DNA from: Azoarcus sp. L1K30
GTDB taxonomy: Bacteria; Pseudomonadota; Gammaproteobacteria; Burkholderiales; Rhodocyclaceae
DNA length: 64,000 bases
Assembly: GCF_018122735.1 (NCBI RefSeq)
Contig: NZ_JAGRRD010000001.1
Coordinates: forward strand, 706,382 to 770,381
Reading direction: 5' to 3'
The position numbers and the translations under genes were made by a program. The notes beneath the pieces were generated by a model. That model searched no databases and had not been told where the DNA came from. It saw only the letters and a program-made list of their open reading frames with translations. Shown piece after piece: positions 1 to 64,000 of this stretch (positions are counted from its first letter, which is position 1; each line of letters begins with the position of its first letter).

Positions 1-98
1 CTCCTCCCCCTTCAAGGGGGAGGCTGGGAGGGGGATGGGTCAATTCGCGACGCTTGAAACCCATCCCCACCCCAGCCCTCCCCTTGAAGGGGAGGGGG
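1..98. repeat. Dispersed palindromic repeat, copy 1 (inverted pair)
   Basis: Two arms face each other across a spacer of about 20 bases. Each arm has a GC-rich palindrome of the type CCTCCCCTTCAAGGGGAGG followed by a G-rich tail ending in GGATGGGT, and the second arm is the reverse complement of the first with small differences. The same module recurs near 10.2, 19.2, 24.7, 34.2 and 48.4 kb, always between genes. The rest of the stretch before base 247 holds no convincing gene. Confidence 0.85.
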
Positions 99-246
99 CT
101 TCGTTGTACCACCTTAAGTGCCAAACAGCACGCACCACTACACTAGCCAGGCGGGTCAGTCATCTTCGAGCTGAATGCGCGCCCTGGTTGATTCATCCAT
201 GCCTGCGGGAGAGGCGCGCACGTCTTGCGGCGCTGGGCGCAGCGGC

Positions 247-1527
247 TCAGCGCGCGTCGAGCCTCCACGAGACGCTTGAGGGGCGCCCGTCGAGCGCCAG
301 CCTGGCGGTGGCGGGCTCGGTGCGGGCAATGACCTTGCCCGCGCGCATCACCAGCAGCCGGGTCGCGCGCAAGCGCAGCGCCTCGACCGGGTCGCCCGCC
401 TGCAGCATGACAAGGTCGGCACGGTATCCGGGGGCAATGCCATAACCATCGAGGCCGAGGATAGCCGCCGCGGTGTCGGTAACCGCTGAATAGCACTGGC
501 GCATGGCTGCCTGGCCGGTCATTTGCGCAACATGCAGGCCCATGCTCGCGACTTCGAGCATGTCGCCGCTGCCCAGCGCGTACCAGGGGTCCATCACGCA
601 ATCGTGACCGAAGGCCACGGGGACGCCGGCGGCAAGCAGTTCGGGTACGCGGGTCATGCCGCGGCGCTTTGGATAGGTGTCGTGCCGGCCCTGCAGGGTG
701 ATGTTGATCAGCGGGTTGGCGATGGCGGCCACGCCTGCTTCGCGAATCAGCGGAATCAGTTTCGATACATAGTAGTTGTCCATCGAGTGCATCGAGGTGA
801 GATGCGAGCCTGCAACCCGGCCATGCAGCCCGAGCCGATGCGTGTGCTGGGCGAGGGTCTCGATATGGCGCGACATCGGATCGTCGCTCTCGTCGCAGTG
901 CATGTCGACGCGCAGGCCGCGCTCTGCGGCGAGCTCGCACAGGATGCGAACCGATTCGGCGCCGTCGGCCATGCTGCGCTCGAAATGTGGAATGCCGCCG
1001 ACCACGTCCACGCCCATGTCGAGGGCGCGGGTGAGGTTGGTGAGTGCGCCGGGCGCACGCAGTACGCCATCCTGCGGAAATGCCACCAGTTGCAGATCGA
1101 GATACGGCGCAACGCGGCGCTTCACTTCGAGCAGCGCTTCGACCGCCAGCAGGCGCGGGTCGCAGACGTCGACGTGTGAGCGGATGGCGAGCAGGCCCTT
1201 GGCCACCGCCCAGTCGCAGTAGGCCATGGCGCGTTCGATGATCGCATCCTGCGTGAGCAGGGGCTTGAGCTCACCCCACAGCGCGATGCCTTCGAGCAGG
1301 GTGCCGGACTGGTTGACGCGCGGCTGACCGTAGCTGAGTGTCGAGTCCATGTGAAAGTGCGGATCGACGAAGGGTGGGCTGACGAGCTGCCCGGCGGCGT
1401 CGATGACTTCGTGGGCATCGGCGACCAGCGAGCGTTCGACCGCAACGATGCGCCCGTCGAGGATGCCGATGTCGATCGGGCTGCGGCCATCGGGGAGCGA
1501 GGCATTGAGAATGATGACGTCGAGCAT
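247..1527 (-). CDS. codA: Cytosine deaminase (CodA-like amidohydrolase)
   Basis: A 426-residue metal-dependent amidohydrolase that should convert cytosine to uracil and ammonia in the cytoplasm. The metal ligands of the family are visible: HFH (H57, H59), H210 in MHCDE, E213, H242 and D309 in FGHDC, spaced as in E. coli CodA. Length matches that enzyme (about 427). It is the last gene of the nine-gene pyrimidine operon, 45 bases after a permease gene, so it would turn imported cytosine into uracil for Upp and the Urc proteins encoded at the front of the operon. A related substrate such as isocytosine or creatinine cannot be excluded. Confidence 0.9.
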   Translation of the reverse strand: MLDVIILNASLPDGRSPIDIGILDGRIVAVERSLVADAHEVIDAAGQLVSPPFVDPHFHMDSTLSYGQPRVNQSGTLLEGIALWGELKPLLTQDAIIERAMAYCDWAVAKGLLAIRSHVDVCDPRLLAVEALLEVKRRVAPYLDLQLVAFPQDGVLRAPGALTNLTRALDMGVDVVGGIPHFERSMADGAESVRILCELAAERGLRVDMHCDESDDPMSRHIETLAQHTHRLGLHGRVAGSHLTSMHSMDNYYVSKLIPLIREAGVAAIANPLINITLQGRHDTYPKRRGMTRVPELLAAGVPVAFGHDCVMDPWYALGSGDMLEVASMGLHVAQMTGQAAMRQCYSAVTDTAAAILGLDGYGIAPGYRADLVMLQAGDPVEALRLRATRLLVMRAGKVIARTEPATARLALDGRPSSVSWRLDAR

Positions 1528-1572
1528 GGGAGTCCCGGTATCTGTTTGGCTGTGGTGTCGGTTGGCGCCGGT

Positions 1573-2520
1573 TCAGCGCTCGCCCTTGCGATACGGCTTC
1601 ATCAGGGCCTGCGGATAGGCGGCGCGGCGGGCCATCACGATCAGGGCGAGGATGGACAGCAGGTAGGGCAGCATCAGGTAGATCTGGTAGGGCAGCGCGC
1701 CACCGGCCTGCTGCAGACGCAACTGAGCGGCATCGAAGGCGGCGAACAGCACGGCGCCGAGCAGGGCCTTGCCTGGCCGCCACGAGGCGAACACGACGAG
1801 CGCCACGCAGATCCAGCCGCGACCGTTGATCATGTTGAAGAAGAAGGCATTGAAGGCCGACAGGGTGAGGAAGGCCCCGGCCAGCCCCATCAGTATCGAC
1901 CCGGCGATGACTGCGCCGGTGCGAACGGCGATCACGTCCACGCCCTGGCCCTCGGCCGCGGCGGGATTTTCGCCGACCATGCGCAGCGCCAAGCCCATCG
2001 GTGTGCGATAGAGCAGGTAGGCGACGGTGGGCACGAGCGCGATCGCAAGCAGGGTCAGCGAAGTCTGCCCGGCCAGTACCGGGCCGATCAGCGGCAGGCC
2101 GGCCAGCCCTTCGAGCGGCGCAAAGGCCGTGACGGTGGGGGGCGTGCTGACTTGCGGAAAGCTGACCCGGTAGGCGAAGGCCGACAGGCTGGTGGCGAGC
2201 AGGGTCACGCCGAGCCCGGCCACGTGCTGCGACACCGTCAGCCACACGGTCAGCGCCGCGTGCAGTAGTCCGAACACGCCGCCGACCAGACCGGCCACCA
2301 GCACACCGGTCCACAGGTCGGCGCCGTTGAAGACCGCGAGCCAGCCGGTGAAGGCGCCGGCCACCATGATGCCTTCGATGCCGAGGTTGAGGACGCCGGC
2401 GCGCTCGCAGATCAGCACACCCAGGGTGCCGAGGATCAGCGGCGTGGCAACGCGCAGGGTGGCCACCCAGAAGGAGGCCGAGCCGAGCATGTCGAACAGG
2501 TTGGCGAGGAAGTCCATCAT
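1573..2520 (-). CDS. ABC transporter permease, BMP/nucleoside type (second subunit)
   Basis: A 315-residue inner-membrane permease of the BPD_transp_2 family, with about eight hydrophobic segments and the typical N-terminal motif ERAGVLNLGIEG. I start it at the MMDFLANLF methionine because its ATGA overlaps the stop of the upstream permease; the longer open frame upstream is a shadow of that gene. The pair resembles YufP/YufQ and NupP/NupQ nucleoside importers. In this operon a nucleobase or nucleoside substrate is likely but not proven. Confidence 0.88.
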   Translation of the reverse strand: MMDFLANLFDMLGSASFWVATLRVATPLILGTLGVLICERAGVLNLGIEGIMVAGAFTGWLAVFNGADLWTGVLVAGLVGGVFGLLHAALTVWLTVSQHVAGLGVTLLATSLSAFAYRVSFPQVSTPPTVTAFAPLEGLAGLPLIGPVLAGQTSLTLLAIALVPTVAYLLYRTPMGLALRMVGENPAAAEGQGVDVIAVRTGAVIAGSILMGLAGAFLTLSAFNAFFFNMINGRGWICVALVVFASWRPGKALLGAVLFAAFDAAQLRLQQAGGALPYQIYLMLPYLLSILALIVMARRAAYPQALMKPYRKGER

Positions 2521-3584
2521 GTGCGGCCCCAACGGAGGCGGTAGCGGGTGAGCAGCGTGGCCACCAGCATGGTGAGCAGGGCCGTGGCAACAATGACATC
2601 GGCGATGAAGTTGGGCACGCCCACCACCCGGCTCATGCTGTCGGCACCCACCTGCACGGCGGCGACGAAAAGCGCCGCCAGCAGCACGCCGAGCGGGTGC
2701 AGCCCGGCGAGCATGGCGATGACGATGCCGGCGTAGCCGTAGCCCGGTGACATGTCGGTGGTGACGTAGCTCGTGCGCCCGGCCACCTCGCCGACGCCGG
2801 CCAGCCCTGCCAGCGCGCCCGACAGCAGGGCGCACAGCAGTACCGTGCGCCCTACCGGCAAGCCGGCGAAGGCGGCAGCGCGGTGGTTGGCGCCGACTGC
2901 GCGCAGGGCGAAACCGAAGGTGGTGAAGCGTTCGATCAACCACACCAGGATGGCCAGCCCGCAGGCCATCAGCAGCCCGGTGTGCACCCGCGAGCGCTCG
3001 ATCAGACGGCTGAACTCGAGTTCGGGGTCGAGCGCTACCGACTGCGGCCAGCCCATGGCAAGCGGGTCTTTCATCGGCCCGTCCAGCATCATCGACACCA
3101 GCAGGAGGGCGACGAAGTTGAGCAAGAGTGTGGTGACGACTTCATCCACGCCGAGCTTCAGTTTCATCCACGCCGGCCCCAACAGCCACAGCGCACCGGC
3201 AGCCGCGCCGGCGGCGATCATCAGCGCGGACAGCAGCGGCAGCGGGAGGTCGAAGGTGCTGCCGCCGTGCATGCCGCCGACCGCGACCGCCGCCAGCGCG
3301 CCGAGATAGAGCTGGCCTTCGGCGCCGATGTTGAACAGACGGGCGCGAAAGGCGACCGCCGCAGCAAGCCCGGTGAGAATCAGCGGGGTGGCGCGGGTCA
3401 GGGTTTCGGCAAGGGCAAAGCGCGAGCCGAAAGCGCCATCGAAGAGCAGGGCATAGGTCTGGCCGACCGGCGCACCTGCCCAGGCTACAAGGAGTGCGCA
3501 CACGCCCAGTGTGACGAGCACGGCAACAATCGGGGCGAACAGCATTGCCCGCGGAGAGTACTCACTGCGTGATTCAAGCCGCAT
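2517..3584 (-). CDS. ABC transporter permease, BMP/nucleoside type (first subunit)
   Basis: A 355-residue permease paired with the one that follows. It has an N-terminal hydrophobic segment after a short cytoplasmic stretch, the family motif FRARLFNIGAEGQ, and around ten predicted membrane segments. Its start overlaps the end of the ATPase gene by 11 bases and its stop overlaps the next permease by four, showing tight translational coupling. Together with the double ATPase and the BMP binding protein it forms a complete importer, probably for pyrimidine bases or nucleosides given the neighbouring salvage genes. Confidence 0.88.
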   Translation of the reverse strand: MRLESRSEYSPRAMLFAPIVAVLVTLGVCALLVAWAGAPVGQTYALLFDGAFGSRFALAETLTRATPLILTGLAAAVAFRARLFNIGAEGQLYLGALAAVAVGGMHGGSTFDLPLPLLSALMIAAGAAAGALWLLGPAWMKLKLGVDEVVTTLLLNFVALLLVSMMLDGPMKDPLAMGWPQSVALDPELEFSRLIERSRVHTGLLMACGLAILVWLIERFTTFGFALRAVGANHRAAAFAGLPVGRTVLLCALLSGALAGLAGVGEVAGRTSYVTTDMSPGYGYAGIVIAMLAGLHPLGVLLAALFVAAVQVGADSMSRVVGVPNFIADVIVATALLTMLVATLLTRYRLRWGRT

Positions 3585-5130
3585 GCTGCGAGGCTCCTTT
3601 TGTGTCCGACGCGGCGCTTCCCGCCATGGCCAGGCCGACCGCGGCGCGGCTGCAGCCTTCGGTGGGCAAGGCGGGGCCGAGGCGGCCCTTGAACATCACC
3701 GCGATGCGGTCGGCGATGGCAAACAGTTCGTCGAGGTCTTCGGAGATCACCAGCACCGCGGCGCCGGCCGCGGCCGCATCGAGCAGGCAGCGATGAACAT
3801 AGGCCACCGCGCCGATATCCAGACCCCAGGTGGGCTGGTTGGCCACGATCAGGGTCGGGGTGACGTCGTCTCCGGCCACCGACAGCGCGCGGCCCAGGAT
3901 GAGTTTCTGCATGTTGCCGCCCGACAGCACCCGGGCGGGCACGTCGATACCCGACAGGCGCACGTCGAACTGCTCGACCAGCGTGCGGGTGAAGGCGCGG
4001 GCGGCCTTGCCGCGCACAATGCCGGCGCACGAGAAGGCGGGCAGGTGCAGGCGCTCCGACGCCGCGTTCTCCCACACCGGCAGGTCGCCCACCACGCCGA
4101 CCGCATGGCGGTCTTCCGGGATGCGGGCGACTCGGCGGGCGATCCAGTCGCGCGGATTGGCGCGCATGGCCTGCCCGCTGACGGACACCTCGCCGCTGTC
4201 TGCCGCGAGGGTGCCGCATAGCAGATCGGCCAGCGCCTGCTGTCCGTTGCCGGAGACGCCGGCAATGCCGACGATCTCTCCGGCGCGAACGACAAGGCTG
4301 AGGTCGTCGAGCAGGGTCTTGCCTCCCTGCGCCGCATGCACGCCGGACAGGTTCAGCACCATGTCGCCATGCGGTCGCGGTTCGCGGGTGGGCAGGGTCA
4401 CGCTGCGCCCCACCATGAGTTCGGCAAGTTCGGTCTTGGTGGTGTCTTCGGTGTTGCGCACGCTCACCAGCCGACCGCCGCGCAGCACCGCTACGCGTGC
4501 CGAGACGCGCAGCACTTCGTCGAGCTTGTGGCTGATGAAGATCACCGACAGGCCTTCGGCGACGAGGGTGGCGAGGGTGGCGAACAGGGATTCGCTTTCC
4601 TGTGGCGTCAGCACCGCGGTGGGTTCGTCCAGAATCAGGATGTGGGCACCGCGGTAGAGGGCCTTGAGGATCTCGACACGCTGGCGCTCGCCGACCGACA
4701 GCGCGGCCACGCGCGCGTCCGGATCGACGCCGAGACCGAAGCGCGCCGCGGTATGGAGCAGTCGTGCACGCGCGGCACGCCGGCGCGAAAACGGCAACCA
4801 TAGCGGCTCGGTGCCGAGCAGCACGTTGTCGAGCACGCTGAGATTGTCGGCAAGGGCGAAGTGTTGATGCACCATGCCCACGCCGGCGGCAAGCGCGGCT
4901 TTCGGGTTACCCGGCACCAGCGGCTGGCCGAAGACCTCGATGTGGCCTTCGTCGGCGACGTAATGCCCGAACAGGATGCTGACCAGCGTACTCTTGCCGG
5001 CGCCGTTCTCGCCGAGCAGGGCGAGCACTTCGCCAGTGCCGAGCTCGAGCGAGATGTCGTCGTTGGCCACCAGCTTGCCGAAGCGCTTGGTGATGTTTGC
5101 CAGGCGCAGGGCAGGCAGGCTTTCATTCAT
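3574..5130 (-). CDS. ABC transporter ATP-binding protein, two nucleotide-binding domains
   Basis: A 518-residue protein with two fused ABC ATPase domains, as usual in sugar/nucleoside importers (YufO, RbsA, MglA style). The first domain has Walker A GENGAGKST (around residue 39), signature LSVGERQRVEI and Walker B ILILDEPTAVLT. The second has a degenerate Walker A (GVSGNGQQ) and the signature LSGGNMQKL, the usual asymmetry of this family. It lies 12 bases downstream of the binding-protein gene and would energise the two permeases that follow. Confidence 0.9.
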   Translation of the reverse strand: MNESLPALRLANITKRFGKLVANDDISLELGTGEVLALLGENGAGKSTLVSILFGHYVADEGHIEVFGQPLVPGNPKAALAAGVGMVHQHFALADNLSVLDNVLLGTEPLWLPFSRRRAARARLLHTAARFGLGVDPDARVAALSVGERQRVEILKALYRGAHILILDEPTAVLTPQESESLFATLATLVAEGLSVIFISHKLDEVLRVSARVAVLRGGRLVSVRNTEDTTKTELAELMVGRSVTLPTREPRPHGDMVLNLSGVHAAQGGKTLLDDLSLVVRAGEIVGIAGVSGNGQQALADLLCGTLAADSGEVSVSGQAMRANPRDWIARRVARIPEDRHAVGVVGDLPVWENAASERLHLPAFSCAGIVRGKAARAFTRTLVEQFDVRLSGIDVPARVLSGGNMQKLILGRALSVAGDDVTPTLIVANQPTWGLDIGAVAYVHRCLLDAAAAGAAVLVISEDLDELFAIADRIAVMFKGRLGPALPTEGCSRAAVGLAMAGSAASDTKGASQHAA

Positions 5131-5142
5131 GATGCGCGATAC

Positions 5143-6138
5143 TCAGTTCGACTTCGGTTCGGCGTCATTCACCTTGACTGTGAAATTGCCGTCAAGAATG
5201 GCCTTTTCCTTCGCCTTCACCTTGGCGATGAGTTCAGCCGGCACCTTGGATTCGAAGGTCCCGAGCTTGGCCATCTCGCTGCCGCCGAATTTCATCGTCG
5301 AATACTTGCCATAGTCCTCGGCCTTGAAGCTGCCGGCCTTGACCATCTTGAGCGCGGTGTCGATGGTCGGTTCCATGTTCCACAGCGCCGAGGCGACCAC
5401 GGTATCGGGGTACTGCGCCTGGGTGTCGATGACGTTGCCGATGGCCAGCACGCCGCGTTCCTTGGCGGCGTCGGACACGCCGAAGCGCTCGGCGTACATC
5501 ACGTCCGCACCCCTGTCGATCATCGCAAATGCGGCTTCCTTCGCTTTCGGGGGATCGAACCACGAGCCGATGAAGCTGACGGTGAACTTTACCTTGGGGT
5601 TGATCTCGCGGGCGCCGTCCATGAAGGCATGCATCAGGCGATTGACCTCGGGGATGGGGTAGCCGCCGACCATGCCGATCTGGCCGCTCTTGCTCATGCC
5701 GGCGGCGATCATGCCGGTGAGGTAGGCTGGTTCCTGGATGTAATTGTCGAACACCGAAAAGTTGGGCGCCTGCGGCTTGCCCGATGAGCCGAGCAGGAAG
5801 GCCGTCTTCGGATAGTCGCGCGCGACCTTGCGCGCAGCGGCTTCAACCGCGAACGCCTCGCCCACGATGAGGCCCTTGCCCTGCTCGGCGTACTGCCGCA
5901 TGACGCGCTCGTAGTCGGCATTGGTGACGTTTTCGGAGAACACATACTCGATGTCGCCACGGGTCTGTGCCGCATTGAGCGCCTTGTGGATGCGCGACAC
6001 CCATTGTTGCTCGACGGGGACGGTGTAGATCGCCGCAACCTTGATCTTGTCCGCGGCGAAGGCGGGCAGCGGCAACAGGGCGGCAGCAGCCAGCGCAAGG
6101 CTCGAAGTCATCAGGGTGCGACGCATGCGATTGGTCAT
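5143..6138 (-). CDS. BMP-family periplasmic substrate-binding protein
   Basis: A 331-residue solute-binding protein of the BMP/PnrA family. It has a Sec signal peptide (twin Arg-rich start, hydrophobic core, AFA-A cleavage site near residue 28) and no lipobox cysteine, so it should be soluble in the periplasm. Motifs such as VGGYPIPEVNRLMHAF and ASALWNMEP are typical of the family. BMP proteins bind nucleosides, nucleobases or other purine/pyrimidine ligands; the surrounding uracil and cytosine genes suggest a pyrimidine ligand here. It leads the four-gene transporter block of the operon. Confidence 0.88.
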   Translation of the reverse strand: MTNRMRRTLMTSSLALAAAALLPLPAFAADKIKVAAIYTVPVEQQWVSRIHKALNAAQTRGDIEYVFSENVTNADYERVMRQYAEQGKGLIVGEAFAVEAAARKVARDYPKTAFLLGSSGKPQAPNFSVFDNYIQEPAYLTGMIAAGMSKSGQIGMVGGYPIPEVNRLMHAFMDGAREINPKVKFTVSFIGSWFDPPKAKEAAFAMIDRGADVMYAERFGVSDAAKERGVLAIGNVIDTQAQYPDTVVASALWNMEPTIDTALKMVKAGSFKAEDYGKYSTMKFGGSEMAKLGTFESKVPAELIAKVKAKEKAILDGNFTVKVNDAEPKSN

Positions 6139-6150
6139 CTTGGCTTCCTT

Positions 6151-6855
6151 TCAGTGAGTGGTGTTTGCGGGAGGCGGTGAAATGGTGGCGGCGCCATGTG
6201 CCGGGCAGGGCAGACCGCAGCTGCGCAGCACGACGGTGAGCACATGGGCGGTGGCACGTTCATGGTCCGGTGGTGACAGGCGGGTCTTGCCGAGCACGGC
6301 GCAGACCTGGCTGTCGAAGTCGGCATAGGTCTGGGTCGCGGCCCAGATGGTGAAGAACAGGTGGGTGGCATCCACCGGCAGGATCCGGCCTTCGGCGGCC
6401 CACTGGTCGATGACCGCCGCGCGCTTTTCCACCGTGCTGCGCAGCTCGGTGCGCAGGTATTCGCCGATATGGGTGGCGCCGTGCACGATCTCGTTGGCAA
6501 AGACGCGCGAAGCGTCGGGACGGCGCGCGCTCAGGCGCATCTTGGCGCGAACGTAGGCGCTCAGCGCGGTTGCGGGATCGGCGTCGGCGGTGATGCTTTC
6601 GGTTTCGGCCAGCCACAGGGCGAGGATGTTCGCGAGCACCGCGCGGTAGAGCGCTTCCTTGGACGCGAAGTAGTACAGCAAGGTGGCCTTGGGTACGCCG
6701 GCGACGTCGGCGATCTCGGCCATGGTGGCGCCCTGGAAGCCGGCCCGCGCGAACACCTTCTCGGCGGCCTTCAGCATTGCGCCCTCCTGGCGCTGGCGGA
6801 TGCGGCCCTTCAGCCGTGCGCCATCGTCCACACCTGTGTCGGCCTGAATGCTCAT
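6151..6855 (-). CDS. rutR: TetR-family regulator, RutR-like
   Basis: A 234-residue regulator with an N-terminal TetR helix-turn-helix (residues about 20-70, [10 protein letters not shown]) and a C-terminal ligand domain close to E. coli RutR, including an [11 protein letters not shown] stretch matching the uracil-sensing domain of that protein. RutR represses pyrimidine-degradation genes and lets go when uracil is bound. The start overlaps the stop of upp by four bases. A palindrome matching the RutR operator lies upstream of the first operon gene, so I infer autogenous control by uracil. Confidence 0.85.
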
Positions 6856-7484
6856 CGTGTGCCGAACAGGCGGTCGCCCGCATCGCCGAGGCCGGGCACG
6901 ATGTAACCGTGCTCGTTGAGGTGGCTGTCGATCGATGCGGTAAAAATGGGGACGTCGGGGTGTTCGCGGGCCAGGGTCTCCAAGCCCTCCGGTGCCGCCA
7001 GCAGACAGACGAACTTGATGCTGCTGACGCCGTCCTCCTTGAGTCGGGAAAGTGCCGCGCTCGCCGAGTTGCCGGTGGCCAGCATGGGGTCAACCAGGAT
7101 GACCTGTCGCTCGTCGATATCGGACGGCACCTTATAGTAGTACTCGATCGCCTCGAGCGTTTCCGGATCGCGATAGAGTCCGATGTGGCCGACACGTGCA
7201 CCGGGCAGCAACTCGACCATGCCATCGAGCATGCCGTTACCGGCGCGCATGATGGCGATCAGGCACAGTTTCTTGCCGCTGATGACTGGCGCCTCGCAGT
7301 CGGCCACCGGCGTCGTGACCGGGACCAGTTCGGTGGCGAGGTCGCGCGTGACCTCGTAGGCCATCATCGCCGCAATCTCGCGCACGACGCGGCGGAAATT
7401 GTCGGTGGTGGTGTCCGCGTTGCGCAGGATCGTCAGCTTGTGCTGCATCAGCGGATGATCGATCTCGGTGACCTTGGGGTGCAT
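6852..7484 (-). CDS. upp: Uracil phosphoribosyltransferase
   Basis: A 210-residue enzyme that joins uracil to PRPP to make UMP. The PRPP loop [11 protein letters not shown] and the C-terminal uracil site [13 protein letters not shown] are intact, and length is normal for Upp. In the fungal URC pathway the same reaction (Urc6) is the first step of uracil breakdown, and here the gene sits between urc4 and the regulator gene. It may therefore serve catabolism rather than only salvage; a second housekeeping copy elsewhere in the genome would support that. Confidence 0.95.
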
Positions 7485-7511
7485 CGCGTCTCTCCGTGGC
7501 TGGGTACGGGG

Positions 7512-8765
7512 TCAGAAAACGGTGCCATCACTGATGATGGTGAGCGGTGGCACGCCTCCGGCCCGGCGCTGCGCGGCGATGCGGCGTCCGGCCGACCAGG
7601 TGCCGCCCTGCAGGACCTTGGGCAGCGGGAACTGAGCCTCGTCGACACCCAGTTCGGCACGTACGGCGTTCGCAATGCGGTCGAGTCCGATCACGGTGAG
7701 CGCCCGCCACTCGACGATGGGGGGAGAATCCACCCGCCATGGCGTGGTCCAGAACTCAGCGCTGCGGGGGCGGATCACGCCGAGATCGAGCAGCAGGCCG
7801 CCATTGCGATATTCGGGCAGCCCCGTCAGTGCGTCGAGTCCGCGCACCTTGAGACCTGCGGCATCGAGCGGTTCCAGCAGCGAATAGGTGAGCCACTGCG
7901 TGAGCTTGTGGAAAGGCAGCAATTCGTCTTCCAGTGCCGGGTGGTGCCAGCAATCGCCCAGGGAAATGCCCTGCAGGCTGATCCGTCCCGGCCATACCGG
8001 CCCGAGCGCCTTGAGCAGCGTGGCGAGGATGAACTCCGCATCGATTTCGCCGCGATCGGCATGCGCGAACAAGTAATCGACAAGATTGCCGAGACGGGCA
8101 GGCTCGCCGAACACGGCGGGTGTGCCCGAGATCACTTCGCCCAGGCGGCGCAACAGGCCGGCACGGCCTTCGAGACCGACGAGCGGATTGTCTTCGCTTT
8201 CCTGAAAAGCGGTGGCCAGTCGATCGGCCGTCAGGCGGCTCAGGGCTGCCGCGTCGCTGCGCAACGGGCGCCCGGGTGCGTCGGAGAGGAGGCCGGCGGC
8301 AAACAGCTCGATACTGGCAACGGCCAGGCCCTCGGACCGCACATGGACCTGAGCATTGGCTTCGTCGCGGAAATGCCAGTCTGGACCGGCGCCGGCGTCG
8401 AGGAGCACGCTGGGTACGACGAGGTCGATGGCGATGCGGGCGATTTCGCGCTCGTCCGCCGCATGCGACATGGCGCGCAGCGCCTGCCAGCGATCGACGC
8501 CGCCAGCCTCGAAATGCCGCCAGCGGCTATGGTAGGGTACTTCTAGGTTCGGATAGTCGTGACGGATGGTGTCGGCCACATATAGCGCGGCACCGGGCAG
8601 GGCCTCCGCCCGCCACTCGAAAAACGACGAGCGGCCGCTTTCGACCGCCGCCATCACGGCCGCACAGCGCTTGCGCACCGCCTTCGCGCTCAGCAGTGCC
8701 GTCGCCGGATGGCCGATCGGAACCGGGGCGTACCATCCGGAGTTGGCGCGCGCTGCAGCGTTCAT
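7512..8765 (-). CDS. urc4: Urc4-like protein (DUF1688), uracil catabolism
   Basis: A 417-residue protein recognised as a DUF1688/URC4 homologue by its overall sequence and its neighbours. URC4 is genetically required for uracil breakdown in the yeast Lachancea kluyveri; the exact reaction is not settled. No signal peptide or membrane segment is seen, so it is cytoplasmic. Its start overlaps the stop of the urc1 gene by four bases and upp follows after 27 bases, so the three core URC functions are co-translated. Identification rests on family resemblance, not on a catalytic motif. Confidence 0.82.
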   Translation of the reverse strand: MNAAARANSGWYAPVPIGHPATALLSAKAVRKRCAAVMAAVESGRSSFFEWRAEALPGAALYVADTIRHDYPNLEVPYHSRWRHFEAGGVDRWQALRAMSHAADEREIARIAIDLVVPSVLLDAGAGPDWHFRDEANAQVHVRSEGLAVASIELFAAGLLSDAPGRPLRSDAAALSRLTADRLATAFQESEDNPLVGLEGRAGLLRRLGEVISGTPAVFGEPARLGNLVDYLFAHADRGEIDAEFILATLLKALGPVWPGRISLQGISLGDCWHHPALEDELLPFHKLTQWLTYSLLEPLDAAGLKVRGLDALTGLPEYRNGGLLLDLGVIRPRSAEFWTTPWRVDSPPIVEWRALTVIGLDRIANAVRAELGVDEAQFPLPKVLQGGTWSAGRRIAAQRRAGGVPPLTIISDGTVF

Positions 8766-10003
8766 TCGTTCAGCCCCCGGCCTTTCGGCTGCAGAAGTTC
8801 CGCGGCCTGTGGCGCCCCGCTCGGGGAAAAATAGCCGGCTGCCATCTTGGCATCCATTTCGACCCGCGCATCGGCTGGAATTAGTTCGTCGGGAATGGCG
8901 ACCTGCTCGACGATGTCGATGCCGGCGGACACCAGCGCATTGCGCTTCATGTCACTCATCGACGCCCAACGGTCGATACGGCTGATGCCGAGCCAGTGGA
9001 AGACGTCAGGCATCAGTTCCTGGAAACGCATGTCCTGTACGCCGGCCACACATTCGGTGCGGGCGAAATAGGTCTCGGCGCGGTCGCCGCCCTTTTGCCG
9101 TTTGCGTGCGTTGTACACCAGGAACTTGGTCACCTCGCCGAGGGCCCGGCCTTCCTTGCGGTTGTACACCACGAGTCCGACACCGCCCTGCTGGGCCATT
9201 TCAATGCAGATTTCAATGCCATGGGCGAGATAGGGGCGGCAGGTACAGATGTCGGAGCCGAAGACGTCGGAGCCGTTGCATTCGTCGTGAACCCTGCACG
9301 CGACCCGGGTGTCGGGCAGCCCGAGCTTTTCCACGTCACCGAACATGTACAGCGTCATGCCGCCGATGGGGGGCAGGAAGACCTTGAGGTCGGGCCGCGT
9401 GATGAGCTCGGGAAACATGCCCGCAGTCTGCTCGAACAGCGTGCGGCGCAATTCGCGCTCGCCGATGCCGAAGCGCTCGGCAATGCCGGGCAGGTACCAG
9501 ACCGGATCGATCGCGGCCTTGGTGACCTTGACGTCGCCATTGGCAGTAAGGATGTCGCCATCGGGCTTGAGCCGCCCGGCAGCGATCGCCGCCACCAGTT
9601 CGGGCATGTTGATGTGAGCCTTGGTGACCGCGATGGTCGGGCGAATGTCGATGCCCGCTGCCAGCAGATGCCCGAATTCGTCCGCAACGCGGTGACCCCA
9701 GGGATCGAAGGACACGATCTTCTTCGGATCGCTCCACTGCGGATGCGGGCCGATTTCGGCGGCGGGGAGCGTGTTCGATAGATCTGGCCGGTGCGTGCTC
9801 TGCAGGTTGCCGGCTGCCACTGCCAGGGCCCGATACAGCGAATAGGCCCCGGAGTGGGTGCCGATCACGTTGCGCTGTGCCGGGTCGCTGAGGCTGGCGA
9901 CGAAAGGGCCGCGTTCGCGTGCGGTGGGCGCCCCCCATCTGACCGTATGGTAGAGGCCGGTGCGGGTTCTGGGATGCGAGGTCAACACGATGTGGGACGC
10001 CAT
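8762..10003 (-). CDS. urc1: Urc1-like GTP cyclohydrolase II family protein, uracil catabolism
   Basis: A 413-residue protein whose C-terminal half is a RibA-type domain. The three zinc cysteines are present with RibA spacing (C242, C253, C255 in HDECNGSDVF and ICTC). A long N-terminal extension of about 200 residues, absent from RibA, is typical of URC1 and its bacterial relatives. URC1 is thought to act on the pyrimidine ring of UMP rather than on GTP. It is the promoter-proximal gene of the operon, with an AGGAG ribosome site and a RutR-like operator upstream. A riboflavin role is less likely because no other rib gene is near. Confidence 0.85.
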   Translation of the reverse strand: MASHIVLTSHPRTRTGLYHTVRWGAPTARERGPFVASLSDPAQRNVIGTHSGAYSLYRALAVAAGNLQSTHRPDLSNTLPAAEIGPHPQWSDPKKIVSFDPWGHRVADEFGHLLAAGIDIRPTIAVTKAHINMPELVAAIAAGRLKPDGDILTANGDVKVTKAAIDPVWYLPGIAERFGIGERELRRTLFEQTAGMFPELITRPDLKVFLPPIGGMTLYMFGDVEKLGLPDTRVACRVHDECNGSDVFGSDICTCRPYLAHGIEICIEMAQQGGVGLVVYNRKEGRALGEVTKFLVYNARKRQKGGDRAETYFARTECVAGVQDMRFQELMPDVFHWLGISRIDRWASMSDMKRNALVSAGIDIVEQVAIPDELIPADARVEMDAKMAAGYFSPSGAPQAAELLQPKGRGLNE

Positions 10004-10033
10004 GGCACGCTCCTGTAACCGGGAGGAAAAAAC

Positions 10034-10049
10034 CTGACCAGATGGTCAG
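10034..10049. promoter_or_regulatory. RutR-type operator upstream of the urc operon
   Basis: CTGACCAGATGGTCAG is a perfect palindrome apart from its central GA, and its TGACCA-NN-TGGTCA core equals the published E. coli RutR consensus. It lies 31-46 bases before the urc1 start, just downstream of a possible -10 box (TATGCT on the minus strand, about 10057-10062), a position suited to repression. The regulator gene inside the operon is RutR-like. Binding itself is inferred. Confidence 0.8.
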
Positions 10050-10223
10050 TTTCAGCATAGCGAATTTCGTGCCATCCCAAAAGCCCTGTTTTTGCGTGGA
10101 GCGGGCATCGAGGCGGGCACCGAATGCGTGCCAGAAGGGTTTGTGCGCGTTTGCGATGCACGTCGGCGGTGCGCTGGACAGCACCTTTCAGTGCAGGCTA
10201 ACGGGCCGGGGTGGCTCCTTTTT
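10050..10223. other. Intergenic stretch upstream of the urc operator
   Basis: About 170 bases between the urc operator and the first palindromic repeat. It should hold the rest of the urc promoter close to the operator. No convincing reading frame, RNA gene or terminator is seen in the remainder. Confidence 0.5.
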
Positions 10224-10640
10224 CTCCCTCCCCTTCAAGGGGAGGGCTGGGGTGGGGATGGGTTTGAAATGCCGCCGACGTAACCCATCCCCCTCCCAAC
10301 CTCCCCCTTGAAGGGGGAGGAGAAAACCGGAGCCCATCCGAACGTCATTAGCAGGCCCCTTCCCCTTCAAGGGGAAGGACAGGATGGGGATGGGTTCGGT
10401 GGCGAGCCCTCGAAACCCATCCCCACCCCAGCCCGGTGGCCAGCGCAGAGACGCGCTGTCGTTCGAGCGGCAGCAAGTGACGCTCGCTGAAACCCCGTTC
10501 TCACCCCCTTGAAGGGTAGTGAGCAAAAGGCCGTCCACCCGAACCTGATTGGCTGGTTCCTTCCCTTTTCCTGAACATACAAGGGGGAGGAGGTCCGTTC
10601 TTTTCAGTGAACATACCAAGGGGAAGGCACCAGAAAACTG
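10224..10640. repeat. Dispersed palindromic repeat cluster, copy 2
   Basis: Two inverted pairs of the GC-rich palindrome occur in a row (about 10224-10321 and 10355-10526), followed by two GAACATAC-type tail modules ending in AAGGGGGAGG or AAGGGGAAGG. The second pair is interrupted by a module containing GAGACGCGCTGTCGTTCGAG and ending in TCACCCCCTTGAAGGG, which recurs in the copy near 34.2 kb. No gene is supported between 10004 and 10738. Confidence 0.85.
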
Positions 10641-10738
10641 CATTCGGGGCGCGCCGATTGGCTCCCTTGCCAAGGAGTAGCCGATCATCAACCGAAACCA
10701 CTACTCGAGAGGAATGCCATCAAGATCACACCACGACA

Positions 10739-11191
10739 CTAGTCCACCGGCAGGGCGTGGTTGGCGAGTCGGGTGGATAGCACGACCGATGTCTCGCTGG
10801 TGCCATAGGGGGCGAAGGTGGCAATCAGCGCTTCGAGTTCGGCCAGTGAGGTGGCCACGACCTTGAGCATGAAGGCCGCCCGGCCGGTGACGTGGTGTGC
10901 CTCGCGCACCGCGGGCAGGGTGCCGAGCAAGGCTTCGACACGGGCGTAGGACTCGGGCGGAATGTGCAGTTCGACAAAGGCGGTGATCGGGTAGCCGATG
11001 CTGTGTGCGTCCACCTCGGCGTGATAGCCCCGCAACACGCCTTGCTCCTCGAGGCGCTTGATCCGTTCGGCGACGGCGGGCGACGACAATCCGACGCGGC
11101 GGCCAAGTTCGGCCAACGGCAGGCGGGCGTCCTGCTGCAACTCGGCGAGCAGGCGACGATTGAGGCGGTCGAGGCGGGGCTGATCGTTCAT
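10739..11191 (-). CDS. Lrp/AsnC-family transcriptional regulator
   Basis: A 150-residue regulator with an N-terminal winged helix (LDRLNRRLLAELQQDARLPL, then VGLSSPAVAERIKRL) and a C-terminal ligand-binding AsnC domain. I start it at MNDQPRLD; the open frame extends 23 codons further but that part is unlike the family. It is divergent from a LysE-type exporter about 120 bases away, the classic arrangement in which an amino-acid-sensing Lrp protein controls an amino-acid exporter. The ligand is unknown. Confidence 0.9.
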   Translation of the reverse strand: MNDQPRLDRLNRRLLAELQQDARLPLAELGRRVGLSSPAVAERIKRLEEQGVLRGYHAEVDAHSIGYPITAFVELHIPPESYARVEALLGTLPAVREAHHVTGRAAFMLKVVATSLAELEALIATFAPYGTSETSVVLSTRLANHALPVD

Positions 11192-11316
11192 GGCTCGATT
11201 CGGACGGAGAAATTCCTTCGATTCTGAAGCAAACGCGGCCTCAAAGCATCGATTCGGCATGGTCGGCCGCCGCGGTGCACACCATACTCGATCGTCAATT
11301 CTGAGAGGACAGTGTG

Positions 11317-11913
11317 ATGCTGATCAAAGGTCTGTTGCTGGGTTTCTCGATCGCAGCACCAGTGGGGCCAATTGGCTTGCTGTGCTTGCGTCGCGGTCTG
11401 GAGCGGGGATTTCTCGCTGCCTTTACGAGTGGTCTCGGCGCGGCGACGGCGGACGCCTGCTATGGCCTGGTGGGTGCCCTCGGGCTGGCCGCAGTGAGCA
11501 CCCTGCTGATCGGGCAGACGGCGTGGCTGCGCGTTGGCGGCGGGATCTTCCTGCTCTGGCTCGCGTGGCAGACCTGGCGCGCCGCGCCGTCGCACCCGGC
11601 GGCGACCGGCGGGGGCGGACGTCTGTGGCGCGGCTACCTGAGCACGCTGTTGCTGACCCTGTCCAACCCGATGACCATCCTGTCGTTTGCCGCGATCTTT
11701 GCCGGGCTGGGCATTGCCGAGGGCGACAGAGGTGACGGCGTTCTGCTGGTGGTCGGGGTGTTCCTGGGGTCCGCATTGTGGTGGAGCATGCTGGCGTGGC
11801 TGGCGACGCACCTCGCCGCGCGAATCGGGCCGCGGCAGCTGATCGCCATCAATCGCCTGTCTGCGCTCGCGCTCGGCGGCTTCGCCGTGTGGTCCTTCAT
11901 CGGCGCGGTTTGA
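11317..11913 (+). CDS. LysE/RhtB-family amino-acid exporter
   Basis: A 198-residue inner-membrane protein with about six hydrophobic segments and the family N-terminus (GFSIAAPVGPIGLLCLRRGL). LysE-type proteins export basic or neutral amino acids, or related metabolites, driven by the membrane potential. The ATG is preceded by GAGAGGA at good spacing; a GTG one codon earlier is possible. The divergent Lrp/AsnC gene is its likely regulator. The substrate cannot be told from sequence. Confidence 0.88.
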   Translation: MLIKGLLLGFSIAAPVGPIGLLCLRRGLERGFLAAFTSGLGAATADACYGLVGALGLAAVSTLLIGQTAWLRVGGGIFLLWLAWQTWRAAPSHPAATGGGGRLWRGYLSTLLLTLSNPMTILSFAAIFAGLGIAEGDRGDGVLLVVGVFLGSALWWSMLAWLATHLAARIGPRQLIAINRLSALALGGFAVWSFIGAV

Positions 11914-12073
11914 CGTCGGGGAGGGTAGCCAGGTCAAGGCGAGGCATGGCATGGCAAGGCGTCGACGCGGCGCCCTGGGGCCTCGGCTATCCGCGGTTCC
12001 TGACCGGCTGCGGCAAGTCGTGCAGGCTGGAGCCGGTCGTGATTTCGATGCGCAGGTTGGTGCTATCGACGGA

Positions 12074-12463
12074 TCATCTGCGACCACCGCCAGGACCCAT
12101 GCCGCCTCCCGGTCCCATGCCTCCGCCAGGACCCATGCCGTTGCCGAAGCCCATCCCGGTTCCTCTGGTGGGAGGCATATCAGGCAATGTCAGGCCATTG
12201 GCCTTGGCGCGTTCCTGCATTTGCGCATGATGTTCATTGCGGATCTGTTCGCGTGCTTCAGCGGTCGTAGCCGCACGCATCCGGTTCCGGTACTCCAGAC
12301 GCTCCTGCTCGGTCATGATCTGGCTGCCGTAGATCTGGTCCCGGTCCTGAATCTGAGTCTGCGTGCGTTCCATTGTCGTGGCCGAATCTGCTGCCAGTGC
12401 ATGAGTCGCAGCCAGTGGCAGAACGGCGGCCAGCAGCACGTGCACGAAAGTTTTCGGTTTCAT
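12074..12463 (-). CDS. Small secreted protein with Gly-Met-Gly-Pro repeats
   Basis: A 129-residue protein that I do not recognise. It has a clear signal peptide (residues 1-24, cleavage at ALA-A), a charged middle rich in Gln, Arg and Glu (about 28-95) that is probably helical, and a C-terminal tail made of GMGPGG repeats encoded by imperfect 18-base DNA repeats. AAGGGA stands before the ATG. It should be periplasmic. Convergent to the LysE gene and preceded by a 366-base gap. Confidence 0.7.
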   Translation of the reverse strand: MKPKTFVHVLLAAVLPLAATHALAADSATTMERTQTQIQDRDQIYGSQIMTEQERLEYRNRMRAATTAEAREQIRNEHHAQMQERAKANGLTLPDMPPTRGTGMGFGNGMGPGGGMGPGGGMGPGGGRR

Positions 12464-12829
12464 GATTCATCCCTTCAGTCGGGTTGAACAAGGAGAACGT
12501 CGCAATCACCACAACCCGGTTCGGTGCTTGCGAGGACCCGCGGGGAAAGCTGGCGTCAGCACTCGATGAGCCTTACCCGGCTCGCGAGCGCGTGTGGCGC
12601 AGTCGCCTCTGGTCCTGCTCTCTCGGGGGACGGAGCCACCTGGCGCCCTGTCGTCATTGACTCATCGAACCCTGCGTTCTGCAAAGGCGGATGAGACTGC
12701 GCTCTATGCCGGCGCGCTTGTTCGGGCAGTGGGGTGTCCGTGGTCCTATTCTAGTCCCTGTATGCGGCGGCGGAGCGCCGCGTGATGAGGAAAATGTCAC
12801 CGGACTTTACCGGCCAGGGGTTCGCCGCA
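12464..12829. other. Intergenic region with a short GC hairpin
   Basis: No convincing gene. It should contain the promoter of the small secreted protein. A six-base-pair stem with a GAG loop (GCGGCG/CGCCGC, 12767-12781) lies downstream of the DUF1223 gene but has no T-run, so it is a weak terminator candidate at best. Confidence 0.4.
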
Positions 12830-13600
12830 TCAACATCTAACACGAATGGCCTGCAGTGGTTTGCCGCTGATGGCGTCGATCACGACAAAGTTGACGTGAC
12901 GGGGATGGGCCGGGTCTGCTGGTGTGGTGGGACTGAAGGTTTGCACCGTGGTATCGGTAGCCAGCGACGGCCATGCCGGCACTTGCCTGAGCTCGCGCAC
13001 GACAAAGTCATGTTGCAGGATCTCACCCCGGTTCTCGCCTGCCGTCACTGTGCTGCGGTGCCCGTCTTCGGTGACCGCCCAATAGGCTGCGAGGCGGGAT
13101 GGCGCGCGGTCGCCGGGCGTAATCCTGGCTGTCAGGACCTCGCCGGTTGCGGACAGACTCACCTGCACTGTCGCGGCAGCGCGCCGGTCGGCGGACGAGG
13201 GCAAGGGCGCGGAATACCAGTGCGGTCTATCCCTGCCGTTCACGACGACCTGAGGCGTGTAGCTGAAGCGGGCACCGTTGACGGCTTGCTGTTCGCGCTG
13301 GCGCCGGGAATGGTCGGCACTGCCGAAACGGTCACGCCAACCCAACCCGTCCCAGTAATCGACGTGAAAGGCGAGCGCAACGATGGCCGGGTCCGCCTTG
13401 AGGCGCGACAGCCAGCGATCGGCTGGCGGGCAGGAGCTGCAGCCTTCGGAGGTGTAGAGTTCGACCACGGGGGCCACGGTCGTCCCGCTTTGCGCCGTAC
13501 AGGTCGATGTGCTTGGTTCGGCTGCCACAAGCGGCGCTATGGCGCAGAAATTGAGGCTCGCCGTGAGCAACAGCATCCGCAGCGGTGTTCTCGAAGACAT
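12830..13600 (-). CDS. DUF1223 family secreted protein, thioredoxin-like fold
   Basis: A 256-residue protein with a signal peptide (cleavage near VAA-E, about residue 27). The mature part starts with the DUF1223 hallmark VVELYTSEGCSSCPPAD, where the CSSC pair is placed like a thioredoxin active site, followed by HVDYWDGLGW. The family is predicted to adopt a thioredoxin-like fold; no biochemical function is established. Likely periplasmic. It is followed by a 366-base gap. Confidence 0.85.
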   Translation of the reverse strand: MSSRTPLRMLLLTASLNFCAIAPLVAAEPSTSTCTAQSGTTVAPVVELYTSEGCSSCPPADRWLSRLKADPAIVALAFHVDYWDGLGWRDRFGSADHSRRQREQQAVNGARFSYTPQVVVNGRDRPHWYSAPLPSSADRRAAATVQVSLSATGEVLTARITPGDRAPSRLAAYWAVTEDGHRSTVTAGENRGEILQHDFVVRELRQVPAWPSLATDTTVQTFSPTTPADPAHPRHVNFVVIDAISGKPLQAIRVRC

Positions 13601-13700
13601 GGCGCGTCCTCCATCGTCGATGAGGGCTTTGTCGGTCGAGCCATTCGATCCTTACACGATATTGCCTGCGTCGGCGGGTGCCGTGATCATAGTTGCTGGC

Positions 13701-13931
13701 TCAATTGGCGTCGTCTGCCGGTTCGGCCGCGTCGTATGCGCGCACGATTTTCCGCGCCGAGGCGTAATCGTCGTCGTCGGTCATGACTGTGGCGAAGCCC
13801 ATGGGCGACAGATCGCCCACGCCACCTTGCAGGTAGTGTCCGCCTACATGCGCTTCGATGCCGTTGGCACGAAGCATGCCAGCGACGATATGGGCCTCGA
13901 CGATGTTGCTTGCCCGATAGACGATCTTCAT
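13701..13931 (-). CDS. DUF2007 family small protein
   Basis: A 76-residue protein matching DUF2007 (sometimes called putative signal-transducing protein, with a PII-like ferredoxin-type fold). It starts MKIVYRASNIVEAHIV and contains GIEAHVGGHYLQGG, both typical. Function is unknown. It lies 24 bases downstream of rlmA and is probably co-transcribed with it. Confidence 0.8.
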   Translation of the reverse strand: MKIVYRASNIVEAHIVAGMLRANGIEAHVGGHYLQGGVGDLSPMGFATVMTDDDDYASARKIVRAYDAAEPADDAN

Positions 13932-13955
13932 GGTCGCTGCATGTCGTGTGCGGCT

Positions 13956-14807
13956 TCAGGCGGTGTCGAGGCGGACGAATTGCGTCAGGCGTACGTCGAC
14001 GGTGAGCGCCAGCGCCGTCAGCGCTGCCGCCCGCGCACGGCCCTCGGCGCTGGCGCGGAACAGGTGGGGGGTCATCGTCAGCAGGTCGGCAATCTGTTCG
14101 CCACTGGCCAGTTCGATGTGAAAGCGCACGTTCTCGGGCGGGAGGGCGGCAAAGCCCGGTGGGGTGAATGCTTCGGCGCTGCGCTCCGGTTTCAGGGTCG
14201 GATAGATGATTTCGCGCAGTTCCCGCAAGTGATCGGGGCCGGCATCGACCTGGATCAGCTTGCCGCCGGTGTCGAGCACGCGGGCAAACTCGGAGTAGAC
14301 CGGAAAGCCGAACAGGCACAGTACGCGGTCCAGCGTGCCCGATTGCACTGGCAGGTTGGCGTTGGTGCCGACCACCCAGTTGGGGCGTCCATCCTGCCTG
14401 GCCGCCGACTGTACAGCCCATTTCGAAATGTCGAGCCCGAGCAGTGCCAGCGTTGCAGTTTCACTGGCGCAGCTGGCCAACTGGCGCAAGTAGTAGCCCT
14501 CGCCGCAACCGGCGTCCAGGCAGCTCAGCGTCGCCGCTGGCGGCACCGCGCTCAGCGTGGCGCGGCTCACTGCGTCGGCGATGGGCTGGTAGAAGCCCGC
14601 ATTGAGATGCCGCCGGCGCGCGGCGACCATGTCCCTGCTGTCGCCCGGATCACGCGAGCGCTTGTGCTGAACCGGAAGCAGGTGGACATAGCCCTGGCTG
14701 GCGACGTCGAAGCTGTGTCCGGCGGCGCAGCGCCAGGTCGCGCCGTTGAGGTGAAGCCGGCCGCCATCGAGGGGGCAGGCGAGGGCGCGGAAAGGGGTAA
14801 TGTTCAT
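13956..14807 (-). CDS. rlmA: 23S rRNA (guanine-N1)-methyltransferase, RlmA family
   Basis: A 283-residue SAM-dependent methyltransferase that should modify helix 35 of 23S rRNA (G745 in E. coli). The N-terminal zinc-binding domain and the family motif GYVHLLPVQHKRSRDPGDS are present, then SAM motif I CLDAGCGEGYYL. Oddly, the second zinc cysteine of E. coli RlmA (CPLC) is Asp here (CPLD; C11, D14, C27, H31), so metal binding may differ. Pairs with the downstream DUF2007 gene. Confidence 0.9.
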   Translation of the reverse strand: MNITPFRALACPLDGGRLHLNGATWRCAAGHSFDVASQGYVHLLPVQHKRSRDPGDSRDMVAARRRHLNAGFYQPIADAVSRATLSAVPPAATLSCLDAGCGEGYYLRQLASCASETATLALLGLDISKWAVQSAARQDGRPNWVVGTNANLPVQSGTLDRVLCLFGFPVYSEFARVLDTGGKLIQVDAGPDHLRELREIIYPTLKPERSAEAFTPPGFAALPPENVRFHIELASGEQIADLLTMTPHLFRASAEGRARAAALTALALTVDVRLTQFVRLDTA

Positions 14808-14939
14808 GCGTGCAGGTGGAGCGTGCGGAGGGCCGTTGAGGAGACCACAGCCCGGCGCGCGCGTGGGGACCGGGCTGCTTTCCCGTGCCGTCGGGTGGTC
14901 AGATGCCAGGCGGCAGTGCCTGAAACGCGGATCACGACA

Positions 14940-17015
14940 CTAGTTCGCGCTGCACAGTGCTACGCCCTCCGCCGCCCAGCCGCTGGCCACCAGCGCCTGA
15001 TAGGCGTCGAAGTCGGTCGTATAGCGGTGATTGGAGTCGTTGTACATCCACCGATTGTTGTAGGCGCGATAGACCGGACGCTCGCCTTGGCGACAGGCGC
15101 CGTTCTCGGGCAGCCTGGCGTAGAAGGCGATACCTTCGTAAGTCCAGCCCGGGTCGTGCTTCACCTGTTCGCACTCCTTCGCGTCTGCAGTATAGAAGTG
15201 GGAATTCGGGCCGACGCCCGGCGTACCGTAAAAGCGGCACACGGGTAACGCCCCCTCGGCGCCGTTGCTCCACGCATAAAAATAATCCAGCGTGTCGTAC
15301 CACCCGGGACCCGCGGAGCCGCCGTTGATCAGCGCCGCTTCGGCTTTGCTGCCGGTGCGGAAATAGTGCTCGAGATCCGAATTGTAGAACTCGTAAACCA
15401 GCTGAACGCCGGCCAGCGCCGTGGCGCCTTCTATCGCGCCAATCGCACTGGCGATTCCGCTGCCGCAAATGCCGTAGGTTGCGCAGTAGCTGTAGGACGG
15501 AAAGGCGCGGGCGGTGAGCTGGATCAGTGCGCTCAACTCCGGACCGCTCAGGCCCGGGTTCATGCTCAGCGCCAACGCCGCCACGCCGGAGACATGGGGT
15601 GCGGCCATGCTCGTGCCCTGCATGTAAGCCCAGGTCGGGCTTCCGGCGGATTTGGTTCCCGATCCCACGGTGGACAGGATTCCCCCATTCGTGCCGTACA
15701 CGTTCATGTCGCCGCCTGGGGCCGATACGTGCCCCGAGAAGCTGTAATTGCTGTAGGACGCCAGATCGCCGTATGGATCCACTGCCATGACAGTCAGTAC
15801 GCCTTCGCAGCTCGCCGGCGTGTAATGTGCCACGTCGTCGGCCGCGTTGCCGGCCGCCACGACGATCAGTGCGCCTTGACCGATCACCTGATTGATGGCG
15901 TCCTGATAGGCGCGCGTGCAGCCTTGTCCGCTATAACCGCCGAGGCTCAGGTTGATGATCTGGGCTGGATGGGGATTGTCGGGCACGCCCGGAACCCTGA
16001 GGCCCGCCGCCCAGTACAATCCGTCGAGCAGATCCGACAAGGTGCCGCCGCATTTTCCCAGAACGCGCACCGGCAGAATGCGGGTACGCCAGGAAACCCC
16101 CGCGATGCCGGAACCATTGGCCCCGTCGGCGGCCACGATTCCACTGACGTGGGTGCCGTGCCACGAACTCCTCTGGGCCTCGCTGCCAGGGCCACATTCG
16201 CCTGCGGCAGAGTAACTTCCGGGATCGGTGGCGTCGGCGTCCCGGCCGTTGCCGTCATTCGAATAGGTTGCATCGGAGATGAAGTCATAGCCCGGCAGCA
16301 GCCTGCCGGCAAGCTCAGGGTGAGGCAGCACGCCACTGTCGACCACGGCGACCACGGTGTCGCTGGCGCCCGTGGTGTATTCCCACGCGAGCTTGGCGTC
16401 GATTCCGCCCGCAAAACCCTCTGCGGTGCCCATCAGGTTCCACTGCGATGAGACGAAATACGGATCGGTCGATTCCGCCTGATGGCGCGAGATGAAATCG
16501 GCTTCGACATGCTCGATGATGGGGAGCTTGGCGAGTTGCTGCACGATCGACTGCGTGTCGGCGAATCCCAGTGCCTGATCGAAGCGGAACACGTGCATGC
16601 GGCCGATCATCGCGCGACTGAATGCGATCGGAATCTTCGTCGCAGCCAGCACCGCCGCCAACATCGCATCCGGGGGCGGATGCCCCTGTTCGGCAAGGGA
16701 TTGGGTGGCCGGATCCCGGAAACGGATGATCACCCCGCGCGAAAGCGGCTGATCGGCGTCAATGCCGGGCGGTTGCAGATCGGGGCTTGGCAGTTGCGCG
16801 CTGGTGATGGTCCTGTTCGACGAGGTGGCCGGCGCAAGGTCAAACAGGCCCTGTTGCCTGAGTACCGAGCCCATCAGGTGTTCCAGCTTCTGATCCCGTG
16901 CAGCGGCGCCAGATTCACGGGGCGGCTGCGCTCGCCCGGGCAATGACACGCCTTGGGCGCTGGCAAGGGTCGAAATTGCAGTGCAGCAACAGAGGAGGAG
17001 AAATCGACGCATCAC
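14940..17015 (-). CDS. Secreted subtilisin-like serine protease (S8) with C-terminal DUF5648 domain
   Basis: A 691-residue exported protease. A signal peptide (about 1-20) is followed by a propeptide-like region (about 90-180) and an S8 catalytic domain with D226 (VVDSG), H286 (HGTH), oxyanion N390 (AAGN) and S469 (GTSMAAPH). Residues about 540-691 form a DUF5648 domain (YEFYNSDLEHYFRT, HFYTADAKEC, CRQGERPVYRAYN), a presumed carbohydrate- or surface-binding beta-propeller-like module often attached to secreted enzymes. Cysteine pairs suggest disulfides. It probably degrades external protein; the substrate is unknown. Confidence 0.9.
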   Translation of the reverse strand: MMRRFLLLCCCTAISTLASAQGVSLPGRAQPPRESGAAARDQKLEHLMGSVLRQQGLFDLAPATSSNRTITSAQLPSPDLQPPGIDADQPLSRGVIIRFRDPATQSLAEQGHPPPDAMLAAVLAATKIPIAFSRAMIGRMHVFRFDQALGFADTQSIVQQLAKLPIIEHVEADFISRHQAESTDPYFVSSQWNLMGTAEGFAGGIDAKLAWEYTTGASDTVVAVVDSGVLPHPELAGRLLPGYDFISDATYSNDGNGRDADATDPGSYSAAGECGPGSEAQRSSWHGTHVSGIVAADGANGSGIAGVSWRTRILPVRVLGKCGGTLSDLLDGLYWAAGLRVPGVPDNPHPAQIINLSLGGYSGQGCTRAYQDAINQVIGQGALIVVAAGNAADDVAHYTPASCEGVLTVMAVDPYGDLASYSNYSFSGHVSAPGGDMNVYGTNGGILSTVGSGTKSAGSPTWAYMQGTSMAAPHVSGVAALALSMNPGLSGPELSALIQLTARAFPSYSYCATYGICGSGIASAIGAIEGATALAGVQLVYEFYNSDLEHYFRTGSKAEAALINGGSAGPGWYDTLDYFYAWSNGAEGALPVCRFYGTPGVGPNSHFYTADAKECEQVKHDPGWTYEGIAFYARLPENGACRQGERPVYRAYNNRWMYNDSNHRYTTDFDAYQALVASGWAAEGVALCSAN

Positions 17016-17227
17016 GGTGGTACGGGTCCTTCTTCAGACTTCTTGCATGAACCGCGTGCGTTGCAGCGGGTCGGTCGGTGCTGCGATTGATCAAGGGGGC
17101 GCGACGCATTGCCCGGTGCCATCGAGGCGTGTCCGGCGCACCGCCCGGGCCGCTGGCCGCAGCGCGCTAGTGTAACAGCGCTCCGCAAGAGGATTGGGCC
17201 CACGGCGGAAACGTGCGCGCAGCGGGC

Positions 17228-17644
17228 TCAGGCAATGTCATCCGCAGGCCCGACCCAGCAGAACGGGTTGTGCGCGATTTCCCACAAATGGCCGTCGAGG
17301 TCCTTGAAGTAGCCGCTGTAGCCGCCCCAGAAGACCTTCTGTGGCGGTTTGACCAGGGTTGCGCCGGCCTTTACCGCGTGGGCCACGAGCGCATCGACCT
17401 CTCTTTCCGAGCCAAGGTTATGTGCCAGCGTGACGCCGCGAAAGCCGCTGCCCTCGGCAGGCACCTGAGCATCTTCGGCCAGCGCATCCCAGCCGTACAG
17501 ACCGAGCCAGGTGCCATTCAGGGTAAAGAAGGCGACCGAGGGCGGAGAGTCCATGCGCGGAAGGCCAAGCCCCTTCTCGTAGAATTCGGTGGCCGCGGCG
17601 AGGTCGCGCACGCCGAGCGTAATCATGCTGATTCGGGGTTTCAT
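17228..17644 (-). CDS. VOC (glyoxalase/bleomycin resistance) family protein
   Basis: A 138-residue single-chain vicinal-oxygen-chelate protein. It begins ISMITLGVRDLAAATEFYEKGLG and ends FKDLDGHLWEIAHNPF, the usual boundaries of the fold, with a possible metal-binding glutamate in LWEIAHN. Such proteins include isomerases, dioxygenases and antibiotic-binding proteins; nothing here fixes the substrate. It is divergent from the SbmA-like gene. Confidence 0.85.
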   Translation of the reverse strand: MKPRISMITLGVRDLAAATEFYEKGLGLPRMDSPPSVAFFTLNGTWLGLYGWDALAEDAQVPAEGSGFRGVTLAHNLGSEREVDALVAHAVKAGATLVKPPQKVFWGGYSGYFKDLDGHLWEIAHNPFCWVGPADDIA

Positions 17645-17946
17645 TGCGGCGCCCTCCTTGATGACCGCTGACTGAACGGGGAATGGTAAGGCGAATGGGC
17701 ATTTCCGCGAAGAGGCGATCGTGGGGGCGGGCGGACATTCTGTGTGTGCGTCGCATCGCTTGTCCGCGGCGAGACACGCAGGTGACCGACTCGGCGCGAT
17801 GGGCCGGTGCCCTCGGGCGTAAAGCGTTACATTGGCGGCTCACGTTCAGGCGCTGTTCCGGCCGCAGGGAACCGACCCCCATGCGGTCTCGTCGAAATAC
17901 CAGTTTCCGATTAACGCGGTCCGTCACCGAAGAGGACGTCCCACCC
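17645..17946. other. Intergenic region between divergent VOC and sbmA-like genes
   Basis: About 300 bases that should hold both promoters. A short inverted repeat GTAAAGCGTTAC occurs near 17819-17830. The reading frame of sbmA is open upstream through this stretch but its translation is unlike the SbmA family. No RNA gene recognised. Confidence 0.4.
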
Positions 17947-19185
17947 ATGTTTCATGCTTTCTTTCCCCGCCCCAAGTGGTTCTTTCTGTCCTTCGCCATG
18001 TGGGCCAGTGCCTGCGTGGCGATGTGGTACGGCTTCGCGGCCGACCTCGCCGTGCATTTTCCCGGCGCGCATGCCGCACAGGCGACAGGTGACTCAGCGG
18101 GGAGCGACCTGTGGCAGTACGCGTACATGTTCATGGCCTATCTCGCCTTCGTGGTGCCGTGGTCGCTGAGCCGCAAGCAACCGTGGGCGCGGTGGTCGGT
18201 GCTCGGATCGGCGCTGATCGTGTTCATCACCTGGTTTCAGGTCGAAGTGAGCGTGATGCTCAACGAGTGGTATGGCGGGTTCTACGACCTGATCCAGAAC
18301 GCGCTGTCGAAGCCGGGCAGCATTCGCGCAGCCGATTACTTTCACGAGCTTGCGACGGTGGCGTGGATCATCATGACGGCGGTGGCAGTGGCGGTGTTCA
18401 ACCGCTTTTTCGTCAGTCATTACGTGTTCCGCTGGCGCACCGCCATGACTGCCCATTACACCGCGCACTGGCAGCGCGTGCGTCACATCGAGGGCGCCTC
18501 GCAGCGGATTCAGGAAGATACGATGCGCTTCGCGAGCATCGTCGAGAGCCTCGGGGTGAGTTTCCTCGAGTCGGTGATGACGCTGATCGCCTTCCTGCCC
18601 ATCCTGTGGGTGCTGTCGGCCCAGGTGAGCGAGCTGCCGTTGATCGGCGAGGTGCCGCATGCGCTGGTGTTCGTCGCCATCGTGTGGTCGGTGTTCGGTA
18701 CCGCACTGCTGGGACTGGCGGGAATACGGCTGCCCGGGCTGGAGTTCGGCAATCAGCGGGTGGAGGCAGCCTACCGCAAGGAACTGGTCATGGGCGAAGA
18801 TCACGCCCACCGCGCCCATCCGGAGACGCTGTCGGAACTGTTCACCCGCGTGCGCTCGAACTATTTCCGGCTTTACTTCCACTATCTCTATTTCAACGTC
18901 GTGCGTTACGGCTACATCAATATCGGCCAGTTCGTCCCCTTGATCGCGTTGGCACCATCGATTGTCGCGGGTGCCTTCACACTGGGTGTCATGCAGCGCA
19001 TCCTCAACGCCTTCAACCAGGTGGAGAGCTCGTTCCAGTACCTGGTGAATTCGTGGACGACCATCGTCGAGTTGCTGTCGATCTACAAGCGTTTGCGCAG
19101 CTTCGAAGCCGCCATCGCAGGCCAGCCGCTGCCTGGCATCGAACTGACCGCGGAGGTGGCACTGGCACCGGATGGAGGACGTTGA
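17947..19185 (+). CDS. sbmA: SbmA/BacA-family peptide transporter
   Basis: A 412-residue inner-membrane protein close in length to E. coli SbmA (406). It carries the family signatures FHAFFPRPKWFF at the N-terminus, QVEVSVMLNEWYGGFYDLIQ, HYVFRWRTAMT, SQRIQEDTMRFA and RSNYFRLYFHYLYFNV. SbmA/BacA proteins are proton-driven dimers that import antimicrobial and azole-modified peptides and affect very-long-chain fatty acids. I start at MFHAFF, which matches family length. It stands alone on the plus strand. Confidence 0.92.
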   Translation: MFHAFFPRPKWFFLSFAMWASACVAMWYGFAADLAVHFPGAHAAQATGDSAGSDLWQYAYMFMAYLAFVVPWSLSRKQPWARWSVLGSALIVFITWFQVEVSVMLNEWYGGFYDLIQNALSKPGSIRAADYFHELATVAWIIMTAVAVAVFNRFFVSHYVFRWRTAMTAHYTAHWQRVRHIEGASQRIQEDTMRFASIVESLGVSFLESVMTLIAFLPILWVLSAQVSELPLIGEVPHALVFVAIVWSVFGTALLGLAGIRLPGLEFGNQRVEAAYRKELVMGEDHAHRAHPETLSELFTRVRSNYFRLYFHYLYFNVVRYGYINIGQFVPLIALAPSIVAGAFTLGVMQRILNAFNQVESSFQYLVNSWTTIVELLSIYKRLRSFEAAIAGQPLPGIELTAEVALAPDGGR

Positions 19186-19226
19186 GGCTTGGCGCCCTAA
19201 GGACAGGCGGGTTTCGCGCTGGCGAT

Positions 19227-19410
19227 CGGGCTGGGATGGGGATGGGTTCGGTCGGCCGTACTTCAAGCTCATCCCACTCCCAACCAGTCGTCTCGGCAAA
19301 GCCTCGCCGCTACGCTGGCAGCGAGCATTTCTCGCTGAAACCCCGGCGATGCCCTCCTTGAAGGAGGAGGCGCTCCATTCTTGCCCCTTCCCGGAACATA
19401 CAAGGGGGTG
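19227..19410. repeat. Dispersed palindromic repeat, copy 3 (degraded)
   Basis: A degraded copy of the GC-rich repeat. It has a G-rich GGGGATGGGTT arm, a middle module with TCTCGGCAAAGCCTCGCCG, a weakened palindrome CCTCCTTGAAGGAGG and the GGAACATACAAGGGG tail. The middle module is shared with the copy at 24.7 kb. Confidence 0.75.
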
Positions 19411-19514
19411 GTCGCAGCTGCGCCCTCCCCACTATCTCGCCTGTTTGCTTGCCGGAGCGCCTAATATCCTTAGGAGAGCAGCGCGACAACAAGCAACGGG
19501 ATGGAGGCGAGATC

Positions 19515-19778
19515 ATGCTGACGATACAGGACTGCATCGAACTGTCCGATCTGACTGAAGAAGAAATCCTGGCAATCGCCGAGCACGAACATGTTCCGGA
19601 GATGATCGCCGTGGAGCTGGGGTGCTATCTGGTGCATACCGAGAGCGGCGAGAAGCGGATCAAGAAGATGATTGCAGAAGATATTGCGGATGCCCGCGGC
19701 AAGGGCGATTACAAGCACGCCGCCAGACTCAAGCTGGTGCTCAAGCACTATCTCGACGAGCACGCGAACCTGAAATAG
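19515..19778 (+). CDS. Conserved hypothetical small protein
   Basis: An 87-residue soluble protein that I recognise only as a type of short conserved hypothetical protein with the N-terminus LTIQDCIELSDLTEEEI. It is acidic at the start and basic and helical toward the C-terminus, with no signal peptide. I start at MLTIQDC, preceded by GGAGGCGAG; the upstream extension is poor. Its last 38 bases overlap the end of the convergent glucosylglycerol-phosphatase gene. Confidence 0.75.
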   Translation: MLTIQDCIELSDLTEEEILAIAEHEHVPEMIAVELGCYLVHTESGEKRIKKMIAEDIADARGKGDYKHAARLKLVLKHYLDEHANLK

Positions 19779-21078
19779 GGGCGGGACGGGCGATATCTGT
19801 GCGCCCCGCGCCGCGGCGCGCTGCCAGCGTGCAGAAGAAGGGCACGTATTGCGCATGGCCGCCGCAGAAGACGACGTTCAGCCGCAGCGGATCGGCCGCG
19901 TCGGTAATGCCTTCCACTGCGGGCCACGGGGACAGGGTCGGGTCGGCTGCGCAGCGTTGCAGATGGGTTGCGTCGAGACCGGGGCGACGCACCTCGCCAC
20001 CGCTGCTGTCGACGTAGGCCACGATATTGCCGGTGCCGAAGGTCTCGCCCAGTGCCTGCACCAGCGTCAGGAAGCCGCGATCGCTGCCGCCCCGCAGGCG
20101 AAGGGACTGACCGTCGCGCGTGTGCGCGCTGGAGCTGACCGTATCGCCCACGCCGACGATGCGCGGCATGTGTGCTGGATCGAAACTCGACTTGGCAAGG
20201 CCCAGCAAGGCGTAGTGATCGCGAGGTGCCTGGCGGGCATTGAAGGCCTCCCCCAGCGGGTAGTGGCCGGTGTGCTGAAAATAGTAGTGATTGAGGATCA
20301 CCAGCACGCCGGTTTCCTTCACCGCGCCCCTGATCATGAACTGGAAATCGGTCGTGCCCGCATTGCCGTCGTCGCCGTCGCGGACAAGCTCGCGGGCGTC
20401 GGGGCCGCGTCCCTGGTTCGGTGCGTAGTGCACGAAGAATGCGTCCGCCAGGCCGACCGCCTCAGCTTCCTGCAGCAGGCTGTCCATGAAGGCTTCGAGC
20501 GCGCGCTGCAACTGGCGGTAGCGCTCGGGCTGCGCGCCGAAGCGCTGATGGAGAGGGTTGATATTCACCGTTGGCGACGCGATGTTGTCGAGCACGGTCA
20601 CGTCCACGAGTGCGTCGATGTCGTCGGCGTCGAGCGCAAAGGGCGGGCTTGCGAGCAGGTCGGCGAGGAATCGCACGGCGCGGGCCGGTACTGTGCTCAG
20701 GAAGGCCAGTTCGTCTGCACTGACACCGGGATGCGAAACCCTGCCATGGCGGTCCTGGAACTGCACACCGCCAGCGGCCAGGCCGGGCAGGTACAGGCCA
20801 TGCTGCTGCGCCCGCGTCGGGTGCTCGAGCGCCTTGTCGATGATGCCGTTTACTCCGCGACTGCCTATGTGCTCGCCATTGGTGAGCACATAGAACTGGC
20901 CGTCCAGTTGGCCGGCCGCTTCCACGTAGCGCGGTTCGATACTGCGCGTGAGCGGGTCGCCTACCAGTCCCATACAGACACCATCCAGGTCCTGGATAAT
21001 GAGCAGGCGATCGGTGGCGGCAAGGTCGTCGATCAGGTCGGTGTGATCGAGCACAAAGAGTCGGTCGGCATGGGGCAT
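19741..21078 (-). CDS. stpA: Glucosylglycerol 3-phosphate phosphatase (StpA-like)
   Basis: A 445-residue enzyme resembling cyanobacterial StpA throughout, e.g. LLIIQDLDGVCMGLVGDPLTR, FYVLTNGEHIGSRGV, GLYLPGLAAGGVQFQDRHG, DFQFMIRGAVKETGV and GGSDRGFL. QDLDG carries the HAD-type DxD nucleophile. StpA removes phosphate from glucosylglycerol phosphate, the last step in making the compatible solute glucosylglycerol. No synthase gene (ggpS) is in this window, so the partner would have to be elsewhere. The C-terminal tail beyond about residue 420 is unlike the family and overlaps the convergent small gene. Confidence 0.85.
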   Translation of the reverse strand: MPHADRLFVLDHTDLIDDLAATDRLLIIQDLDGVCMGLVGDPLTRSIEPRYVEAAGQLDGQFYVLTNGEHIGSRGVNGIIDKALEHPTRAQQHGLYLPGLAAGGVQFQDRHGRVSHPGVSADELAFLSTVPARAVRFLADLLASPPFALDADDIDALVDVTVLDNIASPTVNINPLHQRFGAQPERYRQLQRALEAFMDSLLQEAEAVGLADAFFVHYAPNQGRGPDARELVRDGDDGNAGTTDFQFMIRGAVKETGVLVILNHYYFQHTGHYPLGEAFNARQAPRDHYALLGLAKSSFDPAHMPRIVGVGDTVSSSAHTRDGQSLRLRGGSDRGFLTLVQALGETFGTGNIVAYVDSSGGEVRRPGLDATHLQRCAADPTLSPWPAVEGITDAADPLRLNVVFCGGHAQYVPFFCTLAARRGAGRTDIARPAPISGSRARRDSA

Positions 21079-21155
21079 GCCCTCATTCTACCGGTCGCAG
21101 CGGCCGTTCCCGACCGGGTCGTGCTTCAGCGCGTCGACATCTGCGCTACGTCGGC

Positions 21156-23546
21156 TCAATTCACGAGGCGGGTGGCAAACGCGTCGACCGCTTTCCAGTC
21201 GAGGTAGGTTTCGGCCGGAATCGGCTGACTGACCACGTAGCCCTGCGCCACATCGCAGCCTTGCGCGGCCAGATGTTGCCAGCCGGCGCGGTCCTCGACG
21301 CCTTCGGCCACCACCTCCAGATCGAGGTCGTGCGCGAGGTCGATGGTGGAGCGCACGATCACGTCGGAGTCGGTGTCCGACAGCATCGAGTGCACAAAGG
21401 ACTTGTCGATCTTGATCGCATCGACCGGCAGCTTCTGCAGGTAGGCGAGCGAGGAATAGCCTGTGCCGAAGTCGTCGATGAACAGCTCGATGCCCAGATC
21501 CTTGAGCCGCCGCATGCTCTCGAGTCCGCCGCTCGGGTCTTGCATCAGCGCACTCTCGGTAAGCTCGAACTGCACCCCTTCCGGCTCACCACCCCAGGTC
21601 GCCAGCAGGTTGCGTACTCGCTCGGTCAGTCTCGGATCGCGCAGGTCGCGCGCCGAGAGGTTGACCGCCAGTGGCAGCAGGACCCCGGCTTCACGCCAGA
21701 CGTAGCTTTGCCGAAAGGCCGCCTGCATCACCCAGTCGGTGAGCGGACTGATGAGCCCGCTGTGTTCGGCCAGTCCGATGAACTCGTCGGGCCAGAGCAT
21801 GCCAAGGCGGGGGTGCTCCCACCGCACGAGGGCCTCGACGCCGCACACCTCGCGATTCGAGAAGCGCACCTTGGGCTGACAGAAGAGGCGCAATTCGTTG
21901 CTGTCGATGGCGCGATGAAGGTCGCCGATGAGCGCCAGTCGGCGCGCGCATTCGCGGTCGCGTCCGCCGGTGTACAAGGCCATGCCGTGGCCGTGGTGAC
22001 GGGCCTGATGCATGGCGACGTTGGCGCGGCGAATGAGGGCGTCAGGTTCGGTACCGTGCCCGGGAAAGATGGCGATGCCGATGCTGCCGCCGGCATCGAG
22101 CATGACCTCGCCGATCGCGACCGGTTCGAACATCTCGGTCAGTATCCGCTGCGCGGTGCGCGACGCGGCGCCGGCATCGCAGTCGGGCAGCAGCACCGCG
22201 AACTCGGCTTCGCCCATGCGTGCGATATTCAGCGTCTCGGGCACCACCCGTGCGACGCGGGCGGCGATCTCGCACAGCATGGCATCGCCCTGGTGATAGC
22301 CCAGGGTTTCGTTGATTTCCTGGAAATGGTCGATGCCGAGCATCAGCAAGGCCAGCGGGCGATGATCGCGCTTGGCCGCCTCGACTTCCTCTTCCAGCCG
22401 TATGCGAAGGCGCCAGCGATTGGGCAGGCCGGTGAGGGTATCGCACTCGGCCATGCGGCGCACGGCCGCCTCGGCCTCGAGGGTGCGTTGGCGCGTGCGC
22501 AGCGTCTCGACGCCGAAGGCGAGGTCGTCCGCAAGCTCGCTGAGCAGATCGGCCTCGGCGGCATCGAAGGCGTCGGCTTCGGTGGCGGCGATCGACAGGT
22601 TGCCGATGACGGTGCCCCCCACGCGCAAAGGAAACGCGCTGATGGCAGCGTAACCGCGACGCAGCGCCTCATCGCGCCACAGCACCAGATCGGGATCATT
22701 GAGCACGTTGCGGCCGATACTCGGCTCACCGGTGCGGATCGCCGTTCCGGTGGCACCGCGACCCCGCTCGGCATCTGCCCAGGTGATGCGCAGGCCTTCG
22801 AGATGGGCGAGCTCGACGCCGACGTGGGCCATCACCTTGATGCTCTGCGCGGCGTCGTGCTGCGCGTAGCCCACCCAGGCATAACGATAGCCGCCCTCTT
22901 CAACGATGATGCGGCAAATCTCGCACAGCAGGGTGTGTTCATCCGTTGCACGCACGAGCGTCCGGTTTACAGCGCTCAGGGTCTTTCGTGCGCGATCCAC
23001 CCGGCGCAGTTCGTCCTCGGCGCGCGCATGGCGGATCGCCGCACGCATGGAACCGATGCCATGGGCAAGGCTGCGCGCGGCTTCGAACAGAAGCTCTATT
23101 TCGGCCGTGTGAAAGGCCCCCGCATCGGCCGGCTTTAACAGCAGCGCACCGAACGGGCCGGCTCCGTCCTCCAGTGGCAGCACCGCCACCCCGGCCGCTT
23201 CCGTGCCGCCGGCGCTGCCTGAGATCGACTGCACCCACGGCAGGCCGCGATGGAGTGCGGTGACGATTTCGTCCTCGTCGACCATCCCGTCTACCACGCC
23301 AGTTCCACGTGCAGCCATGCCGCGCAACTGGCCGCCATCCTCGTCCAGATAGCCGATCCATGCCCCGGCGTAGCCGGCCAGGTCGACCGCTGCCGCGCAT
23401 ACATCACGCAGCAGGGCATCCTCATCTGCTTCGCCGTTCAACATCGAATGAAGCGCACGCAACAGGGTCAAGGCCCGGCTACCCGGCCACGGCACCGCAT
23501 CGGGCTCGAAGTCGTCGGCTCGCCTTTCCGGATCGTGCATGTTCAT
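21156..23546 (-). CDS. GAF-GAF-GGDEF-EAL protein, probable c-di-GMP phosphodiesterase
   Basis: A 796-residue cytosolic signalling protein: two GAF-like sensor domains (about 30-165 and 190-340), a GGDEF domain (about 370-520) and an EAL domain (about 540-785). The cyclase motif is degenerate (GEAEF instead of GGDEF). The EAL domain looks active: EALVRW, NLSARDL, ELTES, DDFGTGYSSL, KIDKSF and the final EGVED. I expect c-di-GMP hydrolysis controlled by the GAF domains. The start at MNMHDPERR is chosen for its strong GGAGGTGAGG ribosome site; 45 upstream codons look untranslated. Confidence 0.88.
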   Translation of the reverse strand: MNMHDPERRADDFEPDAVPWPGSRALTLLRALHSMLNGEADEDALLRDVCAAAVDLAGYAGAWIGYLDEDGGQLRGMAARGTGVVDGMVDEDEIVTALHRGLPWVQSISGSAGGTEAAGVAVLPLEDGAGPFGALLLKPADAGAFHTAEIELLFEAARSLAHGIGSMRAAIRHARAEDELRRVDRARKTLSAVNRTLVRATDEHTLLCEICRIIVEEGGYRYAWVGYAQHDAAQSIKVMAHVGVELAHLEGLRITWADAERGRGATGTAIRTGEPSIGRNVLNDPDLVLWRDEALRRGYAAISAFPLRVGGTVIGNLSIAATEADAFDAAEADLLSELADDLAFGVETLRTRQRTLEAEAAVRRMAECDTLTGLPNRWRLRIRLEEEVEAAKRDHRPLALLMLGIDHFQEINETLGYHQGDAMLCEIAARVARVVPETLNIARMGEAEFAVLLPDCDAGAASRTAQRILTEMFEPVAIGEVMLDAGGSIGIAIFPGHGTEPDALIRRANVAMHQARHHGHGMALYTGGRDRECARRLALIGDLHRAIDSNELRLFCQPKVRFSNREVCGVEALVRWEHPRLGMLWPDEFIGLAEHSGLISPLTDWVMQAAFRQSYVWREAGVLLPLAVNLSARDLRDPRLTERVRNLLATWGGEPEGVQFELTESALMQDPSGGLESMRRLKDLGIELFIDDFGTGYSSLAYLQKLPVDAIKIDKSFVHSMLSDTDSDVIVRSTIDLAHDLDLEVVAEGVEDRAGWQHLAAQGCDVAQGYVVSQPIPAETYLDWKAVDAFATRLVN

Positions 23547-23780
23547 GACCTCACCTCCACAGACCCGACCCTGCCATACAAGCAGTACACGCCTGATGAT
23601 TGGACGCCAGATCCTCTTAAAGGTTAGCTCACGCCGAACCGCTTTTTCGGCCTCAATCGGGGGGCGTGTGGCTGACGTCACGGTACGGCGGAATTCGACC
23701 CGCCGGTACGCCGATTCCGCGTACGTGGCCAGGTGGCGGCAATCGCCAGGGGAACAAATCGGGTCTTGCTGTGGGTGGGG

Positions 23781-23809
23781 AATTGGAGAACACTCCAGCT
23801 ATCCCAATT
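23781..23809 (+). promoter_or_regulatory. Hairpin in the leader of the MgtC-like gene
   Basis: TGGAG-AACA-CTCCA forms a five-pair hairpin (23784-23797), and AATTGG at 23781 can alternatively pair with CCAATT at 23804-23809. The element ends 14 bases before the ATG, so it lies in the presumed 5' leader and could affect ribosome access. Leader control of mgtC is known in Salmonella, but that element is unrelated in sequence. Confidence 0.3.
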
Positions 23810-23823
23810 GTCACAAATCCGTC

Positions 23824-24591
23824 ATGACGCCGCTTTCACCCGAATCGCTGTTCAGCTATTGGTCGGCAAACGAGATCGCGACCAATATCGTGGTTTTCAT
23901 GAACATGGTCGGGGCGCTGTTTCTGGGCTTCATCGTCGGCTACGAGCGCTCTTACCATGGCCGTGCCGCAGGCATGCGGACCTACGGACTGGTCTGCGTG
24001 GCGTCGTGCGCCGTCACCGTCATCGCGGGCTATCCGGCATCGTGGTTCGGTGGTGCTGCGTTGCTGCAGAGTGCCTCCACCGCCGTCCCCATGCCCGACC
24101 CGACGCGTGTCATCCAGGGCATTGTCACCGGCGTGGGCTTTCTCGGCGCCGGCGTGATCATGAAGGAAGGTCTGAACATCAGCGGTCTGACCACGGCGGC
24201 GTCGATCTGGTCGGCGTCGGTAATCGGCATCCTGGTCGGCATCGGTTTTTATGGCGCGGCCATCCTGCTCACCATTCTGTCGGCTGGCTGCATGATGTAC
24301 GTGTCGAAGCTGGAATACCTGCTGCCGTCGCGCCACGCCATCGCGATCGTCCTGCATTTTGTTCCCGACTTCAAACCGGACGAGGCCAGCGTCGGCGAAG
24401 CAATGCTGGCGCGCGGCTACGAAATCGCCAGCGGTTCGTTCGCCATCAACTACAAGGGCAATTGTCAGGAGTGGCGCTTCGTTGCCGTTGCGCTCGGCAG
24501 AGGGCGGGGCGAAAGACTGTCGAAAATGTCGGTAAACCTGATCGGTCTGCCCGGCCTGGATAGCTTCAGCATTGCCCATGCGCGGAACTAG
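23824..24591 (+). CDS. MgtC/SapB-family inner-membrane protein
   Basis: A 255-residue protein with the MgtC/SapB membrane domain (about residues 20-165, motifs FLGFIVGYERS, AAGMRTYGLV, GIVTGVGFLGAGVIMKEG, LTTAASIW) and a soluble C-terminal ACT-like tail. MgtC proteins matter for growth in low magnesium and, in pathogens, modulate the F-ATPase; environmental homologues have uncertain roles. I start at MTPLSPES because the upstream frame is non-conserved. Divergent from the GGDEF-EAL gene across 277 bases. Confidence 0.87.
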   Translation: MTPLSPESLFSYWSANEIATNIVVFMNMVGALFLGFIVGYERSYHGRAAGMRTYGLVCVASCAVTVIAGYPASWFGGAALLQSASTAVPMPDPTRVIQGIVTGVGFLGAGVIMKEGLNISGLTTAASIWSASVIGILVGIGFYGAAILLTILSAGCMMYVSKLEYLLPSRHAIAIVLHFVPDFKPDEASVGEAMLARGYEIASGSFAINYKGNCQEWRFVAVALGRGRGERLSKMSVNLIGLPGLDSFSIAHARN

Positions 24592-24610
24592 TGAAGTGGT
24601 GCGCGCTTGT

Positions 24611-25053
24611 CCGTTCAGGGAAAGAACGGAGTCTCTCCCTTTTCGAGTGGGCATGGCCGGGGTTTTCACAGAGCATTCCCCGTTGCCGGCTTAGCGGAGA
24701 GGCTTTGCCGAGACGACCCATAGAGACGGGAATGGGTTCCGTTGGCGGCACTTCAAACCCATCCCCCTCCCAACCTCCCCCTTGAAGGGGGAGGAGCTCT
24801 GTTCTTGCCCTTTCCTGGAACATACAAGGAGAAGGAACCTACTAAAAAGAATGAACCCGCGAAGGCGAGGGAACCGGCTAATGAGGGTCGGGGGGGCTCG
24901 TCTCCCCCTCGTCTTCAGGGGTAAAGGTGGGGTTTCGTGAAGCGTCGTTCGCTGCCGCCTGAACGGCAGCCTCGTGGCGATGGCTGTCGGGTTGGGGTGG
25001 CACCGTTTGGCTCCCTCCCCTTCAAGGGGAGGGCTGGGGTGGGGATGGGTTTC
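24611..25053. repeat. Dispersed palindromic repeat cluster, copy 4
   Basis: Two blocks are seen. 24611-24837 has the CTTTGCCGAGACGACCCATA middle module, a GGATGGGTTT-type inverted arm, a perfect palindrome and the GGAACATACAAGG tail. 24895-25053 has degraded arms, a GAACGGCAGC module and a perfect palindrome followed by GCTGGGGTGGGGATGGGTT. The gap from 24592 to 25126 has no supported gene. Confidence 0.85.
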
Positions 25054-25126
25054 GCAATTGTCCCAACGACCCATTCATCCATCCTTGCCTTGAACAGACC
25101 ACCCCCACATACGCCAGACCACGCCA

Positions 25127-25507
25127 TCAGCCAAGTCTATGCAGCGCGCAGATCTTGTTGCCCGACGGATCACGCAGATAGGCAAGATAGAGCTTTCCCG
25201 CCGGGCTTTCGCGCACGCCCGGCGGATCTTCGCAACTGATGCCGCCGTTGGCGACCCCCGCCGCATGCCAGGCGTCCACCGCTGCCGTGCTCTCCGCCGC
25301 GAAGCCCAGGGTGCCGCCATTGCCATGGCAGGCCGGTTCGCCGTTGATCGGCTTGGTCAGGCCGAACAGGCCGCTGTTGTTCTTGTAGAAGCAACGTCCC
25401 TTGGGATCCATGACACCGGGCCCGAGGCCCAGCGTTCCCAGCACCGCATCGTAGAAAGTCTTCGAAGCCTGCATGTCGTTAGCGCCAACGAATACGTGAC
25501 TGAACAT
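25127..25507 (-). CDS. VOC family protein
   Basis: A 126-residue vicinal-oxygen-chelate protein of the glyoxalase-like group (starts MFSHVFVGANDMQASKTFYDAVL, ends LRDPSGNKICALHRLG). It is of normal length for one VOC module. Substrate unknown; the conserved histidine HVFVG near the N-terminus could bind metal. Reads in the same direction as the C39-like peptidase gene upstream of it, about 100 bases apart. Confidence 0.83.
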   Translation of the reverse strand: MFSHVFVGANDMQASKTFYDAVLGTLGLGPGVMDPKGRCFYKNNSGLFGLTKPINGEPACHGNGGTLGFAAESTAAVDAWHAAGVANGGISCEDPPGVRESPAGKLYLAYLRDPSGNKICALHRLG

Positions 25508-25604
25508 CTGTTGTCTCCATGTTGGAATTGAATGACCGTCATTCGGTCGGGTTCCTGTCCTCGTGCCTGGGCTGCGCGCCGTCGGCGGTCAGGGCTTGCA
25601 CCGC

Positions 25605-26021
25605 TCATGGCGTCTTCACCTCGATGAACCATTTCGGGTGCATCTCATCGAAATCCGTCCGGATATTCGATGGCAGGTAGCTGGCCGAGTCCAGCACGCA
25701 AGCATGACCATCTGCGCGCCTGAATACAACCCAGTGCCAGAAATCCCTGCCTTCTTCCCGGTGATGCTTGATAGACAGCAGGGCCAGGTCAGGCAACGCA
25801 TCCCACGACACGAACGGCGTCTCATCGGCGGACGTCTCGACGCCGGCGGCCGCCAGCATCCGCCGGACATGTCGGGTGTCCGACCACAGCGACTTGTCGT
25901 CCGCGTGAATACCCATCGCATTGGCGACGGCCTTCATCTCGGCGTAGGTCCTGCCGAGGATGTTGGCAGCGGCGGCGATGCCGCAGCCGGTGGGTTCTTC
26001 CTGTATGACGGGTTTGAACAT
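25605..26021 (-). CDS. C39-like cysteine peptidase domain protein
   Basis: A 138-residue protein with the layout of peptidase family C39-like proteins: Q7 and C13 in QEEPTGCGIAAAANILG, H96 in HWVVF and D111 in VLDSASY. C39 domains cut double-glycine leader peptides, but stand-alone ones also occur with other or unknown roles. No signal peptide or ABC transporter is attached and no precursor peptide gene was recognised nearby. I start at MFKPVIQEEP; upstream residues belong to a degraded VOC gene. Confident on family, not on function. Confidence 0.75.
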   Translation of the reverse strand: MFKPVIQEEPTGCGIAAAANILGRTYAEMKAVANAMGIHADDKSLWSDTRHVRRMLAAAGVETSADETPFVSWDALPDLALLSIKHHREEGRDFWHWVVFRRADGHACVLDSASYLPSNIRTDFDEMHPKWFIEVKTP

Positions 26022-26056
26022 GCGGCAACTCCGGGGCTGAATAGGGTCCTGCGGCT

Positions 26057-26362
26057 TTAGTGCTGCAGCTTGCAGCATCGGCACTCTGGCTGGCAATAAC
26101 CGTGACGGTTCCGGCGCATCTGGCGGTAGTTGGTGACGTCGAGACGCATACCATCCGGGTCGATGAAAAAGGTGACCCAGTAGTCCGCTGCGTACTCAGG
26201 GTAAAGTCCCGTCTCCGACGCCGCTACGCCAACGGGATACTCGACCCGAAGGCAGAAATGATGAAGCCCTGGTGCATAGGGGGCTTGCTCATTGGCGTCG
26301 TGCGGCGGTCGAATAGGTCCGGGCGGCAAGTGCCGATCAGCTGATCTTGCGACGCAAGACAA
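26057..26362 (-). pseudogene. Remnant of a VOC family gene with internal deletion
   Basis: The translation keeps two typical VOC pieces in one frame, APGLHHFCLRV and YAADYWVTFFIDPDGMRLDVTNYR, but the 15-20 residues that normally separate them and the N-terminal half of the protein are missing. The frame starts within the 3' end of the neighbouring surface-protein gene and lies upstream of the C39-like gene. I read it as a decayed gene. The stretch 26022-26336 otherwise holds nothing. Confidence 0.6.
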
Positions 26363-28703
26363 AAATACCGCCCAGGACCATCAGTGCCGACAGCAGAATG
26401 CGGCCCCAGTCAGAAAGCATCGGAATCGGCGTTGCCAGTGGTGCACCGGGGCCACCCGGATCAACGATGACCGAGTTCGCCAACAGGTCGTCATCACCTG
26501 CGCCGCCATCCTGCAGGGTCAGCGTGACGGTATTGCCGCTGATGGTGGCACCAGCGAACTGATACCAATGGGCCACCGGGTTGGCGATGGTCTTGCCGTA
26601 TTTCCACCAGACCGTTCCGGGGGGCAGATTACTCGGATAAGTGATGGTGACCGTGGCACCGGAACCCGCTGCGCCAGTCACCAGACGCAAGTCGAACAGG
26701 CCGTGTGGGAAGGTGTAACCGGCGGGTAGGCTCGGTGGGGATTTGGCATGACCGGTGGTTGCGATGAAGCCGGCGGAATTGACCGTATCAACCGTCCAGG
26801 TGCTGCCGCTGATTTCAGCGCGGGCATTGCCGGAGGTGGTGCCGGTGAGGGCATTGGGCGCCGAGCAACTGGCATTGGTGCCACTGCTGCTTCCGTTGCA
26901 GCTCCACGCCCAGGGACTCGCACTCGAGACCCCGCTGGCGGTGCCGGCAACGCATAGATTGCTTGTTGGTGCGAAGGCGGTGGCGACGCCGTCGGCGCTG
27001 CCGCAGCTGCCGTTGACGATGGGGACCAGATCGATGGCGTTGCCATTCTTGACCGCGCCCAGATCGATGTCGGTGCAATCGTCGGTGACCACGAGGTTCG
27101 CCGAACTCAGCGTGGTGGCGGAAATGACGCCGGGCAGCGTGGTCCCGGTGGTGATGCCGCCGCAGGTGGCTGGATTGCCGGTAATGACCTCGATTTTTGC
27201 CCCGGCTGGCAGGCTGGCACTGCCGCTTACGGTGAGTTTGCCGAATTGGCTACTGGCGTTGACCTTGACTCGCAAGGTGCCGACGGTGCCAGAGATGGCC
27301 TGCGTGTAGCCGCCATTGAGGGTGGAGTTGGTATTGGCGGGTAGAACGATGGTGCCCGCATTGGTCAGCGGGCCTGTGCCCTGCAGACTCAACTGGCCAT
27401 CGAGAGTGCCACCGGCCTGGTTGGCAATCAGCGTCAGCGCGCTGGCGGCATCGGTACGGATCGATGCCGCGGGGCCGGTAATGGTGCCGCTGTTGGAAAT
27501 CGTGCCGCTGGTGGCGGCGAGCACGTTGATGCCGTACCCAGCGCCGCCGGTGGCCGTGATCTGGCCGCTGTTAGTGATGTCCAATGGTCCGGCGGCGGAA
27601 TTGGCGCTGACGCCGTGCTGGCCGGAAACCGACCCCCCATTCGAGATGTCGATGGTGCCCGACGGGGTTTCCGCTGCAATGGCGTAGTCGTCGGCGGCGG
27701 TGATGTTACCGGTCAGCGTATTGGTGACGGTGACATTTCCGTAGGCGCCGACGGTTCCAGGATCCATGTCTACCCCGGCGCGAATACCCGAGTAGCCGGC
27801 ACGCGTTGCCACCACGGCTGGATCGTCGGCGGCAGTCAGCGTGCCGCTGTTGATGACGGTGACGTCGCCATATTCCGATGCACCCTGAAGCGCGCTGTCG
27901 TCACCAGAGCTGACAATGCCGGAGTTGGTGATGCTGGCCGCGCCGTTATTCGACCAGGCGACCAAGCCCTGGCGGGTGGTCGAGGTGACGGTGCCGCCGA
28001 TGTTGTTAATGGTGGACAAGCCTTGATAGTTGATCGAACGGGCGCCCGCCTGATAGGCGTTGACGGTGCCGGTATTCGTGATGCTGACCACCACCGGGCT
28101 GGAGACAAGATCGTTGTATCCACCGTCCGCATACAGGCCCCGATCAGTCACCGAAGTGACATGCCCGTCATTGCTGACCGTGACCGGCCCCAGGTTGGTG
28201 CTTGCGGTTACGCCATCGGAACCGGTCGAGTGTACGGTGGCCGCAGACGTGATGGAGATGGCTCCGGACGTGTCGTTGCGAACCCAGATTCCGCCAAAGC
28301 CCCCGTTCGAGGTGATATTGACCGTGGACTCCGCCGTTACGGTGGCTTTGCGGTTGGCCTCCGTCGTCTGCATGATGACGCCGCTGTAATCCGTTCTGTT
28401 GATGACGGTGTTGCCGGTCAGGTTGAGCGTTTGATCGTAGGGGCCGCTCGCACCCGGGTCTGGACGGAGTTCGACCGATGCCGTGGTTTCACTGTCTACC
28501 GTCAGTGAGGTGGTGCCGGTGCCTGTCATGAACTGGATGTAATCCGCGGCACAATGCTGGGCGATGATGGTGCCGGTGCTGGTGCAGGCGGCGTACGCGG
28601 CAAGTGGATTGACGATGGCGCCAATGGCCGTGAACATCAAGCTCCGTCTGACGTTGCGACGAGCTTGGGCATTGAGCTGGAGTCCTTGGGTCGTGAGCTT
28701 CAT
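26337..28703 (-). CDS. Secreted beta-helical repeat protein with choice-of-anchor U domain and IPTL-type sorting signal
   Basis: A 788-residue surface protein. A long signal peptide (cleavage near AYA-A, residue 38) precedes a region (about 60-480) of degenerate repeats like ITNSGTITG and VSNDGHVTS, as in autotransporter passenger beta-helices. Residues about 590-750 look like a choice-of-anchor U domain (FPHGLFDLRL, GTVWWKYGKT). It ends with IPMLSDWG, a hydrophobic helix and RRK, matching the IPTL-CTERM signal processed by exosortase-type systems; the usual Thr is Met. No exosortase gene is nearby. Serine, threonine and asparagine richness is typical of such proteins. Confidence 0.82.
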   Translation of the reverse strand: MKLTTQGLQLNAQARRNVRRSLMFTAIGAIVNPLAAYAACTSTGTIIAQHCAADYIQFMTGTGTTSLTVDSETTASVELRPDPGASGPYDQTLNLTGNTVINRTDYSGVIMQTTEANRKATVTAESTVNITSNGGFGGIWVRNDTSGAISITSAATVHSTGSDGVTASTNLGPVTVSNDGHVTSVTDRGLYADGGYNDLVSSPVVVSITNTGTVNAYQAGARSINYQGLSTINNIGGTVTSTTRQGLVAWSNNGAASITNSGIVSSGDDSALQGASEYGDVTVINSGTLTAADDPAVVATRAGYSGIRAGVDMDPGTVGAYGNVTVTNTLTGNITAADDYAIAAETPSGTIDISNGGSVSGQHGVSANSAAGPLDITNSGQITATGGAGYGINVLAATSGTISNSGTITGPAASIRTDAASALTLIANQAGGTLDGQLSLQGTGPLTNAGTIVLPANTNSTLNGGYTQAISGTVGTLRVKVNASSQFGKLTVSGSASLPAGAKIEVITGNPATCGGITTGTTLPGVISATTLSSANLVVTDDCTDIDLGAVKNGNAIDLVPIVNGSCGSADGVATAFAPTSNLCVAGTASGVSSASPWAWSCNGSSSGTNASCSAPNALTGTTSGNARAEISGSTWTVDTVNSAGFIATTGHAKSPPSLPAGYTFPHGLFDLRLVTGAAGSGATVTITYPSNLPPGTVWWKYGKTIANPVAHWYQFAGATISGNTVTLTLQDGGAGDDDLLANSVIVDPGGPGAPLATPIPMLSDWGRILLSALMVLGGIFVLRRKIS

Positions 28704-28709
28704 TTGTAT

Positions 28710-28745
28710 GGTCTATGACGGTGGACGTTCTAGAGTGCATAGACC
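28710..28745. promoter_or_regulatory. Inverted repeat just upstream of the surface-protein gene
   Basis: GGTCTATG and CATAGACC form perfect 8-base arms separated by 20 bases, ending 7 bases before the ATG. No Shine-Dalgarno sequence is visible there, so the repeat could be an operator or an mRNA hairpin over the ribosome-binding region. Confidence 0.4.
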
Positions 28746-28941
28746 GATACCGAACTGCAGAGGTGGAGCGGTCACGCCGACGGAGACCCATTATGGCTGA
28801 TCTATTCCAGATCTCTATTGTCATTTTTGACAGGTTGAAGGTCAGCACGGTCCGAAGATCGAACAGGCCTGGGAGCCGTCCCCCTTCACCGCTCACTAAC
28901 CGGCCGGATCTTCGATCTGGCTACCGTACGGATCGCGAATA

Positions 28942-28972
28942 GCGGTTTCCGGAGAAACCGCACTGGGTTTTT
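28942..28972 (+). terminator. Terminator-like hairpin with T-run, no gene in front
   Basis: GCGGTTTC-CGGA-GAAACCGC is a perfect 8-bp stem with a tetraloop, followed after six bases by TTTTT on the plus strand. No plus-strand protein gene precedes it, so it might end a small RNA or be a chance structure. Confidence 0.35.
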
Positions 28973-29254
28973 GATCTTCTCCGTGGTTTTGGAGCCAGGA
29001 GAATCTCGAGAGATAGCTTCCAGAAAAATAAGGAAGGCATACGCAACAGCTTGCCGCTTGCTCTGCAACAACTTCTTACGGTCGAGCGGGGCTTGCGGGA
29101 GAGCAGCCCGTGGGTGGCGCGAGGTATTTGGATGAGAAGACGGACCGGGGCTGATGGCTGTGAGTGGTTTCCCCACGTGGCGCAATGCGGACCGCCCGCC
29201 GTTTGTGAGCAGCGAAGCGCCGTCGACGGTTAAAGGTGGTCCGCTCTCTCGCTC

Positions 29255-32044
29255 CTACAGTGCCCGCGTCAACACGCCGATCGGCGGTGCCCATTCCTCG
29301 GCGGGCGGTTTTTTCCGTGTGACCAGCGTGAGCTGCGCCGGTGCGAACACGTTGGCGTTGTGGGTCACCGGGGTGGTGATCAGGTATTGCGCGCGGGTGG
29401 CGCGCAGGAAGGTGCCGACGCGGTCGATGTTGGCGACGTCGAGGTGGGCGAAGGGTTCGTCGATGAAGACGAATCCGCCGGGGCGGGCGTCGTCCATCAG
29501 CAGGGCGATGAGCAGGATCAGCGACTTCATCACCTGCTGGCCGCCGGAGGCTTCGCCGTCGTTGAGGCCGACGGCGCCCTTGCGGTCGAAGTCGAAGCGC
29601 ACTTCGAGGCCGGCGGCGCCGAGCGAGACGTCGTCGTTTTCCAGGTGCGGGGTGGGGCAGTCGACGCTGACGTTGGAGAGGTCGCCGAGCGACTTCAGGT
29701 TCTTGCCGTACTGGCGCACCGTGGCGCGCAGCTTGGCGATGTACGCGGCACGCGCTTCGTCGGTATGGCGGCTGGCGGTGGCGCAGTAGGCCTGGCGGTC
29801 GGCATAGTCGCGCTCGCGGGTGCGCAGGTCGGCGGTGATGCGGTCGCGCAGCGTGAGCACCGAGACGTCGGTGATCCAGTCGCCCTCATCGAGGTGGCGG
29901 TGCAGGCGCTCGAGTTGCAGGCGGGCGCCGCGGGCGTCGCCGTATTTGTCGGCGAGCAGCGCGATGTCGGCGTGGTCCATCCAGTGTGCGGGCATGCCGC
30001 GACGGCGGCGGCGCAGCTTGACGATGCGCTGGGCCTGGGCGTGGCGGCGCGGGGCGTGTTCGCGGGCGATGTCGGCCAGGCGCAGCTCGACGGCCTTCTG
30101 CTCGCGGTGGCGGCGGTCGAGTTCGATCTCGATGCCACGCAGTTTCTCGGCGACTTCGTCGAGTGCGCCGCGGGCCTCGGCACGCTCGGCGATGGCTTCG
30201 GTGAGCGCCTTGGTGGCGGCGGGCAGTTCGGCTTCGGCGCTGGCGTACTTCTCGGTGTTGGCGGCGAGCAGCTGGGCCGATTGCAGGCCGAGCAGGCGCT
30301 GGCGGATGCCGGTGAGGGTGTTGCCGGCGGCGTCGAGCCTGGGGCGGATGGCTTGCAGCTGCTTGTCCAGCTGGGCGATTTCGTCTTCGAGATCGTCGAT
30401 GCGCGACTGGCGGGCGAGTTCGCCGAAGTGGAAGTCGTGCGGGCGGCCGAGGTGGCGGGCGCCGCGGCGTTCGCGGTGGTAGGCGTCGCGGGTGATCCAT
30501 TCCTGCTCGCGCGGCAGGTCGTGCGCGGCGTCGGCATCTTCCACGCGGCGGATGCGGTTGAGCAGGTCGGTGAGCCAGCGCGGCACCGGGGCGCTGAAGT
30601 TGACCACTTCGGCCAGGCTCATCGGGCGCGGCGGCGGGGCGGTTTCGCGCTCGGGCACGACGAAGTGGCGGAAGCGCTCGCGCTCGCCCAGCGCCCAGGC
30701 GGCATGACGGTCGGATTCGCGCTCGAGCAGAATCACATGCCGGTAGGGGCGCAGGATGGCTTCGATGGCCACTTGCCACGCCGGGTCGGTGATTTCGACC
30801 ACTTCGGCCAGGCCCTGGTGGCCGATGCCTTCGGCCGACAGCGTGGCGCGGAAGCGGCTGACCTCGACGTCGCCCGGGGGGCCACTGCGGCTGCGCGCGG
30901 CACGCAGTTGTTCGCTCTTTTCCTCGAACGCGGCAAGCAGTTCGCGCTCCTTGCGGCGCAGGGCGAGCAGGGCGGCGTCGGCCGCCTCGTGTTCCTTCTC
31001 GAGGGCGACGGCGTCGGCGCCGTGTTCGGCGGCGAGTTGGGTGCGCAGCGCGTCGCGCTCGGCCAGCGTCTTCTCGATGTCGCGCACACGGTCGTGGGCG
31101 GCCAGGTGGCGCTGTTCGGCGTCCTTGTCGTGCTGCTTGAGGCGGTTGCGCTCGGCGGCTGCGGCCTGCTGTTCGGTCTGGATGTCGGCGACGCGGTTGC
31201 GGGCGTCGCGCTGTTCTGCGAGCTTGCTGGCGCGCTCGCGGTTCAGGCGCAGCAGTTCGTCGCGCTCGGTGGCGACTTCGCGGCTGAGTTCGGCACATTC
31301 GAGGCGCGGCACGATCTCGGCTTCCAGGGCATGGATCTCGTCGCTGAGCTGCTTCCATTCCAGGAAACGGTCGGCTTCGAGGCGCTTGGTTTCGGCCTGG
31401 GCGCGCAGGCGGTCGAGGTCGATGCCGAGCGATTCGAGCTCGCGTTCGGCGTTCTTCTGTTCTTCGCGGGCAGCAGCGTAGTTGTCGAGCACTTCCTTGT
31501 CGCCGAAGACGTCGAACACCAGTTCGAGCAGGGCCTTGGGCGAGTACTCGCACAGCTTGTCGGTGTCGCCCTGTTCCAGCGACAGGACCTTGGCGATGGC
31601 CGGGGTGAGTCCGCCCCAGGCCAGCCGCGTCTGGTAGTCGCGCAGGCCGGTCCAGTCGGAGGAGGTTTCGAGCGCTTCGATGGACAGGTTGCCGTCGACG
31701 ATGGCGTAGTCGCGCGTCCATTCGCCGCCGCTTTTGCGGATGCGGCAGGCCAGCGTGACCTCGTCGGACAGGCACGGAAAGAAGGGGCGGCGCCCATTGG
31801 TGCCGGGGACGTTGGCGACCACGGCACGAATCCATGCGAAGCTGCGCTCGGCGCGGCGCACGTAGCGGCGGAAGTCGCGCTTGCCTGAGCAGCGCAGCGC
31901 GAACAGCGTGCGCATGGCGTCGAGGAGGGTGGTCTTGCCGGAGCCATTAGGGCCGACGATGGTGATGATCTGGGCGTCCAGCGGCAGGCTGAAACGGCGC
32001 CAGTAGTCCCAGTGGACCAGTTCGAGCGTCTTGATGTGGAACAT
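29255..32044 (-). CDS. mksB: SMC-type ATPase of a condensin-like complex (MksB/JetC-like)
   Basis: A 929-residue SMC-architecture ATPase: N-terminal head with Walker A GPNGSGKTT (31-39), coiled coil about 180-395, hinge about 405-540, returning coiled coil about 545-770 and C-terminal head with signature SGGQ (833-836), Walker B FVFIDEP (858-864) and HLD D-loop. It is much shorter than bacterial SMC (about 1,170) or MukB, and close in size to MksB. The hinge (GHQGLAEVVEITDPAW) looks like a canonical SMC hinge rather than the reduced MukB one. It follows the MukE-like gene after five bases and should form a DNA-loop-extruding complex with it and the kleisin-like protein. Confidence 0.82.
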   Translation of the reverse strand: MFHIKTLELVHWDYWRRFSLPLDAQIITIVGPNGSGKTTLLDAMRTLFALRCSGKRDFRRYVRRAERSFAWIRAVVANVPGTNGRRPFFPCLSDEVTLACRIRKSGGEWTRDYAIVDGNLSIEALETSSDWTGLRDYQTRLAWGGLTPAIAKVLSLEQGDTDKLCEYSPKALLELVFDVFGDKEVLDNYAAAREEQKNAERELESLGIDLDRLRAQAETKRLEADRFLEWKQLSDEIHALEAEIVPRLECAELSREVATERDELLRLNRERASKLAEQRDARNRVADIQTEQQAAAAERNRLKQHDKDAEQRHLAAHDRVRDIEKTLAERDALRTQLAAEHGADAVALEKEHEAADAALLALRRKERELLAAFEEKSEQLRAARSRSGPPGDVEVSRFRATLSAEGIGHQGLAEVVEITDPAWQVAIEAILRPYRHVILLERESDRHAAWALGERERFRHFVVPERETAPPPRPMSLAEVVNFSAPVPRWLTDLLNRIRRVEDADAAHDLPREQEWITRDAYHRERRGARHLGRPHDFHFGELARQSRIDDLEDEIAQLDKQLQAIRPRLDAAGNTLTGIRQRLLGLQSAQLLAANTEKYASAEAELPAATKALTEAIAERAEARGALDEVAEKLRGIEIELDRRHREQKAVELRLADIAREHAPRRHAQAQRIVKLRRRRRGMPAHWMDHADIALLADKYGDARGARLQLERLHRHLDEGDWITDVSVLTLRDRITADLRTRERDYADRQAYCATASRHTDEARAAYIAKLRATVRQYGKNLKSLGDLSNVSVDCPTPHLENDDVSLGAAGLEVRFDFDRKGAVGLNDGEASGGQQVMKSLILLIALLMDDARPGGFVFIDEPFAHLDVANIDRVGTFLRATRAQYLITTPVTHNANVFAPAQLTLVTRKKPPAEEWAPPIGVLTRAL

Positions 32045-32049
32045 CGTGA

Positions 32050-32763
32050 TCAGTCTTCCGTGTCTTCGTCGGGCAGGTCGTCGTCGGGAAGCACGTCGGC
32101 GGCGTCGAAGGCGTTGGCTTTGGGGAGGGCATGGCCGGCTTCTGCGAGCACGTCGGCGAGGGTGCCGTGGATGATGCGATCGGCGAGCAGGCGGTAGTCG
32201 AGGGCGACGTCGAGCAGCGGGCCTTCGAGGATCTGGCCGTTGCGGCGCTCGATGAAGCCGAGGCGGGCGAGCTTGCCGAGGGCGAAATTGCGCACCTTGG
32301 TCTTGCCGCCGAGACGGGCGCCGAAATCTGCGATCAGCGAGGCTTCGGACAGGCCGGCGGAGACGGCGTCGCCGTGCTGTACCGGCTTTTCGCCACCGAA
32401 CATGTCGGTCTGGCCGTCGTCGATGACGTCGCGGCGGGTGACCTGGCGCTCGCGCTTGGGCAGCACGATGAGCGACCAGATGATGACCAGCAGGGCGATC
32501 TCGTCGCGTGTGAGGCCGAGATTGCTGGCGGCGTATTCGCGCGTGGCACCGAACACCGGTTCGTGCATGTCGGCGTTGAGGCCGACGGCGACGTGCGCGG
32601 CGTAGGGATTGTCGAGCAGGCGCAGGCCGACGGCGGCAAGGCGGCGGTCGAGGTCTTGGCGGAAGGTCTCATCGACCAGCGCGCGCCGCACCAGGCGGTC
32701 GGTGCGCGGCAACCAGCGCTGGTTGAGCAGGCGCGCGGTGAGGGTTTGCAGTTCGTGTTCCAT
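32050..32763 (-). CDS. mksE: MukE/MksE-like winged-helix subunit of the condensin-like complex
   Basis: A 237-residue protein with winged-helix character, e.g. SEASLIADFGARLGGKTKVRNFALGKLARLGFIER (split here only for description; about residues 140-175), and an acidic C-terminus rich in Asp and Glu. Length and position between a kleisin-like and an SMC gene match MksE/MukE/JetB subunits, which bind the kleisin. The start shares one base with the stop of the upstream gene (TGATG), a sign of coupled translation. The assignment rests mainly on architecture and context. Confidence 0.72.
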   Translation of the reverse strand: MEHELQTLTARLLNQRWLPRTDRLVRRALVDETFRQDLDRRLAAVGLRLLDNPYAAHVAVGLNADMHEPVFGATREYAASNLGLTRDEIALLVIIWSLIVLPKRERQVTRRDVIDDGQTDMFGGEKPVQHGDAVSAGLSEASLIADFGARLGGKTKVRNFALGKLARLGFIERRNGQILEGPLLDVALDYRLLADRIIHGTLADVLAEAGHALPKANAFDAADVLPDDDLPDEDTED

Positions 32764-34067
32764 CAGGTCTCCGTGGCGGAGGAGGTCTCCGCGGGGCGGG
32801 CGCCGGCGTGGGCCAGGCGGATCTCGCCCGCGGTCATGCGTGCAATTTCGTCTTCGTCGACGTCGACCAGTTGGTCGGTGAACTCGATCTGCAGCGGCAG
32901 ACGCATGAACTGGCCGACAGGGCCATCGGCGGGCCCGCCTGCGCCGCCGTCGGCAAGCAGCGCGAGCAGTGACAGGCGGTAGCTTGCGGCGGCGAAACCA
33001 CCACCGCCCACCATGGCGTGCAGCGGCGCGGCGCGCTGCAGCTGTTCGAGTCGATGGCCGAAGTGCTCGAGCAGGCGCAGGTCCTCGTGCTCGGGTGCGA
33101 TCGAGGTCGGGGCGTCATCGGCGGCGGGCAGTTCGGCTGCGGCGGCCTTGTCGTGGGTCTCGCCACCGAGCGCGGCTTCGGCACGGTCGAGCAGTTCGTG
33201 GCCGCCGGCAAGGAAGGCGGGCGCAGGGGCGGCGTCGAGCGCACCGAGGACGAGGTCGGCGAGGCGGCCGGCGTCCTGGTGGCGCAGCCAGGCCGAGACG
33301 TCGGAGGACGAAATGCCCGAGCCGCCCAAGGTCACGCGCTGGGTCTCGATCTTGTTGAGCGCGCGCTGGAAGGCGGCGTCCACGCGGGCGAGGCGGGATT
33401 GCGCCAGCCCGATGCGCTGGGCCACGCGGGCGATCTCGAAATCCACTTCGGGGTCGGACAACAGTTCGCGCAGGATGTCGGTGCCGCGCTCGAGCCAGCG
33501 CCCGTTGGCCTTCAGGCGGCTGCGGGCGGTGACGATGCGGAACTCCGAGCCCGAGGCGATGGCCTCCTCGAAGTGCCAGGTGAGATCGTTGAGCTTGGAG
33601 AGCAGGTGGCTGAGCGCGTCGGGTGTGATGCTGCCGGTGGCGCTGAGGCCGGCGAGCTGCGCGGTGAGAAAGCCGAGCTCGGCGTCCTCCTCTGCGCTGA
33701 AACGCAGCAGCATCGACAGTGCGGCGACGGCGTTGCGTCCCATGTCGGACAGGTGATACAGGCCGTCATCGGCGAAGGCCAGCAGGTCGTGCTCGCGCAG
33801 GCGCTTGAGCACGGTTTCGAGCTTGACCGGATCGAGATAGGCAAAGCGCCGCCTCAGTGCGTCCGGCGACCAGCGCGGGGCGTCCGCTTCCTGCCCGATC
33901 TCGCGCAGCACCAGCAGGCGCAGCAGGACCTCGGCGTCGGAGCCGCGAAACAGCGAGATGAAGGTGCCGACGATTCCGCGCGCAGCCAGCAGCGGCGCGA
34001 TCTCGGGCACGTCGTCGGCACTGACGCCGGGGGCGAAGAAGTCGGCGAGATTGAGCAGTGGATTCAA
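32763..34067 (-). CDS. mksF: Kleisin-like subunit of the condensin-like complex (MksF/MukF/JetA-like)
   Basis: About 434 residues from a proposed TTG start. The N-terminal third contains a winged helix (DAEVLLRLLVLREIG to YHLSDMGRNAVAALSML), then a helical middle (about 130-260) and an acidic, Ala-rich C-terminal part. Position first in the operon matches MksF/JetA. The open frame extends upstream through a palindromic repeat, which I exclude as it translates to repeat-derived sequence. Alternative start: GTG at 34127. A tiny upstream frame overlaps the TTG, so a frameshift at the true 5' end is also possible. Confidence 0.68.
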   Translation of the reverse strand: MNPLLNLADFFAPGVSADDVPEIAPLLAARGIVGTFISLFRGSDAEVLLRLLVLREIGQEADAPRWSPDALRRRFAYLDPVKLETVLKRLREHDLLAFADDGLYHLSDMGRNAVAALSMLLRFSAEEDAELGFLTAQLAGLSATGSITPDALSHLLSKLNDLTWHFEEAIASGSEFRIVTARSRLKANGRWLERGTDILRELLSDPEVDFEIARVAQRIGLAQSRLARVDAAFQRALNKIETQRVTLGGSGISSSDVSAWLRHQDAGRLADLVLGALDAAPAPAFLAGGHELLDRAEAALGGETHDKAAAAELPAADDAPTSIAPEHEDLRLLEHFGHRLEQLQRAAPLHAMVGGGGFAAASYRLSLLALLADGGAGGPADGPVGQFMRLPLQIEFTDQLVDVDEDEIARMTAGEIRLAHAGARPAETSSATET

Positions 34068-34114
34068 GGTCGTCGAGGGGTGGCAGTTAGGTCGTCTTGG
34101 AACACGGTAGTCAT
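34064..34114 (-). CDS. Possible 16-codon leader peptide coupled to the kleisin-like gene
   Basis: ATG with a well-placed GGAG seven bases upstream opens a short frame (MTTVFQDDLTATPRRP) whose TGA overlaps the proposed TTG start in a TTGA arrangement. It may be a leader that delivers ribosomes to the weak TTG start, or the true N-terminus of the kleisin-like protein separated by a frameshift. Confidence 0.35.
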   Translation of the reverse strand: MTTVFQDDLTATPRRP

Positions 34115-34184
34115 TGGAGTTCTCCACCCCTGCCAACTGGTCCAAAGGAAAGCGAAGAGCAGGTTCGGGTGGGTAGCTCTTTGC

Positions 34185-34392
34185 TCCCTCCCCTTCAAGG
34201 GGGTGAGAGCGGGGTTTCAGCGAGCATCGCTCGCTGCCGCTCGAACGACAGCGCGTCTCTGCGCCGGCTACCGGGTTGGGGTGGGGATGGGTTTCAAGTG
34301 TTTCCAACCAAAACCCATCCCCCTCCCAACCTCCCCCTTGAAGGGGGAGGCGTTCCGTTCTTGCCTTTTCCTTGACCATACAAGGGGAGGGC
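34185..34392. repeat. Dispersed palindromic repeat, copy 5
   Basis: A full-length pair: palindrome with CTCCCCTTCAAGGGGGTG, the module with GAACGACAGCGCGTCTCTGC also present at 10.4 kb, the GGATGGGTTT arms in inverted orientation, a perfect palindrome and the TGACCATACAAGGGG tail. It fills the gap between prfB and the condensin-like operon, so the operon promoter must lie in or beside it. Confidence 0.85.
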
Positions 34393-34450
34393 GTTGAAGG
34401 GCCTCACCCCACTTGATCTGAACTGACTGATTGCGGGGGTAACACTTGAC

Positions 34451-35555
34451 TTAAACGCCCTGCTTGAGACTGGCGGCGATGAAGTCGTCCAGATCGCCAT
34501 CGAGCACGGCCTGGGTGTTGCCGACTTCGTAATTGGTGCGAAGGTCCTTGATGCGCGACTGGTCGAGCACGTAGGAGCGGATCTGGTGTCCCCAGCCGAT
34601 GTCGCTCTTGGAGTCTTCCAGCTTCTGCTGTTCGGACTGGCGCTTGCGCAGTTCCAGTTCGTACAGGCGCGCCTTCAGCATCGACATCGCCTCGGCACGG
34701 TTCTTGTGCTGCGAGCGGTCGTTCTGGCATTGCACGACGGTACCGGTCGGTTCGTGCGTGATACGCACGGCGGAGTCGGTCTTGTTGATGTGCTGGCCAC
34801 CGGCGCCGGAGGCACGGTAGGTGTCGATACGCAGGTCGGCCGGGTTGATCTCGATCTCGATCGAATCATCCACTTCCGGGAACACGAACACCGAGGTGAA
34901 GCTGGTGTGGCGCCGGGCGTTGGAGTCGAACGGGCTCTTGCGCACGAGGCGGTGGATGCCGGTTTCGGTGCGCAGGAAGCCGTAGGCGTAGTCGCCGCTG
35001 ACCTTGATCGTGCAGTTCTTGATGCCCGCGACTTCGCCTTCGGTCTCTTCCATCAGCTCGACGGTGAAGCCTTTCTTCTCGGCATAGCGCAGATACATGC
35101 GTTCGAGCATGCCAGCCCAGTCCTGGGCTTCGGTGCCGCCGGCGCCGGCCTGGATTTCGATGAAGCAGGCGTTCGGGTCCATCGGGTTGCTGAACATGCG
35201 GCGGAATTCGAGCTTGCTGACCAGGGCTTCGAGGCCACCGAGGTCTTCTTCGACGGCGACGAAAGTGTCATCGTCGTCTTCGGCTTCGGCGAGTTCGAAC
35301 AGATCCTTCAGATCCCTGGACTGCTGGTCGATGGTCTGCAGGGTGACCACGACGTCTTCGAGCTGGCGCTTTTCCTTGCCCAGTTCCTGCGCACGTTCGG
35401 CGTTGTCCCAGACCGAGGGGTCTTCCAGTGCGAGGTTAACTTCTTCGAGCTTCGATGCTTTCACATCGTAGTCAAAGATACCTCCGGAGTTCACGACCGC
35501 GGGCGGCGAGGTCGGCGAGTTTTTCGGCGATGGCGTTCTGGCGTTCGGCTTCCAT
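34451..35555 (-). CDS. prfB: Peptide chain release factor 2, programmed +1 frameshift
   Basis: RF2 ends translation at UGA and UAA stops. The gene starts at 35555 ([13 protein letters not shown]), reads 27 codons to CTT TGA, then shifts +1 to reach the main frame (340 codons), giving about 367 residues as in E. coli (365). The SPF anticodon tripeptide (KSPFDSN) and the GGQ catalytic motif ([12 protein letters not shown]) are present. The frameshift makes the cell produce RF2 only when it is scarce. No lysS gene follows, unlike many bacteria. Confidence 0.95.
35471..35487 (-). promoter_or_regulatory. prfB programmed frameshift site
   Basis: On the minus strand CCGGAGGTATCTTTGAC: an internal Shine-Dalgarno-like GGAGGT three bases before CTT followed by an in-frame TGA and C. 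This is the conserved RF2 autoregulatory signal; the first G-run differs slightly from the E. coli AGGGGG. Confidence 0.93.
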
Positions 35556-35664
35556 TTACTGCTCCGGGGGACAATGCGGAAAACCGCGCATTATACCGGT
35601 GAAGGGGGCGGTTTCGCGCAGACGCGATAAACTGCATCCTTGACTCCTGCATCGATCCGCACCA

Positions 35665-36072
35665 ATGGACCTCACTACGCCCGCCCTGCTGTTTCCCGCC
35701 ATCTCGCTGCTGCTGCTGGCCTACACCAACCGCTTCCTGAGCCTGGCGCAGGTGATCCGGCAGCTGCACGCGTCGCCCGACCCGAGCAGCCCGGTGGTGA
35801 TGCTGCAGATTCCCGGGCTCAAGCGTCGCATCAAGATGATTCAGTACATGCAGTCCTTCGGCGTGCTGAGCTTTCTGATGTGCGCGCTGTCGATGCTGGC
35901 GCTGTTCGTGCACAGCGAGGCAGCCGGAAAACTGATGTTCGGCGTCAGTATCGTCACGCTGGCGGTGTCGCTGGTGCTGTCACTGGTGGAGGTGCTGGTG
36001 TCCACCAACGCGTTGTCGGTGGTGGTGGACGACATCGAGCGGATGGCCGAAAGCCCCTTGAAGCACCGCTAG
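35665..36072 (+). CDS. DUF2721 family inner-membrane protein
   Basis: A 135-residue protein with three hydrophobic segments (about 5-25, 62-85 and 92-115) and the family-like stretch FPAISLLLLAYTNRFLSLAQVIRQLH and IKMIQYMQSFGVLSFLMCALSM. DUF2721 proteins are common in proteobacteria and have no known function. Divergent from prfB with 110 bases between. No RBS of note. Confidence 0.82.
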   Translation: MDLTTPALLFPAISLLLLAYTNRFLSLAQVIRQLHASPDPSSPVVMLQIPGLKRRIKMIQYMQSFGVLSFLMCALSMLALFVHSEAAGKLMFGVSIVTLAVSLVLSLVEVLVSTNALSVVVDDIERMAESPLKHR

Positions 36073-36348
36073 CCGGGCAGGTCGCTGGACAAAAGCCGAT
36101 GGAATCGACGCGCGCCGGGTGCCCTTATTGCCTCGGAGCAAGCATGTCCGAAATCAGGTTGACTCGGGCTTCAAAGGAATGTTGTTTTTCGGCATGACGT
36201 TCATGTGAGAGCACCGCCGGTCTGCTGTATGGGTTTTGCATCAATGCAAAGGCCTGTTCGCCCCGGCTTGGCCGTCCGCAGGTGTCGGTCAGCTATACTC
36301 CAATTGCGTTCAGCCGATGTATTGAGGTGACCATACTGGAGGCGTGCA

Positions 36349-37953
36349 TTGACAACTGAAAAAGTGAGAGAGGTCGACATTGCTGCACGCATCTGTCACC
36401 TCGAGGCTGAAAACGGGCAGTTGCGGCGGGAACTGGAGGCTCTCCGGCGCGAACGGCCCGGTGCTTCCAGGGTAAGTGTTTCTGAACAACAGGAATTTTG
36501 TTTGCGTTCGATACTTGACCATTTGCCGGCAATGGTTGGCTACTGGGATAAGGAACAGCGTAACCGCTTCTCTAATCACGCCTATCTGACATGGTTTGGC
36601 CTGGATCCTGAAGAGGTTCACGGCAAGCACATCCGGGAGGTGATCGGCGAGGAGCGTTATCGGCTGAATCTGCCCTATATCGAAGGCGCACTGCGCGGTG
36701 AGACTCAGCAGTTTGAGCGCATGATCCCTAAACCGGAAGGCGATGGCGTTCGCCACTCACTTGCCAACTACATTCCCGATATTGTCGATGGCGAGGTAAG
36801 GGGCTTCTACGTGCTGGTCACCGAGACGAGTGCTCTCCACGATGCCAAGGAGGCGCTGCGCGTCACCGAGGAGCTCTACCGTGCCGTGATCGACGACCAG
36901 ACCGAGCTGATCTCGCGCTTCTCGGTGGATGGGGTCTTCACGTTCGTGAACGCCGTCTTTTGCCGCTTCTTCGGCAAGGAGGCCGACGAGTTGCTTGGAC
37001 GGGCATGGACACCGGCGTGCCATCCGGACGATCTTTCTCATATCGAAGCCCAACTGGCGACCTTGTCGCAGACGCAGCCAACTGTCGTCATCGAGAATCG
37101 CGTGTGGTCAGGTTCCGGTGAATTGCGCTGGATGCAGTTCGTCAATCGTGGATTCTTCGATGGGAATGGCAATCTGCTTGAAGTTCAATCGGTCGGGCGT
37201 GACATTACCGATCGAAAGGCTGCGGAATTCGCGTTGCGAGAAGCCCATGACGAGCTTGAGCGGCGGGTGATAGAGCGGACCGAGCAATTGCGCCGCTTGG
37301 CAATTCAAACCACTTTGGCCGAGGAGCGTGAGCGCCAGTCCATCGCCAGTGACCTGCACGACGGGCTCGGCCAGTTGCTACATGTGGCGAAGATCAAGCT
37401 CGATATCTTGACCAAGCAGTTGCCTGCGTCGGCGTGCGGTCTTGCCGAGGAACTGGATGCCCTTCTAGCTGACGCCTGTCAGGTGACGCGCTCGCTCACC
37501 ACCCAGCTCAGTCCGCCTGTCCTGAGCAAACTCGGCTTGGGTCATGCCTTGCGTTGGTTGGCCGAAGAGATGGATCGCCACTACGGATTGAGCGTCGTCG
37601 TCGACTGTGACGTACGCTGTCCGCAACTGACTTCGGAGCAGGCTTGCATCCTGTTTCGCTCGGCCCGCGAACTGCTGATCAATGTCGCAAAACACGCTGG
37701 ATGCATGGAAGCACATCTGACGATGGCGTGCGACGGTGGGCAACTGGTCCTGACGGTAGCCGATGCCGGTATTGGCATGTCCGATGTTTCCCAGGTCGTG
37801 AACGAGACATACGGCTTTGGGCTGGCCAGCATCCGCGAGCGCCTGACCTGCCGGGGCGGGAGCATGGACATCGTCAGTGTCCCCGGCGCCGGGTCGAGCA
37901 TCACCCTGCATATGCCAATATCGTCTCGCCAGGAAGCATCGGAGCCGAGATGA
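36349..37953 (+). CDS. Cytosolic PAS-PAS sensor histidine kinase (NarX/HisKA_3 type)
   Basis: A 534-residue kinase with no membrane segment. After a short N-terminal coil come two PAS domains (about 50-165 and 172-290), a linker coil, a HisKA_3 dimerisation domain with the phospho-acceptor H337 (DLHDGLGQ) and a HATPase domain (about 430-525; ELLINVAKHA, DAGIGM, GFGLASIRERL). It starts at TTG with GGAGG six bases upstream. It overlaps the response-regulator gene by four bases (ATGA), so the two are partners. Signal unknown; PAS domains might bind haem, flavin or a small molecule. Confidence 0.9.
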   Translation: MTTEKVREVDIAARICHLEAENGQLRRELEALRRERPGASRVSVSEQQEFCLRSILDHLPAMVGYWDKEQRNRFSNHAYLTWFGLDPEEVHGKHIREVIGEERYRLNLPYIEGALRGETQQFERMIPKPEGDGVRHSLANYIPDIVDGEVRGFYVLVTETSALHDAKEALRVTEELYRAVIDDQTELISRFSVDGVFTFVNAVFCRFFGKEADELLGRAWTPACHPDDLSHIEAQLATLSQTQPTVVIENRVWSGSGELRWMQFVNRGFFDGNGNLLEVQSVGRDITDRKAAEFALREAHDELERRVIERTEQLRRLAIQTTLAEERERQSIASDLHDGLGQLLHVAKIKLDILTKQLPASACGLAEELDALLADACQVTRSLTTQLSPPVLSKLGLGHALRWLAEEMDRHYGLSVVVDCDVRCPQLTSEQACILFRSARELLINVAKHAGCMEAHLTMACDGGQLVLTVADAGIGMSDVSQVVNETYGFGLASIRERLTCRGGSMDIVSVPGAGSSITLHMPISSRQEASEPR

Positions 37954-38594
37954 GCATCAGGATCATGCTGGTCGATGACCATCTCATACTGCGAGAAGCG
38001 CTGCGCGGGACACTGAATGCAGAGCCGGGCCTGATGGTGGTCGCTGAAGCGGGAACGGGGCGCGAGGCGCTCGAGTGTTTGAAGAAAGACTGCCCGGACA
38101 TTCTTCTGCTGGACATAGGGTTGCCTGATATGACCGGCATCGATGTCGCGATTCAGGCGCTCGTGGATCATCCGAAACTGATTGTCGTCGCATTGTCCGG
38201 CTATGTCGACAAGGTGTTTATCGATGAGATGCTCAAGGCCGGCGGGCGTGCTTACGTGTCCAAATCGGCCGGCACCCAGGGACTGATTGCGGCCATTCGT
38301 GCCGTTGTCGCGGGCCATGTGTATCTCTCTCCCGAGATTACCGGTGCCATGGTCGACCGAGGCAGTTGCCATGTGCCCGGGTCGGCCCCTCCGCTCAGCA
38401 TCCTTGGTCGTCGTGAGAGAGACGTCCTGAAGTTGCTGGCCAAGGGGCTGCGTTCGTCAGCCATCGGCGCTGAGTTGGGCATCCAACCGGCAACCGTTGA
38501 TGTACACCGCAATAACATCAAGAACAAGCTTGGTCTGCGCACGGTTGCCGAGCTGACCCGCTACGCCATTCGAGAAGGTTTACTGTCATCGTGA
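37950..38594 (+). CDS. NarL/FixJ-family response regulator
   Basis: A 214-residue regulator: receiver domain (about 1-120; acidic pair DD at 9-10, phospho-acceptor Asp in LLLDIGLPD, Lys in YVSKSAG) and a LuxR-type helix-turn-helix (about 150-210; SILGRRERDVLKLLAKGL, IQPATVDVHRNNIKNKL). Partner of the preceding kinase by overlap. The chemotaxis operon starts 254 bases downstream, so this pair may regulate it or merely neighbour it. Confidence 0.92.
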   Translation: MSIRIMLVDDHLILREALRGTLNAEPGLMVVAEAGTGREALECLKKDCPDILLLDIGLPDMTGIDVAIQALVDHPKLIVVALSGYVDKVFIDEMLKAGGRAYVSKSAGTQGLIAAIRAVVAGHVYLSPEITGAMVDRGSCHVPGSAPPLSILGRRERDVLKLLAKGLRSSAIGAELGIQPATVDVHRNNIKNKLGLRTVAELTRYAIREGLLSS

Positions 38595-38848
38595 GATTCG
38601 TCACGAAAACTGCACCCAACTAATGGTTTTTATGTAGTCGAACCAAAGCTTTCACTAATTGTTCTAGAATTATCAAGGCAATAGACTCTCCTCCACTAAT
38701 TCTTCTCGCCCCAACCGGCACCGGCTCAAATGGTCTTCGGTCGAGTAATCAGGCTTCCTGGTTATTTCGGGACCGCCGTTCCCCATAGGCGAAAGGAGTG
38801 TGGCTGCTCTTCCTATTGAGGAGCAGCCGATTTGGGGGAAGAGTCCGA

Positions 38849-40033
38849 GTGAACGATTTCGCTTCTTTGAAATGGACCGCCGCGCCGGCGGTTGTGGTTG
38901 CGGTCCTTGGCGCGCTGGCGGTGCTGTTGGTGGGAGGTGCTTCTTCCCTCGCGCTGATTCTGGCTGCGCTGGTAATTGTGTTCGGTGCCGCGCTGGGCTT
39001 TCTGGCGCAATATCGGATCCGGCGAAGCCTGCGCGAGATCGAGGCGGCGGCCAGTCATGCGCGGGAAAGTCAACGTCTCGAGCAGCAGGCGTCATGTCTG
39101 GGCGGCCTGGACCAGCTCTGTAGCGGTGTGCTGCCGGTCTGGTCCGGGCAAATCGACATGGCACGCAGCCATACCGAGGAATCCATCACCGCACTGACCG
39201 ACCGCTTTGCCGGCATCAGTCAGCGCATTGTCGACACCATGGCTTCTTCGCAGGGTGAATCCGGTGATGGCTTGGTCGCCTTGCTGCGTGAGAACGAAAT
39301 TGAGCTCAATTCCATCATCGTCACGCTGCGCGCAGCACTGGCGACCAAGGACTCGATGCTCAGCGAAATCGCCACCCTTTCGCAGTTCACCGAGAAGCTC
39401 AAGGGGATGGCGCAGAACGTCGGCGACATCGCCAAACAGACAAATCTGCTTGCCCTCAATGCCGCCATTGAGGCGGCACGCGCAGGTGAAGTCGGTCGCG
39501 GATTTGCCGTTGTCGCGGACGAGGTGCGCAAACTCTCCGATCTCTCCGGCGCCACTGGGAAGAAGATCAGCGAAACGGTGGAAACGGTGAATCAAGCAAT
39601 AGCCGCCACCCTACAAATTTCCCAAGAGTACGCCGCGCAGGATGTGGCAATGGTCACCGAGTCCGAAGCGATCATCCAGCATGTCGTTGATCGAACACAG
39701 GAGGCGGCGTTGGGATTGGCCCGATCTTCGGACGTCTTGCGCAGCGAGACCCGGTCAATTGGCGATGAGATTGCCGAAGTGCTGGTTGCCCTGCAGTTCC
39801 AGGACCGGGTCAGCCAGATCCTCGGGCACGTCAGTCGCGACATGAGCAAACTCAAGGATCGGATTGTCGAGCACGAGGGCGCGAGCAGCCGGGGTGATGC
39901 CTCGTCCCGTCTCGATGCCAGCAGTTGGCTCGAAGAGCTCTCCCGCACCTACACGGTTCCCGAACAGCATGTTGTACACGGTGGCGGCAAGCCGGCTGTG
40001 TCTGCTGCAGCGGACGACATTACTTTCTTCTAA
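38849..40033 (+). CDS. Short MCP-like chemotaxis protein with CheZ-like C-terminal motif
   Basis: A 394-residue protein starting at GTG after GGGGGAAGAG. Two membrane segments (about 12-53) with almost no periplasmic loop lead to an MCP signalling domain whose tip is intact ([21 protein letters not shown], residues 194-214). Beyond it, residues 315-325 read [11 protein letters not shown], which matches the CheZ phosphatase motif FQDxxxQ, and the protein ends DDITFF, comparable to the CheY-binding C-terminal peptide of CheZ. cheY follows 19 bases later. It may combine receptor-like signalling with CheY-P removal; this is inference. Confidence 0.85.
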
Positions 40034-40052
40034 GCATCAAGAGAACGCCAAA

Positions 40053-40421
40053 ATGGCAAAAACCATCATGATCGTCGACGACTCCGCCTCTTTGCGGCAG
40101 GTTGTCGCCATTTCTCTCAAGGGCGCCGGCTACGACGTCGTTGAAGCCTGCGACGGCAAGGACGCGCTCAGCAAACTGGACGGGCGCAAGCTGCATCTCA
40201 TCATCAGTGACGTCAACATGCCGAACATGGACGGCATCAGCTTTGTCAAGGCGGCCAAGCAACTGCCCGCCTACAAGTTTACGCCGGTGATCATGCTGAC
40301 CACCGAAGCGGGTGACGCGATGAAGCAGCAAGGCCAGGCCGCTGGCGCAAAAGCCTGGGTCGTCAAGCCATTTCAGCCGGCGCAGATGCTATCAGCCGTG
40401 GCCAAGCTGGTGCTGCCGTGA
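40053..40421 (+). CDS. cheY: CheY-type single-domain response regulator
   Basis: A 122-residue receiver domain: acidic pair in IVDDSAS, phospho-acceptor Asp in ISDVNMPNMDG, Thr in MLTTEAG and Lys in VVKPFQP. It should be phosphorylated by the CheA encoded two genes downstream and act on the flagellar switch or a pilus motor. Its stop overlaps the GTG start of the STAS gene (GTGA). Confidence 0.93.
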   Translation: MAKTIMIVDDSASLRQVVAISLKGAGYDVVEACDGKDALSKLDGRKLHLIISDVNMPNMDGISFVKAAKQLPAYKFTPVIMLTTEAGDAMKQQGQAAGAKAWVVKPFQPAQMLSAVAKLVLP

Positions 40422-40726
40422 GTTCATCCGCCGCCTGCGGCCGGCTGGAGATCAAGGGCGAGCTGAATATCTTCACGGCAGCCGAACTGCGCCTGCAGCT
40501 GCTCGAAGCCATCGCTACCTGCACCGAGCTCGAGGTTGATCTGGCGCACGTCAGCGAAATCGACAGCGCCGGGCTGCAGTTGATGCTGGCCGCCAAGCGC
40601 GAAGCGGTCTTGCGTAAGCTGACCTTGCGCTTTACGGGCCACAGCCCGGCGGTGTGCGATGTGCTCGAACTGTGCAAACTCTCGGGCCAACTTGGCGACC
40701 CGGTATTGATTCACTCCCCGTCGTAG
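40418..40726 (+). CDS. STAS-domain protein in the chemotaxis operon
   Basis: A 102-residue STAS domain (SpoIIAA-like) with the conserved phosphorylatable serine S50 in EIDSAGLQLML. Such proteins act as anti-anti-sigma factors or as scaffolds; in chemotaxis operons of beta- and gammaproteobacteria they recur next to cheA and their role is poorly known. Starts at GTG overlapping cheY and is 13 bases before cheA. No kinase or phosphatase of the SpoIIAB/E type is seen nearby. Confidence 0.85.
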   Translation: MSSSAACGRLEIKGELNIFTAAELRLQLLEAIATCTELEVDLAHVSEIDSAGLQLMLAAKREAVLRKLTLRFTGHSPAVCDVLELCKLSGQLGDPVLIHSPS

Positions 40727-40739
40727 GCAGGACTGGACC

Positions 40740-43121
40740 ATGAATCTGGATGATGCCCTCCAAACATTCATCATCGAAGCCAGAGAATTGCTCGAAGACA
40801 TGGAAGCGGCCCTGCTCAGCATCGAGCAGAACCCCGACGATGCCGACACGATCAATGCCATCTTTCGTGCTGCCCATACCATCAAGGGCTCCGCGGGTCT
40901 CTTCGGCTTCGATCATGTGGTGAGCTTCACGCACGTCGCCGAAAGCGTGCTCGACAAGGTGCGCAATGGCGCGATTCCCGTGACCTCCGAACTGGTCGCG
41001 ATCTTTCTCGCGGTCAGCGACCATCTGGGAAATCTGATCTCCGGCATTGCCGCCGGAAATGAGCCGGATGCCGCCATGCAGGCGCTAGCCGACGAGCTGG
41101 TCGCCAAGCTCGGGAGCTATCTCGGTCAGAACGCACAGGCCAACTCCCCGTTGCCAGTGGCCACCGAAGCGGAGACGCCGCTGGAAAGAGAAAACAGTGG
41201 CGGTGTCGATTCCGACAGCTGGCACATTTCTCTGCGGTTTGGCCCCGACGTGCTGCGCAACGGCATGGATCCACTGTCCTTCATTCGGTATCTCTCGACC
41301 TTCGGGAAGATTGTCGGAATTTTCACGCTGGCCGACCAGGTTCCGACCCTCAGTGAGCTTGATCCGGAGAAGAGCTATTTCGGTTTTGAAATCGCGTTCC
41401 AGACCGATGCCGACAAGGAGACCATCGAAGGGGCCTTCGAGTTTGTGCGTGACGATGCCCTGATCCGCATCCTGCCCCCGCACAGTCTGATCTCCGAATA
41501 CCAGCGGCTGATCGAAGCGCTGCCGCAGGAGGAGCTGCGCCTGGGCGAAATCCTCGTGCGCTGTGGCACGCTGACGCAGCATGAGCTCGACGTCGCCCTC
41601 AATCGTCAGGCCGATCATCCGTCGGGCCCGGCCCACCCGCTCGGTGAAGTGCTGGTCGATCAGAAGGTGGTCCAGCCGAAGGTCGTCGAAGCGGCGCTCG
41701 ACAAACAAAAACAGGTCAAGGACGCGAAGGGTGCGGAATCCGGCCTGATCCGCGTCAATGCCGACAATCTCGATGACCATATCAATCTGATCGGCGAACT
41801 GATCATCGCAAGCGCAGGGGCAAACCTGATCGCGCAGCAGACGGCGAATCCCGAGCTGCACGAAGCCGTGGCCAGACTGTCGCGGCTTGTCGAGGAAGTC
41901 CGCGACTCGGCACTGACCTTGCGCATGGTGCAGATCGGCGCCACTTTCAAGCGCTTCCAACGCGTTGTGCGCGACGTCAGCGCCGATCTCGGCAAGGACA
42001 TCCGTCTGGAGATCAGCGGTGGCGACACCGATCTCGACAAGACTGTGGTCGAGAAAATCGGCGACCCGCTGACCCACCTCGTGCGCAACTCGATGGATCA
42101 TGGCATCGAGCCTGTCGAAGTCCGACTGGCGCGGGGCAAACCCGCCTACGGCACGGTCCATCTGAATGCCTATCACGATTCGGGCAGCATCGTCATCGAA
42201 GTCGTCGACGATGGCGGCGGCCTGAAGCGCGACCGGATTCTGGCGAAGGCCGTCGAACGCGGCCTGATCAAGCCCGAGCAGCAGCTCTCCGACCAGGAAA
42301 TCCATCAGTTGATCTTCATGCCCGGTTTTTCGACGGTCGAACAGGTCAGCAACCTGTCCGGGCGCGGCGTCGGCATGGATGTCGTCTATCGCAATATCAC
42401 CGCTTTGCGCGGCACTGTGGACGTCGACAGCACCGAAGGCGTCGGCACCACCATGCGGATTCGCCTGCCGCTGACCCTGGCCATCATTGACGGTTTCCTG
42501 GTCGGGGTGAGTGCCTCGTCCTTCGTGGTGCCGCTCGATATGGTTGTCGAATGCGTCGAATTGCCACCGGAACAGACTGGCGACTCGCAGGGCCACGACC
42601 ATCTCAATCTGCGCGGTGAAGTGCTGCCTTTCATCCGCCTGAAGGAGATATTCGATGTTCCAGAGCTCGCGCCGTTCTCCCCGGATGGCGATGAAGAGGA
42701 TGACGATACCGAGGCAGGGACGTCCCGGTTGAGCGGGGCCACCGGCTTGCTGACAGAAGAGGGGGCCGCAGCCTTGGCCAAGGACCCGGAACTCGCCTTC
42801 CTGCTCAACCCCGTGTCGCGGGAAAACGTCGTGGTGGTCCAGTACGCGGGGCGTCGGGCCGGCCTTGTGGTGGACAAGCTGATGGGCGAGTTCCAGACCG
42901 TGATCCGACCGCTCGGGGAGGTCTTCAACGGTCTCGAGGGGATCAGCGGTTTCACCATCCTGGGTAACGGCAATGTCGCCCTGATCCTCGATGTACCGGG
43001 CTTGGTCCGACGGGTGGCGGGGAACGAAAGCCGGCGTAATGGGGGCAGCGGCATATCCCTGCAGTCGGCCAAGGACGATGGCGCGGGCCGGAAACTAATC
43101 GGAGTGGGCGGGGCGCAATGA
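40740..43121 (+). CDS. cheA: Chemotaxis histidine kinase CheA with an unusual P2 region
   Basis: A 793-residue CheA. HPt domain with phospho-acceptor H46 (AAHTIKGSAG); a P2-like region (about 160-250); a two-fold motif at 267-323 (RLGEILVRCGTLTQHELDVAL then LGEVLVDQKVVQPKVVEAAL, shown as two halves) resembling MshEN c-di-GMP-binding repeats; dimerisation helices about 335-420; ATPase core (HLVRNSMDHGIE, DDGGGL, GRGVGMDVV) and a CheW-like end domain with an extra acidic insert (about 646-690). It phosphorylates CheY and CheB. The MshEN-like part is not in standard CheA. Confidence 0.93.
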   Translation: MNLDDALQTFIIEARELLEDMEAALLSIEQNPDDADTINAIFRAAHTIKGSAGLFGFDHVVSFTHVAESVLDKVRNGAIPVTSELVAIFLAVSDHLGNLISGIAAGNEPDAAMQALADELVAKLGSYLGQNAQANSPLPVATEAETPLERENSGGVDSDSWHISLRFGPDVLRNGMDPLSFIRYLSTFGKIVGIFTLADQVPTLSELDPEKSYFGFEIAFQTDADKETIEGAFEFVRDDALIRILPPHSLISEYQRLIEALPQEELRLGEILVRCGTLTQHELDVALNRQADHPSGPAHPLGEVLVDQKVVQPKVVEAALDKQKQVKDAKGAESGLIRVNADNLDDHINLIGELIIASAGANLIAQQTANPELHEAVARLSRLVEEVRDSALTLRMVQIGATFKRFQRVVRDVSADLGKDIRLEISGGDTDLDKTVVEKIGDPLTHLVRNSMDHGIEPVEVRLARGKPAYGTVHLNAYHDSGSIVIEVVDDGGGLKRDRILAKAVERGLIKPEQQLSDQEIHQLIFMPGFSTVEQVSNLSGRGVGMDVVYRNITALRGTVDVDSTEGVGTTMRIRLPLTLAIIDGFLVGVSASSFVVPLDMVVECVELPPEQTGDSQGHDHLNLRGEVLPFIRLKEIFDVPELAPFSPDGDEEDDDTEAGTSRLSGATGLLTEEGAAALAKDPELAFLLNPVSRENVVVVQYAGRRAGLVVDKLMGEFQTVIRPLGEVFNGLEGISGFTILGNGNVALILDVPGLVRRVAGNESRRNGGSGISLQSAKDDGAGRKLIGVGGAQ

Positions 43122-43193
43122 TCTAGCGCTCGTCGTAGTGACCAGAACAGCAGCTATCCGCTGAAAGAACACCAATTCCTCTAGGAGAGGGAC

Positions 43194-45662
43194 ATGAAAT
43201 TTACCGTCGCAAAAAAACTTGGTCTCGGTTTTGGCATTCTGTTGGCAATGATGATTTTTCTCGGCATTTTCTCGATATTCAAAATGTCGAAAGTGAACGA
43301 TATGTCGACGGAAATCGCCGAAAATTGGATGCCCAGTATTCGCTTGATCGAAGAGATCAATACGAATACATCCGACTATCGAATCGCAGAGCTGAAACAT
43401 GTCGTTTCGGAAAAGCCTGAGGAAATGGCTGCGGCCGAAAAGGCCATGACGGACACGCTGGCAATTTTGAGAAAGAACGAAGAAGCGTATGTGAAACTCA
43501 TCTCTACGCCGGAGGAGAGAGCGCTTTACGATGAGTTTCATCGGGGGTTTGAATCCTATCTCGTACTGCACGATAAACTCCTGGGCCTGTCTCGCAATCT
43601 CAAGACGAACGAAGCCATGGAAGTCATGAATGGCGAGGGGGAAAAGCTCTATACCGATTTTTCCGCCACGCTCTTGAAACTTGTCGGTCTCAATGTCAAG
43701 GGCGGTGAAGCAGCCAGCAATCATGGCGACGAGACCTTTGCTTCCGCCCAGAAATGGGTTGCCGGTGTAATTGTCCTTTCGGTTCTGTTGGGTATCGCAA
43801 TTGCTGTGTATATCGTTCGCGATCTCATCAGGCAACTTGGCGGTGAGCCCGATGTCGCTGCCGAGATTGCCAACAGGATTGCCGCCGGAGATCTGTCGAG
43901 CAAGATCGAGGTCAAGGGTGCTGATGAGGGCAGCTTGATGGTGGCGATGCAGCAGATGACGTCGACGCTGCAGCTCTTGATTGCCGAGTTGAACCACATG
44001 TCGGACGAGCACGATGCTGGCGACATTGACGTCAGGATTGACGAAAGCAGGTTCAAGAACGACTTTCAACGTATGGCTGCTGGCGTGAATAACATGGTGT
44101 TTGGACACATTGCCATGAACAAGAAAGCCATGACCTGCATTGAGAAGTTCGGTGAAGGGAACTTTGATGCACCGCTGGAGGCCTTCCCCGGCAAGAAGGT
44201 GTTCATCAACCAGACCATCGAGCAGATGCGCGACAATCTCAAGGGCTTGATCGCCGAGATGAACCATATGTCGAAGGAACACGATGCGGGTGACATCGAC
44301 GTCAGGATCGACGAAAACAAGTTCAAGAACGACTTTCAGCGTATGGCTGCTGGCGTGAATAACATGGTCTTTGGCCACATTGCCGTGAAGAAGAAGGCCA
44401 TGGCGTGTATCAAGGAGTTCGGCGAAGGCAACATGGATGCGCCGCTTGAGGCCTTCCCCGGAAAGAAGGTGTTCATCAACCAGACCATCGAGCAGATGCG
44501 TACCAACGTGAAGGCGCTGATTGCGGACACCAACATGCTGGTGGCCGCTGCCGCCGACGGCAAGCTCGATGTCCGGGCCGATGGTGGCAAGCACATGGGC
44601 GACTTCCGGCGGATCGTCGAAGGTATCAATGCCACCCTCGACGGCATCATTCTGCCCGTTAATGAGGCGGTTGGCGTGCTGGTCGAAATGGAAAGCGGCA
44701 ACCTGATGCGGAAAGTCGAGGGTGATTACAGAGGGCAACTCAAGGATTTCAAGGATACGGTTAACAATACCGTCGACAAGCTGGCGCAGATCATTGGCGA
44801 GGTGAATGCGACGACGGAAACCCTGGCGAGCGCCACCGGCCAGATTTCGGCGACGGCCCAGTCACTGTCGCAGGCTTCCAGCGAACAGGCGGCGAGCGTG
44901 GAGGAAACCTCCGCTTCGGTTGAGCAGATGTCGGCCTCTATCCGGCAGAATACCGATAACGCCAAGGTGGCCAACACCATGTCGGCTGATGGCACGAGCA
45001 AGGCGGCCGATGGCGGCGTGGCGGTGACCGAAACGGTAGCGGCGATGAAACAGATCGCCAAGAAGATCAGCATCATCGACGACATCGCCTACCAGACCAA
45101 CCTGCTGGCGCTCAATGCAGCCATTGAGGCGGCACGGGCCGGCGAGCACGGCAAGGGCTTTGCGGTGGTCGCTGCCGAAGTTCGCAAGCTTGCCGAACGG
45201 AGTCAGGTTGCGGCACTCGAAATCGGGCAGCTGGCAGGAAACAGTGTCGGCATGGCCGAGCGCGCCGGGAAACTGCTTGACGAAATCGTGCCTGCGACGC
45301 GCAAGACCGCCGATCTGGTGCAGGAAATCACTGCCGCTTCTCAGGAGCAAACGGTTGGGGTCGATCAGGTCAATACCGCGATGTGCCAGTTGAGCCAGAT
45401 CACCCAGCAGAACGCCTCCGCGTCCGAAGAACTGGCGGCGACAGCCGAGGAAATGAGCGGTCAGGCTGCCAACCTGAAGGAGTTGATGAACTTCTTCTCG
45501 CTGGCTGACGGTGGCCGCAAGCGTGGGCACCAACATGTCGAGGGCAAGCACGTGGGCAGTGGTAGACAGGGGGCTGGACGCGACCGTAGCCCCCAGAACA
45601 CTGCCAAGAAGGTGGCGGAAAGTGTACCGAGTGAGAGTGAAGCCGACTTCGTTCCTTTTTGA
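43194..45662 (+). CDS. Methyl-accepting chemotaxis protein with duplicated 90-residue HAMP-like repeat
   Basis: An 822-residue receptor. Transmembrane segments at about 8-30 and 188-208 flank a small four-helix-type sensor domain. A HAMP domain (about 209-262) is followed by two nearly identical 90-residue units (261-350 and 351-440, e.g. [50 protein letters not shown]) and a third related segment, then the MCP signalling domain with tip [21 protein letters not shown]. It ends with a basic tail and DFVPF. No NWETF-type CheR-binding pentapeptide is obvious. Strong AGGAGAGGG ribosome site. Confidence 0.93.
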
Positions 45663-45671
45663 GGGATGGCC

Positions 45672-46241
45672 ATGTCATCGAATGCCCTGCAACAAGCCAC
45701 GCCACGCGGGCAGAATTCCGTGGCAACCAGGAGTTCGGAGCCCGAGCCGGACGAGCAGCATCAATACCTGACCTTCCTGTTGGGTGATGAGATGTTTGCC
45801 ATCGGCATCTTGTCGATTCGGGAAATTATCGAGTATGGCTTCGTGACCGACGTGCCGATGACGCCTCCCTTCATCCGGGGGGTGATCAATCTGCGCGGCG
45901 CGGTCGTGCCTGTGCTCGACCTTGCGGCACGCTTCGGCCGTCAGGCGCGAGAGAACAGCAAGCGTACCTGTATTGTCATCGTCGATATCGAGGGCGCCAA
46001 CGGCAGTCAGCAGATGGGGGTCGTGGTCGACGCGGTCAACGAGGTGCTGGAAATTGCGGGTTGTGACATCGAGCCGCCGCCTGAGTTTGGCGCTCGTATC
46101 CGCAACGACTTCATCAAGAACATGGGCAAGATCGACGGGAAATTCGTCATCATCCTCGACCTGAATCGTGTCTTGTCGGTGGAGGAAGTCGGCGTGATCG
46201 CCAACGTGGCCAACTCGGCGGCCGCTGTCTCAAGCGTTTGA
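45672..46241 (+). CDS. cheW: Chemotaxis coupling protein CheW
   Basis: A 189-residue CheW: the SH3-like fold motifs YLTFLLGDEMFAIGILSIREII, TPPFIRGVINLRGAVVPVLDLA and GVVVDAVNEVLEI are present. It links receptors to CheA. An unconserved N-terminal tail of about 30 residues precedes the domain. I choose the second ATG because GAGGG sits six bases before it; an ATG two codons earlier is possible. It follows the MCP gene after nine bases. Confidence 0.92.
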   Translation: MSSNALQQATPRGQNSVATRSSEPEPDEQHQYLTFLLGDEMFAIGILSIREIIEYGFVTDVPMTPPFIRGVINLRGAVVPVLDLAARFGRQARENSKRTCIVIVDIEGANGSQQMGVVVDAVNEVLEIAGCDIEPPPEFGARIRNDFIKNMGKIDGKFVIILDLNRVLSVEEVGVIANVANSAAAVSSV

Positions 46242-46300
46242 AACTACAATGAAGCAGACCAACTCCGCTGGCATGCGATTGCCAGCGGATGGGACTTTCA

Positions 46301-47116
46301 ATGGCTGAACCCAGTCCGATCACCGATCAGGAATTCGATCTGTTCCGGCGCTTGATCTACAAGATTGCCGGTATCAGCATGAGCAATAACAAGAAGGTTC
46401 TGTTGGCCGGGAGACTGACGCGCCGCTTGAAGCTGTACGAATTCAGCAATTTCTCGGAGTATTACCGGATGCTGGCCAGCGGTCAGTCGCCGGAAGAAAT
46501 GCAAACCATGGTCGATCTGCTGACGACCAACGAGACCTATTTCTTTCGTGAACCCAAGCACTTCGATTTCCTGCGCGACGAGATCATCGCCAAGCGCGGG
46601 CACTCGGGCAGTTTCCGGGTGTGGAGTGCGGCCAGTTCAAGTGGCGAGGAGATCTATACGTTGGCCATGGTCCTGGCCGAGCACATGCCCGGCGAGGACT
46701 GGGAGGTGGTGGGTTCGGACATCAGTACGCGCGTTCTGGCGAAGGCTGCAACCGGACACTACTCGCTGGCACGCACGGAAGGCATTCCGCCCGGCTTCCT
46801 GCAGAAATATTGCCTGAAGGGCATTCGGGCTAATGCCGGCACCTTCCTCATCGCCCCCGAACTACGCAAACGCACGCGTTTTCACCAGATCAACCTGACT
46901 CAACCGATCGACCCGAAGATTGGTGATTTCGAGGTCATTTTCCTGCGCAATGTGATGATCTATTTCGACGCCGAAACCAAGACAAGGGTCATCAACCACT
47001 TGTTGCCACGGCTCAAGTCCGGTGGGCACCTGATTATCGGGCACTCTGAAACGCTCAATGGCTTGAAGGTCGGACCGCTGGAAACGATGCGCCCGACGAT
47101 TTATCGAAAGCCATGA
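46301..47116 (+). CDS. cheR: Chemotaxis protein methyltransferase CheR
   Basis: A 271-residue enzyme that methylates glutamates of the receptors using SAM. The N-terminal helical domain is followed by the SAM domain with FRVWSAASSSGEEIYTLAMVL, VVGSDIST and FLRNVMIYFD. All expected motifs are present. A start four codons upstream (46289) is possible but poorly placed for ribosome binding. It stands between cheW and cheB; no cheD gene is seen. Confidence 0.93.
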   Translation: MAEPSPITDQEFDLFRRLIYKIAGISMSNNKKVLLAGRLTRRLKLYEFSNFSEYYRMLASGQSPEEMQTMVDLLTTNETYFFREPKHFDFLRDEIIAKRGHSGSFRVWSAASSSGEEIYTLAMVLAEHMPGEDWEVVGSDISTRVLAKAATGHYSLARTEGIPPGFLQKYCLKGIRANAGTFLIAPELRKRTRFHQINLTQPIDPKIGDFEVIFLRNVMIYFDAETKTRVINHLLPRLKSGGHLIIGHSETLNGLKVGPLETMRPTIYRKP

Positions 47117-47198
47117 TCGGCTAGGTTGCCTGTCCGTTCGGTACGGTACTGCTCGGGTCGGCTTTTCACATGGGGCAACACTTACAACCGGAGCATAA

Positions 47199-48290
47199 AT
47201 GGGTAACAAGATCAAGGTTCTGATCGTCGATGACTCTGCCCTCGTCCGCCAAGTCGTCGGCCAAGCGCTGGCGGCAGATGATGGAATAGAAGTGATCGGC
47301 ACCGCCTCCGACCCCCTTTTTGCGTTGCAGAAGATGCAGGTGCAGTGGCCCGATGTGCTGGTGATCGATATCGAGATGCCGCGCATGGATGGCATCACCT
47401 TTCTCAAGAAGATCATGGCCGAACGCCCGACGCCCGTGGTCGTCTGTTCGTCCCTGGCCGAGTCGGGCGCGCAGGCGACGCTGGAGGCAATGGCGGCGGG
47501 CGCCATTTCGATCATTACCAAGCCCAAGATCGGACTCAAGAGTTTTCTCGAAGACGCGTCCAATGACATCGTGCTGGCGGTGCGCGGTGCGGCCCGTGCC
47601 AATATGCGGGCGGTCCACAGCGCGCCGGTGCCCGCCCGCCGCACTGCCGACGGGCCAAAGCTCTCAGCCGATGCCGTGCTCGCACCGGCTACCGGCAACC
47701 GGGCGCTGGAGCGGACGACCGATCAGCTTGTCGCGATCGGGACCTCGACCGGTGGTACGCAAGCGCTGGAGGCAGTGCTGACTCGACTACCCGCGACCTG
47801 CGTGGGCATCGTGATTGTCCAGCACATGCCAGAGAGGTTTACTGCGATGTTTGCCGAACGCCTCGACAGCCTGTGCAGGATCGAAGTCAGCGAGGCCAGG
47901 AACGGCGATAGAGTTATTCCCGGCCGTGCGCTGATCGCTCCTGGTGGCAAGCACATGATATTGAAGCGCAATGGCGCGCAATACGTGGTCGACGTAGTGG
48001 ACGGGCCGTTGGTGAATCGCCACAAGCCTTCGGTCGACGTGCTGTTCCGCTCGGTGGCCAAATGTGCGGGAAAAAACGCGCTTGGGATCATCATGACCGG
48101 CATGGGAGACGACGGTGCGCGCGGCTTGAAGGAGATGCATGACGCGGGGGCCAGAACGATCGCTCAGGATGAAGCGAGTAGCGTTGTCTTCGGTATGCCG
48201 AAGGAGGCCATCAAGCTGGGTGGCGTTGATCAGGTCATCGCACTGGATCAGGTTCCGGCCGCCATCGTCGGCTATGGCCGCGGTTCCTGA
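47199..48290 (+). CDS. cheB: Protein-glutamate methylesterase CheB
   Basis: A 363-residue response regulator-esterase. Receiver domain with D11/D12 and phospho-acceptor D57; catalytic domain with S183 (GTSTGG), H209 (QHMPERF) and D305 ([11 protein letters not shown]). It removes receptor methyl groups and opposes CheR. Last gene of the chemotaxis operon, 82 bases after cheR. The receiver has the unusual stretch [10 protein letters not shown] where many have a Thr-Ser switch, which is normal for CheB. Confidence 0.94.
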
Positions 48291-48390
48291 AGAGGGCAGC
48301 CCAGGTTCTCTGAATAAGCTGCTAACGAGGTACGGGTGGGTTGGTTTGATTCGCTCACCCAGTGTGTTCGAGGAAAGGGCGAGAACGGAG

Positions 48391-48415
48391 CTCCTCCCCC
48401 TTCAAGGGGGAGGGG
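48391..48415. repeat. Dispersed palindromic repeat, copy 6 (single palindrome)
   Basis: One perfect palindrome, CCTCCCCCTTCAAGGGGGAGG-like, preceded by the usual GAACGGAGCT flank. It lies between the convergent cheB and HIT genes and could fold into a stable hairpin in both transcripts. Confidence 0.75.
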
Positions 48416-48455
48416 CCAGACGGGGTCCCGGCGACACGTTAAGCCGGGGCGTCGG

Positions 48456-48884
48456 TCAGGCAGACTGTGCGAGTTCGGCGATGATCCGCTCGGCCAGCGC
48501 GGCGAGTTCGGCCATGTCGGCTTTCTCGCGGCCGTGCGATTTCAGGCGTTCGTCGGGAAAGCGCGGGATGATGTGAAAGTGCACATGCGGCACGGTCTGC
48601 CCGGCGGCTGCGCCATTGAACTGCGACAGCAGCAGGCCGGGCGCGCCGGTGACCGCCTGCACCGCGCGGGCGAGTTTGCGGGTGGTGAGCATGGTGGCCT
48701 GCAGCGAGGCGTCGCTCATCTCGGTGATGAACTCGGCGGCTTCCTTGGGCAGCACCAGGGTGTGTCCTTCGGCCTGCGGCATGATGTCGAGGAAGGCGAG
48801 GGTGTGTTCATCTTCGTAGAGGCGCTGGCACGGGAGTTCGCCACGCAGAATGCGGGCAAAGACGTTGTTGGTGTCGTAGGCCAT
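48456..48884 (-). CDS. HIT-family nucleotide hydrolase
   Basis: A 142-residue HIT protein (HinT/protein-kinase-C-inhibitor-like or Fhit-like branch). The active-site histidine triad HVHFHIIPR and the N-terminal CQRLYEDEHTLAFLDIMP are clear. Such enzymes hydrolyse nucleoside phosphoramidates or dinucleoside polyphosphates. It lies 45 bases downstream of the rpfE-recJ fusion and may be co-transcribed with it. Confidence 0.9.
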   Translation of the reverse strand: MAYDTNNVFARILRGELPCQRLYEDEHTLAFLDIMPQAEGHTLVLPKEAAEFITEMSDASLQATMLTTRKLARAVQAVTGAPGLLLSQFNGAAAGQTVPHVHFHIIPRFPDERLKSHGREKADMAELAALAERIIAELAQSA

Positions 48885-48929
48885 GTTCCGATTTCCTGGA
48901 TTGCAAGTCGTTGGGGAGAGGTTTCTTCT

Positions 48930-51671
48930 TCAGGCGGCTTCGAAATGCTCCAGCATCAACTGCACGCTGGAGACGCCATTGTATTCATTGATCGACAGCT
49001 TGTAGGCGGCCCGGATGTCACCCGGTGCGCCATCGGCGTGGTTGAACTGGATGGCGTCGTAGCGCGTGCCGCGGCGCGACAGTTCGAGCTTGAGGTGCTT
49101 GTCCTTCAGCAGGCGCTGGCGTTCGACGCGGAACACGTCGTCGAACACCGGCGCGGGAAAGCCCTGGCCCCAGATCTCCTGATCCAGCATGCGGGCGGAC
49201 GCCAGGCTCATGTAGCCGGATTCGAGTCCGCCGTCGGTTTCGATTCTGCGCTGCAGATCGGCAGGGGCGACGAGTCCGCTCACCACGTCCTCGAATACCT
49301 TGCGGAAACGGTCAAGTGCGGATTCCTGGATGGTGAGGCCGGCGGCCATGGCGTGACCGCCGAAGCGCGCGATGAGGTCGGGCTCCCGTTTGGTGACGAG
49401 GTCGAGCGCATCGCGCAGATGCAGACCCGGAATCGAGCGGCCCGAGCCCTTGAGCTCGCCATCGCTGCTGCGGGCGAAGGCGATGGTGGGGCGATGCAGT
49501 CGCTCCTTGATGCGACCGGCGACGATGCCGACCACGCCCTGGTGCCAGTCGGGCTCGAACAGCGCGATGCTGGCATTGTTGCCGGCATCGAAACCTTCGA
49601 GGCGGAGCAGGGCTTCTTCCTGCATGCCGGCCTCGATCGAGCGCCGTTCGCGGTTGAGGCGGTCGAGCTCCTGGGCCATGTTCATCGCGCGGCCGGCATC
49701 GTCGGTGATCAGGCATTCGATGCCGAGGCTCATGTCCGACAGGCGGCCTGCGGCGTTGAGCCGGGGGCCGAGGGCGAAGCCCATATCGAAGGCACTGGCG
49801 CGCGCGGGGTCGCGGCTGGCGATGGCGAACAGCGCGCGCACGCCGGGCTGCATGCGACCGGCGCGCATGCGCTGCAGGCCCTGCGACACCAGGATGCGGT
49901 TGTTGTGATCGAGCTTGACCACGTCGGCGACGGTGCCAAGGGCGACGAGGTCGAGCAGCTCGGCGAGATTCGGCTCCTTGCTGGTGGCGAAGGCGCCGCG
50001 TTCGCGTAACTCGGCGCGCAGCGCGAGCATGGTGTAGAACATGACGCCGACGCCGGCCAGCGCCTTGCTGGGGAAATCGCAGCCGGGCTGGTTCGGGTTC
50101 ACGATCACCTCGGCCTCGGGCAGGGTGTCGCCCGGCAGGTGGTGGTCGGTGATCAGCGTGGCCATGCCGTGTGCGCGCGCGGCGGCTACGCCCTCGACGC
50201 TGGCGATGCCGTTGTCCACCGTGATCAGCACATCGGGTTCGAGCCGCGCCGCGATCTCGACCATGGCCGGGGTCAGTCCGTAGCCTAGGGTGACGCGGTC
50301 GGGCACCAGGTAATGTACGTCGGCGCCGAAGGCGCGCAGCGCGCGGATGCCGACTGCGCAGGCGGTGGCGCCGTCGCAATCGTAGTCGGCGACGATCACC
50401 ATGCGCGCGCCGGCCTCGATCGCGTCGGCCAGCAGTTGCGCCGCTTCACGGGTGCCGGTCAAGGCATCCGGAGGCAGCATCGCGCGCAGCGAGGTGTCGA
50501 GCTCGCTCTTGTTGCGGATACCACGTCCGGCATACAGGCGGGCGAGCAGGGGGTGGATCCCGGCGTCGGTGAGTGCGGTGACGGTGCGCTGAGAGATTTC
50601 GCGGGTCTGGATACGGGTCATTGCGGGGGGCACCGCAGGGGGCGGGGCCATGGATTTCAGGAGTGCGTCGAGGGTGAGCGGTTTGCGCCAGAAGCGCCAG
50701 TGGTCGCGGGCGCCGGCGCGAAGCTGCAGCGTGGAGCGGTCGCCCGGTGCGCTGAGCGTCAGCTGTTGCAGCCGGCCGCCGCGCAAAGCCAGGGCCAGCG
50801 GGGCGAACCAGTCGCGTTCGAGGGCGACCAGGTCCTCGCGCCAGGCATCGAGATCGAGTTGCAGCGAGGGCCGACGCAGGGTGTCGAGCACGACCAGCGT
50901 GTCCTGCGCCAGCGCGCGCGACACATCGGGTGCCGTGACGGGGGCGCCGGATGCGCGCGCCAGGCCGATGCTCACCGGGTCGCTGGCCTGAATCGCCGCC
51001 ATCGGCGCACGCGGCGCCGTTTCCATCTTCCCCGCGCCCCAGAACCACAGGCTGTTTACCGGGCGCCGGCCGGCGGCTTCGCGCGCCTGGCTGACCGGAT
51101 GGTTGTGCAGCACGATTTGAACTTCGTTCAGGGTACGCTGCCACAGCCGGGCGTCGTCGCCTTCGGGCAGGAAGTGCTTGATCGGACGTCCGACCACGTC
51201 GTGCAACGGAAACAGTCTGGCGCGGGTCGGCTGGGCGAGATGCACGTACCAGCGTGTCGGCGTGCTGGCGTCGAAGCGGCCGATGTCGGCGAAATTCTCG
51301 TTGAGGGCAGCGATGAGCTCGTCGGCTTCGTCTGCGCTGATGTCGTCGGCCGGAAATTCGCCCAGCAGCAGGTGTTCGCGCGCGAACGAAAGGTTGACCG
51401 GGTCTGCGCACAGCCACTCGCCGCCGGCTTCGTCATCGCTGGCGGGCATTGTGTCGGGCTCGCCGAGGCGGCGCAGCGTGCCCAATGGCAAGGGGTCGGC
51501 ATCGAGTCCGAACAGGTGCGCAATCTGGCGGTCGAAGGGTTCGAAGTCGGTGACGTGCCGTTGCCCGAATCCGAGCAACTGGTGCAGGCCCGGCAGGGCG
51601 AGGTCTGCAGCAGGGCCGAGCAGTGTTGCGCTGGGCCAGAGCAGGCCGGGGAGAACTAGATGAATCTGCAT
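48930..51671 (-). CDS. recJ: RpfE-like domain fused to single-strand exonuclease RecJ
   Basis: One 913-codon frame. Residues 1 to about 335 match the RpfE/phosphoglycerate-mutase-like protein often encoded just before recJ in betaproteobacteria (starts MQIHLVLPGLLWP; WRFWRKPLTLDALL near its usual end). From M351 (MTRIQTREISQRTV) it is a full RecJ of 563 residues with DYDCDG (429-434), VDNG and DHH (509-511) and the C-terminal DHHA1/OB parts. RecJ degrades 5' ends of single-stranded DNA in repair. No stop codon or ribosome site is seen at the junction. The fusion could be real or an artefact of a lost stop. Confidence 0.88.
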   Translation of the reverse strand: MQIHLVLPGLLWPSATLLGPAADLALPGLHQLLGFGQRHVTDFEPFDRQIAHLFGLDADPLPLGTLRRLGEPDTMPASDDEAGGEWLCADPVNLSFAREHLLLGEFPADDISADEADELIAALNENFADIGRFDASTPTRWYVHLAQPTRARLFPLHDVVGRPIKHFLPEGDDARLWQRTLNEVQIVLHNHPVSQAREAAGRRPVNSLWFWGAGKMETAPRAPMAAIQASDPVSIGLARASGAPVTAPDVSRALAQDTLVVLDTLRRPSLQLDLDAWREDLVALERDWFAPLALALRGGRLQQLTLSAPGDRSTLQLRAGARDHWRFWRKPLTLDALLKSMAPPPAVPPAMTRIQTREISQRTVTALTDAGIHPLLARLYAGRGIRNKSELDTSLRAMLPPDALTGTREAAQLLADAIEAGARMVIVADYDCDGATACAVGIRALRAFGADVHYLVPDRVTLGYGLTPAMVEIAARLEPDVLITVDNGIASVEGVAAARAHGMATLITDHHLPGDTLPEAEVIVNPNQPGCDFPSKALAGVGVMFYTMLALRAELRERGAFATSKEPNLAELLDLVALGTVADVVKLDHNNRILVSQGLQRMRAGRMQPGVRALFAIASRDPARASAFDMGFALGPRLNAAGRLSDMSLGIECLITDDAGRAMNMAQELDRLNRERRSIEAGMQEEALLRLEGFDAGNNASIALFEPDWHQGVVGIVAGRIKERLHRPTIAFARSSDGELKGSGRSIPGLHLRDALDLVTKREPDLIARFGGHAMAAGLTIQESALDRFRKVFEDVVSGLVAPADLQRRIETDGGLESGYMSLASARMLDQEIWGQGFPAPVFDDVFRVERQRLLKDKHLKLELSRRGTRYDAIQFNHADGAPGDIRAAYKLSINEYNGVSSVQLMLEHFEAA

Positions 51672-51885
51672 GAAATTGCCACAGGGTTTAGCCGGCCGAG
51701 TCTAGCACGCACGGGAGGTCCGCTCGTTCGTGTTGCCGTGGTGGTGACGGAGCCGGCCGCATGAGGATCAGCCGCCCGTCCGGCGTACGCGCAGGCCGTC
51801 CTCATTGGCGGGCCGGTGCGCGTCGCCCGTCGATTGGTAAAAAGGTGCAAGCAGGCGCGGTGGCCGACGGCCAAGGACCGATACA

Positions 51886-54102
<2,217 letters not shown>

Positions 54103-54155
54103 GCGGCCCCGATTTCTGAGCACAACAACAATTCACTCTCTCGAACCCATTTCAG

Positions 54156-55412
54156 ATGCGCTATGAATTCCTGGTTGGCCTGCGCTATACCCGCTCACGC
54201 AAGCGGGCGCAGGGGCGGAACCGTTTTATCTCCTTCATCTCGCTGGTGTCGATGCTGGGCATTGCGCTCGGCGTGGCGGCGCTGATTGTGGTGCTGTCGG
54301 TGATGAACGGCTTTCAGGAGGAGTTGCGCACACGCATCCTCGGCGTGGCTTCACATGTGCAGGTGCAGAGCCTGGATGGCGAACTGCGGGCCTGGCAGCA
54401 GGTGGGCGAACAGGCCGGGCGGCATCCGGCGGTGATGGCGTCGGCGCCCTACGTTCAGGAGCAGGGCATGCTGTCCTTCGACGATGCCGTTCGCGGGACC
54501 ATGGTGCGAGGCGTGGTGCCGGCGATGGAGGACAAGGTCGCCGATTTCGGCCAGCACATGAAGGCGGGTAGCCTGGCCGCGCTGCAGGCGGGGCGCTTCG
54601 GCATCGTGCTGGGGCGTGACCTGGCGCTGGCACTGCGGGTGGGGATGGGCGACAAGGTGACGCTGATCGCGCCGCAGGGCCTGGTGACGCCGGCCGCGGT
54701 GCTGCCGCGGGTGAAGCAGTTCGAGGTGGTCGGCATCTTCGAGGCCGGCATGTACGAATACGATTCGGGCCTGGCACTGGTGCATCTGGCCGACGCGCAG
54801 ACCCTGTACCGGATGGGCGATGCCGTGAGCGGGGTGCGGCTCAAGCTTGCCGACCTGTTTGCGGCGCCGCGCGTGGCGCGTGAGCTGGTGGGCTACATCG
54901 ACGAACCCGGCCTGATGATCAACGACTGGACCCGCAGCCATGCCAACTTCTTCCGCGCCGTCGCGCTGGAGAAGACCATGATGACGCTGATTCTGTTCCT
55001 GATCGTCGGTGTGGCCGCGTTCAACATCGTGTCCACGCTGGTGATGGCGGTGCAGGAGAAATATGCCGACATTGCGATCCTGCGCACGCTGGGGGCGAGC
55101 CCGGGCTCGATCATGACCATCTTCGTGCTGCAGGGCTCGATCATCGGCCTCGTGGGCCTGCTGGCCGGGCTGCTCGGCGGCCTGGCCATTGCGCACAACC
55201 TCGATGTCGTCATTCCGGCGCTGGAAGCGATCACCGGCGCCACGCTGTGGAACAAGGAAGTCTATTACATCAACGAATTGCCTTCGAAGGTGCTGATGAG
55301 CGACGTAGTGAGCATTCTCACCGTGTCGTTCTCGCTGACCCTGCTCGCGGCCATCTATCCGAGCTGGCGGGCATCCAAGGTGAATCCGGCGGAGGCGCTG
55401 CGCTATGAGTAA
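54156..55412 (+). CDS. lolC: Lipoprotein-releasing ABC permease LolC/LolE family
   Basis: A 418-residue inner-membrane protein with four membrane segments (about 30-55, 275-300, 325-350, 385-405) around a large periplasmic MacB-like domain. Starts [15 protein letters not shown] and ends [18 protein letters not shown], both family signatures. With LolD it pulls outer-membrane lipoproteins from the inner membrane and hands them to LolA. Only one permease gene is present, so the transporter should be a homodimer, as is common outside enterics. Confidence 0.93.
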
Positions 55413-56103
55413 CAGGAACGGACACGTCGAAGGCGAGCCGGTGCTGGCCTGCGAGGGGCTGGAGAAGCAGTTTCGCGAGGGCGCCGATGCGGTCAGGGTG
55501 CTGGGCGGGGTCACGCTGGAGGTGGCACGCGGCGAGCGCCTGGCCATCGTAGGTGCGTCGGGGTCGGGCAAGAGCACTTTGCTTCATCTGCTTGGCGGGC
55601 TGGATGTACCCAGCGCCGGCGCGGTGAGACTGATGGGGCAGGATTTTTCGAAGATGTCCGACCGCGCACGAGGCGATTTGCGCAACGGTGCGCTGGGCTT
55701 CGTATATCAGTTCCATCATCTGTTGCCCGAATTCTCCGCGCTCGAAAACGTGGCCATGCCGCTCTACATTCGGCGCATGCCACGTGAGCAGGCCGACGAG
55801 CGCGCGGCGGCGATGCTGCGCGAGGTGGGTTTGGGGCACAGGCTGGACCACGCACCGGGCGAGCTCTCCGGCGGCGAGCGTCAGCGCGCGGCCATCGCTC
55901 GCGCGCTGGTCACCGAGCCGGCCTGCGTGCTGGCCGACGAGCCCACCGGAAATCTCGACCGGCGTACGGCGGAAGGCGTGTTCGACCTGATGCTCTCACT
56001 CAACGAGCGCCTTGCGACCAGCTTCGTCATCGTAACCCATGACGATGCGATGGCGCGGCGTACCCAGCGCAGTCTGCGCCTGGAGGATGGTCTGCTGGTG
56101 TAG
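55405..56103 (+). CDS. lolD: Lipoprotein-releasing ABC ATPase LolD
   Basis: A 232-residue ABC ATPase with Walker [10 protein letters not shown], the Lol-type Q-loop region [22 protein letters not shown], signature [15 protein letters not shown] and Walker [13 protein letters not shown]. It powers LolC/E. Its start overlaps the permease stop by eight bases. Convergent with the DUF2062 gene. Confidence 0.95.
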
Positions 56104-56158
56104 GACAGCGCCGGAATCAAGTGCAGCGCCGTGCGGCGTGGAGGCCGCGGCGCCGGCT

Positions 56159-56725
56159 TCAGACACCGTGGCGCTTGCTTGACTGCGCGCGATTGACGCT
56201 GCGCTGGCGCCACTGGCGGATCAGCCAGATCCGCCAGGCCCCGCGCACCAGGAGGTAGCCGCTGGAGGACAGGCCGGCTGCCAGCAGCACCAATCCGAGG
56301 GCCAGCGGTTTGCCCAGGCCGGCCATCCACTGGATCATCGCGCCGATCCAGCCGCCGAGATCCATTCCAACGAGCTCCGGTGGCGCGCTGAAGGCCACTG
56401 CGCCGGCGCCGCCGAGCGCCCAGTCGCCAATCCCGAACGCCAGCAGGTAGAGCGGCACGATGGTGAAGGGGTTCGTGTAGAGCGTGATGATCAGCGCCAG
56501 CGGCAGGTTCACGCGCAGCAGCACGCAGGCAATGGCGGCGCCGAGCATTTGCAGCGGCCCCGGGATCAGCCCGCAGAACAGGCCCACCGCGACCGCTCCC
56601 GCTGCCGAATGCCGGTTCAGATACCACAGCCGCGGATGCAGCAGCGTGCCGGAAAAGGGCCTTAGCCATCGGTTGTCGCGGATGGCGTCGTGCTTGGGGA
56701 GAAAACGCTTGAGGGTCTTTTTCAT
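56159..56725 (-). CDS. DUF2062 family membrane protein
   Basis: A 188-residue protein with DUF2062 features: RFLPKHDAIRDNRWLRPFSGTLLHPRLW, then AAGAVAVGLFCGLIPGPLQM and LPLALIITLYTNPFTIVPLYLLAFGIG, with about four hydrophobic segments. Function unknown; the family is widespread next to comEC or lol genes in betaproteobacteria. I start at MKKTLKRFL; 31 upstream codons in the frame are not conserved. Divergent from comEC with 80 bases between. Confidence 0.87.
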   Translation of the reverse strand: MKKTLKRFLPKHDAIRDNRWLRPFSGTLLHPRLWYLNRHSAAGAVAVGLFCGLIPGPLQMLGAAIACVLLRVNLPLALIITLYTNPFTIVPLYLLAFGIGDWALGGAGAVAFSAPPELVGMDLGGWIGAMIQWMAGLGKPLALGLVLLAAGLSSSGYLLVRGAWRIWLIRQWRQRSVNRAQSSKRHGV

Positions 56726-56805
56726 GGTGCGCTTCGATTCTAGCCCAGCTGCAGGCGCGATCGCGCCTTGCCCTGCGGATATCGCTACGGGCATGATGTC
56801 GAGAT

Positions 56806-59157
56806 ATGCCAATTGCAATTTTCGCCTTCGTCGCCGGGGTCTGTTTGCTGCAGGGGCAGGCCCGTCTGCCAGCGTTTGGCCTGGTCGGCGAGGCGGCGAC
56901 GCTGCTGGCCCTTACCGCAATGGCAGGGCTTTGCTGGTACGGGCGAAAGCGGGCCATGACCGGCCGCCGCCGGGTGTTGTGTGATGCCGCCCTCGGCCTT
57001 GCGCTGATCGGATGCGGCTTTCTCTACGCGGCGGTGCGCGCCGAGGTCCGGCTCGAGGATGCCCTGCAGGGCAGTCTGGAGGGACAGACACTGGAAGTTA
57101 CCGGCGTCATTGCCGATCTGCCGCGTGAGGGAGACGATGGCCTGCGGTTTGTCTTCGACGTGGAGCGGGCCGACGAGGGTGTCCCCAGCCGCATTTTGCT
57201 GAGCTGGTATCGAGTTCGCGAAGAAGGTGCCGCACTGCCGACGGTATCGGCCGGGCAGCGCTGGCATCTGGCGGTGCGGCTGAAGCGGCCTCACGGCAGT
57301 TCGACGCCCGGTGTGTTCGACTACGAGGCGTGGCTGCTCGAACACGGGATCCGGGCGACCGGCTACGTTCGCAGCGGGCGGGTGGCCACCGGCGCGGCGG
57401 CGCAGGCAACCGGCTTCATGTATGGTCTTCATCGTCTGCGGGGGCAACTGCGCGCCCGCATCCTTGAAGCGCTGCCGGGCGCGCCGCATGCAGGCGTACT
57501 GGTTGCGCTGGCGGTCGGCGACCAGGGTGCAATCGACCCGGCCGACTGGGAGGTGTTCAGGCGCACCGGGGTATCGCACCTGGTGGCGATTTCGGGCATG
57601 CACATCTCGCTTGTCGGCCTGTTGGCCGGCGGCCTGTGCGCGATGCTGTGGCGGCGACTGCCGTGGCTGACCCTGCGCCTGCCCGCGCGCAAGGCCGCGA
57701 CGATCGCAGCACTCGTGGCCGCTGCGGGCTATGCCATGCTGGCCGGCCTCGGGATTCCGGTGCAGCGCGCACTCATCATGATGACGGTCGGCGCGATTGC
57801 GTTGCTGACTGGACGTGAATCGAGCGCGGTGCGTGTGCTGATGCTCGCGCTTGCAAGCGTCACTGTGCTCGATCCATGGGCGGTACTGTCGCCCGGTTTC
57901 TGGCTCTCGTTCGGGGCGGTGGCAATCATCCTGCTGGTGATGGGCGGGCATGTGGCCCCGATCGCGCCGTGGCGGGCGGCGGTGAAAATACAGCTTGCCG
58001 TCACGCTGGCGAGCATGCCCTTGCTGGTCGGGCTGTTCAACGCGTTTTCGCTGGTCTCGCCGGTGGCCAACGCGCTTGCCATTCCACTGGTGAATTTCGT
58101 CATCACGCCGTTGGCACTGGCGGGCATCGTATGGCCGCATGCCTGGGTTCTCGTGCCTGCCGATGCGGCCACGACCTGGATGATGGTGGCACTCGAATGG
58201 CTGTCCTCGGCAGAGATGGCATTGCGGCAGCAGTCGTCGCCGCCGCCGTGGCTGACGCTGGGTGGTGCGCTTGCTGCGACGTGGATGTTGCTGCCGCGCG
58301 GCACGCCCGGTCGGCTGGGTGCGATCGCGCCCGTGCTGGCCTTACTCGCGTGGCAGGCCGGTCGTCCCGCGGAGGGCAGTTTCAGGGCCACGGTGCTCGA
58401 TGTGGGGCAGGGGCTCGCCGTGCATGTGCAGACGGCAGCGCACGATCTGCTCTATGATGCCGGCCCGCCCTACGGTCGGACGGATGCCGGCGAACGCGTC
58501 GTGCTGCCGTTTCTGACCGCGGCCGGGGTGAACCGGCTGGACCGGATGATCCTGTCACATGATGATGCCGATCACGTCGGTGGGGCGGAGAGCATACTGA
58601 CAGCGCTGCCGGTTGAGCGGATTCTAGCCGGCGAGCGCGAGGCGGTACTGCGCGGGCTGGGGGCGTGGCCATCCGCCGTGTGTGTGGCCGGTACGAAATG
58701 GACATGGGACGGCGTCCTCTTCGAGGTGTTGTGGCCCGATCCGACGATGTTGCCGCCGCGCCGCAACAACGACCTGTCGTGCGTCATCCGCGTCAGCGCG
58801 GATGGCGGTTCGATGCTGTTGCTGGGCGATATCGAAGAGACGGCGGAGACGGCGCTGCTGGCGCGCCATGGTGACGCACTGGCAAGTTCTGTTGCAGTCG
58901 TGGCCCATCATGGCAGCCGCTCTTCGTCGACGATGGATTTCGTCGATGCGGTGATGCCGGCCGCGGCGATCTTCTCGGTCGGTTACCGCAGCCGCTTCGG
59001 CCATCCGCATCCGGCGGTGTGGGCGCGATGGAGCGCGGCCGGTGCGCGCAACTATCGCACCGACGCGCAGGGCAGCATCATCGTGAATGCGGATCGTGAT
59101 GGTGTCGATATCGACGCCTGGCGGGCGCGTGAGGCGCGTTACTGGCACGGACGCTGA
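56806..59157 (+). CDS. comEC: DNA internalization protein ComEC/Rec2
   Basis: A 783-residue inner-membrane channel for DNA uptake. N-terminal membrane segments, a DUF4131 region (about 40-200), the competence domain (about 225-480; GVSHLVAISGMHISLVGLLAGGL) and a C-terminal metallo-beta-lactamase-like nuclease domain (LDVGQGLAVHV, SHDDADHVGG, VVAHHGSRSS). The metal ligands of the nuclease domain are visible, so it may degrade the non-imported strand. Natural transformability is suggested but not shown. Confidence 0.93.
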   Translation: MPIAIFAFVAGVCLLQGQARLPAFGLVGEAATLLALTAMAGLCWYGRKRAMTGRRRVLCDAALGLALIGCGFLYAAVRAEVRLEDALQGSLEGQTLEVTGVIADLPREGDDGLRFVFDVERADEGVPSRILLSWYRVREEGAALPTVSAGQRWHLAVRLKRPHGSSTPGVFDYEAWLLEHGIRATGYVRSGRVATGAAAQATGFMYGLHRLRGQLRARILEALPGAPHAGVLVALAVGDQGAIDPADWEVFRRTGVSHLVAISGMHISLVGLLAGGLCAMLWRRLPWLTLRLPARKAATIAALVAAAGYAMLAGLGIPVQRALIMMTVGAIALLTGRESSAVRVLMLALASVTVLDPWAVLSPGFWLSFGAVAIILLVMGGHVAPIAPWRAAVKIQLAVTLASMPLLVGLFNAFSLVSPVANALAIPLVNFVITPLALAGIVWPHAWVLVPADAATTWMMVALEWLSSAEMALRQQSSPPPWLTLGGALAATWMLLPRGTPGRLGAIAPVLALLAWQAGRPAEGSFRATVLDVGQGLAVHVQTAAHDLLYDAGPPYGRTDAGERVVLPFLTAAGVNRLDRMILSHDDADHVGGAESILTALPVERILAGEREAVLRGLGAWPSAVCVAGTKWTWDGVLFEVLWPDPTMLPPRRNNDLSCVIRVSADGGSMLLLGDIEETAETALLARHGDALASSVAVVAHHGSRSSSTMDFVDAVMPAAAIFSVGYRSRFGHPHPAVWARWSAAGARNYRTDAQGSIIVNADRDGVDIDAWRAREARYWHGR

Positions 59158-59282
59158 CTGACGGACCTTGTGGAATACGCAAGCCAAAGGGCTACGCGAC
59201 ATCCAGCACTCGACGGTGTGGGGATTCTGTATTACTTTCGAAGCATTCAATGCAGCAGCTTCATCAAACAAGAAAGCGATAA

Positions 59283-61664
59283 ATGACGAATGCAATCGGC
59301 CGCTTCGAACTCAGGCGCGAACTGGGGCGCGGCGCGCAGAGCGTGGTATTTCTGGCGTTCGATCCTCAGCTCGAGCGTGAAGTTGCGGTCAAGACACTGC
59401 ATTTCAGCGACAGGCGATCGGCGCAGGGCGAGGCATTGCTTGCCGAGGCGCGCAGCGTAAGCCGCCTGCGGCATCCAGGCATCGTTCCGGTGTTTGAGGC
59501 CGGCGAGTCCGGTGGCGATCCCTACCTCGTGTTCGAGTACGTCCCGGGCGAGAGTCTCGCTCAGTTGATGCATCGCGAGGGCCGGATCGAGGCGGGGCGC
59601 GCAGCCGAACTGATGGTGCAGATCCTCCAGGCGGTGGCCGCCGCGCATTCGGAAGGTGTGATTCATCGCGATCTCAAGCCTGGCAACGTGCTGTTGGATG
59701 TCGACGGCACGCCGCGGGTGATGGATTTCGGCATTGCTCGGCGGGTAGAAGGGGCCGGGGCCGCGGCGGGCGCGTTTTCGGGCACACCAGCCTACATGGC
59801 GCCGGAGTACGTTCTGAAGCGCGAGGTGAGCGCACGCGGTGATGTCTATGCTGCGGGCGTGATCCTGATCGAGATGCTGCTCGGGCGCAGGCTGTTTTCG
59901 GGTAACGACGTTGACGCCGTAATGCGCAGGGTGGTGACCGAGACCATCGACATTCCCGCCGATGCGGGCATCGACGAGCGGCTGTCGGGCATTGCGCTGC
60001 GTGCGGTGGCGCGCGATCCGGAGATGCGCTATCAGTCCGCGCTGGAGTTTCTGCAGGCGCTCGAGGCCTGGATGGCACCGGCCGCGGAGCTTGCCCCGGG
60101 GGAGGCGAACCAGAGTACGGTCGATTTCCTGTTGCGCAGGATGCGGCACAAGAGTGACTTCCCGGCGCTGTCGGAGTCGGTCGGCGCGATCAATCGCATC
60201 GCCAACAGCGAGTCGGAGAGCGTCACCAAGCTGTCGTCAATGATCCTGCGCGACTTTTCGCTGACCAACAAGCTCCTCCGCCTGGTCAATTCCGTCTATT
60301 ACCGTCAGGCGGGTGCCGGCAATATCAGCACGATATCGCGCGCGATCGTAGTGCTTGGCTTTGATGCCGTGCGCAATATTGCCGTGACCGTGCTGCTGTT
60401 CGAGCACCTGCAGAACAAGAAGAATGCCGGCCAGCTCAAGGAAGAGTTTCTGCGCGCCAATCTTGCCGCCTTGCTGGCGCGAGACCTTGCGGGCAGGATG
60501 ACTTTCCGGGATCTGGAGCAGGCCTACATCTGCTCCATATTTCATGGTCTCGGGCGCCTGCTGTCGCAGTTCTATTTCCCGGAGGAGTGCGACGAGATCC
60601 GCCGGCTGGTGGGGCAGAAAGCCTGTGGTGAAGAGGCGGCAGTGCATCGTGTGCTGGGCCTGAGCTACGAGGACCTTGGTGTCGGCATTGCGCGCAGCTG
60701 GGGTTTCCCGTCGGTGATCGTCAATAGCATGCATCGCTTGTCGGCAGGCACAGTGCGCAAACCCGTTACTCAGGAGGAGCGTTTGCGTGCGGTGTCGGCG
60801 TTCTCCAACGAGATCTGCTCGGCCATCGCGCAACTGGCGCCAGAGCCACGGGAACGTGAGATCGAGCGCATCGCCGCACGCTTTGCAGAAGCATTGCCGG
60901 GGGCCGGCAAGGATCTGCGTGAGACGGTAACGGCGGCGATCGACGAGTTGGCCGATTTCGCGCGGATCATCCGGATCGATCTGGGACAGACGCAACTCGG
61001 GCAGCAGTTGAAGATTTTCGGCGACAAGCATCACGGGCGAGCACCCGGATATGACGCAGCTGGCGATGACGGCACGGAAGACGGCGTGATCCCGGGCGTG
61101 ACGATCCCCGCGACAAGACACGCGGCGACGGATGCGGACGACCAGCCGGTCGACCGCGAAGCGGTGTTGTCGGCAGGTATCCAGGACATCAGTAATACGC
61201 TGGTCGAAGACTTCAAGCTCAACGATGTACTGCGCATGATCCTCGAAACCATGTACCGCGCCATCGGTTTCAAGCGCGTGCTGCTGTGCATACGCGATGC
61301 GCGCAGCAATACCATGCAGGGCCGTTTTGGACTGGGCCCCGATGTCGGTACGCTGGCGACGAAGTTCCGTTTCCCGCTCGGTTATACGCCTGACATCTTC
61401 CATGTGGCGACCTCGAAAGGGGCTGACATCCTGATCACCGATGTCAACGATGCCAAGATTGCAGACCGCATTCCGGACTGGTTCCGTGAATCGGTTCAGT
61501 CCGCCACCTTCGTGTTATTGCCGCTCTCGATCAAGCACAAGCCGGTGGCGCTGATCTACGGCGACAAGGATTTGGCCGGTGAGATCGTGTTTTCAGAGCG
61601 CGAATTGTCACTGCTGAGAACCCTGCGCAACCAGGCCGTGCTTGCGATCAAGCAGGCGAGTTGA
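59283..61664 (+). CDS. Ser/Thr protein kinase - HDOD - GAF fusion
   Basis: A 793-residue signalling protein in three parts. An N-terminal Hanks-type kinase (about 7-268) has a glycine loop LGRGAQSV, K37 (AVKTL), D130 in HRDLKPGN and DFG at 148-150, so it should be active. A HDOD domain (about 285-500; SVGAINRIANSESESVTKLSSMILRDFSLTNKLL, shown as evidence of the family) is followed by a GAF domain (about 640-790). No membrane segment. HDOD domains are linked to signalling and stress responses; the partner proteins are unknown. Confidence 0.9.
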   Translation: MTNAIGRFELRRELGRGAQSVVFLAFDPQLEREVAVKTLHFSDRRSAQGEALLAEARSVSRLRHPGIVPVFEAGESGGDPYLVFEYVPGESLAQLMHREGRIEAGRAAELMVQILQAVAAAHSEGVIHRDLKPGNVLLDVDGTPRVMDFGIARRVEGAGAAAGAFSGTPAYMAPEYVLKREVSARGDVYAAGVILIEMLLGRRLFSGNDVDAVMRRVVTETIDIPADAGIDERLSGIALRAVARDPEMRYQSALEFLQALEAWMAPAAELAPGEANQSTVDFLLRRMRHKSDFPALSESVGAINRIANSESESVTKLSSMILRDFSLTNKLLRLVNSVYYRQAGAGNISTISRAIVVLGFDAVRNIAVTVLLFEHLQNKKNAGQLKEEFLRANLAALLARDLAGRMTFRDLEQAYICSIFHGLGRLLSQFYFPEECDEIRRLVGQKACGEEAAVHRVLGLSYEDLGVGIARSWGFPSVIVNSMHRLSAGTVRKPVTQEERLRAVSAFSNEICSAIAQLAPEPREREIERIAARFAEALPGAGKDLRETVTAAIDELADFARIIRIDLGQTQLGQQLKIFGDKHHGRAPGYDAAGDDGTEDGVIPGVTIPATRHAATDADDQPVDREAVLSAGIQDISNTLVEDFKLNDVLRMILETMYRAIGFKRVLLCIRDARSNTMQGRFGLGPDVGTLATKFRFPLGYTPDIFHVATSKGADILITDVNDAKIADRIPDWFRESVQSATFVLLPLSIKHKPVALIYGDKDLAGEIVFSERELSLLRTLRNQAVLAIKQAS

Positions 61665-61737
61665 GGGCGTGCGCGGGGTTGGGGCTCCTGGGCTGAAGTG
61701 ATGGACTGAGGCGCGAATGTGCGCGGGTGTCTGCCGC

Positions 61738-62277
61738 TCAGCGCACTACCGGGCGATTGGGCAACTGGTTACCGCGGCTGCGGCTGAGGGTCTGATCCGG
61801 GTCGGGAAAGTGCTCGCTCAGTGCGCGGTCTGCCGCATCGATGGCCATACGCAAACCCGCTTCGTAGTCGCCGTCGGCGAACGCCTTGCGGATCCGGTCG
61901 AGTTCGCCCTCGAGATGGGTCGGCCCGAGCCGGTCCGCGATGCCGCGGTCGGCAACGACCTCGATCCGGTGTTCGGCGAGCTGGACATAGATCAGTACGC
62001 CGTTGTTGTCTGCGGTGTCCCACACCCGCATGGTGGAAAAGAGGTCGATGGCACGTTCGCGCACGAGTGCATCGATCGGCTCGCGTCGCCAGGCATGGCG
62101 CCACAGCATCGCGCGCGGCAGACTGGCCTCGACGCACACGCAGATCTCCCCGGTGTGCTTGAGTTCGCTGTGCTGGATGCGTTTGTCGAGGCGGTCGAGT
62201 GCATCCTTGCCCAGCAGACGAAAGGCGTCGTCGGCATCAAGCCAGAAATGGCGCAAGAGTCGTGTCGTCAGGTTCAT
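61738..62277 (-). CDS. TPM-domain protein (second copy)
   Basis: A 179-residue protein with a TPM domain, e.g. HTGEICVCVEASLPRAML, RERAIDLFSTMRVWDTADNNGVLIYVQLAEHRIEVVADRGI (motif around residues 72-113). No signal peptide or membrane anchor is seen. I start at MNLTTRLL, with GGGAGG nine bases upstream; a GTG two codons earlier overlaps the stop of the preceding gene. Reads with the larger TPM protein and LemA as one operon. Confidence 0.85.
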   Translation of the reverse strand: MNLTTRLLRHFWLDADDAFRLLGKDALDRLDKRIQHSELKHTGEICVCVEASLPRAMLWRHAWRREPIDALVRERAIDLFSTMRVWDTADNNGVLIYVQLAEHRIEVVADRGIADRLGPTHLEGELDRIRKAFADGDYEAGLRMAIDAADRALSEHFPDPDQTLSRSRGNQLPNRPVVR

Positions 62278-62279
62278 GA

Positions 62280-63242
62280 TCACCAGCCTCCCGAGGCGCC
62301 GCCGCCACCGAAGCTTCCGCCACCGCCGGAGCGGAATCCGCCGCCACCACTGCGACCTCCGCCGAATCCGCCGCCGCGGATGATCGGGCCGCCGCCGGGA
62401 AAGCCACCGCCGCCACCACCACCGCCGCCCAGCGCGATGGTGAACACCAGCGCAAGCACGCCGCCCACGATGGCCAACAGCAGGCTGCCGGTCATCAGCT
62501 GGACGATGAAGCCGACTGCGCCGGCGGTGGCCAGTGTGCCGAGCTTGCGTCCGAGCACGCTGGTGAGGATGCCGCCGAGCAGGGGGACGGCGACGAAGAG
62601 AAAGACGGCCGTGTCCTCCAGCGAAAGTCCCGAATTGGCGGTTGCGATCGCGCTTGCATCTGGCCGTGGCAGGTCTTCGCCGGAGATGCGCGCAATGAGT
62701 CCGTTCACCCCGGCAGCGATACCGCCGGCGAAATCACCTTCGCGAAAGCGCGGGGTGATGAGACCATCGATGATGCGAAAGGCGATGACATCGGGCACCG
62801 CGCCCTCGAGCGCACGTGCGACCTCGATCCGGACCTTGCGGTCGTTTTTGGCCACCACCAGCAGCACGCCGTCACCGATCTCGCGGCGGCCGATCTTCCA
62901 TTGATCCGCGACGCGGAAGGCGTAGGACGCAATGTCTTCCGGTGCCGTCGTGGCGACCACCAGGACCACGATCTGCGTTCCGCGCTCGGATTCGAATGCA
63001 GCCAGTCGGGATTCGAGCGACTGCAGCGCGTCTGCCGATAGTGTGCCGGTCCGGTCCATGACGCGCGCGCTCAGCGCTGGCACCGGCTGCAAGGCCTGGG
63101 CAGAGACGACCGAGCTCAGCAGCAGGAGCAGTGTGCAGGCGAGGTAACGCAATGCCAGCCTGATCAGGTGCGCGGGGTTCAGCGTCGATGATCGGGCCGT
63201 TGCGTGATTCGACGTGCAGCGGCGCTCCAGGTGGGACAACAT
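62280..63242 (-). CDS. TPM-domain (YgcG-like) membrane protein with Gly-rich tail
   Basis: A 320-residue protein: N-terminal stretch with a signal-like segment (about 28-48), an exported TPM domain (about 55-190; VMDRTGTLSADALQSLESRLAAFE, QIVVLVVATT, DGVLLVVAKNDRKVRIEV), two or three membrane segments (about 210-272) and a glycine-rich C-terminus ending SGGW. YgcG-like proteins partner with LemA in many bacteria; the function is unknown, with suggested roles in membrane maintenance. Three bases separate it from lemA. Confidence 0.88.
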   Translation of the reverse strand: MLSHLERRCTSNHATARSSTLNPAHLIRLALRYLACTLLLLLSSVVSAQALQPVPALSARVMDRTGTLSADALQSLESRLAAFESERGTQIVVLVVATTAPEDIASYAFRVADQWKIGRREIGDGVLLVVAKNDRKVRIEVARALEGAVPDVIAFRIIDGLITPRFREGDFAGGIAAGVNGLIARISGEDLPRPDASAIATANSGLSLEDTAVFLFVAVPLLGGILTSVLGRKLGTLATAGAVGFIVQLMTGSLLLAIVGGVLALVFTIALGGGGGGGGGFPGGGPIIRGGGFGGGRSGGGGFRSGGGGSFGGGGASGGW

Positions 63243-63245
63243 GCC

Positions 63246-63863
63246 TCAGTGCGCACCCTGACTGCCGAAATCGACGGTCGGCGGTCGGGAGATCTCCGCC
63301 TCGTTGGCGACGGTGAAGCTGGCCTTGGGCGTATAGCTGAACATCATTGCCGTCAGGTTGGTGGGAAAGCTGCGCGCGAGCACGTTGTACTGCTGGACGG
63401 CGCCGATGTACTTGTTGCGTGCGACGGTGATCCTGTTTTCAGTACCTTCGAGCTGCACCCGCAGTTCCTGGAAGGCCTGGTTGGCTTTCAGGTTGGGGTA
63501 ATTCTCGGCAACCGCAAGCAGGCGTGACAGGGCACCGCCGAGCTGGCTTTGCGCTTGTTGAAAACGTGCCATGGCCTCCGGATCGTTGAGCGTTTCGGGC
63601 GTAACCTGGATAGCAGTGGCGCGCGAGCGCGCTTCGATGACGCGGGTGAGCGTGGTTTGCTCGAAATCCGCTTCGCCCTTGACCGTGGCCACGAGATTGG
63701 GCACCAGATCGGCGCGACGCTGGTACTGGTTCAGCACCTCGGCCCAGGCCGCCTTGGTGTCTTCGTCGAGGCGCTGGAAATCGTTGTAGCCACAACCCGA
63801 CAGGCTGGCCAGGGCGGCGATGCCGAGCACAAGCGAAAAGCGGCGAATGAGTCGATCGAACAT
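63246..63863 (-). CDS. lemA: LemA family lipoprotein
   Basis: A 205-residue protein with a lipoprotein signal (LSGC lipobox at about 21-24) and a LemA helical domain (QYQRRADLVPNLVATVKG, YPNLKANQAFQELRVQLEGTENRI, YNVLARSFPTNL). LemA is a four-helix coiled protein of unknown function that often travels with TPM-domain genes, as here. Confidence 0.92.
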   Translation of the reverse strand: MFDRLIRRFSLVLGIAALASLSGCGYNDFQRLDEDTKAAWAEVLNQYQRRADLVPNLVATVKGEADFEQTTLTRVIEARSRATAIQVTPETLNDPEAMARFQQAQSQLGGALSRLLAVAENYPNLKANQAFQELRVQLEGTENRITVARNKYIGAVQQYNVLARSFPTNLTAMMFSYTPKASFTVANEAEISRPPTVDFGSQGAH

Positions 63864-63889
63864 GTCAGTGAGTCTCCGTTTGCCGGGGG

Positions 63890-64000
63890 TCAGATCCGCG
63901 GGGCACCGGTCAGCGTGTGCAGACGCTCGACGGCGCTCGCATCGAGTTGCAGCAGTTGTGCCAGTTGGCGCAGGTAGTTCCGCTCGGCGTCGGTGTCCAG
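63890..64000 (-). CDS. C-terminal fragment of a TerB/DUF533-like protein (runs off the window)
   Basis: The last 36 codons of a minus-strand gene: LDTDAERNYLRQLAQLL followed by DASAVERLHTLTGAP. The helical pattern resembles the end of DUF533/TerB-like inner-membrane proteins such as YebE. The start lies beyond base 64000, so the identification is tentative. Confidence 0.55.
   Translation of the reverse strand: MDTDAERNYLRQLAQLLQLDASAVERLHTLTGAPRI

Follow-up and report, generated by a model that had tools for sequence, protein, structure and literature searches.

Breakdown of uracil by the URC route has been described in fungi, where its genes are known as URC1, URC4 and URC6 in Lachancea kluyveri and as urg1, urg3 and urg2, which are clustered, in Schizosaccharomyces pombe; published accounts also describe URC1 and URC4 as conserved across bacteria and fungi. 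In the yeast account, URC4 converts ribosylurea to urea (PMC7530994), a reaction that amounts to an N-glycosidic cleavage. Urc4 proteins belong to the DUF1688 family, which Pfam still labels as of 'unknown function'. On the bacterial side, a UTP cyclohydrolase has reportedly been the subject of one study (Zhang et al. 2021), and E. coli uses uracil as a nitrogen source through the rut system.

Here we analyse a stretch of 64,000 nucleotides from Azoarcus sp. L1K30 (contig NZ_JAGRRD010000001.1, positions 706,382 to 770,381; the window), in which open reading frame and family profile scans reveal nine contiguous minus-strand genes with intact, colinear frames, running from position 10003 to 247. 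Specifically, from the upstream end the operon incorporates urc1 (8762–10003; 413 aa), encoding an Urc1 / UTP cyclohydrolase-like protein with GTP_CH_N and GTP_cyclohydro2 domains (PF12471 and PF00925; NF005536, 765 bits against a cut-off of 403); urc4 (7512–8765; 417 aa), encoding a DUF1688 protein (PF07958, 485 bits against 25); upp (6852–7484; 210 aa), encoding uracil phosphoribosyltransferase (NF001097, 289 bits against 114); a RutR-like TetR-family regulator with a PF08362 C-terminal domain (6151–6855; 234 aa); a BMP/PnrA-type substrate-binding protein (PF02608; 5143–6138; 331 aa); an ABC importer ATPase (ABC_tran; 3574–5130; 518 aa) with two BPD_transp_2 permeases (2517–3584, 355 aa; and 1573–2520); and codA (247–1527; 426 aa), encoding cytosine deaminase (NF005748, 810 bits against 438).

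The initial annotation had described this locus as a complete URC-type operon that includes an importer and a uracil-sensing regulator of its own, and a URC-type uracil operon is still the best reading, with RutA and PreA matches falling below cut-off genome-wide. The core trio, the full BMP-type importer and the cytosine deaminase are all encoded together as it had proposed, but 'complete' is too strong, because the urea and C3 steps are encoded outside the operon. Its four-base overlaps hold for urc1/urc4, upp/regulator and the two permease genes, but urc4 and upp are separated by a gap of 27 bp. The regulator is indeed RutR-like, and is the only strong RutR relative in the genome (195 bits, the next being 44), but it is not the NCBIfam RutR equivalog (195 bits against 368, and 166 against 230).

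What the locus has in common with the fungal pathway is the trio of Urc1, DUF1688 protein and uracil phosphoribosyltransferase, whereas here these form part of a single bacterial operon that also encodes an ABC importer and a regulator of the TetR family, along with cytosine deaminase. It also differs from yeast in its urea handling, which depends on urea amidolyase there, according to that account (PMC7530994), and for which urease is present here. As the initial annotation had stated, the urea-handling genes lie outside the window: urease, which gives the cell a route from urea to ammonia, is represented by its alpha subunit (961 bits, cut-off 680), unlinked to the operon, with other urease genes recognised by eye only, and a methylmalonate-semialdehyde dehydrogenase is likewise encoded in the genome and unlinked. 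With E. coli rut the locus shares a RutR-family regulator, a similar operator (discussed below) and uracil as nitrogen source; in E. coli, however, the regulator gene is divergent rather than inside the operon, and here RutA is below cut-off and the ring-opening enzyme is a different one.

A Rut or reductive route elsewhere in the genome, which could have accounted for uracil use instead, was not found as far as tested. The best RutA match scores 154 bits against a cut-off of 498.3, and the best match to PreA, the one dihydropyrimidine dehydrogenase subunit searched for, scores 48.5 bits against 335 and covers profile positions 306–411 only. There is one dihydropyrimidinase/hydantoinase-type gene (C1:2609513; 530 bits against 393), which by eye has TRAP transporters and a GntR regulator as neighbours, a setting that looks unrelated. 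PF09663, a family of the oxidative pathway, gave zero matches in this genome and equally zero in control genomes.

Comparison of DUF1688 gene neighbourhoods, which the initial annotation had suggested, supports the grouping. In the phylum sample urc1 adjoins urc4 at 26 of 26 loci (our own genome included), so the pairing is not due to chance, and upp lies within 1.5 kb flanks at 23 of these. A larger set of relatives consisted of the best 80 of 578 confirmed loci, so the counts lean towards near relatives; among these 80, urc1 is upstream of urc4 on the same strand at all 75 loci with urc1, the core trio is present at 70 and each member reaches at least 50% identity at 60. The same nine genes occur in the same order at ten of the 80, belonging to nine Cupriavidus, among them C. 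basilensis (L048) and C. pinatubonensis (L053), and to Caldimonas caldifontis (L048–L050, L052–L057 and L103), all on the same strand and each with at least 50% identity, the sole difference noticed being sequence divergence. There are exceptions: four of the 80 (L100, L107, L117 and L122) have urc4 and no urc1 match, with 8.5–10 kb of unmasked upstream sequence covered, and L078 and L101 lack upp despite full flanks. Two alignments were made: A1 combines the window with 21 of the phylum sample's 25 further loci, and A2 combines it with 62 of the 80 relatives. The remaining 18 were omitted manually, and many of these are closely related to loci that were kept.

The reading of Urc1 is based on close relatives. 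It aligns by sequence from end to end with 7eev and 7ej3 (E 2e-180), solved structures of a bacterial UTP cyclohydrolase that we take to be the entries of Zhang et al. 2021. Like members of the UTP cyclohydrolase family, Urc1 combines a GTP_CH_N domain with a cyclohydrolase-II domain that has three conserved cysteines; these, together with the RxEGR motif, are kept in common with the GTP cyclohydrolase II chain 2bz0, and the cysteines are presumably zinc ligands. The earlier statement that the bacterial chemistry is little studied has to be softened, since a UTP cyclohydrolase has been studied.

For Urc4 the evidence comes from structure prediction. Using the predicted model (pLDDT 93.5), a Foldseek search of the PDB returned 11 hits at E <= 0.001, all 11 of which are queuosine-5'-monophosphate glycosylase (Qng1/DUF2419), with E from 3.4e-9 to 1.8e-7 and TM of 0.58–0.60 by query length; the next match beyond DUF2419 has E 0.94, and a viral fold library gave no hit at E <= 0.001, its best being an endonuclease III at E 0.18. 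Moreover, K199 and D231 of Qng1, which are changed in two deposited mutants, align with K287 and E318 of Urc4, a correspondence made by sequence alignment rather than coordinate superposition, and both positions are invariant in 63 of 63 Urc4 sequences (alignment A2). Along with this likeness in predicted fold and in the positions of the lysine and carboxylate there are differences: identity is 14–20%, Urc4 has E318 where Qng1 has D231, and at 417 residues it is longer than the solved DUF2419 chains (315–344). The modelled fold and these residues suggest that Urc4 may split ribosylurea-5'-phosphate hydrolytically into urea and ribose-5-phosphate; E318 would be the putative catalytic carboxylate, with K287 beside it.

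Upstream of urc1 is a RutR-type operator palindrome, CTGACCAGATGGTCAG (10034–10049), of the form CTGACCA(GA)TGGTCAG; the interval named in the initial annotation stops exactly at its end, at 10049. It is of the TGACCAnnTGGTCA type, like the RutR site of E. coli. Among urc1-bearing loci from the best 80 of 578, together with the window, a RutR-type operator is found at 19 of 20 with the regulator and at 0 of 56 without it, L051 being the locus with regulator but no operator. The 4.98 Mb genome contains the exact operator core a single time. Sites with up to one mismatch number 11, compared with 13 for the reversed pattern, and because the ten inexact matches are no more than chance we claim no wider regulon. 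The motif WAxTQTYADF, which we assume to have a role in uracil binding by RutR, is kept in all 20 regulators and nearly so in the RutR chain 6z1b. The regulator would sense uracil, as was first suggested, and repression would be relieved by it.

Further upstream, on the minus strand, there is a sigma-54-type promoter, TGGCACGAAATTCGC (10060–10074), matching 10 of 11 positions of the consensus TGGCACG-N4-TTGC with GG/GC spacing, as well as a tentative NtrC-like site, CGCACCGCCGACGTGCA (10157–10173; 10 of 12), and a weak second one, GGCACGCATTCGGTGCC (10116–10132; 9 of 12), each scored against the NtrC consensus. No sigma-70-type promoter was found in 9900–10400, and the genome encodes NtrC (699 bits against 558.6). 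For these sites one of the 76 urc1 loci was dropped for its short upstream stretch. Because Cupriavidus accounts for 12 of the 20 loci with the regulator, the conservation counts, those for the operator included, are not independent. A sigma-54-type site of at least 10/11 is present at 14 of these 20 loci, where shuffled sequences give a mean of 0.1 and at most 1. NtrC-like sites of at least 10/12 are present at 8 of 20 (shuffles: mean 0.5, largest 3) and at 1 of 55 loci without the regulator, which is chance; at a threshold of at least 9/12 they are present at 18 of 20 (mean 5.8, largest 11) and at 11 of 55 without it, against 9.3 by shuffling, again chance level.

Since a T run directly follows it, the terminator scan flags the operator palindrome, whose terminator-like score in the window reflects a 6-pair stem followed by TTTTTT, and one might take it for a hairpin that attenuates or terminates transcription instead of a site bound by a repressor. 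We regard that as extremely improbable, as a run of at least five T in the next ten bases is kept at only 2 of 19 loci, whereas the palindrome itself is present at 19 of 20 loci with the regulator and at 0 of 56 without it. Less easily set aside, though unlikely, is that Urc4 is not an N-glycosylase and acts elsewhere in the pathway, such as in finishing the opening of the ring, with the Qng1-like fold a shared scaffold only. Direct sequence searches lean that way: phmmer with the window's Urc4 found no DUF2419 chain, the Urc4 profile matches DUF2419 chains at just E 0.01–0.12, weak on its own, and the window's Urc4 does not match Pfam Q_salvage. Against it are the coincidence of the invariant positions with the mutated Qng1 residues and the N-glycosidic cleavage by URC4 in the yeast account (PMC7530994). 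Of the 63 Urc4 sequences, 18 do match Q_salvage (best E 1.6e-5); a search for that family across 398 phylum genomes gave zero matches, and zero in controls as well.

That the importer takes nucleosides, purine bases or another heterocycle, with its place in the operon secondary, we think a minority prospect; solved BMP-family relatives are named otherwise, for example 'atrazine periplasmic binding protein', and the importer reaches at least 50% identity at just 15 of the best 80 of 578 loci. At 10 of those 80, however, it lies in the same order between regulator and codA, and because family scans identify no enzyme in the operon that would cleave nucleosides, Upp and CodA are best matched by a supply of free bases; uracil and/or cytosine would be the probable ligand. 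Upp and CodA alone are, by family, ordinary salvage enzymes, from which one could argue that the operon serves pyrimidine salvage or detoxification rather than nitrogen supply. This appears very improbable, given that Urc1 and Urc4 destroy the base, according to the yeast account (PMC7530994), and that the sigma-54-type promoter and NtrC-like sites suggest nitrogen control.

That the operon breaks uracil down by the URC route to obtain nitrogen seems to us highly probable; the alternatives for Urc4 and for the importer each bear on one step within this interpretation. The analysis covers genes, their order and families, invariant residues, conserved sites and a predicted fold, and from these we infer substrates, products, catalytic roles, the importer's ligand and the direction of regulation as follows. 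The BMP-type importer would take up uracil and/or cytosine, cytosine deaminase would convert cytosine to uracil and ammonia, and Upp would convert uracil to UMP, which housekeeping kinases would take to UTP if Urc1 uses UTP, a possible substrate because the relative's published name says so. Urc1, as a GTP-cyclohydrolase-II relative, may then open the ring hydrolytically, with malonate semialdehyde as the C3 product and ribosylurea-5'-phosphate as the other; from the latter Urc4, as a distant Qng1 relative, would release urea by the N-glycosidic cut. Urease would liberate the remaining ammonia, and methylmalonate-semialdehyde dehydrogenase could take the C3 unit. A single promoter of the sigma-54 type would drive transcription, probably with NtrC as its activator when nitrogen is scarce, and the RutR-like repressor would occupy an operator that covers the expected transcription start until uracil releases it. 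On balance we lean towards the joint proposition that Urc4 is a distant Qng1-superfamily N-glycosylase acting on ribosylurea-5'-phosphate through E318/K287 and that the operon came, separately from E. coli rut, under the same dual control as that operon, by nitrogen through sigma-54/NtrC and by uracil through a RutR-type switch.

The operon type is already known; what is added here is the mechanistic lead for Urc4 and the promoter/operator layout. That layout, with one exact operator core in this genome, is a testable model for joining nitrogen need with uracil supply. DUF1688 proteins are present in many bacteria as well as in fungi. Through the predicted fold and the two putative catalytic residues, a central URC step that has been poorly understood becomes directly testable and is tied to enzymes that salvage queuine from nucleotides.

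The operon consists of nine intact frames, all on the minus strand and running from 10003 down to 247 in the window, which family scans identify as a Urc1-type relative of GTP cyclohydrolase II (its NCBIfam label is 'GTP cyclohydrolase II'), the DUF1688 protein Urc4, Upp, a RutR-like TetR regulator, a BMP binding protein, an ABC ATPase, two permeases and the cytosine deaminase CodA. Between urc1 and urc4 there is an overlap of 4 bp, followed by a gap of 27 bp to upp, an overlap of 4 bp with tetR, gaps of 12 bp to the binding protein gene and 12 bp to the ATPase gene, overlaps of 11 bp with the first permease gene and 4 bp between the permease genes, and a gap of 45 bp before codA. Judged by eye, the neighbours past codA and past urc1 appear unrelated. 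Since the scans found every family named in the initial annotation, in nine intact colinear frames, its account of gene content is borne out, and its reading of the function, a URC-type uracil operon, is broadly right.

In a phylum sample DUF1688 is present in 26 of 398 genomes; urc1 adjoins urc4 in all 26 loci, our own genome counted, and flanks of 1.5 kb contain upp in 23, while of the three loci where it was missed one sits at a contig edge. Scanning named genomes yielded at least 578 confirmed loci, and our comparisons use the best 80 of these, which going by titles are mostly from Pseudomonadota and Cyanobacteria. Searches with tblastn detected urc1 in 75 of the 80, upp in 73, codA in 24, the binding protein in 22 (15 with at least 50% identity) and the regulator in 19, with urc1, urc4 and upp all present in 70 and each at 50% identity or more in 60. 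Ten loci miss at least one core gene: in four the gene is missing at a contig end (relatives' loci L088, L099, L115 and L119), upp was not found despite full flanks in L078 and L101, and urc1 was not found with 8.5-10 kb upstream covered in L100, L107, L117 and L122. The complete nine-gene set, with order and strand kept and at least 50% identity, occurs in 10 of the best 80, namely nine Cupriavidus and Caldimonas caldifontis. By eye, phosphopentomutase-like and purine nucleoside phosphorylase-like genes, each in a cluster present in 5 of the 80 loci, lie near the Microvirga urc locus (L104), where the surroundings are perhaps a wider nucleoside-breakdown region.

The solved proteins closest to the binding protein carry the names atrazine periplasmic binding protein and basic membrane lipoprotein, and the putative ligand of the importer is assigned by gene context alone. 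A distant BMP-type importer (26-42% identity) lies near urc4-upp, on the opposite strand, in six cyanobacterial urc loci (L071, L073, L074, L077, L079 and L110), and thus the pairing of urc genes with an importer may be ancient or may have originated repeatedly.

Searched with its own sequence against solved structures, Urc4 has no significant relative (the best hit, to an unrelated ligase, has E 0.64). A predicted model built from 63 aligned sequences (mean pLDDT 93.5, pTM 0.91) gave 11 PDB hits passing E 0.001, all of them the queuine salvage enzyme DUF2419 (E 3.4e-9 to 1.8e-7), including two chains of the human enzyme, with the twelfth hit already at E 0.94. Used without the model, the Urc4 sequence profile matched just four chain sequences at E values up to 10, each of them DUF2419 (E 0.01-0.12), and Pfam Q_salvage matches 18 of the 63 Urc4 sequences (best E 1.6e-5), the window's own Urc4 not among them, each other foreign Pfam family being matched by at most two of the 63. 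Counted on the alignment, K199 of the queuosine-5'-monophosphate glycosylase Qng1 (DUF2419) falls on Urc4 K287 and D231 on Urc4 E318, and both Urc4 residues are invariant (63/63). K199 and D231 are presumably catalytic in Qng1, both having been mutated in deposited structures; 7u5a is titled K199C and the 7ulc chain carries N at 231, agreeing with its title. Going by titles, queuosine-5'-monophosphate (Q-MP) is present in solved Qng1 structures. According to PMC11130926, Qng1 cleaves the base off Q or Q-MP, which fits a 5'-phosphorylated N-riboside as Urc4 substrate, and a yeast metabolic-model paper (PMC7530994) has, in summary, URC4 degrading ribosylurea to urea. We infer that Urc4 would convert ribosylurea-5'-phosphate to urea and ribose-5-phosphate. 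Among the top-ranked papers in the literature searched, which omits most subscription papers, none treated DUF1688 together with Qng1, so that novelty is unproven; judged from listings, none of the papers there naming DUF1688 concerned queuosine.

Urc1 aligns end to end (E 2e-180) with 7eev and 7ej3, both deposited as GTP cyclohydrolase II, which we take to be structures from a 2021 study reportedly on UTP cyclohydrolase. Urc1 retains the three cysteines of the GTP cyclohydrolase II chain 2bz0, together with that chain's RxEGR motif. GTP cyclohydrolase II releases pyrophosphate and, if Urc1 is alike in this, its product would be the 5'-monophosphate expected by a Qng1-like Urc4. PMC12507026 cites the 2021 study for the URC pathway. 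Elsewhere in the genome, urease alpha subunit (961 bits, cut-off 680) and methylmalonate-semialdehyde dehydrogenase (662 bits, cut-off 448.5) are encoded; the best matches to RutA (154 bits) and PreA (48.5 bits) are below their cut-offs of 498.3 and 335. A single hydantoinase/dihydropyrimidinase-type gene (own-genome contig coordinates G000:C1:2609513-2610886; 530 bits, cut-off 393) has surroundings that look like TRAP transporters and a GntR-type regulator.

Upstream of urc1, the palindrome CTGACCAGATGGTCAG (10034-10049) has two mismatches to the E. coli RutR site, and its core, TGACCANNTGGTCA, has one exact occurrence in the 4.98 Mb genome, at this position; the operon's regulator is the genome's sole strong RutR relative. 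TGACC-N4-GGTCA is found upstream of urc1 in 19 of 20 regulator loci (the window and 19 relatives; L051 is the exception) and in none of the 56 loci having urc1 without the regulator. Cupriavidus accounts for 12 of the 19 relatives, so that operator and promoter counts lack independence; the operator nevertheless also occurs in Zoogloea, Azoarcus and Caldimonas, as well as in three MAG loci. A T run behind the palindrome gives it a terminator-like score in the window, but such a run is kept in just 2 of 19 loci. PMC8113886 terms RutR regulation of the E. coli rut operon assumed or predicted.

Immediately upstream of the operator is a sigma-54-type promoter, TGGCACGAAATTCGC (10060-10074). Scored against the sigma-54 consensus, matches of at least 10/11 occur in 14 of the 20 regulator loci against a mean of 0.1 in 30 shuffles (largest 1), and of at least 9/11 in all 20 against 2.3 (largest 5). 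Without the regulator the figures are 5 of 55 loci against 0.5 (largest 2) and, at chance level, 6 of 55 against 4.6 (largest 9). NtrC-like sites are weaker, matches of at least 10/12 occurring in 8 of 20 regulator loci against 0.5 in shuffles (largest 3) and in 1 of 55 without the regulator against 1.3. Nitrogen control of the E. coli rut operon is via NtrC, which our genome encodes. As transcription is expected to start about 12 bases past the GC element of a sigma-54 promoter, the operator would cover the start site, and the natural reading of this layout is that the regulator would repress there and uracil would release the repression.

A short palindrome, CTCCCCTTGAAGGGGAG, lies at 78-94, 10228-10244, 10360-10376, 25015-25031 and 34188-34204, two of these five places being upstream of the urc promoter region, with 8 strand matches at up to two mismatches in the window against a shuffle mean of 0.02. 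Three adjoining minus-strand genes at 29255-34379 resemble a condensin-type (SMC-like) set, possibly a Wadjet-like or Mks-type relative: JetC models, among 50 ATPase-type families, match the 929-aa protein weakly (89 bits, E 5e-26), and for its 237-aa and 538-aa neighbours PADLOC gives no match.

The operon is another member of an already known kind, and the parts worth pursuing are the fold of Urc4 and the layout of the promoter.
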